Below are positions 1 to 64,000 of a DNA stretch of 64,000 bases, piece by piece. Both the position numbers and the translations under genes were made by a program. A model generated the notes under the pieces. It saw only the letters and a list, made by a program, of their open reading frames with translations, searched no databases and had not been told where the DNA came from. How positions within the stretch are numbered: position 1 is the stretch's first letter; each line of letters opens with the position of its first letter. This DNA comes from Ectocarpus siliculosus. Taxonomy: Eukaryota; Sar; Phaeophyceae; Ectocarpales; Ectocarpaceae. Where the stretch lies: the NCBI GenBank assembly GCA_000310025.1, contig FN649758.1, forward strand, positions 577,968-641,967, given 5' to 3'.

Positions 1-1000
1 TTTGTAGGTCGGGCGTTGCAGACGAAGTTCTGTGGTCAATGGATGGTTCGTCGTCCCGCAGCGTGCCGTTTGGGTTGTAGAGCATGCATAGGAGTGAAGT
101 GAGATGCTGTGAATTTGAAGCAAACCGTAAATCGACGTTGTCACCGTAGCTCTTTGCACCTGCGTTTCAATCGGCATTGGACTATGGGCTTGAAGTCGGA
201 CGACGTCAACCCCGTGCAATGCCAACAAGTGGTCGACACGATGTTGAACTCTACTCTTCTACGCGATGTGTCCGCCCTTTCGATAATGAATATGAAGATC
301 AGCTCTTGTAGCGCTACTCTACTACCTTACGACGACCGTGTGCATGCAAGTCCGGTGCAACGGGTAGGGGACCGACAAAACTGAGCCCGCAGAGTATACT
401 GGTGTTCCGTCACATCCCGGGTCCACTCCAGGATTGCAGCTTGGTCCGGACCCGTAAGATGGACGGAGTCACATACAGCCATGAGTATCACGAAGGGGAG
501 ACGAAACGGCTACAACGGTTGTCAAGTCGGCAGCTCTAATTAATCCTTGCTTTCCCCTGCGCTGGCCAGCTGAAATTCAACGCCGTCATGGAATGATGCT
601 CTGACATATGTGTTATGTAGATGATTCTGCCAAAACAACAGACTGTCGAATTCTTTTGACCGGAAAACATCACCGTTCGCTCGCCTCCTCAACGAATGAA
701 TGTCGAGTCGTTAACAGTTCGGCCCAGCGCGTCAAGTACTCCTGCGTGGTGATGGGGAGGACCCGACCACTTCGTGTCCGGGTGCTGGAATGAAGCAGCA
801 GACACTCCGCTTGGGGCCGAGTTGGCCCGGGCATTGAGTCGTGGTATCCCATGCACCTTACACTCCCTGCCAGCGTTCGATATGTCAATGGTACGTACAG
901 TAGTGATGAGGGTACGTCCTTGGGTACCAAAAATCGAAGAACCTGCTCTTGGGTTCGCCCGCCCGACACAAAGTCCAAGCACCTTCACCATCCGTTAGGT
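1..1000. repeat. 3' flank of a third spondin repeat unit (copy C)
   Basis: No gene is supported here. The first ~560 bases align by eye with the sequence downstream of the two spondin copies (about 5565-6000 and 10220-10700). All three share the string CACCGTAGCTCTTTGCA and surrounding blocks in the same order. Bases 650-760 resemble 6570-6650, the stretch between copies A and B. I infer that the window begins just after the stop codon of another tandem copy whose coding exons lie to the left. Open frames in this stretch are short and overlapping and look like chance. Confidence 0.6.
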
Positions 1001-2740
1001 GGTCGTAGCGTGAAAATAGTACATACATATGATTTCTGGTTTCGACTATGGGGTCGCTTACCCAACCGATGCTTGCATAGAGCTACGTATACGTGCCCGG
1101 TTAAGCGGCATGCTTGTACTTCAGCAGGGGCAACGTTCGTTCGAATCCACGACCACGAATATCTCTCAGTTTGCCAGCCACGGCGACGCTATGCTACATG
1201 TACGAGGGGGGCCGCCGCTCTCCCTACAAAGGGGTCGCTGAGCGCCGGCGTCTTCGCGACTGTATCGGACTGTCGCTCGGCCCGTTCCTTGCGGTTGTGG
1301 TTTCCAAGGCGGTCGATGTCACAGTCGATGCTCGGTACTCGCCGGCGCCACCGCTTCATCGCCTGTCTACAGAGAGTGCTCCACAAGGTGTTAAAGTCGT
1401 CGACACAATTTACCTTCGGTCCGGCAATAAATGCTACCGGCATCGAGCGCCGGCATGCCACAACTCTACTTGTTGCCCCCGGGGACGGAAGCATGACGCC
1501 TTACGACAGAGAGGGGCATTCACGTGTCGATACGGAGCTAGCGCAGCGCGACTCCTCTAGAGAAGTTGCGGCCCAGAAGTTGCTAAGGTCGGCACATTGG
1601 TTTTTCCGAAGGTACGATGCGCCAGACGTTTGAGACGTCAGACGACACGCAGAGAACGTGGAATGATTCTCCGGACAGACGGACCCTTCACGCAGGTGTT
1701 ATTTTCATGTTTGACGAGATCAGGCGATACTCCAAGGTAGCAAATAGTTTGGCGAGTGCGGCAGACGTTTTACGTGGCCTAGCTAAAGTGAGGCGATAAT
1801 CCGGGGACCAAACACCCCCGCCTTGTCTGTTGTCCGGATAGTCTGAGATCATCAAGTCACTTTCACGGCAAGGGCCGACGGGCTTGAAGCTTGGACCGAT
1901 TTCCTGCGTCTTCCAGCTGTGAATGGTAATTGCACAATGTGGACCGTTCAGATGGGTATGGCCCACAATCGAAAGTCGTCGACGTCTGGCTGGCTCGCTT
2001 CAACGACCTCGGGGCAAAACGGACAGTTCCGCTATTCTTCCCGATGTCGGTTCAACGAGGCATTTGGACGACGGGACACACTGACGATCGGTTCAACCAT
2101 CTTGATCACGACGGAAGATCCAGCCTCTCTCCTCGCACCCTCACCCTTCCCCACCTGTCACAAACAGCAGAGACTCACAACAACATCTAAACCCCAAGCC
2201 GCATCGCCATCCCGCACCACAATCAACCGAGGTGGAACATAACGCGACGACAAAGGAAGGTGAGGCGGGTGGTACACGGTACACGCAATGAGTGATCCGT
2301 TCGAATCGCTTCGAGGGTGTGCCAGCGGTTCGCAAGTGAGCAAGAGATTGACAGCGCACGACTAAAGCATCCCATTTTCGCTCGCCGAAGGCAGTGATGA
2401 GTGAGGGTTGCGTTGTTTTCAATTTGTCGGAACACGACACTGTCTCCTGATCCAGGTGGTGTTGACGTGTGCACATCCACCCGCGCGTGAAGCACATGCC
2501 GATATGTGTATTCGTACACGCTGAGAAACATATTGTCCGGCTGCACCAAGGCCTGAACGTTGATTTGCTCTTTCTGGCTCGAGAACACCCGCATTTACAG
2601 TGAACGACGTGGAATATGCCAATGAGACAGACGAGTCTGTCCCCATCACCATCACCTGCCTCACTCATCTGTCTTGGCCTTTGTCCCCTCTGTTCCTTCA
2701 TTCTGCCAACCATATCACACCTACAGCAGTCAAGAGGAAG
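1001..2740. other. Upstream region of spondin copy A, no gene seen
   Basis: Intergenic. The part from about 2140 to 2600 is similar to 6890-7300 upstream of copy B (shared CGAATCGCTTCGA-like blocks and the CACCAAGGC segment), so it probably carries the duplicated promoter. I see no unambiguous TATA box or other promoter motif. The reading frame at 851-1633 has no recognisable domain and no repeat conservation. Confidence 0.45.
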
Positions 2741-5203
2741 ATGGTCAACTTCGCGTTCGGTCTCGCTTTGGCATCAATGCTCTCCCTCGCCAGCGGTGGC
2801 TCGACGAGCGGCAGCAGCATGAAGACGTACAAGGCGAGCTGCCATGGTCGTGTTGTGTGTGAGGAAGATAGCGGAGGCCAATCAGTGTACGTCGAGCTAC
2901 TCAGACGGTCGAGACATAGAATGTACAGCAGTTCCCCCAGTCCACAAATTGTTGAAGCTAGAAGCAACAGTGCCTTGAACAAACACTGTCGATGGCGGTG
3001 CTGGTATCTGTCCCCTCAACCCGTAGCTTGGTCACGATAGCGCCTCCCTCTCATGTCTGTACCCAGCCAACGTTTTCTGCCGCGCCCTCTCCAAACACAA
3101 TCCATGAACGAACGTCGTACAGGTTCGCGTGACGAACTTGACTTTCAAGCAGGACTTCTCGCCCCCCATCATCGTGGCGCATGAAAAGGTAGGTGCCCAG
3201 GTCCTGAACACCATGTACGTGTTCTTCGTGTTGCTCGAGGCAATCCCCGACCAGTCCGGTGATTGTGTGGAGAGAATATACGGGCTGGCTTGGAATGTTG
3301 TGCCCTCACCTCCTGCCAACGAACCATGAATGCTTCAGGCGGCAGCCCCCGCAACGGCGTGACACTTTTCGTCTCTCACACTCGTTCCCCGTCTTGCTCA
3401 CCAGGGTAGTCGTCCCCTGTTCTCCATGGGCGGGAAGGCGAGACCCGCAATCAAGCGGATGGCAGAAGAGGGCGTCAACGGGATGGTAAAGGTATGTCGC
3501 TGGTTGGTTTCACAAGGGATTCATCGCGTCACGGTAACAGCCAATTGCCGTGGCAGTCTAGATAAGTAGGTGTCCTCGCTCTCACATGTGTACCTACCTC
3601 TCATTCTGTCGAACTTTCAACGTCCAGTGTCCATCGAGGTTATTTGTCCCCGTGTTCTTGCTCGGACGGGACTCAATACGGAGCGCGGCATGGTGTTTTC
3701 ACCGGAGCTACTTGAACACTTCAACACCGCTGTTCCCTGTACGAAACGCAGAACCCATACACGTTCCACCGTTTCTACGCGCCTCTCAAAACGGCGGGCG
3801 ATGCACGCACAGGTGATCGCAACACGCGAGAGCGGCTTCTGTGGCTTTGCCGTGGCCGAGGGCCCCCTCTTGCCCGGGAAGACATGGAATGGCGAAATCA
3901 CGTTTGACACGAACAAATGCAAGGAGCCTGTCTACTCGGTGGTGGCCAAGCTCAGTGAGTTTCCGAAACACCGAAGACGACGCATGCACCCATCGTTATC
4001 GCCAAGTCGCAAATTTGAACTTGAATCCATGTGGACAACCTGTGGGCGTGTGAATGTTGATGCCCAGGCGCATTGCCGATGGTGATCTGAAGGGAGACAG
4101 TCCGGTGGCACATGGCCTTATTTTTTTACAGGACGTGTGAAACTCAGTGGCACGGCGCCGCTTCAGACTACGGCAATTTTCCTGTGATCTCACCATTCCA
4201 ATCGGCGTCAAATATCGCCGAACACCGCCTCATCCCGCCTCATGCGTCCCGTTTGCTACATCTGCTCGCACGCGCTCAATCGCTTTCAGCGATTTCACTT
4301 CAGTCACTGATTCCACATCGTTTCGTGAAACCCCCCCAAGCCTTCTCCTACGAGATGGGTGTACTCCTCTGTCGAATGAAGCTGCTCACAACCCGAAATT
4401 CTAATCGATTAAACTGCCTATGTTGACGCAGCCAACACCAACGACGCCTTCATGGGAATCGATGGATCCAAATTCCTCGACAAGTGCCCGTCCAAGCGCT
4501 TCCCCCCCGCCTTTGATGCCGGTAAGGGACAAGGGATTTTCACACAGCTGGCACGAATTCCGCGCGCACGCCATTCCGAAATATGAGGTCTACTTTTCTA
4601 ACGCGTACCTCATCGCCATGAAGCTGTCGCTCTTCACAAGCACCATACCCCATAGTCGACACCGACACGTGTGTTTCCAAAGCTATAATAGACGTCCGAA
4701 CAATCGAATATCATGTTCTGTATTCACATCACGATTGCCTACGAGAATACTTTTCACTTGCGCATCCTACTTGAACCCCCCCTGTCGTGACCTGCTTTAG
4801 GACATACCCCGATCTGGATCGAAAAACGAGAACGATTCTCTGGATGGCTCGCAACGATTCTTGGTGGAAACGATTCCCACCAATGGTATTTGCGATATGG
4901 ACGAAACGACCGCACGACAAACAACCGCGCACACGAGGGAAATGAAACAAAATACCGGAGAATCGATTCACGGGCCCTCCGTTCTTCCGTCCCCCTCGCA
5001 AAGGTACCGAGAAAAACAACGAGAAGTGTACCTGCATGCCGGGCCGGGCGTGTCCCGCAAGCCCCAAGACAAGGGAAAATCATGGCCGTGGTTCAGAGGG
5101 CTTCATCCATGTGCACCGAGGCATTGATGGCGTGGGAGACCTTTCGAAAGCAGACTACGGCTGGAATAACCCAGTTGCAGAGGTTGTGGTATCGAAGGCC
5201 TAA
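2741..5203 (+). CDS. Secreted Spondin_N-domain protein (copy A, intact)
   Basis: Six exons join in frame to 225 aa: 2741-2833, 3123-3188, 3405-3491, 3813-3954, 4432-4521 and 5004-5203. Exon 1 encodes a signal peptide (MVNFAFGLALASMLSLASGG). The rest follows the Spondin_N pattern: VRVTNLTFKQDFSPPIIVAH, then PLFSMGGKARPAIKRMAEEG, then GPLLPG, then TNTNDAFMGIDG, and EGFIHVHRGIDGVGDL near the C-terminus. Spondin_N domains are usually extracellular matrix or adhesion modules, so secretion to the wall or matrix is likely (inference). Intron phases are 0,0,0,1,1. Intron 1 would use a GC donor (AAG|GCGAGC) where the decayed paralogue has GT. An in-frame ATG lies upstream at 2600, but the start at 2741 is preferred because it opens directly on the signal peptide. 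The domain call is confident; the exact N-terminus is less so. Confidence 0.85.
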
Positions 5204-6215
5204 GGCGAAGAAAGCAGTGGAAACGGGCTTCAACTACTCTACAACGCCGTTTAGTCGACGGATGGGCGAGGACTACATATATATACATATATACATGTAC
5301 AGCAATACGATGGTGCTTTCCTTGTTTCTCTGGCTGCATTTTTTCCGCAGGGCAAAAGTGCTTTCGTTGATTAGGAGGTAACGGTCGTACCGAAGACCAT
5401 TCGCGCGCATGCACATGTACCAGAGTTGCTCGTTGAGCCGTGCGTGGAGTTGCAAAAGGAGTTTAGTTGTGTTTGTGGCCATGGTATGAACCCAGATTTT
5501 CTTCACTCGACGACGTGGCGCTGGCTTTGTGTAGACGGTGCGACTGTAGGGCCGTATTTCGAGAGTTGTAGGTGGGGCGTTGAGGACGAACTTCTGTGGT
5601 CAACGAACGGTTCGATGTTTAGAAGCAGCCGTACGGGTTGTAATCACAGAGTGAAGTGGATTCCTTGAAATGAAGGACCTGTCACCGTAGCTCTTTGCAG
5701 GCACTCTCGATCAGCATCGTCGGCCGGAACCCGAACTGCGTATTCCCGCCGAAAGCTACCAAGTTGGTCGATATGATGTTGATCTCTACTCCGCACGAGA
5801 CATTGTGTCCGCCCTTTCGAGAATGAACGTGGGGACCGAATCTATGGTCACTACTGTAGTACAGCAGCACAGCTGTGCGCATGCTTTTGGGTGCTTGTTC
5901 AACCTCACCCCAAATTCTTACGTCTGAGGCCAGGACCGCAGCTGGTCTGTAGCCCCGCAAGACGTACAGAGCCAGATACAGCGGTAAGGTCTAAATCACG
6001 GAAGGGTAGATCAACATGATGGCCGTGTCGGAGCATTGTCAAGTCGACAGCTCAACAACTGCTTGTCCCCACCCCGGCCGGCAGAACGTCAAACCCGACA
6101 TTGGCATTTCTCGGACTTACCATATCCAAACCACCATTCTGCCCAACAACGGACGGGCTGCTCTTTCCTCCCTAGTCCGTCAGTGGAACGGAAAACGACC
6201 CCCGATCTCCCTCAC
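5204..6215. repeat. 3' flank of spondin copy A, duplicated
   Basis: Noncoding sequence that aligns with 9886-10700 downstream of copy B and with 1-560 at the window edge. Matching blocks include TGGAAACGGGCT at 5219 and 9900 and the CACCGTAGCTCTTTGCA string near 5685, 10365 and 145. A short TATA-rich tract at 5275-5300 (ATATATACATATATACATG) is specific to copy A. No gene seen. Confidence 0.6.
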
Positions 6216-6540
6216 TATTTGACAAATGTGTACAGCTTCGATGGAAGCATAAATGAGCTTTCATGGAAGTTGGATCTACTTCCTTCCATGGAAGCTGACC
6301 GCTTCGATGGAAGCTACACGTTTTGTACCTCTTCCACGCAAAGGCAAGCCGGCACTTCCATGGAAGCGATATTAACTTCCACGGAACTCCCATGGGAATC
6401 ACATGGAGGAAGTGGGATTGCTTCCACGGAAGTCGAACCATAGGCTTCCATGAAGGGGTGACCACTTCCTTCCATGGAAGCAGTGAATTCTATGGAAGTC
6501 AATTTCGACTTCCATGGAATCTTATTTCATTTGTCAAATA
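6216..6540. mobile_element. MITE with 13-bp TIRs and an array of CTTCCATGGAAG palindromes
   Basis: The element is bounded by a perfect 13-bp terminal inverted repeat: TATTTGACAAATG at 6216-6228 and CATTTGTCAAATA at 6528-6540. The outermost TA at each end could be a TA target-site duplication, as in Tc1/mariner-type MITEs. The interior holds about thirteen variants of the 12-bp palindrome CTTCCATGGAAG, for example at 6355, 6421 and 6469. No transposase frame is present, so it would be non-autonomous. It lies between spondin copies A and B and is absent from the corresponding place near copy C. Confidence 0.75.
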
Positions 6541-7471
6541 ATTAGGTAGGTTACCCAGAAAACGTCACAAGTCGCTCGTCACCCTCTCCGAAATAATGTC
6601 GAGTCATTGGACCCGATCCCGCGCCAAGTATTCCAAAGCTTTTGGCTAATCCGGGCACAACTTTGGCTCCAGTTGCTGGAGACAGTAACATAACGAGCAC
6701 TCTCGTGGTTCCTAGCTAGTGCGGGCAACGATTTTGAACTCCGGCTTTTCACTTTCTGCGTACTTTCCATGTGCCACATGTACCAAGAGCATGGTGCGGA
6801 TACCTCCGTCGCTACGATGCTACGGCAGCAAACGGATGCCTTCCTTCGGGGCCAAAGCTATGATCCAACCCGATCCACTCTTGCACCTTGATATTACCCA
6901 CCCGTTGCAAATGATAGAGGCTCGCAACTACATCTCAGCCCCAAGAATACGGCCATCCGACACTCCCACACGACTGCAATAGAGTCTAGACGGCACGCGG
7001 CCGGGAGGTGGACTCAAGTGAACCATCATGGCAACGACGATGATTCGCCGAGTGGTACGGCACCGATGAAGAGTCCGTCCAAATCGCTTCGAACGTACCA
7101 AGTGGGCACATGGTCAGATACAGCGAGAGGTTGGTGCGATTGACACAAAACCTGTCCCAATCATGCTCTCTCAATGGAGTGAGTGTAGAGGGTAGTCGTT
7201 CCCAAGCTGTCACATATTCCCCCAGGTGATACTGAAATGAAAACTCGTCCACACCAAGGCACTAAGACACGCCGACTTACACATTCTTCGGTTGGATCTT
7301 GGGTTCTCTCGCGCGACAGGCCGAAAGGGCGAATGGCTTTGAATAGACTACATAGACTGTATTGAAGCAGACACGAAGCTGTGCATGATCTCATTCATCC
7401 CCCCCATTTTCAGTCACCTGTCTTTGCCTTGCGTTCTTCGCCGCCTACAACCCCACCCAGTCGAAACGAAT
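6541..7471. other. Intergenic/upstream region of spondin copy B
   Basis: Sequence related to 650-1000 and 1700-2700, i.e. the duplicated space in front of a spondin copy. No gene is supported and no clear core promoter is visible. Confidence 0.45.
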
Positions 7472-9885
7472 ACGGTGAAGTTCGCGTGTTGTTTCGGTCT
7501 AGTGTCAATGATCTCTTCCGCCAAGGGTTGGCTCTACCAAAACAACAACGACATTCAAGGTGAGCTGAATTGTTGTGTGAGAGGAGGACGGAGGAGACCT
7601 ATCAGCAGTGGCAACGGCGAACTACTGGGCGGGCGGAAACATCGTTGCCTGGCCCCAGTCTCCAGATTATGGCGGCTATAGTGGCACCGAATGCACCATT
7701 CGATGCCCTGAATAAGCGTTATCGACAACGGTGCGGGCGGCTGTCACCGTAGCCTGTAGCGTGTCATGTTAGCACCCGTCTCTCGGTCACATCTGTACCA
7801 AACCAACGCCCCCGCCCTCAAAAACAATACCAGGCAGAGTGCAAAAACAAAGTGCTCCTGTGTTTTCACAGCAACTCCATCACCAGGCGCAAGCAAACTC
7901 GAGCAGTACTCGCGGCATTCCGCTCCGACTCAAACAGCACGGCACGCACAGGCATCGACAATACACAAGTAAGTCGGGATGAAAACGAACCTAGGGGCCG
8001 GACAAGCGCGCGGTGGGCTTGATACCCCACCCCCAAAAGCCGCCCAGACACCTTCCAGCACACACGAACCACATGCACCATGATCGAAACTACCACGGCC
8101 TGCAGACCGTTTCGACCAGCCTCGTACATTCAAGGGGGACGCAACAACAGAAACCATATTTGGTGAGCTCGGGGAGAACATATCCACATCCATACACCAC
8201 GTTTTTCATCGGGTGTGTGGCCAAACCCAACGTGTTCAGCATGGGAAAGCACAGCTTGTCGGTCACGATGGAAGACCGGGGTCACGATGGAAGACCGGGG
8301 AGTACCGTAACCTCCACCGGGACTAGATACGAAGCTTATCGCGCTTGAGATGAGAGGGAACGAGGAGCAAAACTGGAATGAGGCCGTTGTCGTCGAGCCA
8401 TTGGAATGATCTTTGGTCAAAATTCGAGTTGAGACCCGCCGTCTCAACGGGGTTGGTCGAGATCTACGCCGCCGAAGTTGGGCACTGAGCTGCTCATCGC
8501 GAAGCCCGTCCACTTGTCCGGCACGGTCATGAAGTACCGGTCCATCGCCTGCGAACAGCGCGTGGAGGCACGCATCGCCCAACGTGAGGAAGGGCGACCG
8601 TGATTTCCGTCAACTATGAGAACAAACAAACTCATGCTACTTGGTTACCCCGGTGGTCTAGTGGCATCCTCGAAAACCGCTAGTCGCATCAGGTCATGAG
8701 TGCGAAATTCCCCATGGGATGAAAACAATACAAAACTTGCGGGTGAAAGCGAAATAGCTCTGTAAAGGTTCTTGTGAGTACCAAAACTTGACGTTAGCAC
8801 CGTTGAGGAGGGAAAGGGACGGCCGGACCCTTCTCGTGATAAAAATGAATAGAAGGTAAGGCCCCGGTGTTTACCCCCTCCTGTGTGACCCTGGATGGCT
8901 GTAGATGTTCGAAAAATTTTCACTGGAAAGCGAAGAACTCTACATTCACAGAAAGGTGAAGTACACGTCTCACCACGAAAAGGGGGGACTGTCGCCATAA
9001 TCAATAGGACGAAAACACACCAACAAAACAGCTTCGGTATCTTTGACCTTAATAATAGAGTGGGTTTCCAGGAGGCAGCCATAGTAAATAGATGTTGCAT
9101 ACCACAGAGATGTTGTAGGCAGCGGGCGGGATACCCCTGACCAATCAGGTGCACTGAAATAGTCAACCCGGAGGCAATCAAACCTACCGCCGCGTACGGT
9201 AACATCGTTTCGGGTTCGCGTGACGAACTTGAGTTTCAAGCAGGACTTCTCGGCCGCGGTCATCGTGGCGCATGAGAAGGTAGGTGCCCAGGTCCTGAAC
9301 ACCATGTCCTGTTATCTACCCCACCAGTGGGGTAACGGCGCATGTTCCCCACCATCCGTAGCACCACCAATACTGTGCCGTTTCGGCCTTACGATGGGTC
9401 CAATGATGGCCTTGCAACGCCGCAAAACATTCGTTGAAGTCGTGTGCTGATTGGGGTCTTGTAGAGCGACCTACAGGTGGTAGGGTGTTTATGCGTTAAC
9501 CGCCCCACCGATGGGGTGGTTGAGAAATTACACCCCACCGGTGGGGTGTTTAGGCGTGCCGTTGATATGGATGAAACGACCGCACGACGCACAAACGCAC
9601 ACACGAGGAAATGCCGAAACAATATATGATTGAAAAATGAACAATAGATTTACAGGCCCTCCGTTTTGCCTGCCCCCTCGCAAAGGTACCGAGAAAAACA
9701 ACGAGAAGTGTAGCTGCATGCCGGGACGGGCGTGGCCCGCAAGTCCCAAGACAAGGGAAAATCATGGCCGTGGTTCAGAGGGCTTCATCCACGTGCACCG
9801 AGGCATCAAAGGCGTGGGAGACCTTTCGCAAGCAGACTATGACTGGAAGAACCCAGTTGCAGAGGTTGCGGTCTCCAAGGCCTAA
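7472..9885 (+). pseudogene. Decayed spondin gene (copy B)
   Basis: Counterparts of exons 1, 2 and 6 of copy A are present; exons 3, 4 and 5 are missing. The exon 1 match (7472-7559) has ACG where copy A has ATG, and its donor CAAG|GTGAGC shifts the phase by one relative to copy A. The exon 2 match (9214-9279) encodes VRVTNLSFKQDFSAAVIVAH, but the acceptor AG has become GG. The exon 6 match (9686-9885) is full length and open, encoding EGFIHVHRGIKGVGDL and a TAA stop. The first intron is about 1.36 kb longer than in copy A because of inserted sequence. No single reading frame links the surviving exons, so this is most simply a pseudogene. A rearranged transcript starting at the in-frame ATG at 7385 cannot be excluded. 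Confidence 0.8.
8645..8715 (+). repeat. Possible tRNA-derived SINE head
   Basis: Within the sequence inserted in intron 1 of spondin copy B. GGTGGTCTAGTGG at about 8652-8664 resembles a tRNA A box. GAGTGCGAAATTCCC at 8699-8713 resembles a degenerate B box (GGTTCGANTCC), at tRNA-like spacing. The flanking stems do not give me a convincing cloverleaf, so this is not called as a functional tRNA gene. Confidence 0.35.
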
Positions 9886-10848
9886 GGCGAAGAATGCAGT
9901 GGAAACGGGCTCCAGCTACTCTTCAACGCCGTTTAGTTGACGAATGGGTGTGGACTTCATGTGTACGACGGTGGTTTCCACGATTCTGCCTGCCATTTCC
10001 TGGTGGGCAAAAATGCTGTCGTTGATTTGGAGAAAACGGTATTTCCCAAGGGTAATGCCATTTACGAATGCAGATGCACCACAGTTGCTCGTTGAGCCGT
10101 GCGTGGAGTTGCAAGGAGTTGGGTTGTTATTGTGGCCATGGTTTCCAGATATTGATGAAACTCGACGATGTGGGGTTCGCTTTGTGTACATGGCGCGGCT
10201 GCATGTCCGTTTTTCGAGAGTTTTCAAGTGGGGCGTTGCGCACGAACTTCTGTGGTCAATGGGCAGTTCGTCGTTTCGAAGCATGCCGTATGAGTTGTAG
10301 AACACACGCCGCACAGATGAAGGGAGCTCCTTGAAATGAAGGCAACCGTACAGGGGCTTGTCACCGTAGCTCTTTGCACGCGCTCTCGATCAGCATCGTC
10401 AGGCGGAACCAGAACTGCGTATTCCCGAGAAAGCTACCTAGTGGTCGATATGATGTTGATCTCTACTCTGCGCGCCCTTTCGAGAATGAAGGTGGGGACC
10501 AACTCTATGGTCACTACAAGTAGTACAGCATCACGGCCGTGCGCATGCACATTGGGTACAACTGGGAGGACACCGACCACGTTGAGAGAGTATACTGGCA
10601 GAGCATATTCAGGCTCACAAATTTTCATGGTTGAGGCAAGGATGGCAGCATTGGCGGGAGTCCCGCAAGATGTACAGAGCGAGATATGTCACGGAAGCTT
10701 AGGAAAGAAAAAGGGCAGTGTCGGAGCTTCATCACGTGGACAGCTCAAACATCACCGCCAAGCGGAAAACAATCCCGATAAGGAATTTTGCTCAAGCCCT
10801 TTCAGTATCCAATCAGTGTGCTGCCCAACCGGCGATGTGTTCTCGACA
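9886..10848. repeat. 3' flank of spondin copy B
   Basis: Aligns with 5204-6000 and 1-560. No gene seen on the plus strand. The last ~100 bases run into the 3' end of the minus-strand TPR gene. Confidence 0.55.
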
Positions 10849-13189
10849 TCAACCTTCGGAGGCGGCAAGAATAAGTAAATCCGCCGCTCCGGCACACTTG
10901 AGCGCCTCTTCGGAACGCCCCAACGCTTCTAGGGCTTGGGCAAGAGAGAACAAGGCCTCGATGTCGTTGGCGTCGTGCGTTCCGAGTATGTGCCCGCAAA
11001 TCTCAGTGCACCTGTCGATAATCAAAATCGCGCAATATCGATGCTTCAGTCACGGTTTCAAGCCACCCGGATTTAACCGGCCGCCTTAGGGGAAAAAATT
11101 GGGTACCTAGGTTTGAATGCGAGCACCCAAACCTTTCGAATCCGCCGCGCGCAAGCAGCTCTCCCGCCAGCTCCATATGGGCGTCGTAGCACACGGAGTT
11201 TGTGCAGCTGCCAGGACCAATATTTTCTCCCGCTGCGCCTTGTGGCTTTTGCTCCCTGACGCAAAGCTGCACATTGATTCCACGGCAAGGGTTTCCGTGT
11301 TGTTGTTGTTATTGCCTGTGATAGTGCGTTCTTGGCTAGCCCTCATTTACCGATTTACCGCTTTGGGGGCACGTAGATGGGTTATCCCTGCCGACTCAAT
11401 TCCTCGAACATGTAAATGCATTATCGAAAGCACATCGGTGGCGTTCTTCAAGAATTTCCCGTCTGAGGGTGACATGGGGAAAATGTCCATCCTATCCAGA
11501 CGTTATTCACTCGTGCTAGCTTTGTTCCCACGATGCGTAGTTTCTCACCTTCACGCACGTTTCGAGCACCTCAGTCCCCGGCGGCTTTCTGTTATACCCC
11601 ACCTGAAAGCGGAGAAGTGAACGAGGAAAACAATGGTCAACATGGCTTCGTGGCCGAAGGGGGTCGAGCGAGGAGTGGACCGAATGTCGGCCAACCCCAA
11701 GTATTTGAACCTGAGACACAACCCTTTCCAGAATGGGCGGCCTCCCGCGAGGTAACGAAGCCGAGATGGAAACTACGACCCGCAGTGAATTTTGCCATCC
11801 TGTTCTACCTTGATCCCCACTACATTGCGCAGAGTGATATCAATGTTGGTTCAACACGACGAAACGTTCGAACACAGCGTTTTGCAGGAATTATGTTCTT
11901 CGCATGGAGGCTGAATGGATAGTCACTTGCAAGGGGTTCGCCGGTAAAGGGGACCGAGAGGGTGATCAAAACAGAGCCAAACCTAATGCTATTCACTCCA
12001 AACCATTCACTGCTGTGACAAACGGTTTCACTCTCGTGAAGGGTGGTATGGTTAGCGCGGAAACAACCCAATGGTCGTCGTCGTCACTGCACGCCAGGTG
12101 ACACTCAGGTGCACCTGTGGAGGTGGAGGCGATCATTATTCAGCGTCGATTCGCAACATTTGCATTTCATCGGATGGTGCCGTGTATCAACCTCTTGTTG
12201 ACTCCTACCGATGCCCCAGAATACGCAGCGTGTACACCAATCATTTCGTACGGTTCCATTTTGCCTAATTCACTCTCCGAGACCTTCATCGGCCTTCAAA
12301 CCGTGGACGTATGCGTCAGAACACCACGTTTTGCTGCCAGACAGCTTGGGACTGCAGTGCTGCGGTAGATTTCACATGTCCCACAAACACCGCGCAGCGC
12401 CTAACAGGTTGCACCTCGCATGCCCGTTGTGCGGTGACCCAATGTCGCAGGAGAGACTCTGGCTCCGTAGGCAGAATAACGGAGCATTGCCGAAATACCT
12501 CCGAGGCTTCTGAATACGAGGAGCAGCTGGCCGAGAAGTTTCCCATTGTCGTGAAGTATTCTCCCTGTTCCTCCAGAGTGTACGCCAGGCCAAGCCTTTT
12601 TCATGTGGGGGGGCAAGGGCGGCCAGCTGGGAGTAATTGAAAATTGGAGGTGGGGCGGTGCAAGTTCACTTTTCGAGTGGCAAGGCGTGCTAAGATTGCG
12701 GCTAAGCGACTGAGGCATGAAATTGCTAGAAATTTTGTCTGAGGCGCACACGGACAGGAGGATGGGAAAAGCACCAAAAGTAGCGTTGTAAAACAGTACT
12801 CCATCCATGCTTCGCAATGATCGTCAATCCTCGTTTCCCTAGATGTTTGCAGCACCTAAAAGCGATCTGAAACTAATATTTGTATCGATGATGATGAGAC
12901 AATCTCCGCGTTACCACACAGAAAAACGGCGATTGCAGCTGGGAAGCATTGGAAATCAAGACACTTTTCATAAGCATGTTTATAGCCGACAAGGAGACAT
13001 ACAAATGGTGGTAACAGATTTGATTTCTGATGGTGAAACGGGGTATGCAGTGCGAGTGGTCACCTTGACCAGTAGTCGTCCTTTGAAGACTGTTGCACGT
13101 GTTTCCGAAGCGTTTCCGTCGTTTCGAAGTCGGGCACGGACGCCGGTCTATTGGTCTCCCTTTCTGGCGAGGATAATTCCGCCGCCTCT
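10849..13189 (-). CDS. TPR-repeat protein (partial exon model)
   Basis: Minus-strand exons with TPR-like helices. In transcript order they are 13189-13064 (contains PDFETTETLRKHVQQSSK and ends at KDDYWS), 12595-12415 (LGLAYTLEEQGEY, then SYSEASEVFRQCSVILP), 11207-11133 (YDAHMELAGELLARGGFE) and 11011-10849. The last contains THDANDIEALFSLAQALEAL and GRSEEALKCA, with TGA at 10851-10849. Junctions 1-2 (phase 2) and 3-4 (phase 2) join in frame. The junction between the second and third exons does not (phase 0 to phase 2), so an exon between 11208 and 12414 is probably missed or the locus is damaged there. TPR proteins are protein-protein scaffolds; the specific partner is unknown. The 5' end is also unresolved. 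Confidence 0.55.
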
Positions 13190-13719
13190 CTGGTATCGAT
13201 CCCTGGGGGATTTTCGCGAGAAACAACGCGTAAAAGGGGTCCGACGTACAGTAGATGATGTACCAGCTGCAACAATATCCAAATCAATGGGTGGATTGTC
13301 CAGAGAGGTGCGAGCGGCGTGGACGAGTGTGAGGATCGGTTCCATCGTTGAACTGCTCGGCTCTTCTTAGTGTGAGCGCAGGCACGGCATTGAATTGGTT
13401 GTTCAACGGCCGTGTTTCGCGCGTGCCTGAGCTTGTTGCTTGTCTGTAGGCGTACCGGTACTCTGAAGGTTACGATAGTTTCATTGGTATCCCAGCTTAA
13501 TTCAGGCAAATGTGCTAGTCCTATACGAATGTGATTTCTTGATTTGGTCTATATTTTATCAGTCAAAGAATCTGACAACGATTTCGATGCACGCGCACGT
13601 AAAAAACACGAAAAACAAACATAGCCCGCGTAATGGGGGGGGGAAAGCAGCCTCCGGGGCAAGTGACAGATGACTATATGCCCGTTGCTTCACTTTGTTG
13701 CCTCCTACTGCGTTCGATT
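13190..13719. other. Intergenic, nothing recognised
   Basis: No coding or repeat signal that I can support. The 5' exon(s) and promoter of the TPR gene may lie here. Confidence 0.3.
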
Positions 13720-14480
13720 TAGCACGCATCATGTTCGGGTGCACGGGTCAGAGACACATGGTGATGATGCATGCAAAAAACAGAGTAATGAACGCATACT
13801 TGCACATTCTGTACGTAAAATGTAACACGATCGAAACCCGGCGAAATGAGCAGCGTCCGCCGGGTGGGTGACAGAGGTGTGCTCCGATCCTGTCGTTGGC
13901 AGGCTAATCCAGGCCTCGAAGTGGGTAGTCCCGTTGTGGATTGGAGTTTGATGGCAGGTAGGCAAACATACGCACGCGCTAATTGGTCGAGATTGGAGTG
14001 GACAATGGATGCATAGATGGATGGGTAACGTGTTCCGACGAGGAGAGAGAGAGTCATCAATCATCAAGTTGCTGTGTGCGTACGACATAGTGCAAAAACG
14101 CGGGGGAATATAATCCGCGTCGGAAGGTTGCAGCGGCGTGGCCCGAACCCCTCGTTGGCAGGCAAAAAGGGTAGACACATAGACACCTATTCCAGCGTGA
14201 AGGATTTGTCAATCCAGCTCTAGATTGGACGGGGCTTCGATTTTGTGGGGGATAGGCAACGCTAGGCACACATTCATGGAGATGGGGGGCAACTTGGTGC
14301 CCGAAGCACCTGCTGAATGCTCCTGTCCTATCGAAAGGAGCCAACTACACACTATGCCGCGCACGTGGAAACAAAAAGAATTAAATAATGTAACAGCTGA
14401 AACGCCGCGGATCAAGCATCCTCCACGGGGCAAGTGCTGATGTGCCCCGACACTGTCATTGTCAGGCTAATCCCGGGCAG
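13720..14480. repeat. Dispersed repeat family R, left block
   Basis: Alternating related subunits, recognisable by copies of CGTTGGCAGGCAAA or CGTTGGCAGGCTAATCC at 13891, 14148 and (diverged) 14451. Also shared are GGATGCATNGATGGATGGGT, GTTCCGACGAGGA and CATCAATCATCAAGTTG. The same series recurs at 20560-21440. No transposase or polymerase frame is visible. It could be a tandem satellite-like repeat or the ends of a large non-autonomous element split by the LINEs between the two blocks. Confidence 0.65.
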
Positions 14481-14983
14481 GGAGGCAACCATACGCACGC
14501 ATTACCCAGGAAAGACGGATATATGGTCCCTAGCACTGTTGAGAGGGGGATCCTTGAGTTTGGCGGTTGGGAGTTACTGCTGTCGTGAGATCGGGGTAGC
14601 TCGTGAACTGCCAGCTTTGGTAGCTGCAAAAAAATGAGACTGAATCCTAACGCCCCGGCTTGGACACCGGGGCCATGCAGCAGCAGAGAGCACGGTGAGG
14701 GTGGCGGAGTGACCGCACGCCGTGGGGATATGCCCCAGAGAGAGGAAAGGAGAGAGTCTAGAGCTGGAGGGTCGAACCGCTCCGGGACAAGAAGGCAACT
14801 CTATGGGAAACAAGGCAGGAACCGGGGTAACTGTCACGTTAGCCCGAGTGTTCGCAAGAAAATAGCAAAACACAGAAACAGAAACAGAGGGGAAGATGGA
14901 GGAAAAGGAGGCATCGGGCGACGCGTAGGCTGGTTAAGAGAGCAGCGCGCGCCGCCCGAAAAAGAAAGCAGGGTCAACTTCTT

Positions 14984-16500
14984 AGGGTAGCAACCTGGAA
15001 TATGCGGGCTTTGGCTGTAAACGGGGCCAATGGAAACGGGCGAGCCTACAGCGTTCTACACGAGGCAGCGAGACAAGACGTATCGGTGGTAGGAAGGTAG
15101 GAGACACGGAGGGCAGGTCGAACGTTTTTGCAGCAGGGGGTATCCGGGTGTTCTGCTGTGGCAAGGAGACTGGTGGAGTCCATGGTGTGGGGATAGCCGT
15201 CAAAGAGTCACTGTGCACGACATCCACGTTCACTTCGGAGTTTATCGATGAACGACTTATGGCCATTAGGTTTATCTTGGCAGGCCACCGTGGAACGGTC
15301 AACTTCGTAGCCGCGTATGCTCCAACCGAACCTCCAACCACCGACAGCAAGCGTGTGTTCTGGGGGAAACTTGACATTCTCGTGCGGAGGATCCCTTCCA
15401 AAGAATGTGTGGATGTCCTGATGGACGCCAATGCGCGGACGGGAGATAGGTTGGACGAAGGGGACGGAAGGGTAAAAGGAATGTACGGGCGTGAGGAGCT
15501 CAACGACAATGGCAAGCTACTGTTGAATTTCGCAACGGAAAACAGGCTAGCTCTCACGAACACGTTCTTTGAGACACGCAAAGGCGGAACATGGCACACA
15601 TACAACGGTGTGTCGGGAACCGATTGCAAGCGCCTTGACTACATCCTGACAAGGCAGGCACATCACGGCCGAGTGTCTAACGTGGTTGTCATCCCCCAGC
15701 CGGTTCGCCCAGTCAAAACAGACTCAGACCACAATATGGTAGTAGCCACCGTCAACCTTGGTGGCAGGCTTGCCCACAACCGTGCAGTCCGGACTAAACC
15801 GAAACAGAAGCAATTCAACGGACGGGAATTGCAGTTCGAAGCAGCACGGTGTGCGGTGACTAATCGGTTCCTCCTCAACCTCGACACACGACTGGACGAG
15901 CGAACAACCGCCGCCGCGGAATTGGCGACCGACTTTACCAATGCTCTCCTCGAAGCAGCGCGGACGACCCTAGGGGAGGAACCGCGGAGACACCGCAAGC
16001 AGGAGTGGTGTGAGACCCCAGAGACGAGAGCAGCACTGGAAAAGGCCCTTACCAAACGGCGGGAAGCGCGCCGGGCGATGAGGGGCAACTGGAACTCAGC
16101 AACGAGGAGGGTTCTCAAGGAAGCGTGTAAGGGAGTGGCCACAGCAGTCGAAACGGGCATTTATGCCCACCTGGACGGATATGTGACTGAACTCGAAGCA
16201 ATCTACAAAGAACGCGACATGAGAGGACTGTACCAACACCTCAAGAGATCAGTGGGCCTCAGCGGGAGACGAGCGGGGCGACAGCAGTTCGTCGCGGATG
16301 AGAACGGCGTGTTGCTCGGGAACAGGGACGGCATCCTCCAGCGGTGGGCGGGATTCTTCAGCCCCCTACTCAACACCAAATCCCCTACCCTGAACCCAGA
16401 CATCATCAAACGAGTGACGCAGTGGCCAGCGACACGTGATACTCAACAGTTGGAGAGATGCCAGACCTCGAGGAGGTGGAACGGGCAACGAAAGGCCTGA
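14984..16500 (+). pseudogene. LINE apurinic-type endonuclease domain, frameshifted
   Basis: Opens with VATWNMRALAV in one frame, hits TAG at 15098, and continues in another frame from about 15130. That second frame carries the exonuclease-endonuclease-phosphatase motifs: AYAPTEPPTTDS, the acidic VLMDANARTGDR, GTDCKRLDYILT and the catalytic TDSDHNMVVA at about 15720. In a working element it would nick target DNA to prime reverse transcription. The frame then leads into a linker and is lost at about 16455, just before the RT. Confidence 0.8.
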
Positions 16501-17795
16501 AGAACTGGAAGGCACCCGGCCATAACTCCCTCCCTGCCGAATTGCTCAAGATCGATGACGACGAACCCTTCATCCTGGGGCACCTCCATACCATCCTCGT
16601 ACAGGTGTGGAACGGAGGAGATATTCCGCAAGAGTGGAAGGATGCAACCGACAAGGTGCTGTACAAGAAGGGTGACCGGTCCAATTGTTACAGGGGGATT
16701 TCGCTACTATCTCACGTAGGCAAGGTCCCCATCAAGATCATCACCAACCGTCTAAGCGCCTTCTGCGAAGCCAACAACATCCTCCCGGAGTCACAGTGCG
16801 GATTTTGACCCGGGCGATCCCCACCGTGGACATGTTGTTCGTCGTGCGCTGCCTCCAGGAGCTGAGGCGGAGAAAGAAAATACCGCTCTACATGTGCTTC
16901 GTCGACTTGAAGAAGGCGTATGATTCGGTGGACCGAGAGATGCTATGGAAAGTGCTGTCCAGGGCCGGGATTGTCGCGAAACTGATCAAAGTCATCGGCC
17001 AATTCCACGATGGAATGCGGGCCCGGGTGCGCATGGACGACGGAGAACTATCGGACTGGTTCTTCGTCACACAGGGCGTGCGACAAGGATGTGTGCTGTC
17101 CCCACTGCTGTTCAACATCTTCTTCCCCGCCGTCGTCATCCGATTCAACGAGGATGATGTTATTCTGCGGAGCCTGGTGTGCGGAGGGGAAGACGGAAGC
17201 GGGGGGGGGGGAGGAGACACCCCTTGACCGAGTACGGAGGGCAGTATGGGGGATGCTGTATGCCGATGATGCCGGCGTCGTATCGAGGTCTGCAGAAGGA
17301 CTGGCGAGAATGATGGCCATCATCGTTGACGTGTTCGGGAAGTTCAGGCTAACGGTGTCGGAGAAGAAGACGGAGACGCTCCACAGCCCCCCCCCGCTTC
17401 CACCGCTGACCATCGAAGCCGCGGGACAGAAATACGCCCAGACGACCGAGTTCCGGTACCTCGGTGGCCTCGTCAACGAACATGGCGACCTCACCCGGGA
17501 GATCAACTACAGGAGCAGAGGAGCGTGGGCGTGCCTCAGGCGATATGGCCTGGAGCTCTTCGACAGACCGAAAGCGCCATTCCGACTCAAGGTCCGGCTG
17601 CTCCAGGCGGAGGCGATGGAGGCACTGCTGTACGGCTGCATGACATGGTCACCACTCGGCGGCCACTACCAGACGCTGCGGTCGACACACCACCGACTGC
17701 CACTTCGAGCTATCGGGTACAAGCGCAAGAAAGACACCCTACCGGCAGCTCTCTTACGCCTAGACGCTGAAGAGGGTCGAATGCCAGAGCGTTGA
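16458..17795 (+). pseudogene. LINE reverse transcriptase domain, frameshifted
   Basis: RT motifs are readable in three successive frames. First are [16 protein letters not shown] and [18 protein letters not shown] (16458-16808), ending at LPESQCGF followed by TGA. Then FVDLKKAYDSVDREMLWKVL and GVRQGCVLSPLLFNIFF (16812-17227). Then the catalytic YADD at 17259-17270, followed by TEFRYLGGLVNEHGDL, ALLYGCMTW and LRAIGYKRKK. The residues of the active site are intact; the lesions are indels and stops between motifs. Element copies elsewhere in the genome would be needed to judge age. Confidence 0.85.
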
Positions 17796-18285
17796 AGCCA
17801 CGATCCGACAACGACGCCTACTGTTCGCGGGAGCATTGGCAAGGCAGCCGGACGGGCGACTTCCGAAACGACTGATGCTCGGCGAACTGGCGGGAGGGGA
17901 GAAGCGCCGTAGGGGGGGGCAGGAACAGAGCTGGCCGAAGCGTGTGCTCGACGACCTGAAGGCATTCGGGGCCGACCACGGATCTACGACAACCGATCCA
18001 TGTTGTTTCGGAATCCTTGTGCCGAAAGACACGGCACCAATACTAGAGTGGACAGAAGCCGGGAATGTGGAGGGGGGAGTACCCTGGCATGCGGCGGTGC
18101 TGCAGGGAGCTGAAAGGTTCATGGCCTCCTGGCACAAGAAGGAAGAAGAGGCCACCAGACAACGAGCGCTTAAACGAGACCACAAGCCAACAACCAATGG
18201 GGCGGGAAAGGGGACGGACGAGACGGCGAGGGAAGAAAGCAAACGAGAAGAGACGGACCGAGTGGCGCGATACGTGCCGGATTGA
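17796..18285 (+). pseudogene. LINE C-terminal domain fragment
   Basis: Continuation of the same element in a third frame: LARQPDGRLPKRLMLGELAG, then QEQSWPKRVLDDLKAFG, matching the conserved tail found after the RT in RTE-like elements. It ends with a lysine/glutamate-rich stretch and TGA. It is separated from the RT by a TGA at 17793-17795 and a frame change. Confidence 0.7.
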
Positions 18286-18302
18286 ATTTTTTTTAGCCAA
18301 TT

Positions 18303-18510
18303 CCCCCCCCCCCCGGTGTTTGCCATCGGGGTTGGGTTTTCGTCGCTTGGCAACGACGTTGTAAAACAAGCCGCCCCCCCCGGTGTTTGCCATCGGGGTT
18401 TGGGTTTTCGTCGCTTGGCAACGACGTTGTAAAACAAGCCGCCCCCCCCGGTGTTTGCCATCGGGGTTTGGGTTTTCGTCGCTTGGCAACGACGTTGTAA
18501 AACAAGCCAA
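18303..18510 (+). repeat. 68-bp tandem repeat, three copies, at the LINE 3' end
   Basis: Three near-identical units with GGTGTTTGCC starting at 18315, 18382 and 18450 (periods 67 and 68). Each starts with a C run (12, 8 and 8 bases) and ends GACGTTGTAAAACAAGCC. The array is bracketed by AGCCAATTC on both sides. Short 3' tandem repeats are typical of RTE elements. Confidence 0.85.
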
Positions 18511-18985
18511 TTCACTTCGTGAACTCGGCAACCAGGTTACCGTTTTTTGTTTTTACCTCGGTTTTTTTTTTTGGCGGTAACCATAATGGTGGTCGAGTAG
18601 ATCATGTTGTGCGGGGTCGAGAAACCTCACTCCGCGCAACGGGGGATGATCGCACCTCGTTGTGTTAAAATGGTCAAGCTTCCTCGAGGCAGTTACACAG
18701 CGCTTACAACTGTCTCTGGAAGTGAAAGCACCAGAAAATAAATTAAGTCATACGTAGCTGTCATCCGTACGCAAGGAAGTAAGCACAAGATGCCGAACAC
18801 CCTTAGCAGGATGCAGCTCACCCTTCATGCGACTCGCCAAATACCTCACGGCGCTTCGCGCTTGGTGATGTGAGAGCCTGGTCCGGTGAGAACCCGGCGT
18901 GCTCCGTCCCGGCTTTGTAGGGATGCGAGGTCAATGGTCAAACGACTACGGCATGCACGACTATGAGTACACCCCCCCCCCCCCC
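18511..18985 (+). mobile_element. 3' tail of a second LINE family, 5'-truncated
   Basis: Noncoding. Its last ~90 bases (GGTCAATGGTCAAACGACTACGGCA removed to key blocks: GTCAATGGTCAAA and GACTACGGCA) match the end of the LINE at 19857-19913. Both copies finish in ATGAGTACNC followed by a long C run (14 Cs at 18972-18985 here). The upstream part, 18520-18880, is probably 3' UTR or unrelated filler; no coding frame is readable. Confidence 0.5.
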
Positions 18986-19031
18986 ATTTAAAGGCCCCGG
19001 GAAAGTTCCCCGAGAAAAAACCGGTAAAAAT

Positions 19032-19131
19032 NNNNNNNNNNNNNNNNNNNNNNNNNNNNNNNNNNNNNNNNNNNNNNNNNNNNNNNNNNNNNNNNNNNNN
19101 NNNNNNNNNNNNNNNNNNNNNNNNNNNNNNN
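19032..19131. other. Assembly gap, 100 N
   Basis: Exactly 100 N, a conventional placeholder length, so the true distance is unknown. The right edge is a run of 27 Cs (19134-19160) and a 14-C run lies 46 bases to the left, so the gap is probably caused by C homopolymers or by collapse of repeats. Confidence 0.98.
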
Positions 19132-19160
19132 TTCCCCCCCCCCCCCCCCCCCCCCCCCCC

Positions 19161-19915
19161 AACACAGCTTGGGGAAAAGCGACTCCAGGAAAGAAGGGAA
19201 TCAGATGGGACAAGGTGGTAGAGAAGGTTTGGAAGGAGATAGGAGACGAGGAGGAGACGTTGGACACGGAAGGGTTCGGGGGGTTCAAGACGAAAGTCAA
19301 GGAGATGCTAGAGAGTAGGGAGGAGGCAACCCTTCGGAAGAAGGTACGAAGCGAAGACCACTTGGAGATATACGGGAAGTTGAAAGAAGGGAATAGGGAT
19401 GAAGAAGTACTTGGACGGCCCCATGGACTATGCGAAAAACGCTGAAATTGCAATTTCGAGTAGGCGATCTGGACTTGCCAGAACGGAGGACGAGGTATAC
19501 CAGCCGTAGGAGAGAGGAAGAGGAGGATAGACACACATGTCCATGTGGCAAATCGGAGGAGAGTAGACCCCACATAGTTGGGGAGTGTGAGTTGTACAAG
19601 AAGGAAAGAGAGGATCTCGAGGAGGAAATGAGACAGAGAGGGTGTGACATGGACAAGTTTGGTAAATTAGACAACAGCGAAAAAACGATCGCGATAATTG
19701 GGGATAGATGGTGGGCACAAGAGGCCCTAGAGGACGGGGATAAGATGAGCAAGACATTTTTATGGAGTGTGTGGCAGAAACGTAAAGAGCTCCCAAATGT
19801 TGGTGGTGTCTCTAGTAGGTGTAGGAACGGTGCTCCGTCTCGAAAGGGACGCGTGGTCAATGGTCAAATGACTACGGCAAGCAACAAATGAGTACGCTCC
19901 CCCCCCCCCCCCCAA
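19161..19915 (+). mobile_element. LINE 3' fragment with CCHC-like tail domain
   Basis: The C-terminal part of a non-LTR polyprotein, 5'-truncated at the gap. One frame gives RSEDHLEIYGKLKEGN. After a frame change near 19430 the next gives LQFRVGDLDLPERRTRY and then a C-X-C-X8-H-X4-C cluster (CPCGKSEESRPHIVGEC) at about 19537-19590, followed by IAIIGDRWWAQEALEDG and a TGA near 19889. The zinc-binding-like cluster after the RT is typical of several LINE clades. The copy ends in a 15-C run (19899-19913), like the tail at 18972. Confidence 0.7.
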
Positions 19916-20504
19916 CGCTGCACCATTGCACCAACCCCCGACGAGTGATGACGTACCATTACAATGTATCGCTAGTTGGTGGCCATGTTTGCGTGTTTGC
20001 TTGCTCGTTAGTGGTCTCTCCACTGTGTGCCTTTTTCAGTCTCTTATTTCTTCTTGTGTTCGTCCTGGTCCCTTTTTGTCCTCGCTCTTTTTCTTTTTCT
20101 TTTTCTCTTTCCTTCCTGTTTCCTTTTTATTTTTCTCTGTTTCTCTTCTTTCTCTGTTTCTCCCCTCTTCTCTCTTTTTTCTGTGTCAGATGGCCCTGTC
20201 TCTTTTTGCGTTGTGAAGTGCGAAGATTGAACCAAGGGGGTGTACCTCTTTCTCTCTGGCCCGTGATGCTGACTCCTAGTCTCAGTTGTCACCTCGCATA
20301 GCGCGCAGAGGGAGCGGAGGACTCAAGAATATCTGTCGTTGATTTCTATTGACTTGCGGACCCCTCGGGGCCAGTTTATTTGAGTGTAACTTTTTAGGGT
20401 AGGTTAACCTGTGACCACGGGAATCGACCGCGTCGAGTGTTGGATCAGTACGGACACACAAAGGTACTGGGTAGAGAGAGATCGGAACGGTTTTAAATGT
20501 GAAG

Positions 20505-20546
<42 letters not shown>

Positions 20547-20559
20547 AATTGTTCGAGGT
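19916..20559. repeat. Low-complexity stretch: pyrimidine tract and (CAA)n
   Basis: A pyrimidine-rich tract runs from about 20030 to 20190 (blocks of CTTTTT and CTCTTTC). A (CAA)n run lies at about 20507-20543. The open frames over the tract are poly-F/S/L artefacts. No gene seen. Confidence 0.7.
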
Positions 20560-21480
20560 CGGAGTTATTGTACAACGGATGCATGGATTGATAGATGTGT
20601 TCCGACGAAGAAGAGAGAGATCTAAAGCCATCAATCACCAAGCCGTCAAGCTGAAGGCGTGTGTGCGAAATGCGACGGAACATCATACAGTACGTCCGCG
20701 TTCTTGCTGTGCGTGCGGAATGCGGCGCAACATACTTCCGCGTTGGGAGGTTACAGCGGTGAGGCCCTAACCTCTCATTGGCAGGCAAACCTAGTATCAC
20801 ACAGCAACTCCAGCGTCGAAAGGATTGTAAATTCGCTGTAGATTGGATGGAGTGGTCGCCGACAAACATATATCTGTAACCACCAAACGCGGCGGACTAA
20901 GCAGCCTCCGCGGGGCAGATGACACAGGTGTGCCCCGAACCTGTCGTTGGCAGGCAAATCCCTTGCTAATCCCGTTGAAGAACGGAAATTGATGGCAGGT
21001 AGGGAACTATTACACACGCCCAAATTGGTCGAGATCGGATTTATTGCACAATGGATGCATGGATGGATGGGTGTGTTCCGACGAGGAAACGACAGTCATC
21101 AATCATCACGTTGTCGACGTGCGTGCAAAATACGGCGGAACATACGTTCGCGTTGGAAGGTTGCAGAGGTGTGGCCCGAACCTTTCGTTGGCAGGCAAAA
21201 TGGGTAGACACACAGCTGTTTCAGCGTCGAATGACTCGCCAATCCAGCTGCACATTGGACGGGGCTGCAATTTGGTGGAGGATAGGCAACGTTCAGGCAC
21301 AAACTCATCGAGATCGGAGCAATTCGGTGCCAGAGCACCTGCTGCATGCGCGTCTTTCGTGCTTGAAAAGCCCAATGACCGACACAGTCAAACGTTAACG
21401 CAGGAGACGCCAATCAACCTGAAACTTGCTGAGGGTTACTCAAGTATTGCAGGACGGTCGATGGTCTGATTCCTCGCGCC
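20560..21480. repeat. Dispersed repeat family R, right block
   Basis: At least two more unit pairs of the family at 13720-14480, with GTTGGCAGGCAAA at 20779, 20946 and 21187, GGATGCATGGATGGATGGGT near 21051 and CATCAATCATCACGTTG near 21100. Order and orientation match the left block. Confidence 0.65.
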
Positions 21481-22283
21481 TCGGGCTTTCGGGTCCAAAA
21501 AGCGCGTAGTTCGGAGTTTCGAAGTGAACGGCGACAGACAGACAGATGCTTTTTTTTTACCGTTCTGTGCAGCCTATAGAGACCGTAACGGTCCCGTAGA
21601 GGAACAAATCAGCCCTGTCTATTCTATTCTACGTGCTTAACTTCTAGACTAAACTCTGGTTGCGAGTATCGCTTCATGGCTGATCCAACCGAGCGAATCG
21701 ACCAGCGACACCAACATTGGGAAACTGATTCGGCCCAAGCATGTGCCTTTTGTGCAGTTAACCGTGAGTGGAAAACAATTCCGGAACCTACACCTCCGGC
21801 TCCCACCTTCTGGAATGCCTGGTGCGCAGTCGCCGTGGTCCAGCGGCTTCGCCAATGTCTCCGCTTGTTTCGCATTTGTTGTTCGTCCTCTTTGGAAGAA
21901 GGAGGGCTGCGTGGAAGTTTTCGGCTCCGTGGTAGAGGAGGAAATCGAAGATGGTGGTTCCTCTGCATTTCTCGTTTCGTCGGGAGGTGTCGATAGGTGT
22001 TTCAGGGCCTCCTGAAGCACTCGGGTGTGCTGTCGACCTTCTCCGGTGAGACTCGTTGACGGTAAGCCGTGCTGGGTCGATCCCAGAGGAGGCTCCTTTG
22101 CCTGTGGGGACCACACGCTTGCCTGTTGGTTGTGGCCTTGCTTAGCCCGGCAACATTCGTTGGGAATTTGAACGTACCCGGCACGCACGTCACCCGAGGA
22201 CTTCCTGAGACAGCCTTTGGACCGGTCACTGCTGCAACGGAGCGCCGTGTGCCGCACATGGATTTCACGGAGGGCATGTTCTG

Positions 22284-24690
22284 CTAGAAGATGTATCGTG
22301 CGCGCTCTTTGTCGTAGCCTCTCTGTCACTAAATGTCACAGAAGCTGCAGTTATGACCTCCCAGAACGTGAGGACTCACCGGATGTCCCAATCCTCGTCG
22401 TCCCCAGTACAACTTCCTTTCTTTTTCCTGTACTCCCGAGGCGGAGCAACAATAGGTGGCACGGCACAGGCGGAGCAACACAATTCAGAAGAACGTGCGT
22501 CGGAGAGCGTAGGGCAAGTTCCGGTGCAGATGTGCCGTGTATTTTCCTAGCGTACTCGCGTACCAACCTACCGCTGTTGGTTGCATTCTCACTTGCTCTA
22601 CCTGGGATCTGCTTACCGCTAGCCGAGGGTCAACTGGTGCGACGAAAAAACACATCTTTGGCCTCCCGTTCCCTGCCTCGTCCTCCTCGTCAACCAGGCA
22701 GGACAGAGGGTTGTCGTCCGGCTCAACGATGCCTAGATCCTCGTACCATCTTTCCATAGCGTGATTATCTGGTATCCAGTCCGAGCTATTCGCTGTGTCT
22801 GGTGCATCTCCTCCGCCGTCAGCGTTCTGTTTGCGCTGCTTGAAACATGTGCATTGCATACGTAGTGCCGAGGGGAAGAAGATACTGAGATTGAAGCAAG
22901 GTCACCCTTATGTCAATGCGAGCACAATTCGGTGGACAGGGTTGTTATGGATTGAACATTTTGGACTGGGGTTATCATTTTGGCAAGCCGTGCTACCCGT
23001 TCGCCAGAAGCCTGCGTAAAGGCTCTGGTCCGCACCAGGCTGCTTCACGTGTGTGATCGATTTGAGCGGGAATACGATGTCCGCACACCTTTGCAGCGGC
23101 AGCAGCGGCACGCGTCCTGGCGCCATCCCGATCTCCCTTCTCCACATATTTTCCGCTTCCGGGGAATTCCATGCGCTTCACGACGTCCATCAACGCCTCC
23201 ATGATGTCGAGGTTTTGAGCTAGGGTGGTTCCTTCGGGGTCCCTAGTAGAGGTTGAAAAACAAGCGTTCTCCACGGTCAGCAGACGACAAGCGATGAAGG
23301 CTGGCGTGTCGCAAGCAATAATGGTAACAAATTCGGCAGAGGCAGACGATGGTGCCCGCTGCTACAGGCTCTTCACAGAAACAACATGGTAGCTGACGAA
23401 GATGGAATATCGGCTCTATGTCATTGCATACAGGAGGGGAGGGTAGAGAGAGGTTCTTCTGTGTGACCACGGGTTGGAATAAACGGCACTAGTGCTGTGA
23501 GCGCTGATTTGAAGTGAAGAACAAAAAAAAAAAAAAATGCAGGTGCAGTTAATGCGGTTAATCCTGTATCAACCACTGGACAAACTGCGAACTCGGCCAC
23601 AGGATGGGGAACCGGACCTTGAAAGCCCGCACGTCTACGAGCTGAACCACATTGGAAACATGTTCTCATCCAAACCGGTCACTGGAGATCGAATTGACTG
23701 AGCTTCAGGCAGAACGTTTGAACACGAACCCGAGCAAGATAAGCGGCGTTGTTCAAAGCGCCGATGGAACCTTTCATGTGGTCTGAAGTGCTAATTCAGG
23801 CACACCTTTGCTTGCAACAATACCCACCCTGATGATGTGAAAGCCGCTTCGCGGATCTTGATAATGGCCTTCTCGAGCGCTGATTTTGTGTTTTGGAGGT
23901 CTCTGCTCTCCGCCATTGCCCGAACCTAGAAGGGTCGGTCAATACATGAACCGTAGCCGCCATTCGTAGAGACAAATCTGTTGTCAGTACACTACTCAGA
24001 GTAGGAAATCCATTTTGGGACGGAGTGACTGAAAGGGAGCCGGTAAGAGCAGCGACCAGCATCAAGGGTGGAGTACCTTGTGCCGATGTCTTGTTCGTCA
24101 AACCAGAAGAGATTATACATGGGGTATCTCACAAGGCCCGTTAGAACGGCACATATTGGAAAATCTTCGAGCGTGCATACTCGAATCTATAATATCCGAG
24201 TCCTACAGTACACTCAACCTATGGATCCGTTTTTTTCCTCGGCGGCGTTTGTCGCTAGGGTTGTCCAAGAGACAAACGCAGGTTTCAGGACAGCAATGCC
24301 TGAACCTCTCCTGCTCTAAAATGTCCCATGCAGGGGGGTTGCGTGGCGAAGAGGACGGGATTGTTGTTTTTTTTCACCCTGGATCGCACCATTAGATGCG
24401 TCTTAAAGACAAGGGCGCATGCAGCTTCTTTTCGTCCAAAACGGAGTGCCTTTTTGCCGTGGCAATACACACAAAGTACGTTCGTTGGTCTACCTAGTTT
24501 CATCGCGCATTGTGAGACGTCCAGTCACCTTTGACAAGCGCATCACAGCTGATCCCACCGCAATCGACGCCAGCGACATGCCTTTCCCCTCAGTATAACT
24601 CTTCTCGGCTGTCTTGGTTCCCTCCATCAGAGCATTCAGCCCGGTGTCGAACTCGGACCATAGTCCTGGAGGCACTGGTACTGCCGCCAT
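22284..24690 (-). CDS. Orphan 224-aa protein
   Basis: Five exons, transcript order: 24690-24529, 23925-23828, 23242-23089, 22838-22617 and 22322-22284. Phases 0,2,0,0 all agree and the sum is 225 codons including the TAG at 22286-22284. The protein starts MAAVPVPPGLWSEFDTGLNA. It has a predicted helical stretch (NTKSALEKAIIKIREAAFTS) and a second helix (NLDIMEALMDVVKRMEF). An alanine/lysine patch follows, then an acidic C-terminal half (WYEDLGIVEPDDNPLSCLVD) ending GYDKERARYIF. There is no signal peptide or membrane segment. I do not recognise a family. The exon structure and composition look genuine; the last short exon is the weakest part. A 226-aa frame at 21649-22329 on the same strand overlaps the last exon in another frame and is probably chance. 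Confidence 0.6.
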
Positions 24691-25559
24691 GAGACTTAAC
24701 GCTCACCAGCAGTGGCACCGCAGAACAATTTGAAGTCTTGGAGAGGGTGGAGAATATGTCGACGGTCGCTTGTTGACCACCGGATTATCCGCGATGCAGG
24801 CTGACAGAAAGGCAAGGGGTGGAGAGGGAAGAGGGGGGAGAAAGAGAGTTAAGCAACCCACTGAAGACTACCAACTCGTGGGGGGTATACAGAAGTGGGT
24901 ACAGTCTACAACGCCGTACTAGAGCTGACGAATGTATTATTGTCTACAGGGGGAGATCACGGAACCCTCGAGAGGGCCATATGAAAGTCTCTTCTACGGT
25001 GTCGCGCAGCCCTCTCCCTGGTGTGCACTTATGCACGCTGCTGCGAATACTCATGAGATATGAAGGTTGAAGGGGAGGTCCCAGGAATAGGAAACCGGAG
25101 CCAGTGCATGAACACTGCTGTATGTCTACGACTCACGCTGCGGATCCGTAGGTCGACCAGACCAGATATGCTACTGCTGCACAGACCAACCTCTGGCAAA
25201 TACTTGGTATCGGCGTAGAGCAGATTATGATGCTAGGAATAGCACGCATCTATCAGGCGGAGAGATGCTCTACAGAGCTACTGCAGCGACAGGGGGCTGC
25301 CGTAGCGTAGTATGGAATGGGTATTGTAGTCTTTCTGTGTGTGTTTTTATTATTCCTTAATTAAGTATTTGTACAGTAGTGCGGCGGCAAAGGGACACAA
25401 ACTACAAACCGTTATTTGGTTCTAAACCAAACCAATAGTGAACGCCTCCAGCTAGCCAGCGTCCAACCGATGACCAGACCAGTGCCGCGTCTCCGACCTA
25501 CCGGGCAAAGAGAGAGGGAGACGGAGAGAGGGAGGGAAAGAGAGCGCACGAGAGAGAGC
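24691..25559. promoter_or_regulatory. Divergent intergenic region
   Basis: Lies between the start of the minus-strand orphan gene and the start of the plus-strand LysM gene, so it probably holds both promoters. A GA-rich tract (25510-25557) directly precedes the LysM-gene ATG. No TATA box is evident. Confidence 0.4.
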
Positions 25560-28500
25560 ATGGCTGAAGGGGGGTGGTTACCGTGGAAGGAACAGAAGAT
25601 GGACATTCGACCGACGCCGGGTGAGTGATTTCTTGTATTACATGGCGCGAACCCGACAATAACCAGGCAGCGGGCTCATCATGGAGTCAGCACGATGTTA
25701 CAGCAGTAGCACCTTCTCCCATCAGGGTAACTGTCACGGATTCCGCTACGGGAGATATGCTAGCACGCCTAGCGGGTCGTGGAGGACAGCTGGATGTTCC
25801 GCAGATGATCAAGCTGCTCCGTAACCCACGGAAGCAGGATGCAACGAACGCGCGCTATAACTTGAAGCGCTCCTTCTCTGGGTGTGCGGTATGTATCCAT
25901 ACAGCAGTGTAAAGCAGCAAGTAAGTGTCTAGATACCCGTATGCGTCAACCTCCGGTGCGCCGACTGAATGACATCGCATCGATGTCCCTTCGGATGGTG
26001 CAGATTTAATAGGCACCATGGCTGCCGTACTTCTTTCTTGCTAATATCCAAAGGTAAACGACAAGAATGAAAACGGGCTATCGGGTTGTTGCGTTGTTGC
26101 GGACAAACTCCCACTTCAGCATCGTGCCCGCTCTGCTACAGGGCTCAGCGGCTGATTCGTTTGTTTGTTTTTCGGGATGACCCTCTTCCACCATGTTCCC
26201 ACGGGCATTCAGGACTTCTTTCCGATGCACTCGTTTGTTATCCGGAGGGACGAATCCAAAACTGACATCTACTGCATGGTGAACCAGAGAACATGCTGTA
26301 CAAGCAGCATGCGGAGGGGGCAAGGAAAAAGTGCCCGTTCGAGCTTTTGTACAGAAAGGACAGCTGTCGCTACCAACGAGCGACAGCTGATGGATGTAAC
26401 TGTCGTCAGACGTGTGCTTCCACGGGCGGAAGTGCGTACTGAGAGGCGTATTCCTACGTGTCGACCCCCCAAATAACCGAATCGATCGGTGAATAAATGC
26501 AACGATCGGTCAAAAAAACATAGGCGCAATCGTTTCCTGTTGCTGCACGCCTTGCTTTACTACACACAACAGGCCAAATTGGCTTTATTCACCATATTGT
26601 TGTAGAGCGGTGGTACAAGCACAAAAACGAGCATCAACCCAAAGGACAGCACACTTGTAAAGACCCTGTCCACCCGGCCTGCTGTTTTCAGCGCTGGGGG
26701 CAGGGAGCAGTGTCACAAACTGGGTGTCGCCTGCGATTTCCTCAAGTCCTTCCGCTTATTTTTCCTGTGGTGCCTTATTTTTTACCGCTCCCTGTTGAAA
26801 GGCACATAGACGAAGTCAACAATCATAGAGAGGCGGTGGAGCTGAGGGTCAGTATCATATACATGACCAATCCGAAAGAATCAGCGTGTCGGAGGCCCTA
26901 ATGCTCTACAGCTGCGTGGTGCCGTGGGTTTGTGGGGGCTGTGTCCGACCCAAAACAGGCCATCTCACCGCATTTTTTCAAACGGCAGTTTGGCGAGGTG
27001 GCACACATGTCTCACACGACACCTTCTAGAGCAGCACCCAAGCCCCCAATACCCACGAAGCAGCACAGCGCCGGGAGTGAGGATGTTATAGACAGCCGAA
27101 CAGAAGGAATCAGCGTGTTGGAGGCCTTGGGGCTGCTGCTGTCCTCATTCTACTGTTTCCGTGTTTGTCACGTGTGGTACAAAAAATCCCCGCGCGTCAA
27201 CAGCAGCAGCAGCAGTCGTAGACGAGGGCACCATGCAATGTCTCGGTTTGGACAAACAACGACCCCGACGCGGTTTTTACCGCTGTTCTATCCGCTGTGC
27301 ATGTGTCGCTGTGCCCGCTGGGCGTGTGTTATCTCCTTCGCGTGTGTGCCTGTGCGTGTGTTCTGCAGCTGCACTCTGGTGTGTGCTCCAAAAAAAAAAA
27401 TGTGCTGACCCCCTTCATAATCAAGTGATGTGTGCATATAGTCTAAAACCTAAATAAAGCGCGTACAGACACGCAAGATTTTTTGGGGGTCAGCGAGCCC
27501 TTGCAACCCGGGGGGGCGGCAGTCCAGATTAGAACTCTCGCTTCGCTCGAAGTACGCGACGGACCTTCGCGAGCGGTATCAGCCTAGACTATGTACCAGT
27601 AGTTATAGGATGCAAGCAACATAGCCATCTTGGGGACCGCAAGGACGTGGTGTCTAATTGAATTTTGAGTCCAAGTTTCTACCATGTTGTACTACACCCT
27701 TGCTCTGTGGGTGTGGCTACCTCCGCTCCAGCCACCAATAGGTTGTTGACGATCAAGCACAATATAAGTAATGACTGCATGGCATGTGTTGGGTAGGACT
27801 GGGTTGGACTGGGCTCCAGCGGGGGTCGATGTTGGATTGTCGTTCCTCGAATTCGCTAATGTTCTTCATGGTGACAAGCAAGGGACAGCACCCCGTATTC
27901 CGGCGAAGAGAGTACACCTGCCATGTTACACAAACTGGGGGGGGGGTTCTGAACAGTACTCAAGTACCACCGGCACACGCCAAGTCTACAAAGGCAGAGT
28001 TGGTCCGAGGTGAATCATCATGTGCAGCATTCCAACCTAAGCCTACTTTCAGTTGTTGGACATCTCGTGCTTCTGCGAAATCTCTGCTCAGCTGAGCATT
28101 CTTCTGAGCTTCGCTGAACCAAGTGTACAATACGCTTCGAGGTTTTGGTGTCGAACCGTGTCTTGGTGACTGCTCGTTTGGTAACTGTCGTCACGCTCAC
28201 GCGCACCTTGTTCAGCTCTCGTGCGTGTGTCGTTCTTGACATTCGGTTTGATTCCGCGTGCTGATTACTTTTTCATCGTTCAAAAGTCCCCAGTACTTAT
28301 TGTGGCTGATCGTGCGCGTTTTTTTTTATTATTTCAGACTACAAGGAGTTAGCCAAGCCATTGAAGCCTCCTCCTCACGGCCTGGCGTGGGAAAAGCTGG
28401 ACGATGGCACTTGGGAACTCCGGACAACAAGGGTCAGGAAGGCAGAGCCGTCTCGAGAAGAGCAAGAGCAAGGCGGTGCTAAGACAGAGAAGGGAAAGGA

Positions 28501-31500
28501 AGAAGGTATTAGCATCACCTTCGCCTTCTCTCACACCATTTTTTCTTTGTTGTGTGTATTGCCGTGCACACGTAGGACGCCAGTACTCGAATACCGCCAG
28601 GTCGAAATGAAGCGTGCAATTTTCTTGTTCGCCTAGACACATGGTGGCGTTTGGTTTCAAAAGAGAAAAGACGTTAACCCTTTTGAGTCTTCAGGCGTTC
28701 TCACTGATCATTGATTGATCATTTGCAAATGCTGGTGTAGTGGCAAGTCGTGGAGTTGCCGCCCTGCAGCCCTTCGCGCCGTGTATTGGCAAGTCCATAG
28801 GTAGGTGTGTCTAGATTATTAGCACCCGCGCTAACCGGCTGACCAATGAAGAGACTTCAGTGACAGCGGGTAATGTCAAGGTCTCAGGAATGGGAATGGG
28901 GCCAATCAATGCCAAATCATGAATCTCTCAACGTATGCACATGTCAATGAACGCGTGTGTGCATACAGTACATACATACATACATATGTGTTCTTTCGCA
29001 GCACCACACATACACTCGCCCGAACGTAGGAAGCCACTGCTGCAAAGAGCAGAGGACAGCAAAAGGGAGGGGTACTGCAGTCCCTGCCGAAGCCCAGATA
29101 TCGAGGATATCGTGGTTCCCAACAATTTGAAAATCGTTCCGAAGATCCAGCAGTCATTGTGTCAACAGCTACAACGAACGCTACAACAACACTACTACTG
29201 CTGTAGACGAGTAAAACATATCAGCAACACATCCACACTCGTAGCGCCACACATACCACCCTCGCCCGAACCTAGGAAACCACGAGGTACAGGTGTGTGC
29301 TGGTGGATGTGCTTGTTGTTTGAAAAACACAGGAGCTCTAGAGAGTTGGCAGGGCACATTTCGGGGGGGGACAGAGAACAGAGAAGTACAGAAGTACAAA
29401 TACCAGCTATGGGTCTTCACTGATCATTTTGCCCTCTCTGGACTGATCATTTACAATATACCGAAAATAGACTAGTTGAGGCAGCTAGACGACTGATCAT
29501 TTCAAAGGCTACACAGCTAACCTGCCCTACTGACCGCAGCGCGACCACCCACCAACCCTTCTACGACCCTGTCTGTGGCCACCACCCTGTCGCCGGCTTC
29601 TCTCATGGCCTACAGGGGGAGATAGCTGTTGCGTGTGCAGAAGTACACTGGTGTCTTTCTCTGCACTTCTCTCTCTCCCGCTCGCTCTCGCTCTCATTTT
29701 TTTTTTTTGGCGCAAAAAAAAAAATCTGACAGTCCAGCCTAGACCCAAAGGGGTTAAACATCAAAATCACCGGAAAGCTTTCCAGGCACCTATAACCTGA
29801 CATCGATATTTGGTCGTGATTTGACTTTGTTGTTCGATAGGAGTAAAGGCTGTTACCTTTGTTTTTTCTCAACACCGAGGGTTTTCATTGTTTTTCGTGA
29901 TTCCGCTGTTCCTACTTTCCCAGGCGCAGCTGGCAGAACCTCTTTTCTATGTACAACAAGAGAAGAGCGAAGCGAATTTTCACAACACGCTCGAACTTGT
30001 CGGTTTCACGTGTTTGCCTGACACATGGACACAAACCAAGCGCTGAATCGAACAGTATCCTGTGTCTGACGCCGACCATGATGCCTCTCGTAGTCGAAAC
30101 CTCCGAGGTATTTCTTGAATTTCAATGTTATGGTATCTTGTTTTGTCTCTTTGCTCTCGCCTGCCTGTTTTTTTTTTTTTTGTCGTTTTGTGTGTCGCGT
30201 GGAGCGCAGGCGGAAACGAAGATCCCGCCCCCGAGTTCCTCGAGCACGTGGTTCTACCCGATGATACCCTCGTCGGCATCTGCCTCAAGTATAAGGTGCG
30301 AGAGGGGAACAAGTGCGAAGGCTTGGTGGTGTATTCTTTCAGCATTGCTCTTGTCGCTGAGCCATCGCTTACAGATAAAACCGTTGCTGGCCAACGTTCC
30401 TCAGCAGTGCACGGTTGCGGGGAAGTTTCCTAGGCCTTTGTCGCGATAATAGCGAAGGCATGCACCATGCAGGGGAATCAGATGTTTTTTATCTCCCTCG
30501 CAGCGTTGCAGGGTTGCGAGGCAAACCGATTGTCCGACGAGTACGCAGTGCGTGTTGTTCATGGTCCTGAGTCAGTCTGCCCTCCAATCGTTTGACCTTT
30601 TCGCTTTGTGCAATCTTGGCACACATGATCTGCTTTCCACGATTGCCGCTGATAATCACGCCACAGGTGAAGGATCGCGAGCTGCGGAGGCTAAACGGGT
30701 TCGTGGGGGATCACTTCCGGATGTGCGATGTCCTCATCGTTCCGAACAGATTTTCTCCTGGACAACAGGTAGCCGAGGCGCCCGCATAGAGCAGCAGCAT
30801 CAGCAGCAACAACAACAACCGTAGGAGCGGTCGTGATATTGAAGTCGGGTAGGCTTTGGCGTAGTCGTTGAACTATGTAGTACTTTGCTTTTGATGGCGG
30901 CGGCGGTGGTGGTGGTCGTTGAATAGTGGTGTGGTACCAGTACCGCTGACAGTAGTGTATCAATAGACGAGAGATTGCATGCTATTGACGCAACAAGATT
31001 GTCCCTACCCCTTTGTGAACACGATCACTTGGGCTAGGCAACAGGAAAATCATGTTGGCTTGTACAATCTAAATACGGAGAAAACATTGAAGGGAAAGAC
31101 CATCACAGGCGGTCTGTGTTGGTAGGAGAAACAGAGGCACTTCGTGAATGACAAGACACGACGAGTTCCCCCCGACAATCACAAGCTTGCGTATGTTTAT
31201 TTGTCTCAGGAGTGGTGATGTGCAAGGTGTTTATGTTGGACGGATGCAGCCAACTCATCATCAGCTCTCCGAAACCCGCTCTGTGCTCGGCGCTCCGTGC
31301 TCTATTAGCCTTGCGCGCCCTGTGCCGCCCTTATATTGGAATGCATTCATGGATGCATTCATGGTATTAAGCAAGCTCCGCCCCTCCATCCCCCTACCCT
31401 CGATGTCATCTCCCGCCTCCCCCCCTCCTGTAACAGCCGATCCAAGGATCCGGCAAAGAGCGCATGTCTAGGAATGATATGATGCAGGTGTTTCGCAAGG

Positions 31501-33284
31501 ATTCCCAGCTTGGTACCGAGGAAACGAGGTTTTACCTCGAGAGCAATGGGTGGGAGCTGTCCAAGGCCTTGGCTCAGTGGAGCGCGGAAAATCGCTGGGA
31601 GGCGGAACAGTGGGCCGGGGTGAGACGTTGGAGAAGGGGATCGGGGACCGGGAATGGGAGGGTTGCCACGAGTGCATTTTTCCACGGGTTTTTGGTTGGC
31701 GACATCGTTGCACTTCTTGTGTTCGGTCGACCCTCCTCCTGTTTTCCTCAAACTTGGAGACATACTTGTTGGGGGCAACGTCTTACTATGAAGGTGTTCG
31801 CAGTTGAGAAACGCGTCGACCGCGATTGCCCATACGTGATGGCCATTGATTATCCCCCAACGGGTGGATAGGCGTCGGGATGAGTCGCTTGACGGAAACA
31901 CGCTGGTCTCAACTAGCCACTGGTATTTGCCACTGATGTCGCACTGTTTGATAGTGAGGGTATTCTCTAGCATACCATGGTAGCTGACATGCATGCATTT
32001 GCTGATGGCAGGTCAACTCGATCAAGCCCACATCCACCACCAGGCGGCATGCCAAGCAGCAAGAACAACAAGGCCAATTTCCTGTAAGCCCCCAAATGTT
32101 CGCTTTTTTTTTCGTGATAGACGTTGTGTCTTTTTCTTCGTTTAGTTTTCTTTCATTCGTCAAGCCTTTCTTGCACATCACGAACGGAGGTGTCTAGATT
32201 CACGTTACCACGTACCCCTCTACTCATTCTAAAAGACAATCGAAAGTCGTGTGCTTGACTTGCTCCGGCTAGTGCGTGGAGCATGTACCGAAAAGGTGCG
32301 GACGTGCCGCCCAGAATCGATGGCTGGCACGACAACACACAACGCACTCACGCGCATCTAGTCTCTTTGGTACGTAGCTCAGTTGCTCTTGGACAGCCTG
32401 AGCCATTTGGAAGGCTACACTCATGCGGGACCACGCTGCTGCTATTACACGTAGTTTTTCTCGCGTTAGAAGTCCAGCAATCTTCGCAAACAGTAGCGGC
32501 TACGGTTGAAGAGGTTTTTTTCTACGAGAATTTGAGGGGTTCGAGACAGTACTGGTGACTTATCCCGGGTCGAGAAATACACATACTTTTATTTCGTACG
32601 ACGAAAACCGGATGTAAGAGTGTTTGTGACTTGTCCCAACCCTCCTCTTTCACCGTGGCGGATACTGCAAGGAAATCGCTTGCTCAAGTGTCCCCATTTC
32701 GCGTGGTTTTTGTGGGATACATCCGTGTATTGCTCATCTTGTCGAGCAAGAAAGAGATTTAGCCATGTTATGCTCGCAATGTTGACCATCGTGTTGCACG
32801 TTCATGCTGCTGTAAATGCCCACACCGGTTGCTTGATTTCCTCGTCTCCAAGGCTGTTTCGGGTACGAGGAGACCGAAGTCCCGGGAACTCGGAAACATC
32901 CAGATGCGAACCCGGGGCGAGGAGGCGCGTGTCCCGCTCCTGTCGGAGCCCTACGCCCCCGCACCTGGTGCCACCCTTCTTTAGCCGCCGAGACGGGGTC
33001 TGGCAACTGCAACGGCGGGGTGACTGCGGTGCTGTGGAGGGTGATTAGTTCCGGCGAGTATAATAATAGTGTCAGGCACGGCCGCTTGCAGTTTTCTCTC
33101 CGAACCCCATTTTACGCAGGCCTCGTCTGCCGTTACCGGTTTCGAGAGCACGTGGGCGGAAGGTGCTACATCATATGGCATGACTTTGACCTCGCCGGCG
33201 GGGCCCGTCACGGAGGGTTACCTTCCTCTCTCTTCCCTGGACCGAGATGGTGGAGCATGGACACAGCATGAGAGCCGGAGATGA
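25560..33284 (+). CDS. Soluble LysM-domain protein with UBA-like helix region
   Basis: Seven exons sum to 278 aa: 25560-25620, 28338-28505, 30210-30295, 30667-30768, 31437-31619, 32012-32083 and 33120-33284, phases 1,1,0,0,0,0, all consistent. The N-terminus (MAEGGWLPWKEQKMD) is not a signal peptide. Residues ~21-50 carry a Pro/Trp motif (LKPPPHGLAWEKLDDGTWEL), followed by a charged linker. A LysM domain spans two exons (FLEHVVLPDDTLVGICLKYK, then LRRLNGFVGDHFRMCDVLIV). The next exon has a UBA/TAP-C-like segment (TEETRFYLESNGWELSKALA). The tail is basic, then Ser/Gly-rich. LysM binds N-acetylglucosamine polymers in secreted proteins, but in a soluble intracellular context its ligand is unclear. 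Intron 1 is 2.7 kb. The last exon rests mainly on phase and coding look. Confidence 0.8.
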
Positions 33285-35971
33285 GCCTGGGGTTTACGTC
33301 TGATGAATTATTTTCGGGCGCGCTTCTCCTGAGGAGTCGCCGCCCCCATCGGAGCGGTTACGCGGTATCACTGGGCCTTCGGCGGTGTCGAAATTGGAGG
33401 TGGCAGTGGCTGTGGAAACAGTCGCAACTTCACGTGTATTTGGCGGACGCTGTCCTTGTGTGGCTTGAGATATGCGTCGGTTCGTGTGGTTTGTCCGAGG
33501 ACAATAATCGTAGCTCGGATATCGTTGGAGGAACCCGACAAGGGTTTATTGGCAGTTTGTAGTTCTCCATGATTATATCGATTTGCTATCTTCGTACAAC
33601 AACGCGATGTTCATGTGTTGCGTTGATTTCCACGTTTTGCTCTCGTTCGTGGGACGCTACTTGATTCAAAGTTTGATTTGCGGTTTCTCTTTATCTGGTC
33701 GTTATTAGTACCTTGCCTTGGAAGATGGGGAACTGTGTTAGGATTGGAGCTCGTAGCAGTTTTTTCTTAATCATGGGCTCCGGAGAGCGAATGTATTTTG
33801 TTACCCGGCTTGGTCGTGTGAGAATTGGCCACCCACCCCCTTTCGAGACTGCGCGTCCTTCCTACTGCTCGTGTCGTGTTGTAGTGACGCCGACAATGTG
33901 CGGCCTCACGTCATCGGTAAAAGGAGGAGCCGGGAGGGGGCGGCTTCACTATTCTTTTGCGGCTACCCGGGGTTGTACGCTTCAGAGAAAGGCGATAACT
34001 TTAATGTGTTGTTTTCTTGTTCGGTGTGTGGTTCGACCCCCGTTGCCCTTTTCCTTTATGAGGGTATATCCTGTGATGTGCTGGAGGTGTTTGTGGGGCA
34101 AACGTTAGTTGCGCGAAACAAGTGCTCGAGAAGCAATGGGTAAACCATGTGTCTTGTGACATCCCTTCCAGCTTTGAGAGTCAGCGGCCGGAGAATTTGT
34201 ATGTTTTTCATCTAGTTCTGTGTGCCGAAAGTAAGCCACGCGGACGGTGTCTAACGGATTTTCCGTGGTTCGCATCATACCCTCCAGAACCGGATCCCGG
34301 TACTGTTTACTCCGTACTTTTCTTTTTTTTTTCTTAGTATGACACAACGAATCCATCTCTATCTGAGAAAAGAGTCTAAGGTAGATTAGCAATGAATCCA
34401 TAGCGTCAGAGGAAGGCTACCTGTATTTCCACGATTTCCCGAGCAGCACACAGCGACATCTCCCCTGTGGGTAACAGGCTCAACAAGACAGTTTGGTAGC
34501 CGTCTTTTTCTGGTTTCGTGCTAGGGCATCCGCGGTTGTAGATATTCATCTGGGTAATTTTTTTAGTTCTTTCGGAGCATGCCGAGGCTTAGACTGTGAC
34601 GTGATTACTGGTCTCTTCTGATAGGGTTTCGCACAATAGCATAGGTCTGGAACATTGCAGGTAAAATCGAAGGAGGAGCGGGCTGCAAGGTGTATGCATT
34701 GTGTGCTGTCTGAACGAGTACATCGACGCGCAGGAGAGGGAAAATTTAGATCTTGTATCCACAACATGCATGGCGTCTAGGCTTACACACGAGAACCTTG
34801 TAGCGCAACGGGTGTGTTCTACTGTTGTAGTCGGCGTCGACCACGCTTACCGGCTGAACAATGAAAAGGACGTTTGTCGCATCGGCGGGGGGGGTTATAC
34901 ACTCATTCTTCTAGGCATCGCGTCGACCGCGCGCTAGCCGGGTGACCAAGGAACATAAGTCTGGTATTTGCCGGGAAAAAATGCGCCAACATTCCTTACT
35001 TAGTCCACGGTCCCCTCCACTCCACAGGAAGGCGGAGGAGGAGATTGGACGTTTGGGCGTCTGTGCGCGCGTTTCTTTGATAATTGGCATCGAGCGCGGC
35101 GCTAACCGGCCGCCCGAAAAAAGGCATGAGCATGTACAGCGGGACAAAAAGCCGCCAAGGCGCTAAATTATGTAGTCATCCATATACAAGAGGGGGGGCG
35201 CCGAGGAGGTTGGGCCGTGCGTGAACGCGCATTATTCGTGGAATCACGCTTTCGAGGGGCACTCGCCCTCATCGGGACATTGCCTTCTTTGTCCGATTAT
35301 GGATGTTACACCTGTGCCATTGAAACACAACCAGCACTTCATGTTTGCCTCGGATCTTCACACCAACCAACTTAGCCGCACAGTATTCTTACTCTCGTGC
35401 ATACCTGGCAGAGCGCAAGAGCGCCAAGCGGACAAGTACAACGAGACAACACCCGGCGCCGAGAACCTGATCATGCTGGACACCGTGCCCGCGTGGTGCG
35501 TAACCGCTTCTTCGGTATTCGCAAAGAATCGTTGCACAGAAACACAAGCAAAACGGGCTGAACCCTCTTCAAGTTTGTTGACATCTCTGCCAAGTCTCTT
35601 GCGCCCATAGTGGCCTGCCTGCCTGCAAGAGGGGTGAAACAACAGTCGAGGATAGCTACCTATAAACAGATTGTGCATTGCTTCCCTGAGCTCCGGCTAT
35701 ACATGTCGCTCACTGTGATGACAGACAATAATACAAGGTTCGACAACGGCACCGACGGGCGAAGAGGGTGCTGATATTCTGTTCTCAGACGGCGCACTCT
35801 GAGCTCAAAACTGCGGCTGACTGCTAGCGTTTGGGAAGCAACAAAATGTACATGCAAAGCGGACCGCAACGCCGCCACACCCAGGTTCCGAAAAAGGTGG
35901 TTACACTTGTTCCGAGTCTTGCCAAGTGACCTTCGACAGGAAATATCCCGTCTCAACGAATAGGAGTAGCA
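33285..35971. other. Convergent intergenic region
   Basis: Between the stop codons of the LysM gene (+) and the UPF0301 gene (-). Several 70-130 codon frames occur (for example 33713-34108 and 35221-35610) without domain resemblance or supporting splice phases. I do not call a gene here. Confidence 0.4.
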
Positions 35972-38900
35972 TCAAAGGTCGTCGTACGTGTCTCTCGCGA
36001 GCAGGCCGTATTTGGGGCCCATAAGGGTCATGACCTCTCTCCACATCGGAACCGGCAGCGATAGGCAGTGCTTCAATATCACCTGTAGGAAAGCATGGGC
36101 AGAGTGCAGCGCGGGTTGGGGCGCTTCTTCGAGTTCGAAATAACTTCCTGGAAGGAGGACCAAACATCCCTCTCGTCAGATCAAGAAAAAAAAATAGAAA
36201 AAAAATTGCAAGGGGGGGATCAATCACCACACGCCCTTGACGCCAATTGTTCTTGCAACTCACGTTGGTCGACGTCGCTACGGGCATCCACACGCCTCTT
36301 TGAATCTCGTCCTCTAGCTGCCCCGGCGCCCAGCCGCACAGGTGCAGCATGAACTTGAAGTCGTCTACCTTGGCTCTTCCAGATGCCACCATGCGGTCAG
36401 CCTCGTCAACTGCACCGCCAATGTAGACCTGCGGGGGGATAGCCGGTCCGCAGAGAGAGGGGCAGCGAACATCACGGTGGGAGGGGGAGGGGGAGGGGGG
36501 GGGGGAGGGGTGAGACGATTCGAAAGGGTGTGCGTAACGGAAAAATTCATGTGCTCTTGTTTTCTGGAAGACACTGATCTGTAGGAAAGGCAGATGGGAG
36601 ACAACGAAAAAGTGTGAGTTGCTGGAAAAAAAAATGACACGGGATTGAAACAAAAAACACAAACGACACGAAAGATAATGGGATGATATCGCCAATCGTT
36701 CGGGATGGACACACACCGTCGTTGCAAGGCAATCGATCGAGCTCGGAAAGTCCACGCCGCATGCGAACGCGAATTTTTGCGAATACAGTACTCCTATCAT
36801 TCGATACTCACGCCCGGGATGATTTCCATGCTGTCGGTGAGCTTCTCCGGCCCGAATGGGTGCAAAATCTGAACGTTTCCTTCCCCTGAAGAGAAAAAAC
36901 GTACGGTCGTGACGGTCCACAGCCCGACATCGTACAGCCGGCGTTAGAAACAAAGGGACTTCGAAAGATCATGGTTGGTAACGCGGGTGCACACGGAGTT
37001 CGCGGGGGAGTCAAACGTCGGCTTCTCGTTGCCGAGCGGGCTCCTAGCCGGGAAGCTGGTCCTACGCAAGCACCACAGCTGCCGCGCCGAGGGCCCGTGG
37101 GTAACAGCCATTGAGGCTCAAGCGGAGGCCAGCCAACAAGCACGGACACATAAATGTGGACAGATGGTTTCGAACTGTACGAAACGGACCATACGTTGGG
37201 GCATTCGAACCCAACGACAAACTTTATAGAAGCTGATATCAAACCAAGTCTAATTGTTTGATTTCGGCTTCTATAGAACACGAGTCCCCTCCGATGGGGA
37301 TAGACACGTCATGACGTCACTGACCGACGTCGCCCCCTAGGTAAAGGGGCGTTTTTTGGAACTGCCGCAGCGCGTTGCCCTCGACCAAGTCTCCCAGCTG
37401 CACGGACGTTGGTCTGTTGAGGATGAACCCCGCCGACCCGGCCTCGTCGTAGCTCGCCAAGAAAATCACAGCCTGATCAGACACACAATATGTCAAAATA
37501 TGTCGAAGGAGACAACACACGCTGAGCGTGCGTTCCGTATCTTCGTCAAAGCTGCTGCCGTTGGTTGGCGGCAATGGCCGGCAAGAGTGTACTACGAACA
37601 ACCTCGGAGTTGTCCGTCCGCTACTCGGCCAACGGCTGTCTGGTACCGCACGTTAAAACGGCCGACTAAAGATGGCTTTACCTCGTTGAAGTACGTTTGA
37701 GCCATGCTGAACTGGGTGCTCTTGGCAACGATCAGGCAGCCCTTTTCGGGGGCGCTCAGCTCGTGCGCCCAGGCGTCCTGCCCCGCGAGCTGCCCAACGT
37801 TAACGTTTCTTCGGAGCTGCTCTTTCCACTTCTCGTCAGACCCGGCCCTCAGCTTCGCCCGAAACAGTCGAAAGTCTTTGTTGTCTCCTGTCGGCAAGAA
37901 AACGGTATCTCCCTCCTTGTCCTCTTCCTCACCTGACGCCAAACGTGCGGTGAAACAAACAGCCAGTAGAGAAAGAATGATAAATCATCGGAGGTGTGTT
38001 TAACTGCCGTCGACGCTGCTGCTGCTGCTGCTGCTGCTGCTGCGTATCACACATAGCGGGGAATGACTCCTGCGTACAATACCATGGCACGTCGTGTTGC
38101 TCCTGAGCGCCAGTCGTATCGTCAGCTTTGCTCATGCTCCTTAGTTTCATCTTTCGATACCGAACAAGGTGGTTGGTCCACGTGGTGCAAGCCAACATGC
38201 ATACATCAATACTTGCCTAGCAACCAAGAAGACGACAAGGGAGGGGCGTGATGTGGAGATCCCCTTCAAAAAGGGTGCAACCTTCCCCGCGCCTGTCTGT
38301 CGAGGACGACGCCCTCAACTCAGAGGGGCTACACTTATCCGCCACGTATCTGCGTCACAACGGACATTGCTTGCGACCACACCAGATTCAAAATGTGCAC
38401 GCACGCAAGTAGTATTGCAAAATCAAAACTCTTCACCCTGCCTGTCCTCCAAATCGCTACAGCGCCTCCATTGGGTTGGACCCGCGACAGATATTGACCT
38501 CCTTATGCACACACCCATCGACGGGGGCAATATCTACAGCAAAAGTGCAGCATTATTGTAGCATACTCCTTGCCTCGGTTGTCCCGGCAACAGGTTAGAG
38601 AAGCAATAAAATTGCGTATGTATCGCGGTGCTGGAAACAACAGAGGTTGATTTCCTTCTTAGCGCTGCGACGAACGCACCTCCCCACCTTCTGCCTCTTT
38701 CTTCTTTACTGGTCCCTTGTCCTCCTCTGCTGCTGCACCCTGCCCACTTTGTACACCGTCGTCTATCGCCCCGTCAGCAGCAGAGGCTTCAACAACAGCA
38801 GCACCCGCATCGGCCCCATCGGCAGCATTGCTGCCATCCTTCCGGGCGGCTTCTTCCTCGGTCCCATTGCTGCCATCTCCCGCTTCAGCGTCGTTCTCGC

Positions 38901-39108
38901 GACCAGCCGCGGACATCGACATCCACGGCTGCGCTGGGCAAGAGAGGTGTCGACATCTTGTTCCGCGCACACTACTTGTACATGTATCATGTGTCCGCTG
39001 CTGCTGCCGCTGTTGATGCGGCCTAGACGTCGCTTTCCCAGCGTAACCGACGAAGGCGGCCGCATTTCGACAGGTCAAAAGGACCGCCGCTGGCCATACG
39101 AGCTTCAT
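35972..39108 (-). CDS. Plastid-targeted UPF0301/AlgH (DUF179) protein
   Basis: Six exons, transcript order: 39108-38688, 37932-37682, 37472-37325, 36885-36812, 36428-36264 and 36082-35972. Phases 1,0,1,0,0 agree; total 389 aa. The N-terminus is a signal peptide with MKLVWPAAVLLT and then AAAFVGYAG, a heterokont-type plastid cleavage motif. A low-complexity A/D/E/G linker follows (residues ~50-140). The conserved domain runs from ~165: CLIVAKSTQFSMAQTYFNE, GSAGFILNRPTSVQLGDLVE, TPLYLGGDVGEGNVQILHPF, VYIGGAVDEADRMV, LCGWAPGQLEDEI and the C-terminal VPMWREVMTLMGPKYGLL. UPF0301 proteins are widespread in bacteria and plastid-bearing eukaryotes; their biochemical role is not established. The donor of intron 1 (GAAG|GTGGGG) was chosen for phase; GGGGAG|GTGCGT is an out-of-phase alternative. 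Intron 1 holds a (CAG)n run (38018-38042) and intron 3 a hairpin element. Confidence 0.9.
37225..37275. repeat. Hairpin element (family H), copy 1
   Basis: Inverted repeat of ~22-bp arms: TATAGAAGCTGATATCAAAC at the left and GTTTGATTTCGGCTTCTATA at the right, with a short AT-rich loop. It lies in intron 3 of the UPF0301 gene. The arms match those at 56237-56306. Confidence 0.75.
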
Positions 39109-39541
39109 CGTTCTGCTGGTACGATCCTCTGCTGCGGCGGGAGGCAGGTGCGTGTGCGCGGCAGCGACGTAGTAGAAGAAGTTGGTCGGGGAGCACTTGC
39201 CGAAGCAATCGTGCAGGGGGTTTCGTGGTTTGATCAGATGCACACAAATCTCGCCCCCGCCCCCCCCCGCAAGGGTTCGAAAAACGTTTCACATGCAAAT
39301 GTACATGTACTACTGTACTCGTCTGCTCGCCGTGTGTACAGACTACAGCTCTGTATCTGTCTGTAGCATCATGGCAGAGCGTTGTTTTGTGGTATCTCCA
39401 TGGGTGACTGCCGTAAACCACCACAAGATGATCAGATCGCAGTTCGTAGCACACCGAAGGCAGCGGTGCTCGGCAGCAGTACCGCAAGAACAAGCTTGAA
39501 CGATCATATTGGAACATTTTTTAGGTATGTTGGCAGAATTT

Positions 39542-39707
39542 TTAGCTGGACATGTGCTTGGTGATTCCCACTTCATTCTTGAGCTTGGTGCGCCTGGCGA
39601 TGATGGGCTCCCTGATGTGGGTGGTCTTCTCGAAGTCCAAGCGGCCGTCCCAGTCTTCGTTGTGGACACTTTCCTCGACCAACGAACCCCATTGATGCCA
39701 CACCCGT
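39542..39707 (-). other. Possible short coding remnant beside the copia fragment
   Basis: A 54-codon open frame on the minus strand includes VHNEDWDGRLDFEKTTHIRE and KLKNEVGITKHMSS, then TAA. It has the composition of a real protein end, but I cannot assign a family and find no partner exon. It starts only ~45 bases past the stop of the copia RNase H remnant, so it might instead be part of the element's LTR. Confidence 0.25.
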
Positions 39708-39751
39708 GATGCCAATCAATCCAGCCGTTCGCGGACTGTTGTCTCTGATCC

Positions 39752-40620
39752 CTAGCATCCGAAATCTTTGATCCGTTGGAGAATGGAGATGAAGAACTTG
39801 TGCTGGCCCAAATGCTTACTCGCGATATCGGCCAGCATTGCTTGAGTTGGGACGTGGTGAACCGTAATGCGGCGCCGCTTGATCAGTTCCCGAAGGAAGA
39901 AGAATAGCAGGGCGATGTGCTTGATCCTCGAGCTGAATGAACGTACGCGGAGATGGCGGCGAGGCTGAGAGCTCCTGAGCTGTCGGTGCGGATGGAAATA
40001 GACTTGAAGGAGATATCGAGTTGAGCTCCATGAAGAGGTTGGAGAGGTACACGGCCTCCCTGGCAGCGTAGCTAATGGCTTGAAGTTCGCTCTCGACGGT
40101 CGATTGGGCCGTGAGAGACTTGCGTCTTGGTTCCGAAGCTGATGAGACCTCCTGCTCCAAGGAAGAACAGGTACCCTGTGGTAGACTTCCTGTTGTCCAG
40201 GGTACCTGCGAACGAAGCGTCGGCGAATGCTGCAATGCAGAATTAATTGCCCTTGCTTGAATACGATGGGCGAGTCCGGCGTTCTGCGAAGGTACCGCAG
40301 CACGTGCTTGGCGGCAGCCATGTGGACCTGAGCAGGCTTGCTCCATGCCCTCGTCAGCTGGTTGACTGCGCAGCACACGCCGTATCTGGTGCATTGAGCC
40401 AGGTAGAGCAGGCTGCCTGTAATGCACTGGTACAGTTTGGTGTCTGCCGCTCCGAGTAGCTTGTCCGCTGGCTGATCAGTCGAGAGTTCCGGTCCATATC
40501 CTGGAGTGCTGACGGGGTTGCAGTTCTCCATGCCGAACCTTTCAGGGATATTCTTGACGTAGTTGTTCTGCGAGACAGTCAGCGTGCCTTCCTCGTAGTT
40601 GCGTGTGACTTGCATGCGTC
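39752..40620 (-). mobile_element. Ty1/copia retrotransposon remnant (RT end and RNase H)
   Basis: The minus strand reads the end of a copia reverse transcriptase (MQVTRNYEEGTLTVSQNNYV, then NIPERFGMENCNPVSTP and GSLLYLAQCTRYGVCCAVNQ). Next come RNase H blocks in other frames (ADASFAGTLDNRKSTTGYLF, then STVESELQAISYAAREAVYL and IRTDSSGALSLAA), ending HVPTQAMLADIASKHLGQHK and a stop at 39754-39752. At least three frame changes show it is dead. Gag, protease, integrase and most of the RT are absent, and no clear LTR pair is visible. Confidence 0.85.
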
Positions 40621-41406
40621 GAATGAGGAGACTTCCGCCATGTCCGTCATTTCGAAGCGGTAGTGGAGTTCTTTCGAGTTTTTAAGAACAACTTTTGGGT
40701 GTTGGCGAGCGTAGAATATATAGGTTTGTCCTTTTTCTTTTTTCCGACCCAATGCAGCCCGTATTGAATTTCTACATGTATGTACAGCCGCAGCAGCGTC
40801 CCGCTACTATGCACGGCGTATTAGTTTAGACACGCATGTCGGTGGAGGCTCAGCTTCTTTTTTCGTCGCCACCGAAGACGTCGAGCACAGGAAATTTGTA
40901 GGTGCATTGATTGCATGCATATAGTCTATAGCACGGCTCAACACAAGAAGAGTCTAAACCCGAACAATCTCTCTTTCCACTTTTTGTTCGTGAAGGACTT
41001 CAGCCTTTTACATTTGTGCATTGATGTGCAACTCCTCGACGAGTTTGGTCGGCGTTGCCTGTCTGAAGCTTTCCTTGTTTTTCTTACGGGAAGCCGCCAT
41101 TGCTTCCTACGGCGGTGTGACACTCTCGAGCACGAGACACTACTGCAAGAGCAAAGTATCTTTGGAATGAAGACGTGCCGACCGCAATGAAGACCTTGAA
41201 ACTATCGTGCTGACGATGACGATGCCAAAGAACTACTGAACTGTGTAGATGCGAAGAAAGTCTACGATAACAAGATTTACGTATGGAAAAAAAAAAAGGA
41301 AGCAAACGTGCCAAAGAAAGAAATCGCATGAAAACTCCCCTCGAGCAGTTCTCTCCGATGGGCCGACAGGGCCTAACAGGCTTCCCACCGGATGGGCTGC
41401 AGCAGC
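40621..41406. other. Intergenic, nothing recognised
   Basis: AT-richer sequence upstream of the copia remnant. No gene or repeat that I can support. Confidence 0.3.
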
Positions 41407-41940
41407 ACCGGCGGCGAGAGTGGTGACCCCCGGCGGCAGGGTTCTCCCCGCGACGCCGGCCGGGGGGAGGGCGGGGTGCAGGCACTGGCGGTTAGAGCGG
41501 TACCATCGGTAGCAACACCGGCGGCCAGAGTGGTGGCCCTTGGCAGCAGAGATTTTCCCGCGGCGGTGGCGGTGGCGGCGGCGGCGGCGGTGGCGGGGGA
41601 GACGGCTGGGGCGCAGGCACTCATGGCGGGATCGGCAGCATCGGCAGCAGCATCGGCGGCGAGAGGGGGGACCGCCGGCAGTCATGTTTTCCCCGCGATG
41701 CCGGCGGGGGGGGCGGCCGGAGTGCAGGCACTCGCGGCTAGAGCGGTACCATCGGTAGTAGCACCGGCGGCGAGAGTGGCAACGCCTGGCGGCAGAGTTT
41801 TCCCCGCGGCGGCAGCGGCGGGGGGGCAGACGGCCGGGGCGCCGGCACTTGCGGCGGGAGCGGCAGCATCGGCAGCACCACCGGCGGCAAGAGGGGGGAC
41901 CACCAGCAATCATGTTTACCCGCAGCGGCGGCCGGCCGGG
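41407..41940. repeat. GC-rich minisatellite, five units of ~110-135 bp
   Basis: Units begin CACCGGCGGC(G/C)AGAG or CATCGGCGGCGAGAG at about 41407, 41517, 41652, 41761 and 41879. Two unit types alternate (one ending in GAGCGGTACCATCGGTAGNA, one in GATCGGCAGCATCGGCAGCA type sequence), so the higher-order period is about 245 bp. All three plus frames and minus frames are largely open because the repeat lacks stops. The long Ala/Gly- or Arg/Cys-rich frames over it are artefacts of composition. Confidence 0.8.
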
Positions 41941-44573
41941 ACTTTGTGAAGGATGAGCAACCGTTACTTTTTTTCATGCAGTTCACGGCACCATTCTAAT
42001 GATGCGGAGAATGAAACTAAAATAACGGGCAACTTCACCGCGCAATCTCGACCAATTTGACGAACTCGAGACTTAACACGTGCCCGCACGCACGTGTCCG
42101 CACGCGACGGTGGGAAAAAATCAGTCCGGGACCATCGCAGGCACCACCATTAACACAAATCATGGGAATCTCCGGCAGTACGCACCCGAACAGACAACAC
42201 GCTCGTTCTTCGTGAGATGCACACCTACTGTAGTGCAGCGTTTAGATCGAATAGAGACGCTTGCTTGCGGTTGGAGTTTGAAGGGCATGTCAAGGCCCGA
42301 CGCTTATAACGTAAGACCCCATGGTTACGAAGGAGTCTTGCAGGCAACGAGTGTAGTCCTCAGCTCAATACCTCGCCCCGACCGACTACCTATGCATGAG
42401 AGACATGATGAACCACGCCATGCTCCCGTAATGCGCTCATGTTTCTCCCTGGCGTACTCCGACCACACACCAGCACCGTAATGAAGCGAGTGGGGATGGA
42501 CTGCGCCGCTCACGTAGGTTCGAATGTACCAGAGTTCACCAAGAACGTAACTGTCTAGAGGTGGAGAGCAATGCTTGAGAGAGCAACAGCAGCCGCAGCG
42601 GTGCTCGGCCGCTGACAAAAAAATGCTTGAGTCGTGAAACAGGTTACGCCGGACCGGAGATGGCCCGCGGTAGAGCAACACGGAACGACAGCAGAAAATT
42701 GCGACAGATGCACATGTTTGAATGTCCATCGGATTTTAAACCGCTGGTGACAGGCCACTTATTTGCCCGCAATTTTCAAGGATCAACGTGCCGCACGAAG
42801 CAATGCTGAAACTTTCCAATCGCTGCTTCCCGTAGGTGTCCACCCTCGGAGTTGGCAGTATTCTCGGCAGACGGGTCAGCAGTGCCACGAGGGAACACCG
42901 ACCGAACAGGCCCAGAAAGAGGTATGTCGCAAGAGCACGCAAACAACCATTACTACTGCCGTAAGCAGCGGAAACACCCAACTCCGTGTCTCAATCCTCT
43001 AACTTGTCGTGAGTGTTGGTTACTTTTACTGTAGAATACGACAAGATGAAAACCGTGCCGGTCTCTGCTCAATGTCGGCACTGGTCCACCTGACGCCAGC
43101 TGCTGTCTTTCCGCGGTCACAACCTAGCTAAATCGAGAGAGACAGAGAGAGTAAAACAAAAACAAGAGAGCCACAAAAAAACTAATGATACGCAGGCGAG
43201 AGCACACAAGGCAGAAAGAAGCCCTCGAAACTGACCGTCCTGTCGCCCACAAAAAACTGTCACTCGACTACAAGAAACACGAGCAGGAAAAACAAAATTA
43301 ACCATGCCGTGTCGACCTTTTACGCACCCTGCACCACTATGAGGAACAACTACCCATGCACAATAAATACAAATACAAGCTGCCGTGTACTTGGCCATTC
43401 GCCTGGCCAATGCCGACTACAGCTAAGTGTCACCCCCCTAATTCGGGGGGGGGAAATAAAATCTCGTCTTAAGAAGAAAAAAAAAATAACACTTCTCGTG
43501 TTCAGAAACCGACACATCGACACATACATACATCTAGCAGGCATAATAGCAGGCACAAAATCCAAGGGATACCCACGCTACGTCTCAGATAAAGAAGGTG
43601 TGGGGGCTGCCTGTGCCCGCACTCCATATCACAACACTCACCATCCGCGAAGCATACAAAAAATACAAGCTAGTGTATATTCATTTCGGGACCAGTAACC
43701 AGCCCTAGCGCGGGAACTCCAACCGAAATACGAGAATATACGTCAATGTAAAAACGATGAAGTTCCGTTGTGGGAGCGACATCGTGTCTATTTTAGTGAG
43801 GGAGAGTGTTCCACAGGCGGAAAATAAAACGCGCATCTAGACTGCTGCGGCACATGCTCCTCGGCCTGCTCGTGCTGTAGCAAATGGCTTGGTTCCAACA
43901 GAGAGTCCCGTGGCAAAAAATAAACCACACAGAGGGGACAAAACAAAAAAACGGGAAGAGGCAAATTGTACTCACACAGCGGGTGGTATCTTTTGATACA
44001 TGTCTCAGACAACAAATATTGAGGCTAATGCTAAGCACGCGAGCATTCTTCTCGCCCTTCCAAAGGGTACAATGGAGAGGGTACAATACCTCCTCGTCTC
44101 TCGCGGGCGGGATACCTTGCCCTGCCGAGCGAAGTGTCATGCAGCTTTCGCACGCCAAGCAACGCCGCATGTCACAACCGCAAGCATTGCCCACGTGACT
44201 ACTACAAGCACTGCCTCCACGCAAAATACGTACAGTACACGTCACATGAAGACACATACAAAACATGGGGGTGCGAAGCATGGCACGTGGTTGAGCAATA
44301 CAGGCTGAGCAATACACCAACGGGTTTCGCGAAGCAGCACCCGCCGCTTTGAAAAGCAACCCTACCACATAGTCATATGCCTAGATACAATCAGGTTTCC
44401 CACCCATCCTCGAATGGATTCGGCGGGGGGGGGTGTTGTAGCCACGGCCCTTAAAGCTGAACAATCCTTGTTGAAATTTTTCCGCACGTGCGTGGCACCT
44501 TACAAACACCCCGCAGCCATACCAGTGCCGTCCGTGGTGCCATCTCCACCCCTCCGCGGTGAACAATTCACGC
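41941..44573. other. Intergenic, no supported gene
   Basis: Several frames of 70-190 codons on both strands, none with a domain, signal peptide or consistent splice phase. The 191-codon minus frame 43793-44368 is Cys-rich and unlike its neighbours in composition; I regard it as chance. Confidence 0.35.
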
Positions 44574-47500
44574 CTACATCCGCGACACGAGCCTCCTTCT
44601 GCCGAGAAACAGAACACGGTCAGGCGGCGTCGATTGGTTCCGTCGTCAGTTGAGCGGGTAACGTTTGGCGGAGTGGCGCGCTGAACAGATGTGTCGTTTC
44701 AAGTGGAAAAATGGAACGCTCTCGAGGTTCGTCCGACAGGCGGTTGGTTGTCGGTGTGGCTGCCGTAAGTAGCCTTTTCGTATCGGACGAGCAACAAGAC
44801 CAGGGTTCAGCACAATCAGCCGACAACACACGTTCGAGTGCGGCATGAGGACCTTCAACCCCACCCCACACCCCCTGCTTCAACTACTTCCCGTTACACC
44901 GGAAGCGTCCAACGTGTCCCTTCGAACAACCTTCAGAGAGGCAACACCAAAACCTCGACTGCGCGCAATACACCCTTCCTCGATCACAACGACCACACGG
45001 CACCAAGACTTCGGTCGCACACACCTGACGAGGTCGCGTCGTGCCCCCCTGCTTCTTCCTTCTCACTTGCCCTGGTAGTTCATCACGAACCGCCTCCTCA
45101 GCAAGCGCCCTTCCTCCTCCTCCCCTTCTCCTTCCCCGCCGTCACCGCCTACCAACGCCGGGAAGATGACGACGCACAACTCGCCAGTGACTTCACCGTC
45201 GACAGGATCAAAGTGTCGGTTCGGGTCGAAACGCTCCACATCTCCGAGGTCGTCGGTGAACGAGTACGACCGCAGCAGGCAGCCGACGGCGATATTGAGG
45301 TACTCCTCGACGATCTTCTCGAGGCCGCTCGCCGCGAGGGCGGATTGGACGGCGTCCGCGTTCTTGGCCTCCGGGTTCCACTCTTCCGACTCGATCATGC
45401 TGGCGTCGGTCGTCACAGCAGTTTAAGGGGCCGGGATGGGGTGACGTGAGGCATGGACGAGGAAGAAAGCAAGCAGTTGTGGCGTGTATTGACGTGTATG
45501 CGATTCCAAACCGTGGTTCGACCATTGCTGAATGTGGAACTAGAATTTGCGAGCATAGCGTGGAACGTATCGAGGAATATAAAAAAAAATAATATGTGTC
45601 GAATTTCGAGGAGAGTGCGCGCTAGGGTAGTACTGGTCCTCCTGTAATGCCTCAACAACGAAAGAAACAGAAAACGACAACGTCGCAACCATGTCTTCCT
45701 CTTTTTCTCAAGGGAACGTACAGAGTAGTGCAGGAGACCCTGTTGGCATGGGATAGTGTGTTGCTCGGCGGCAAGGACGGTGGTTGACCAAACAGGACGA
45801 GAACAAAATTAAAAAAGAACGAGAAGCTAGTATTGGCGCGGGTGGTTCCTTTGGATGTTTCTTTCGGGCGCGTGCGTTTGGTTAACAGGTGTTGGACCGC
45901 GAACAAAACAAACTACAATACAGCTGTACTTCTAAAATAAATGCCGTGATGAAATGGCAAGGAGAGATGGTGGCGACCGCTTTTGCTTCGGCCCACGTGC
46001 TGCTCTTCCGGATGGATGATTGCTCACGTCACGCGAAGGGAAAACATGCGGGGAGAAAACGAGTGCGAGATACAGCAGTTGCGCATACAGAACGGCGAAT
46101 CTCGTCGACGTTGGGTGTCGCGCACCGTTAATGGATGATATCTGTGCGTGCACAAGGGAGGAGGGGGGATGGGGATCTTTTACGCCACGGGTGTAATTGC
46201 AGCCGTAAACCTGTGTACCACAGAGTAAGCAACACCCAGGCTGCTGTGATCTGATGTAATGTCCGACGGGTGCGAAGAATGTCGTTCCGACGGCCGTGGA
46301 GTTCATGCGGTCTAAATAAACATAAATCTAATGGCGGAGGACACCGCAGTGGCAGCGGTGTCTTGTGTCTAGCGAACGCGCACATGTCTCAAGACGTTCA
46401 GCATAAAGATGCCGACAGGGCACGTGGCACAAAAAAACAGCCTTGAAACACCCGGTGTTTCGCGCGCGGGCAGCGCGTACCAAAGATAGGTACGCATTTT
46501 TGGTACTAATAAGCAGTGTCGCATGACTCAATGACGACAGACGGACAGACGAGAGAGCGAACGATAAATTTAGGATGAGTACATGCGCCGCAAGTGATAG
46601 CCACATTCCAGTAGTTTGTGTCTACACCATGCAGATGTCTGCCTTACCTGTGAGCGAGCGACATCATGACCGTCTTGGTGGCCGCCATTAACTTATCCCC
46701 CTGCAGAGGAAACACGGTGCGGTAGTGGCGGTTCAAATGGTGATGCAGGGTCACGGACGACTCCTTCGCACCCTCATTGCCGCCGACCGCCACTTCCTCC
46801 TCGAAGATGCTCACGAGCTCCTGCCGCCTCTCGTCGATGAGCTCCGTGCTCAGGAAAAAAAGCTTGTGCAGCAGCCATGGCAGAACCAAAGCTTGCCGCA
46901 GCCCCGGGCTGCAGGCGGCCTGCATGCCCTTGATCCACCTGCTGACGGTGCCCGTCATGGCGCTCTGGACAGAGTGGAACAGATCGGGGAGATCGGGTTC
47001 TGGATCGTCGTCGATCGGTCCAGCACCATCAACGATAGCAGACGCGCTTGCCAAGACAGGACGCTCGACGCTGCTACCGGTGCTGTGGCTGCCGTCGGTA
47101 CTGCCCATGCTGCTCGCGTTGTCCTCGACGGAGGCAGCACCGGGGTTGTCGACACTCGTGCTGCTGCCGCTTGATGGATCGCTGCACCGATCTGCCGCGG
47201 CCACCAGAGCAGACTTGCACCGCCCTAATTCCGTCTCCGCGTCACGCCGTCTATTCTTCTCGCTGGTTAGGAGAGAGGCCTGCTTGGTGAGGGCCGCGGA
47301 CAGCCGCTCCACCTCGCGGCAGACTTCCGTCAGGGAGGCCCTCGCTTCCTCGAGCTCCGCCTGAAGGGCGCTGTTCGCTTGCAGCACTTCCTCCTGCTCT
47401 TGGTAGAGCGCGGCGATCTCCTCCTTGTCCAGCACGCTCTCCTGTTCCAGCACCCTGTTGAGGGAACGAGCCTCCAAGAGCTCCAGCGACGCCTGGCGGT

Positions 47501-47726
47501 GCTGCCGCTGCCGGTGCTGCCGCCGCTGCCCACGCTCCCGCTCCCGCTCCCGCTGGAAGGAACCATTGCCCCGTCTGCCCTGGCTGGGAAGGGACGGCTG
47601 GTCCTGATGCCTGGTGCTGTTGTTGGTGCTTCTCGGGGGGGCAGGTTCATCATGATGATTGGTTTGTGACCACGGCGTTTGCCAGGCAGTGATGGGAGTC
47701 TCCGCCGGCGATCGGGGAGAATCCAT
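44574..47726 (-). CDS. Coiled-coil protein, possible MIEAP-like C-terminal domain
   Basis: Exon 1 (47726-46648) encodes 359 residues. It starts MDSPRSPAETPITAWQ, has an Arg/Gln-rich N-terminus, and then a long coiled coil (DKEEIAALYQEQEEVLQANS and ALQAELEEARASLTEVCREV). A Ser-rich linker follows, then a helical region (LPWLLHKLFFLSTELIDERR). Exon 2 (45399-45067) joins in phase 2 and continues MAATKTVMMSLAHS into MIESEEWNPEAKNADAVQ. It ends with a beta-rich block (FDPNRHFDPVDGEVTGELCV, then VIFPALVGG, then LLRRRFVMNYQG). A coiled coil followed by FD...R, V-hydrophobic-PAL and LL.R recalls the C-terminal domain of mitochondria-eating (MIEAP/SPATA18) proteins; this is inference only. A tiny terminal exon (44598-44574, stop TAG) completes the frame at 478 aa but is weakly supported. 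Confidence 0.65.
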
Positions 47727-49445
47727 CCTGCTGGAGGGAGGGAGAGGGGTATACGCTCGATCTCTCAGGCAACTGGAGGAGGAGGAGGAGAAACAACGGC
47801 GCGCGATGGTGCGTGAGGCGGGCTGGGAGCTGCAAATCTACCATCATAAAATTCCAACTCTTGCACACCGCCACGGAATCCATTGTATGCGTCGGTTGTG
47901 TACGCATAATCAGAACAAATGATATTAATATTTCATCGAAAAAGCGCTTCCGACCCGAACTTGCGTGCTGGGTACGCACCGCTTGCCGTAGAGCCTGCTC
48001 GAGGCTGCTGCAAGAAACACACCTGGGTGGGACGCACACAGCTGGCTACAGCAGTCAGCTGGGGGTACCCCGCGCCTTTGCTGGTTCTCTCGCGAATTGT
48101 TGCCCCAACAAGTCAGTCGCAATTTTTTCTGCTGCTTGCGCTTGCAGCAAGCGGCGGCTTGCTCGCTTGTTCTATTTGGTCGCTGTGGAAGAACCGTTGA
48201 TCCCGCTCGATCTATTCGCGGATTCGCCGGGGTTTGGTTGGCCGGAATCCGGATCTTGAAGATTCGTTGAAGGTTGTTCGCCACTAGTGGCAGATTCGGG
48301 CGGGTGTGCTGGGCATATGTCGTGCTGGGATTTGAGCCTTGGTGGCAACCAAGAGGCTTGCGTGGGTCCAGGTAGTGAAGTTGGTCAGCGAGGAACTTTG
48401 AATACGTCTGAGCTCACGTGTGTTGACAACAACAGCCTGGCCCGTACCAAAATGAATTTGAAGTTCAACCTGTGACGTCATCTGCGAGATTTTTTACTTT
48501 TTACCCGAAAAAATGTCGCCGCTCCTCCGTCGAGATGAGAGCGGATGAGCGGATGAACTCCTACAATAATGTCTCAGACTCTTTTCTATGATGGAGATGG
48601 CTTCGTGGCGTCATATTAAGAAAAAATAAATAAAATCTCCATGTCGTGAGATATACTAAGGAATAATAAAAACACACACAGAAAGACTACCCATTCGAGA
48701 TATACCCACAGTCGAACGGGATGTGTGCATCTCACAAGGGTACTGCTCTACTGGAGACCACACCTATCACACATATATACGCACGCGCCGAGCTTCCTCG
48801 ATGTGGCTCTACAGCAGTTCTGCAGACTGGAGACCGCGCCCACGCACTCACCCCTCGTACGAACGTCTGTCGACGTTTTCACTTTTCGAACACAACTCCT
48901 CCTCCACACCCACCGCCCGCCACACACACACAGCAGCTCTGTTCACCGACCTTAGTGCTCGGTGTTGTTGGATGGAGAGTAGACTACATTAGTACATTAG
49001 TAGGAACAATCTACCAAGATGTGTAACCTTGATGGCTGGCACAGTTGACGGCTGTTCACTGCTGCTGCTGCTGTGTCAGACGCAACTACTACTGCTGTAC
49101 ACCACACTATTATTATACTGTCACTACAATGAAGACTGTACTCTGCCCCTCGTGGTAAGTATCCAGGCAGCAGTGTCGCTCCTGCTGCTGCTGTGTTGTT
49201 AACAGTAAGACTTCATCACATTCCGTCTGACTCCAACGGCGCGGATATTGTCTGTGCTGGCTTGCAATGTTGAATCAGTTATCGCATCACATACTTCGTA
49301 AAGTCTACATGTGAGTCTCGATCCCAGTAGTTTTTGCAGTCTGTCAGTGACTCTTCCTATCTAACGGCTTTTACACCCTCTGATTGGTCCGGCGTTGGTT
49401 CCTAGCCTTGACCCTCTCCAGCGCCCTCTCGCCGTTCCGCATTCC

Positions 49446-49471
49446 GAGAACGCGGCGCAGCCGCGTTCTCG
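49446..49471. repeat. Perfect GC-rich hairpin
   Basis: CGAGAACGCGGC, spacer GCA overlap, GCCGCGTTCTCG: a near-perfect 12-bp inverted repeat with a minimal loop, 40 bases upstream of the telomeric repeats. It could be a terminator-like or cruciform structure; no function is evident. Confidence 0.7.
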
Positions 49472-49508
49472 ACCAGTTCGCGGCCGCTAGGCCGTGCTTT
49501 GGCCGTGG

Positions 49509-49540
49509 GTGAGGGTTAGGGTTAGGGTTAGGGTTAGGGT
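49509..49540 (+). repeat. Interstitial telomeric repeat (TTAGGG)
   Basis: GAGGGTTAGGGTTAGGGTTA and continuation: four to five GGGTTA units inside unique sequence. A shorter GGATTAGGGTTAGGGTTG lies at 59247-59264. TTAGGG is the telomere unit reported for brown algae, so these are probably repair or fusion relics. Confidence 0.9.
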
Positions 49541-50541
49541 AGATGTGGGGTGAGGAACCTAGCCTTGCTCGCGTAAGGAACCTAGCCTTGCAAAGTGCAA
49601 CATCGGTTAGTCCTAAAGAGTCACTAACAGAGTGTAAATAGACCTCCTCGATCCCATGTGTGCGGCAACACGGGACTGTCGTCGAGATATTTTGTAACCG
49701 TTTTGAATGTGCTGGTGGTGTGTTGTTGCTGTGTTGTGTGTTGACGTGTCCATGTGCAAAGGACAACCTTCTTCTGGTGTTGCACCGCGCCGCGCTTCGT
49801 TGAACGGCAGTATGTTTTAGCTTGTATGGATGTGTTGCGGCAGACAAATCTCCACGATTTGCAGGACGAAACTCTAGACGAGAGTCGTTCGTTCCGCATG
49901 GTCAACCAGCGGCGACTACTGCTACAACAACCGCTGTCATGAGCACCTGGTACCACCAAGCGGACATTAGCCGCCAAATCAAGACGCAAGTGGATTGCTA
50001 CGAGGTGCGTCGCAGCGTTGTCTACTGTTGATTGTAATAGGGCGGATACTCGTGTTGCATGTGCTGTAACGTGCGATGGGGGCCCATCGCGGCGATTGAC
50101 TGTACATACATGCTCAACTAACTAACTACAGAATGTTGTTAGCTGACCGTATTGTGTGCTCTGTGTAGATAGCAGTGTAGTCTGACATACAAAAGTGTAC
50201 TCTGTAGTACAGCAGTCCATATCCGTGGTCTACAATTTGTTGTAGTACTGTAGACTACACATGCAGTCTACTGTACAGCCGACGCCTAGACAATGGCTGC
50301 TGCTGTACTATGTACAGCAACTAAAATAGCAGCGGGTTTGCCGAGTCCAACAGGGGTGAGCATCACAATAGAGATACCCTACGTAGGCGGATCTCACATG
50401 TTTTCCTCGCGCCTCTCCTGTTTATTCCTGGTTTATTCTTACAGCACTGCCCCATACCACACCCGCAGACCCGGCCGAGTGCGCGGCCGGCCACGATCCT
50501 CGGGACGTCCACCGCCTTTAAAAACAACGCTTACACGAGCG

Positions 50542-53500
50542 ATGCAACCGGACCCGTCGTCGATTCCCATCGATGTCGGCGACGGCTGTGGTCAGGCGAG
50601 CTATAAAATGTTCTGGGACGGAGACCCTAGCAAGCAGTCGTTCATCAATGTTGTGGGACTGTCATCACCTCAGGTCTCTCCATCGAGACCACGGCCTCTG
50701 TCGGCGCCCGCGCGAGGCGCGTATTTCTCTAGGTTTCACTCACCGAGACAAAAAGACCTATCCCAATGGTCAGTTGGAGGCTTCGAGGTCGGCAGCGAGC
50801 AGCCCATTCGTTCGAGCTCGAAACAGCATGCGTATGTGGCAAGAGAAAGGTCCCCCCGCTCCACGCACCAAGGAGAAAATGGCCTTGGCGTGGAGAGGGT
50901 GCCGGTGCTTGAACGAATGCGAGAGGATAGTTGCATGCGAGACGCCAAGCCAAGCATAGGGGACCGGAAGAGACTGGAGCGTCTGGGGCAGGCCCAGAGG
51001 CGAAACCTCGAGTTGATAGCTGCACTCCAGACGGCTAAAGCGAGGGCAGAGAAGAAGGCTAGGAGGGCTCAAGACAAGGTCAATACTCTACAGGTATGTT
51101 GACGTCGTACAGTAATAGCACCTGGTACGAAATGGTCATGACCTCGAGGCACATGCTTTGAGTCTCGACGAGTACGAATAAGCCCTCCCATCCCGTCTCT
51201 GACCCGAACTATTGCTTATGCTGTCATGGCTTGAACTTGAAATGGTTCGAAACGCACTCCGGTTGCGTTTGTGTTGTTGGATAATTCTTGCCGTACCCAC
51301 AGTGCTGAGGAAGTTTCGCATGACCACAGCTTCTTCATCTCGCCTTTACACGGTCATGGAGTTTATGACTGTAGACCGAGTCAAACAATGACCGAACAAA
51401 CAACTTGCAGCACGCCGAAGACTCTTCTTGCAACTCATGTGTCTTGCATGAAGGGTAAACCCGAACCCACGCCATAGTTCCCAGCTGCTCCAACTCCACG
51501 TACAACCCCGTAGATCACGGGCGCTCACGGTAGTCGTGCCCCCTAACCCGAATGGCCCGAATCACCCGCACTGCCCCTCGCCAACCTCCCGTAAGAACGA
51601 GCTGCGAAAACAAAACTCTCTACAACAACCCGCAATAGCCACTCAGCAGTGCAGCCCGATCAGCGGTGGCAGACCCAATGACAAAAGTCTGGCCAGCGCT
51701 TCTAGGCCAAAGTCGGCCCCACGACTGCGTCGGCCTTGCAGCAACGGCCAGCCGGCAACAGGCACGGCTAGTGCTTCAACGACCGCAGGCAGCGCTACTG
51801 CTATAGCCACGATAGACGAGAGGAATTCTGCGCAAGTCGCCGGCGTTGGAGGTAGACGTAGTACAGCAGCTGGCACAGCTCCCACCAGGGGTGGTTGGGT
51901 GGGGACGGCGAGAAGCGTAGCCAGTCCCAGGGAAACTGGTTACCACGTGGAAAGTCGAGGCAACGCTGGTGCCGGGAAGGAGCAACGTTTCCTCGCTGTT
52001 CGCCCTAAAAGCACTGCCAAGCCTTCCTGCCAGAAGGATGGCACTGCTTGCAGCAGGAGCTCAACTTTCCCGTGCGCAGCAGCACCGGGAAAGCGGAGAA
52101 GGTCAACCCTTGGGGGGGGCGACGTCGCCGATCGGGGTGACGCAGAATCGGCTGAAGCGGCTCTCGCTGGACGAGTTGGCGGAAAAGAGGGCAACGTCGC
52201 AGGTATAGAACTATTAGAAGAGACTAGCAAACCAAAGGAGTGCATCGACAATACCGCGCGGGACGGCTGCGTCCAGCGCAGCGACGACGGCGGCGGCGGC
52301 AGCAGCGGGGATACTCGCGGATACCATGTGAAGAGCAGCAGTCGACACGATACGGCCCCGAAGGTGCTCTTGGCGCGCGAAACGGAAGCTGCGCTTAGGC
52401 GCGAGCAGAGAGTGGTGGCGGCAAAGGAAAAGGAAGAGGAAGAGCTACGCCTGTCATCTTCGTTCCGCGCCAAGGAGGTGAGCAAGATCTCGACTCTCTA
52501 AATCGAGGTCTTGAGACAATCAAACTGAGCAGTTCAAGGTCTACAACCTTTGGCAGCTACTGACCTGTCTTCAACAACGTTTTGTCGGCCAGATTGACAC
52601 TTTTTCGCGTGACCAACACCGCTGTAGCCAGAGGCTCCCGAGGGAATCATCATCCCACACTACCATTCCCGTTGAGCACGACCGATCACCGCACCATTGT
52701 AGCGCTGATCATCACACCCATCCAAGAAAAAATATTCCACAGCGGTACTTGGGGAATACTATCGTTGTAAAGATTGGTTGAAAAATTGCGAAGCCAGGCT
52801 TTCGCTTCCCTCCCCAATACCACTTGCCACCATGCCTCACGGTATTCCTCTGACGCTCCGTTATTGTTATCGTCCGCGTTTTCTCAGCTGCATGCCACAA
52901 ACGGCCCCGATTGGGCGACTATCAAGGCGCACCAAGACCTTGTCCGGAAGCAGCGAACCAGAGATCGCGCCGCGTTTCTAGCCGCGACGTCTTCCCTTCC
53001 CGCGCGCATGGCGCGACACGCTGCCATGCAGGCCGTTGCTGAAGATCGGGCCAGTGCTAACGTGCGCAGCGGAGCTGGGGATAAGAGTGGTGAACATGGT
53101 AGGAGAGGGTCGATGGGCGGAGGGACGGGAACGGTGGATCCTGGGGACATCGGGCGGGTGATGCAGAGACGGCAAGAGAGGCGAGTCTTCGAGAACCGTG
53201 GACTTGTCGTCCAAACAGCATGTCATTTAGTATGTTTACCACCTCGAAGGAGACTGTTGACTGTGACGATGGTGGGCAGACGGAAGTGCATTTCCTATGA
53301 ATACCCATCCGCACACACGCCCATCGTGAATTCGAGTCTAGTACTATAGACAAAAACGTCGGGAACAAGCCCTTGGCACCTGCATGAGAATGCACGATGA
53401 TGCTCAGTCGAAAACCCATCACAATCGCTACGACGAAAAGGTTCGCTGACAGATAAGCTGTTGCTCCGTGCTGCTGAAGCTCGACCGTCTCAATTCACGT

Positions 53501-55642
53501 GCTTTTTTCGCAGGTACATATGTCGGAGATTTCTCGCGTGTGTCAAGAGATGCACCTATTGGCGAAGAACTGGTGTTGTGTTTGGGCATCAACAAATCTC
53601 ATAATCCGATCGTGATTGAACTCGGTGATTCCATGTTTGCACCGATACCGTGATGATGATGTGCTTCCTGCAAAAGGTGGGAAGCGTCGCTCGCCGCCGC
53701 GAAGGCTTCCTCTCGAGTCGCCGTAACCCGGCCCCTCACCCCGCCGATGGAAAAACGCCGCCTAGCTCAAGAGACCAAGCGACGAGCGAAGGAGAAAGCC
53801 GATCAGGTGAGCGACGAAGGTGGTGGCATCGTGGCATCGCAACAGAAAGGATGATATGGTTCACCATGAATAGTTCGCGAGAACGGGGATACTCTCCGTT
53901 TCTGGCGAAAGTTCGGCTCGGCGGGGCGGGTCCTCTGTCGATGGAGTGGGAAAGTTGAATGGGGAGCATCGCTTGGTTCCGAGCTGTGCGAAGAAGTACG
54001 GTGCATCTGTAGCTTTCTGACTGCCGGGGTTGCGGTCGTCATCGCTTGGTTGCCAGGACGTCCGAAGTCTGTCCATCTTTGGAACTTGCTAAGGAAGGCT
54101 CGCACCCTCGATACGACAGCAGTTCTCTGTATTAAGGTCACCCATCCTTGCATAAATCAGTAGCTGAGTCATCCTGGTTTCACTTATAAGCCACTGCCGT
54201 TGGAACGGCGAGCTCGAATCTCAGCTTATTTGTTCCAAGCGTTCCTCGGCGATCCAGCTCTAGGACGACGGCTGATAGAAAACGGTTCGCCTCCCTATAC
54301 ACTTCTGCCAAACCTTTGTCTCCTGGATATCACGTGCACAGAGCGCAAGAGAGGCGGCGGCGAATCAGCGGGTACAGGACGAGAGGCGGCAGTTTCAACA
54401 GCTCGTCGAGATGCACCGGGCCACCGGAAGCACCTTTAGAGAGACCAAGGCGTCCGTGAGGAAGGCCCAGGAGGCACGACAGAAGATTGTTGAGGACCTA
54501 GAGGTAACGTTCGTTCAACACGGAAGTGCATCAGCACCCTACTCCATTGATCGATCGATCTTGTCGCAGTCTTGCCAAATTATATGCTGCAGTGAGCCAT
54601 GCTTCAGCAAACAGAACTTCGTACTGATCCGACCTTCTTGACGGTACCTTCGAGCGCTAGTGGATACGTCACCCTGAAGTTCTCCAACTTCTCGGAGGTA
54701 TTCCTCGATGTTCCGACGAGGAATGCCTGATACATTCCAACAGCTTCTTCGCCGATGTATCGCGGAAAGCCTAGTTTGCGTGGTCTCGAATCGGAGTTCT
54801 TCGACTACGGGATGACAAGACGTAGGGAAGACAGAAACTGCGAGGGATGCGTTGAAAACAGGAAGACCTGAACAAAACAACGCTGAATGGTACTGACTTC
54901 TAGGACCCCCCCGCCCCTGACCCTTTCCCGAATGCTATGGCAATCAGCAAGAGGAGCGAGAGCGAGCGGTCGTGTTGGCGGAGGAGGCGCGTCAAAGAGA
55001 AGTCTCCCGCGCCGTCCGCGAGTACGTGGTAGCATCGGAGGCTAGGAGGCGGGAGGAACACGGGGCTGGGCCTCCCCTTGAAGAGCTCGTCCAACGAAAA
55101 AAGGCACGAAACGCATCTACCAGTGCTGAAGATGCACGGTGCTTGACACATGGAAGTACAGACCGCCGACACAAAGAAGCGACTTCTTGTGCTTGTAGCT
55201 CGTTTTTGGGTCATGGCATCATTACGCACAGCCGGTTTCTCCCCCCCGCGCCGGGGTCACCACTTTCGGAAAAAGGGGGGCGAGGTACTTGTTTTCTTTG
55301 TTGAAACTGGGGTCTACTAGGGCAAGTGAATAGGGATGTTGTAGGAGACAACGGTGGTTGGAATCGTGGTTGAGATGATCATATCAATGGCGCGATAACA
55401 AAGGCGTCCATTGTTGGGGAAGGTCCAATAATCGTCTTGATAGCAGTGACGTTGTTGTTACCGTCGGCGTCTTGAACCACAATCAACCCCTTTTACAGGA
55501 AGAGAAGCAGGCGGAGTTTCGAGAGAGGTGGAGGCTGAACCGATCGGGACTTCGCCAGGCTCTCCGCAAGCGGCCCAACCTGCTGGAGAGGCAGGAGAAG
55601 TTCGCTCAGCAGCACTCGAAACGGCTGGCCGATCAAGCCGCG
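50542..55642 (+). CDS. FAM161-like basic coiled-coil protein (partly resolved)
   Basis: Exons: 50542-51093, 51485-52477, 52888-~53098, ~53685-53806, 54342-54503, 54948-~55110 and 55499-55642. The first two junctions join in phase 0. Exon 1 begins MQPDPSSIPIDVGDGCGQAS and ends in a basic coiled coil (RAEKKARRAQDKVNTLQ). Exon 2 is long, Ser/Arg-rich and disordered. The junction of exons 2 and 3 creates SSFRAKELHATNGPDW, then DLVRKQRTRDRAAFLAATSS and LPARMARH. This matches the FAM161 pattern of F-K/R-A-K, charged helix, LPxRM. Later exons are helical (QRVQDERRQFQQLVEMHRAT; RERWRLNRSGLRQALRKRPN). FAM161 proteins bind microtubules at the ciliary base, which would suit flagellated swarmers (inference). 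The 53098/53685 junction and the donor of exon 6 are uncertain; AAG|GCACGA, a GC donor near 55109, gives the right phase. The terminal exon is not established. Confidence 0.6.
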
Positions 55643-56236
55643 GTGAGATTCCCCATGAATCAAGAGGACAGAACGTAACGCTCGTGCAGTGGGATTAGTT
55701 CTGCCTTTGGCGCAGAACTTAACCGTTTTAAGACTTGCCAGAGAGGGACAAGAGCAAGGCGAACAGGCGGGCAAAAGACGGCAAGGGTGACCTTTTTATG
55801 TTGTTTGTCCCTTTTTCATTCACGTCCACTGAGCCTGTCAGTCACCGTCCACGGGCGGACACATCGGCGAATGTCTATAGGAATGTCGATTAGCCACGCC
55901 ACATTATGCGAAAACTACTCCAGACTTGAACACAATTTCTCCTGGCGCGCTGGGAGGGGGGGGTCGTACACATACGAAAGGAGGTGGGTGCCGTTGACAA
56001 GGAGGTCAAAAAGAGATCAATGGAGGTGACCTGATCCAACATTTATTTTGGACACAAAGAGAACTGAGAGTAAACAACCAACCTTGTGACGTTGAGGGAT
56101 GGGTGTTGGCCACAGGACGCCACAAGGAGGCGGCGAAGTTAGAGGCCAAAATGTTCATCCTGAACAATCTGGTCAGCTTCGGCAGAAAACCCGACTGTAT
56201 TAATCTAGATTTGCAGAGCGTCTTGTCTAAGTGTTA
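55643..56236. other. Likely 3' end of the FAM161-like gene, unresolved
   Basis: After the last supported exon (donor GCG|GTGAGA at 55643), a short in-phase segment at about 55772-55795 (GCGAACAG acceptor, seven codons, TGA) could end the gene. I see no stronger candidate. Confidence 0.3.
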
Positions 56237-56306
56237 TATAGAAGCCGAAATCAAACCATTAGACTAATCAATTGACTAGTCCAATGGTTTGATTTCGGCT
56301 TCTATA
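56237..56306. repeat. Hairpin element (family H), copy 2
   Basis: Near-perfect inverted repeat with 24-bp arms: TATAGAAGCCGAAATCAAAC CATT (split for length) and its reverse complement ending GGTTTGATTTCGGCTTCTAT A, with a ~22-base loop. It would fold as one long hairpin. The same arms occur at 37225 and 56334. No coding content. Confidence 0.85.
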
Positions 56307-56333
56307 AACGTTAGTCGTGGGTTCGAGACCGTT

Positions 56334-56373
56334 TACAGAAGCCGAAATCAAACCATTGATTCCGGCTTCTATA
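56334..56373. repeat. Hairpin element (family H), copy 3, compact
   Basis: Starts TACAGAAGCCGAAATCAAAC and ends GATTCCGGCTTCTATA, only 27 bases after copy 2. The right arm is shortened, so the stem is about 14 bp. It looks like a deletion derivative or a local duplication of copy 2. Confidence 0.7.
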
Positions 56374-56503
56374 GTATCCACTGAGTGTTGGTTCCAGGGG
56401 TCAGGGGGTCAAGAGGCCAAGGAAGGCAACAAACAAATAAAAGTGTATCTTCTCCCTCAATATCCAATCTGGCTCTACCGTACCACAGAGCGCCAGAGAT
56501 TTT

Positions 56504-56992
56504 TTGGAGAGCACGGAAGGCTTCGCTGCGGCCGGGCGGCGCGCCTTGCCGGGCGGCGGAAAGGGATGGATGGAAAAGGCCGCCGCAGACGACGCGTTCA
56601 GCTCGAAAGAGAAGGCCGAGCTGGGCCTACCTGTTCTCGTCGAAGGCGACGACAACACCAGGAGGGCCAGCGCCGACGGCATTGCCGTAACCGACCAAGA
56701 CTTCGTCTTCGCCGGCTCCGCAGGCGACTCGCCCGGCGGTGACAGCAGTAGTGGCGGAGACCACGATGCGACATCGGGTTTGCGGGAAGCGAGGGGGGGA
56801 GGTGAATCAGAAGTGGCGGCAGAAGAAGCTGCCATGGCAGAGGGCGATGAAATGACGTCATCTTCGAGGCCGGCATCCGCCGGAGCAGAGGGCAGTAGTG
56901 CTACTGCTAGCGCGCAAGTCAGAGACGGCGCTCAACACCAAGAATGCATCCCGATCCCGGGAAGGGGACCAGAGGAGAAAATCCCAGTCTAA
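56504..56992 (+). CDS. Acidic, disordered coding segment, unassigned
   Basis: A 163-codon open frame rich in Ala, Gly, Ser, Glu and Asp: GGGKGWMEKAAADDAFSSKE, then KAELGLPVLVEGDDN and TDQDFVFAGSAGDSPGGDSS. Composition is consistent with a real disordered protein region, and a CCAG acceptor lies just upstream (about 56496). It could be a late exon of the FAM161-like gene, but the phase does not match its last supported exon, or it could be a separate gene. The antisense frames are shadows. Confidence 0.4.
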   Translation: MESTEGFAAAGRRALPGGGKGWMEKAAADDAFSSKEKAELGLPVLVEGDDNTRRASADGIAVTDQDFVFAGSAGDSPGGDSSSGGDHDATSGLREARGGGESEVAAEEAAMAEGDEMTSSSRPASAGAEGSSATASAQVRDGAQHQECIPIPGRGPEEKIPV

Positions 56993-58295
56993 CAGAACGA
57001 GCAGGGCGGAGACGAACGACGGGTCTGTGGATGGGAGCGCAGGCAGCGATAACATTTCTCGAGGAGGACAGCAGCAAGGAGGCCCCGCGGCTGGTTCGGT
57101 AGATAGAGTCGAACATGCCCCCAGTAGAAACAGAGAGTATCCTGTGGACGGGGGTTCATGACGCACGAACACTGCTGCTGCACAGAATATTGTGGCATCT
57201 AGAGACTCACGGCGGAAACGGAGAAAGCGGCAATCATGTGTAAGAAACAGATCATCTGGGCCTTGGACGTCTGAAGTGCCATTCGACTTGGTCCACGCCG
57301 CCCCGCGAGCTGCGAAGGCTCGGCGGTAAATATTGTGCACAGCAATACAAACATGGCAAACATGCAGCACGCTTGGCAACCTTCGTGCCCGGAATCGCGT
57401 TTTGATTGGTCAACTCCTTGGCGGACGCACTCTGCTCAGTCGACAACTCTTGGGCGATGGGCGCTGCCACCAATACACGTCACACCAGGCTATTGTACTG
57501 AGCGTTTGCCATCTATTCCATGTACAACAACGCACGCACCGAAGATTAAGAAAGGGAAGGACTCCGATGAAAACTCTAGGCACGCTGCTCAAACTTACGA
57601 CACCAACGAACCGCTGGGCGTACAACCCGCGTCGTACATGCGAACACAGACACGCGGTCCTGCAGGCTTGTGCCTTCCAGGCTACAATGTCTTTCTCTCA
57701 TTCTGCAGAGCCCTCATTGGGCAGAAAACAAAGGGTATGACTACACGCTTCGAGGAACATACTCTACTACTGGCATAAGCTAAGACGAACACTCGCTAAG
57801 ACGACCTACGGGGCCAGGAACAAACATGATTTCGAACACAAAACGTTCTTGTGTTGCTACAAGGGCTCCACACAGGTGGGGGCACACAGGTTGACATACA
57901 ATAGTACACATGCCCTCCAGTCCAACCGAGGGCCGCTTCACACAACCAATACGCCAACGCCACTAACATGCAGCAGTGCCACTATGGGCATATGCCCTCG
58001 TCTCCTGTATGCGGGACGGGCACAGAGAAGGGCGTTCGTTCTACACGAAACGAATGAAAAACTTAAGCACCGCACGCTCACTCTAAAAAAACACACACGG
58101 ACGGCACAAGTCACCGCATGTCGAGTACACCCCAGTGCAATACTGTGAGATGGTATCGACCCATATCAAACGACTTCTACGCCTGTCTAGCGCTGACGTC
58201 TCAGCGCGGCGAGCTCCATGACGCGGGACCTTGCCGGTGCTGTGATACTCTACACCCCAGACCCACAAATACACGAGAGGGCCTCCGGCATTCTT
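56993..58295. other. Intergenic, nothing recognised
   Basis: Convergent space between the plus-strand exons and the stop of the C2/PH gene. Overlapping frames of 130-147 codons at 57333-57778 have no recognisable feature. Confidence 0.35.
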
Positions 58296-59033
58296 TCAGT
58301 CTCTCTTAGTCTCCATGACGGAGGAGACGGCGTTCTCCAGGGCCTCCTTGGCAGCTACACTCTCGGCCATGAACGTAACCTGAACAACGAAAAGTTTGTG
58401 TTTGTGGGGGGGGGGGAGGGGGGGAGGGGGGGGGTATGGTACCGACATCAGACAACACGAGCAAGAGGTAGAGAATATCGCACAACGAACGAAAACAACA
58501 ACAGCGATGACGACGAAAACAACAGCAACGATAGCAAAAATACACCACGAGATCTAAAAAAGTGCTCGGCTATGCCGTTGTCTCTCCCAACTGCCACTCC
58601 AACTACCACGATGCCTATCTCAACAACAACAAAAACTACAGTAGTGGTAGAGTTGGTGACGGTTTGAACGTGTTGGAACCAATCGACGAGCGAGCATCTG
58701 CACCTTGTGCGGAAGACCGTCCGGGCTCCTGCCGAACACGCAGACCACCTTTCTCGGATCGGTCAGCTCCCTGGCCTCCAGCGGAGACAGGTGGGTAACG
58801 CCGGCGTGGCCCTGTGGAAAACCGCAATTTTGGTTGTTTCGTCTCAAGTCTCGACTAGTCAAGTCGAATTTCTGGACGCCAATCATTGTATTTTTATCGC
58901 GACCGGAGAGGCGTGAGGCGGAAACTGTCTGCATGGAGGCATGCGATAAACCCATGTAGCCAGTTCACACCAAGTAGCTGTTCATTTTTTCATATTGCTC
59001 GGGGTGGGTTGGTACTTACACATCATTACTTCC

Positions 59034-59098
<65 letters not shown>

Positions 59099-61033
59099 GG
59101 TCGACGACCATGAAACGGTCATCACCTGCAACAGGAGCTGTCCTCTGGCCTTCTTCCCGTCGTCCAACTCCTTCGAGCTGCCCCACCACGCCAGACGGTG
59201 CCCCAGGACCACAAGGTATCTGAGAAGGATGACGGTTAGGTGTATGGATTAGGGTTAGGGTTGCTTCGTTACACGCAGAGAAGCGACAGGCAGGCCGCTG
59301 GAGGGGCATGAGGATGATCCTCAAAAGTTTGAAGCCATGTTCGACACCATCTCACTCAACAAAATGGGGCATTGTAGTTGTTGTGCACCAACCGAGCTTG
59401 GTGTTTGTGTAAAAATTAGAGGCGGGAGACCATAGGAAACGAGCGGGGTGCAAGGGAGGGAAAGGAAGAGAGACGACGAGGGCGGGGCGCCGTACAGCGA
59501 ACAAACGACCAGAAACAAGAATCAAGAACAGTCACGTGAGAGGGGGCGAGTGGATTTGAAAAGGACCTATTATACCAGACTCTCGGGCCTGTGTTGGGTG
59601 GTAGAGCACTCGCTCCTTTCCACACCGCTGCTGAGACCGAGGTGAGTGTACAACAGACAAAATAACGTCTCTCACGACCGCCACGAGTTCCACACCAAGG
59701 ACTTCAGACAGGAAAGAAGGAAAGGACAGATAGATCCGATTGGGGGCGCACCTTCGTAGTGATTCAGACCTCCCAAGTACTGATTGTAAAAGAACTATCG
59801 TGACGCAACGCGCGCGAGAGATTCAGAAATTGAAACGACGGGAAAACAAGGACCTCTTGAATTAACAATCCTTCGGGCCAGGAAAGCGCGTGATTGGGCG
59901 AAAAGGAAAACGACACCCCGCCAGTAAAACAAACCTGGGTTCCCAAGGGTCTCCAGCCCTATCTCGGACTCGCATTTCCCCTTCCCACTGCCTCCCCGCC
60001 CCGAGGAGCTTGAGCCTGGCCCTCTGCTCTCTGAGCTTCAGGCCGGCCTTTTCCTTCCTCGAGTGCTCCCTGGCTTCCCAGGCGTAGCACGCTGCCAGCT
60101 CGGAGTCCACCGGGAGGCTGGAAATAAAAATACGACCGAGAAAAGGCCGGCGTGGGGGGGCGGCGGCGGGCGGGCCTGGATCATCAGAAGTTGTAAATTT
60201 GACTGTCGCGCGCTACTCCATCCAATGATAACACGACTACAAACGAAAACAGCCCTCCCTTGGGCAGCAGTGCCCACATGAGCGCACTCTGATGGCCGTC
60301 CTCCCAGATTGTCCAAACCCCCGTCTCACCTCAGGAGGAGGTTCCTGAGCTTAATAGCTAGGTGGGAAGGAGCCCCGCCGCCGCCATCCGCCACCAGCTC
60401 TGGCTCTTGACCGCCCGTCATCCACGCCTTCGAAAACTCCAGCAACCCCAGGGTCAGGACGATGTAGCGGCCGGGCACTACCAGCAGAACGAGCCAGGCG
60501 AGCGCTACGATGGCGTAGACCAGGAGGGTCTTCGGAGGATGCGTCCAGTTCAGCAGGTTTTTCACCGCCTGTTTTGGAGGGAACAGACGGGGAGAGAGGT
60601 ATATGTGGTGTGTGTGTGGGAAGATATACGTGGAGACCGACAGCTACACTCCCTGCAGCAGTTGGAGGTGCTTAGTAAGAACAATGTTGCTGGAGGCGCA
60701 CCACCTCGGAGACATGGGTAAGAAGGAGGAAGATTAATATCCACGCCGAGCAAAGACACGACACACAGGAGGGAGACATCAAAGCAGCTCTCAATAACAG
60801 ACAGCCGCTCACCCCTTTCCGCGAAAACCGCCGGCAGCGCACACCTTCGTAGAGGGTGCAACCTTCTCTTTTCGCAGAGGGTACTATATTTCCTATGTAT
60901 GATCATCGTGTACCCCATCTGGTGGAACTGAGTTAGCCACTATGTTATCAAGGGGGACTTCCGCATCAGTTAGGCGAGCCCCGGATGCCGGAAGGTACTG
61001 AGCAGAGATCGGAAAGCTGTCCAACGCTAAGGC

Positions 61034-61067
<34 letters not shown>

Positions 61068-61639
61068 GAAACGATAACAACCTCCCGGTGTCTCCTTTCT
61101 GCCTCTCGCTCACCTCCACCGTGTCGAGCACTGTCCCGATCGTGTCCTGGACGTCTCTGATCGTGTTCCTGAACCCCATCGGCATCCCCAGCAGCCTCGC
61201 CACCGCCCCGCCTCCCCCGGCCACCGCTGCCGCGTCCCTCACGGTCTCCTTTCCCGCACCGCCGCCAGCACCCCCCGCGGGGCCCCCTGCCGTCGCGCCG
61301 GATGATGCCACGGCGCCCCCCGTATCTCCCTTGTCCTCAACACCCCCGAGAGTGTTTTCCCCCAGCAGGGTTTGCAGCGCCAAGGAGGCTTCTTTGTCCT
61401 CCTCGGTGCCGACGGCGGCGGCGGCCTTGCCGTCCGGGAGGGTCAGCTGCAAGCGAAGGAAAAGGGCGCCCATGCCGCCCCCGCCGCCATTGTAGTCGTA
61501 GCTGTTGGTGCTTCGACCGTCGGGAACGTGTTTGCTGCTGCTGCCGGTGTTGTTGGTGCCGTTGCGAGCGTTCTGGCCGTCACCGACACCGCTCGAGAAA
61601 GCTTCGCTGGAGTGAGCTGGGCTTGGCGGCGGTGCGCCC

Positions 61640-61682
<43 letters not shown>

Positions 61683-63985
61683 CTGTCGTTGTTGCTTGAG
61701 AGACGAACTTGTCGTCCACAGGAGACACATCGAACCACCCCCGCAGCTAAGAAGGTCGTCGGTCCAGGCAAGGGGGGAAACGGTTGGGTTTGCGGAGGGG
61801 GTTGGGATAAGGGAGCGTTTGCGAGGAGGGGGATGAGAGAGAGGGGAAATTTTCCACCATCAAATACCGACAGCTTCCTGGCAGCTAGCTGGTTGAGCGG
61901 CGTGGTGCACACGACTCATGCAGCGCTGAGGGCCATGAAAGAAGGCGTTCGCAATGCACCCCCCCCCCCAACTTCCAAGCCTGCCAACGTGCCGTTGCAC
62001 AGGGCTGAATGAATACCGTAGGTCGCATAAGATGCCATGGCCCCTGTACCGATATGCAACGCTCGACTACTCTGCACTAACAACAGTGGAGACGGTGTCG
62101 AAAATAGCGGAGTGGGAACCGTTTCGCCGAGAGTTTTCCAAAAAGTTGAAGCACATCATTAGGTATTGCATCCTCTTCGTCGTGGAGTAATCGACGTTTT
62201 TTTATTCGTAGCAGGGGATATGATATCTCATGCAACCTACGGTATCATTCCCGGCCCCACAGGATTACCTCGGGCTGAACTCCGCCTTCTTCTTCCTTGC
62301 CGGCTAGAGCGGACAGCGGGACCAAAACCTGGCCCTGCAAAGCGTCCATGAGGCTGTAGCAACACCGACGATCCCCGAGACCGATAACAACAAACACGGT
62401 ACGGTACGTACCACGGAAGAGCGATGTTAGCGACAGGGGAGGGGGGACGCCTGACGGAAGCGTCAGAATCGTGCGTTTAGAAGCGTGACCTGCTGCCTTT
62501 CTGCTGACGCGTCTACCGGCCGCGTAGAAATCAAACAACAACGAGCACCTAGCTGTCGAATCTGACCCAAAACCTTGCAGGCTGCACCCTGCCACAAGAA
62601 GGATCCCCTGTCCCTTTGTGCCGTGCATCTTACAGCAGCAGTAGTCAGCGTGACAGACCACCGCCCCCAATGCCGCTTCTGCTCTCCCCAGGCAAGGTGA
62701 TCGCGATATACCGACCCGGGTAACAAAAACACAACTGTCTTGACCCTATTTCCGTAACCGTGTCGTTTGGCCGTGAATCGCCCACCCTCTCTTTTCCGGT
62801 GGCGGAGAGCAATCAAGAATCACCGAGATGTACCGGCATGTCCGTTCCGTAAACCGTACACGGGATACCGCGCGCTCACCTGTTGAACGGGTTCGCGAAG
62901 AACACCGAGAACCGCAGGAACGTTCTAGACTCCTCGCCCGACCACGGCAAGCTGCCGCCCCCGCGGCCGTCTCTTGCTCTTCTCCTCAACACCGGCTGCA
63001 ACACCGGGTAGACGAAGCACATGTCCTCCTCTTCCTGACCCGCCGTCGTCGATTCGGGGCGTTGCTCGGACTGTTCCGCGGACCGTTCCCCAGAACCTTC
63101 TACGTGCGTTACGGCGGCCCCCGAGGAGGCGTGTCTGCCCCAGACATCCATCATGTTCTGGGGAAAGAAGGGGAGAAGGAGGGCGCGTGGTGGGGCGGGG
63201 AGACAAGAAAGGCTGTGGGTCTGCGGGATTGCTGTATATTTCGTGAATCTTTGATGGCAGTTTCGAGGGGAGAAGCAAGGCCCTAACATGGAGGGCACAG
63301 AAGCAGCGGAAGCATCAGCCAGGGTCAGCTACATCATGGCTCCAATCCCCGCCTGAAAATTGTGCGACAGACAACGCTATAACCCGTCGTTGGACATCCG
63401 AGGACAATCTAGCACGATATCGACAGCAATACGCTATTCGCCCGCCGGTGCGCCATACCATACACTCCCCACAACTACCGCGGGGGGTGGGGCACAAAAG
63501 GCCATGGTACCAAAAAAGCGAGCGCCGGTGTTGCCGAATTTGCCGCCGCTGATTCCATCCACCTTGGGCATACCACCCGGTGCACGCATTCCACCGCTTC
63601 CTACTTCGCCGTCGGTACTACGTACATCTACCGTTGAAGTGTTTCCGTTGAGATTCGATACCACAGAGCCCCCCTCACCTGGAGAATTGCATCGCTCCCG
63701 CCCGACAGAAACCCGGGCCCCCTGCTCTGGTCCATCATCGACACGGACGACACACGCGTGCTTGCCTGCGCTCCTCCAACACCCCCCCCACCCCCCGTCC
63801 CTCCACCCCCGCCGCCGCCGCCGACCCCGACGCTCCCCCACACCGGGCAGTCCCCCGTGGGCTGCGGCACTGTCTGCCCGACGAGGTATTCCCTGGTGTT
63901 GGAGTGGTGGCCGTCGTCATCGCCGCCGGTGCTGCTGTTGTCGTTCGCGAATATTGGTTCATTGCCGCGGGTGGCGGAGGCGTTT
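58296..63985 (-). CDS. C2 - membrane hairpin (PRT_C-like) - PH domain protein, 5' end outside window
   Basis: Nine exons in transcript order: 63985-63679, 63157-62880, 62353-62269, 61746-61114, 60568-60330, 60117-59935, 59219-59126, 58811-58704 and 58379-58296. Every phase agrees (0,2,0,0,2,2,0,0). They give 669 residues plus the TGA; at least one earlier exon is missing. The order of parts is a C2 domain interrupted by Gly-rich and poly-Ala insertions (FLRFSVFFANPFN, then SLMDALQGQVLVPLSALAG, LRGWFDVSPVDDKF and ALFLRLQLTLPDG), then two hydrophobic segments after NLLNWTHPPKT (LLVYAIVALAWLVLLVVPGR and YIVLTLGLLEF). The latter resemble the reticulon-like PRT_C tail of MCTP proteins. A basic helix and a PH domain follow (DPWEPRYLVVLGHRLAWWGS; RKVVCVFGRSP; VTFMAESVAAKEALENAVSS). 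It is likely an ER or plasma-membrane lipid-binding tether (inference). An upstream coding exon beyond 64000 is required. Confidence 0.85.
59034..59098 (+). repeat. (CAA)n microsatellite
   Basis: About 21 CAA units in the intron immediately downstream of the PH-domain exon at 59219-59126 (read as TTG repeats in the transcript). Further short (CAA)n runs lie at 20507-20543 and 61030-61066. Confidence 0.95.
61641..61680 (+). repeat. (CTG)n / poly-Ala coding microsatellite
   Basis: About 13 CTG/GCT units that encode a poly-alanine run within the fourth visible exon of the C2/PH gene. The run interrupts the C2 domain between LRGWFDVSPVDDKF and the final strand. Length polymorphism would alter the protein without changing frame. 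Confidence 0.9.
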
Positions 63986-64000
63986 CTGTAGGGCGGGGGT

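Follow-up and report, generated by a model that had tools for sequence, protein, structure and literature searches.

In the soybean CACTA element Tgmt*, the right border carries 24 repeats in 732 bp, which can form 12 palindromes and adjoin an imperfect 13-bp terminal inverted repeat (TIR); in the part of the source consulted, these repeats are taken as sites for a TNPA-like protein, their recognition still to be determined there (PMC2613891). For Ectocarpus, the consulted part of a second source gives 11,912 copies for Mariner-Tc1, the majority being described as non-autonomous, and 6,366 for EnSpm (PMC12477816).

The locus considered here lies at 6216-6540 of a 64,000-base stretch of contig FN649758.1 from the brown alga Ectocarpus siliculosus (the window, whose numbering is used throughout), which has a G+C content of 53.7% and contains long stretches without long open reading frames. 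It carries perfect TIRs around a row of short palindromes, and we see about an even chance that it is a non-autonomous TIR DNA transposon (MITE), with an interior of predicted protein-binding palindromes. This reading builds on the anatomy of the locus and on one rough paralogous gap, not on copies; mobility, an autonomous partner, protein binding and the order of events are what we infer.

Ends of the element

A preliminary description of this DNA had placed perfect 13-bp TIRs around the interval, and the two ends are found exactly so, with a possible continuation of the inverted repeat outwards:

6216-6228, + strand: left TIR, TATTTGACAAATG, with a TA at the outer edge that is a possible target-site TA
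6528-6540, - strand: right TIR, perfect inverted copy (exact complement) of the left TIR
6207-6215, + strand: possible outward continuation of the inverted repeat on the left, 6 of its 9 bases pairing with 6541-6549
6541-6549, - strand: possible outward continuation of the inverted repeat on the right side

Shuffling the two 40-bp end regions 3000 times never produced a 13-bp inverted repeat, the longest reaching 10. Counted from 6207 and 6549, and thus including the outward bases, 19 of 22 positions pair; because six of the nine bases outside the TIR still do so, the end of the element is uncertain by up to 9 bp, and the true end may lie up to that distance beyond the 13-bp TIR. The TIR is itself nearly palindromic (ATTTG-N-CAAAT), so that each copy, with 2 mismatches, also matches the opposite strand at its own position, and the two TIRs sit 7 bp outside the first and the last palindrome unit, respectively.

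The same description had proposed to look for a TA duplication at empty sites. TA is present on both sides of the element, but it is automatic for an inverted repeat that begins with TA, and AT likewise. Since it is unavoidable, the TA duplication proves little. In a scan of words of 2-9 bp, with the ends shifted by up to 6 bp inwards and up to 12 bp outwards of the TIR border, the only exact duplications are this TA and an AT one base further in, the remainder being words of 3-4 bp with one mismatch.

With a length of 325 bp, which is too short for a transposase gene, and perfect 13-bp TIRs, the element has the build of a MITE. TA at both ends would fit the Tc1/mariner superfamily, though with a TA that is automatic; to our knowledge, Tc1/mariner MITEs do not usually contain arrays of internal sites. 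The termini of CACTA/EnSpm elements, CACTA...TAGTG, are not found as a pair, as the left end reads CACTA at 6213-6217 and the right end TAATT at 6539-6543; nor is there a 3-bp target-site duplication of the CACTA/EnSpm kind, the flanks being CCT and AGG when the ends are set at CAC. For PIF/Harbinger, which duplicates TNA (ANT in Ectocarpus), the ends scanned yield no exact 3-bp duplication, only the pairs TCA/TTA and ACT/AAT with one mismatch each at N, where later mutation is possible. An 8-bp duplication of the hAT type does not occur, even with one mismatch allowed, over the range of end positions scanned above.

The palindrome array

The interior had been described as about thirteen variants of one 12-bp palindrome, CTTCCATGGAAG, and this count holds: 3 copies are perfect, 8 lie within one mismatch, 11 within two and 13 within three. 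In sequence order, the units (palindromic, and thus given without strand) are:

6236-6247: unit 1, CTTCGATGGAAG, 1 mismatch; starts 20 bp from the left end
6258-6269: unit 2, CTTTCATGGAAG; starts 42 bp from the left end
6283-6294: unit 3, perfect, within an 18-bp stretch, ACTTCCTTCCATGGAAGC, that recurs at 6464-6481
6302-6313: unit 4, CTTCGATGGAAG
6331-6342: unit 5, degenerate, CTTCCACGCAAA, 3 mismatches
6355-6366: unit 6, perfect
6376-6387: unit 7, CTTCCACGGAAC
6387-6398: weak overlapping unit, CTCCCATGGGAA, 3 mismatches, 5 of 6 pairs self-complementary; outside the 12
6421-6432: unit 8, CTTCCACGGAAG
6445-6456: unit 9, CTTCCATGAAGG
6469-6480: unit 10, perfect, with a CTTC extension
6487-6498: unit 11, ATTCTATGGAAG; ends 42 bp from the right end
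6509-6520: unit 12, CTTCCATGGAAT; ends 20 bp from the right end

That the element is made almost entirely of such palindromes was an overstatement, as the 12 units and both TIRs together cover 170 of its 325 bases (about 52%). The whole window holds 12 matches to CTTCCATGGAAG at up to two mismatches, where 2.67 are expected, and all but one of these fall within the element, the exception being CTGCCATGGCAG; at up to three mismatches the window total rises to 40. When non-overlapping copies of any 12-mer with at least five of six self-complementary pairs are counted, the element has 11, whereas none of its 1000 dinucleotide shuffles has more than 2. Perfect 10-bp palindromes occur 60 times in the window, and among them only TTCCATGGAA has four or more copies (at up to one mismatch) within about 350 bp.

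Over the 12 units, 130 of 144 letters agree with the consensus, and the mean pairwise identity is 0.82 for the units, 0.23 for the 7 bases to their left and 0.27 for the 7 bases to their right, the expectation from composition being 0.25. Because the units are 82% alike while the adjoining bases are at chance, it is the 12-bp word, and no longer unit, that has been kept. The same comparison bears on whether the array is a decayed minisatellite or tandem array, left with palindromic cores by chance or by selection. In favour of such an origin, successive units are mostly spaced by 18-29 bp, if unevenly, and once by 45 where the weak unit overlaps, and two units share 18 identical bases; against it stand the chance-level identity of the 7 bases on either side and the output of Tandem Repeats Finder, which reports nothing at the element. 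Mutational decay of a tandem repeat should also have left its mark on the spacers, and none is seen. Since the spacers are unalike and no tandem array is reported, we consider this origin very improbable.

Short conserved units standing in unrelated spacers are what makes these palindromes putative binding sites. The preliminary description had offered a dense array of binding sites as one possible function of the interior, and the contrast between conserved units and unconserved spacers favours it: judged from this pattern, the palindromes are probably docking sites for a DNA-binding protein. The arrangement of the units adds little to this. The two outermost units on each side are equidistant from the ends (20 and 42 bp), and any two unit gaps are equal with a frequency of 0.089; this mirror arrangement is only suggestive, because mirror symmetry, when tested across the 13 unit positions together, falls short of significance (P 0.17). 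The units show weak helical phasing, with R no higher than 0.52 at any period tried between 9.5 and 12.0.

Composition and folding

The element is poorer in G+C (45.2%) than its 500-bp flanks (54.6% and 52.8%). It is also predicted to fold strongly, with z-scores of -8.4 for DNA (+ strand) and of -10.4 and -10.6 for RNA of the two strands, and in each of these three tests none of 100 shuffles folds as well. Folding into many small hairpins, as had been suggested, is thus possible; however, strong folding follows from self-complementary copies, and because it is expected of any array of self-complementary words, it is not counted here as separate evidence.

These same energies, far below those of the shuffles, would be the main argument for a fold-back or small-RNA-producing element, the interior of which is kept for the self-folding of transcripts or single strands. 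Beyond the point that any row of self-complementary words folds in this way, the predicted pairing is multibranched and lacks a single long stem, an Rfam scan gives no match at gathering scores, and full self-complementarity (all six pairs) is found in only 3 of the units; such an element therefore seems to us hardly probable.

The paralogous site and searches for further copies

A duplicated region is present in the window in three diverged copies (1-927, 3122-6815 and 9213-10748), and the element lies in the one at 3122-6815. Block by block, the copies are 61-94% identical, and an exon-like block of 95 bp reaches 94% between the copies beginning at 3122 and 9213. A spondin-like identity of the duplicated gene is unsupported, since of four short pieces compared with Pfam, three gave no match and one a sub-threshold match to DUF7155. 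The flanks of the element align with the first of the three copies (copy A, 428-927), which spans the site:

5930-6119, + strand: left flank, homologous to 428-608 of copy A
6555-6815, + strand: right flank, homologous to 660-927 of copy A

Copy A is without about 376 bp that cover the element. When excisions are simulated and scored against it, the exact 325-bp cut at 6216 ranks 53rd of 281 positions, and the best interval tested runs from 6156 to 6531; the ten best of those tested start at 6156-6168 and resume at 6524-6556. Excised sequences score about 300-331, as compared with a maximum of 131.5 for 40 random 500-bp segments of the window. The right edge of the gap is thus near the right end of the element, and the left edge about 50 bp outside it. 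This suits an insertion followed by some other change; the edges of the gap differ from those of the element, and copy A is not a clean empty site. The preliminary description had counted on an empty site in its copy C; if that is the third copy, the empty site is not confirmed, as detectable homology ends at 10748, before it, and beyond this point the third copy (9.2-10.75 kb) offers one weak 30-bp match (E 0.56).

Further copies were sought in viral contigs, where four exact patterns give no match to the element, and in phages, again with no match. In open-licence literature, searching for the sequences of the motif and the TIR in the printed text leads to no title on such an element, and a search of the same literature for MITEs with palindromes, with subterminal repeats or in brown algae gives no case by title or start of abstract, which is a weak absence; the consulted part of PMC6004678 holds nothing on palindromes.

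It is with these results that the locus may be weighed as a local binding-site cluster without any transposon (an enhancer, a silencer or a replication-origin-like cluster, compare viral origin repeats), in which the two outer ATTTGNCAAAT palindromes would be merely another type of site. The TIR is so nearly palindromic that an inverted repeat and the same site occurring twice are hard to distinguish, conserved sites in unconserved spacers mark regulatory clusters as well, and viral contigs and phages held no second copy; on the other hand, the two borders carry end sites that agree in all 13 bp, a frame that a regulatory cluster does not need, and paralogue A is without the whole interval. 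A non-mobile cluster of sites thus ranks second after the MITE reading, and we regard it as unlikely. What speaks for the MITE is that the element is short, AT-richer than its flanks and bounded by perfect TIRs, with a paralogue that is without the interval; of the features that would decide for a MITE, a second copy did not turn up in viral contigs or phages, the gap in copy A is not a clean empty site, and the TA duplication is automatic.

The same palindrome in bacteria

Two neighbouring units, when searched for in bacterial and archaeal genomes, occur in at least 120 stretches; those listed are mostly an actinobacterial operator-like pair, together with arrays in Segatella and some coding or chance matches, and none of those listed was seen to be algal. 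A coding-looking repeat in a Clostridia MAG (L002, 3923-4160) also fits the scan pattern.

Pairs of the form CTTCCAYGGAAG-N9-CTTCCAYGGAAG, with exactly 9 bases between the units, make up at least 67 matches, mostly actinobacterial (for example L098 5918-5971, L059 6896-6928, L037 1141-1173 and L061 4490-4522); a non-actinobacterial site among the matches listed is L062, in a Desulforapulum MAG. Position 3 of the N9 core is A and position 7 is T, each in 66 of 67 of the matches listed, and the core between the paired palindromes of these matches is TAnnnTA-like; to judge by its letters, it resembles a -10 box between two operators, and the whole looks like a conserved double operator. Gene context was viewed for 40 of the at least 67 paired sites, using longest-frame ORFs, many of which are not real genes: by eye, MarR-like and EamA-like starts flank the site of L061 divergently, and the other sites viewed have at most one recognisable side. 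Four proteins adjoining paired sites were scanned, three of which are MarR and one EamA. No paper with the palindrome word was found for a MarR/EamA operator in open-licence literature. These paired sites resemble the array in the window in having the same 12-bp palindrome, there also with CACG in place of CATG, repeated at 21 bp; they differ in being a bacterial operator-like pair around a -10-like word, with no TIRs and no visible homology.

In Segatella maculosa, the palindrome has 30 exact copies, of which 28 are in six arrays and 2 are isolated. The arrays (L125-L130) occupy six places on four contigs, in both orientations and with partly shared flanks; each holds 4-7 CTTCCATGGAAG units (at up to two mismatches) in up to about 260 bp, and 31 of 32 gaps measure 41-42 bp. 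Compared with L125, the best alignments of the other five are 91-94% alike in four cases and 83% in the fifth (L126). They look like a repeat family of the BIME/REP kind; no paper on a Segatella/Prevotella repeat was found in open-licence literature. The window element shares with them the multiple CTTCCATGGAAG copies, and is set apart by the regular spacing of the Segatella units, their bacterial origin and the flanks common to their copies.

Dispersed arrays of the same word, with 2 of 30 exact copies isolated, are what one would cite in favour of serial insertion, by which a tiny self-spreading palindrome (compare mitochondrial GC clusters and bacterial REP) entered a MITE or some other spacer; the spacers of the element, unrelated and uneven at 6-33 bp, would agree with this. 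A self-spreading word should scatter, however, and only one of the 12 window matches is outside the element; the Segatella arrays, for their part, are regularly spaced and look unrelated. We accordingly give serial insertion little credence. As far as visible, the bacterial occurrences are unrelated to the window element, the likeness presumably being due to convergence. They show the palindrome in use as a repeated site elsewhere too, the actinobacterial pair presumably being bound by winged-helix dimers.

Other features of the window

LINE-like remains lie at 15148-17795, where an endonuclease-like ORF (Pfam Exo_endo_phos, just below the cut-off) is followed by a reverse transcriptase (RVT_1); a scan of viral contigs for relatives of the LINE protein gave 8 pattern matches and no relatives. 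At 18307-18508, a 68-bp unit that starts with a run of C is tandemly repeated in three near-perfect copies; a GC-rich, possibly coding repeat array with copies 110-135 bp apart lies at 41401-41943, and the telomere-like unit GGGTTA forms an internal tract of 5.7 copies at 49507-49540. On the - strand, an ORF at 35904-36953 has an AlgH-like (DUF179) match above the Pfam cut-off, and ARAGORN places a tRNA-Pro (cgg) at 46868-46944, inside a long ORF (46644-47726) that runs in the same direction; either the tRNA or the ORF may be spurious.

A proposed mechanism and comparison with known systems

If the element is a MITE, a transposase acting in trans would cut its TIRs and join them, and about half of the rest would be a run of CTTCCATGGAAG sites for a homodimeric DNA-binding protein. 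This protein could be the transposase or an accessory protein of the autonomous partner, with a role like that of TNPA at the subterminal repeats of CACTA elements; bound along the array, several dimers might then gather both ends into one complex, and a CACTA-like element reduced to its two ends would be left with the order TIR, sites, TIR. A more far-reaching proposal, to which we assign a rather low probability, somewhat below that of the non-mobile cluster, is a mobile element with little but an operator-like palindrome array between its TIRs, each insertion of which plants a multi-dimer platform beside a host gene; here the putative sites would either serve the transposase or have been captured from a host or viral regulator.

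If mobile, the locus would represent a MITE pared down to its ends and binding sites, and it would become testable whether the number of internal sites sets the success of a MITE and whether regulatory platforms spread in this way. Should it prove to be one local array, the locus would be a candidate cluster of regulatory or origin-like nature in a lineage that has been little studied.

Among described MITEs, those of the Mariner-Tc1 superfamily in Ectocarpus (such as the 217-bp TcMar-N1_Ec32) are similarly short, non-coding elements with TIRs; unlike the case here, no internal palindrome array is described for them in the consulted part of the source, on which this comparison is based (PMC12477816). 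Coral CMITEs are alike in being MITEs with an unusual conserved interior, thought to aid transposition, and differ in their size of about 100 bp, their TTAA duplication and their relation to piggyBac, no palindrome array being described in the part of the source consulted (PMC2872659). The subterminal repeats of CACTA/EnSpm elements (the TNPA sites of En/Spm and the repeats of Tgmt*), as far as the consulted parts of their descriptions go, likewise place many copies of a short palindrome-forming motif, taken as the target of a protein that the element encodes, beside short TIRs; unlike these, the element does not end in TAGTG on the right and has no 3-bp duplication that was found, and its motif is a perfect, even 12-bp palindrome running from end to end. 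By analogy, the CACTA subterminal repeats are the nearest described arrangement found.
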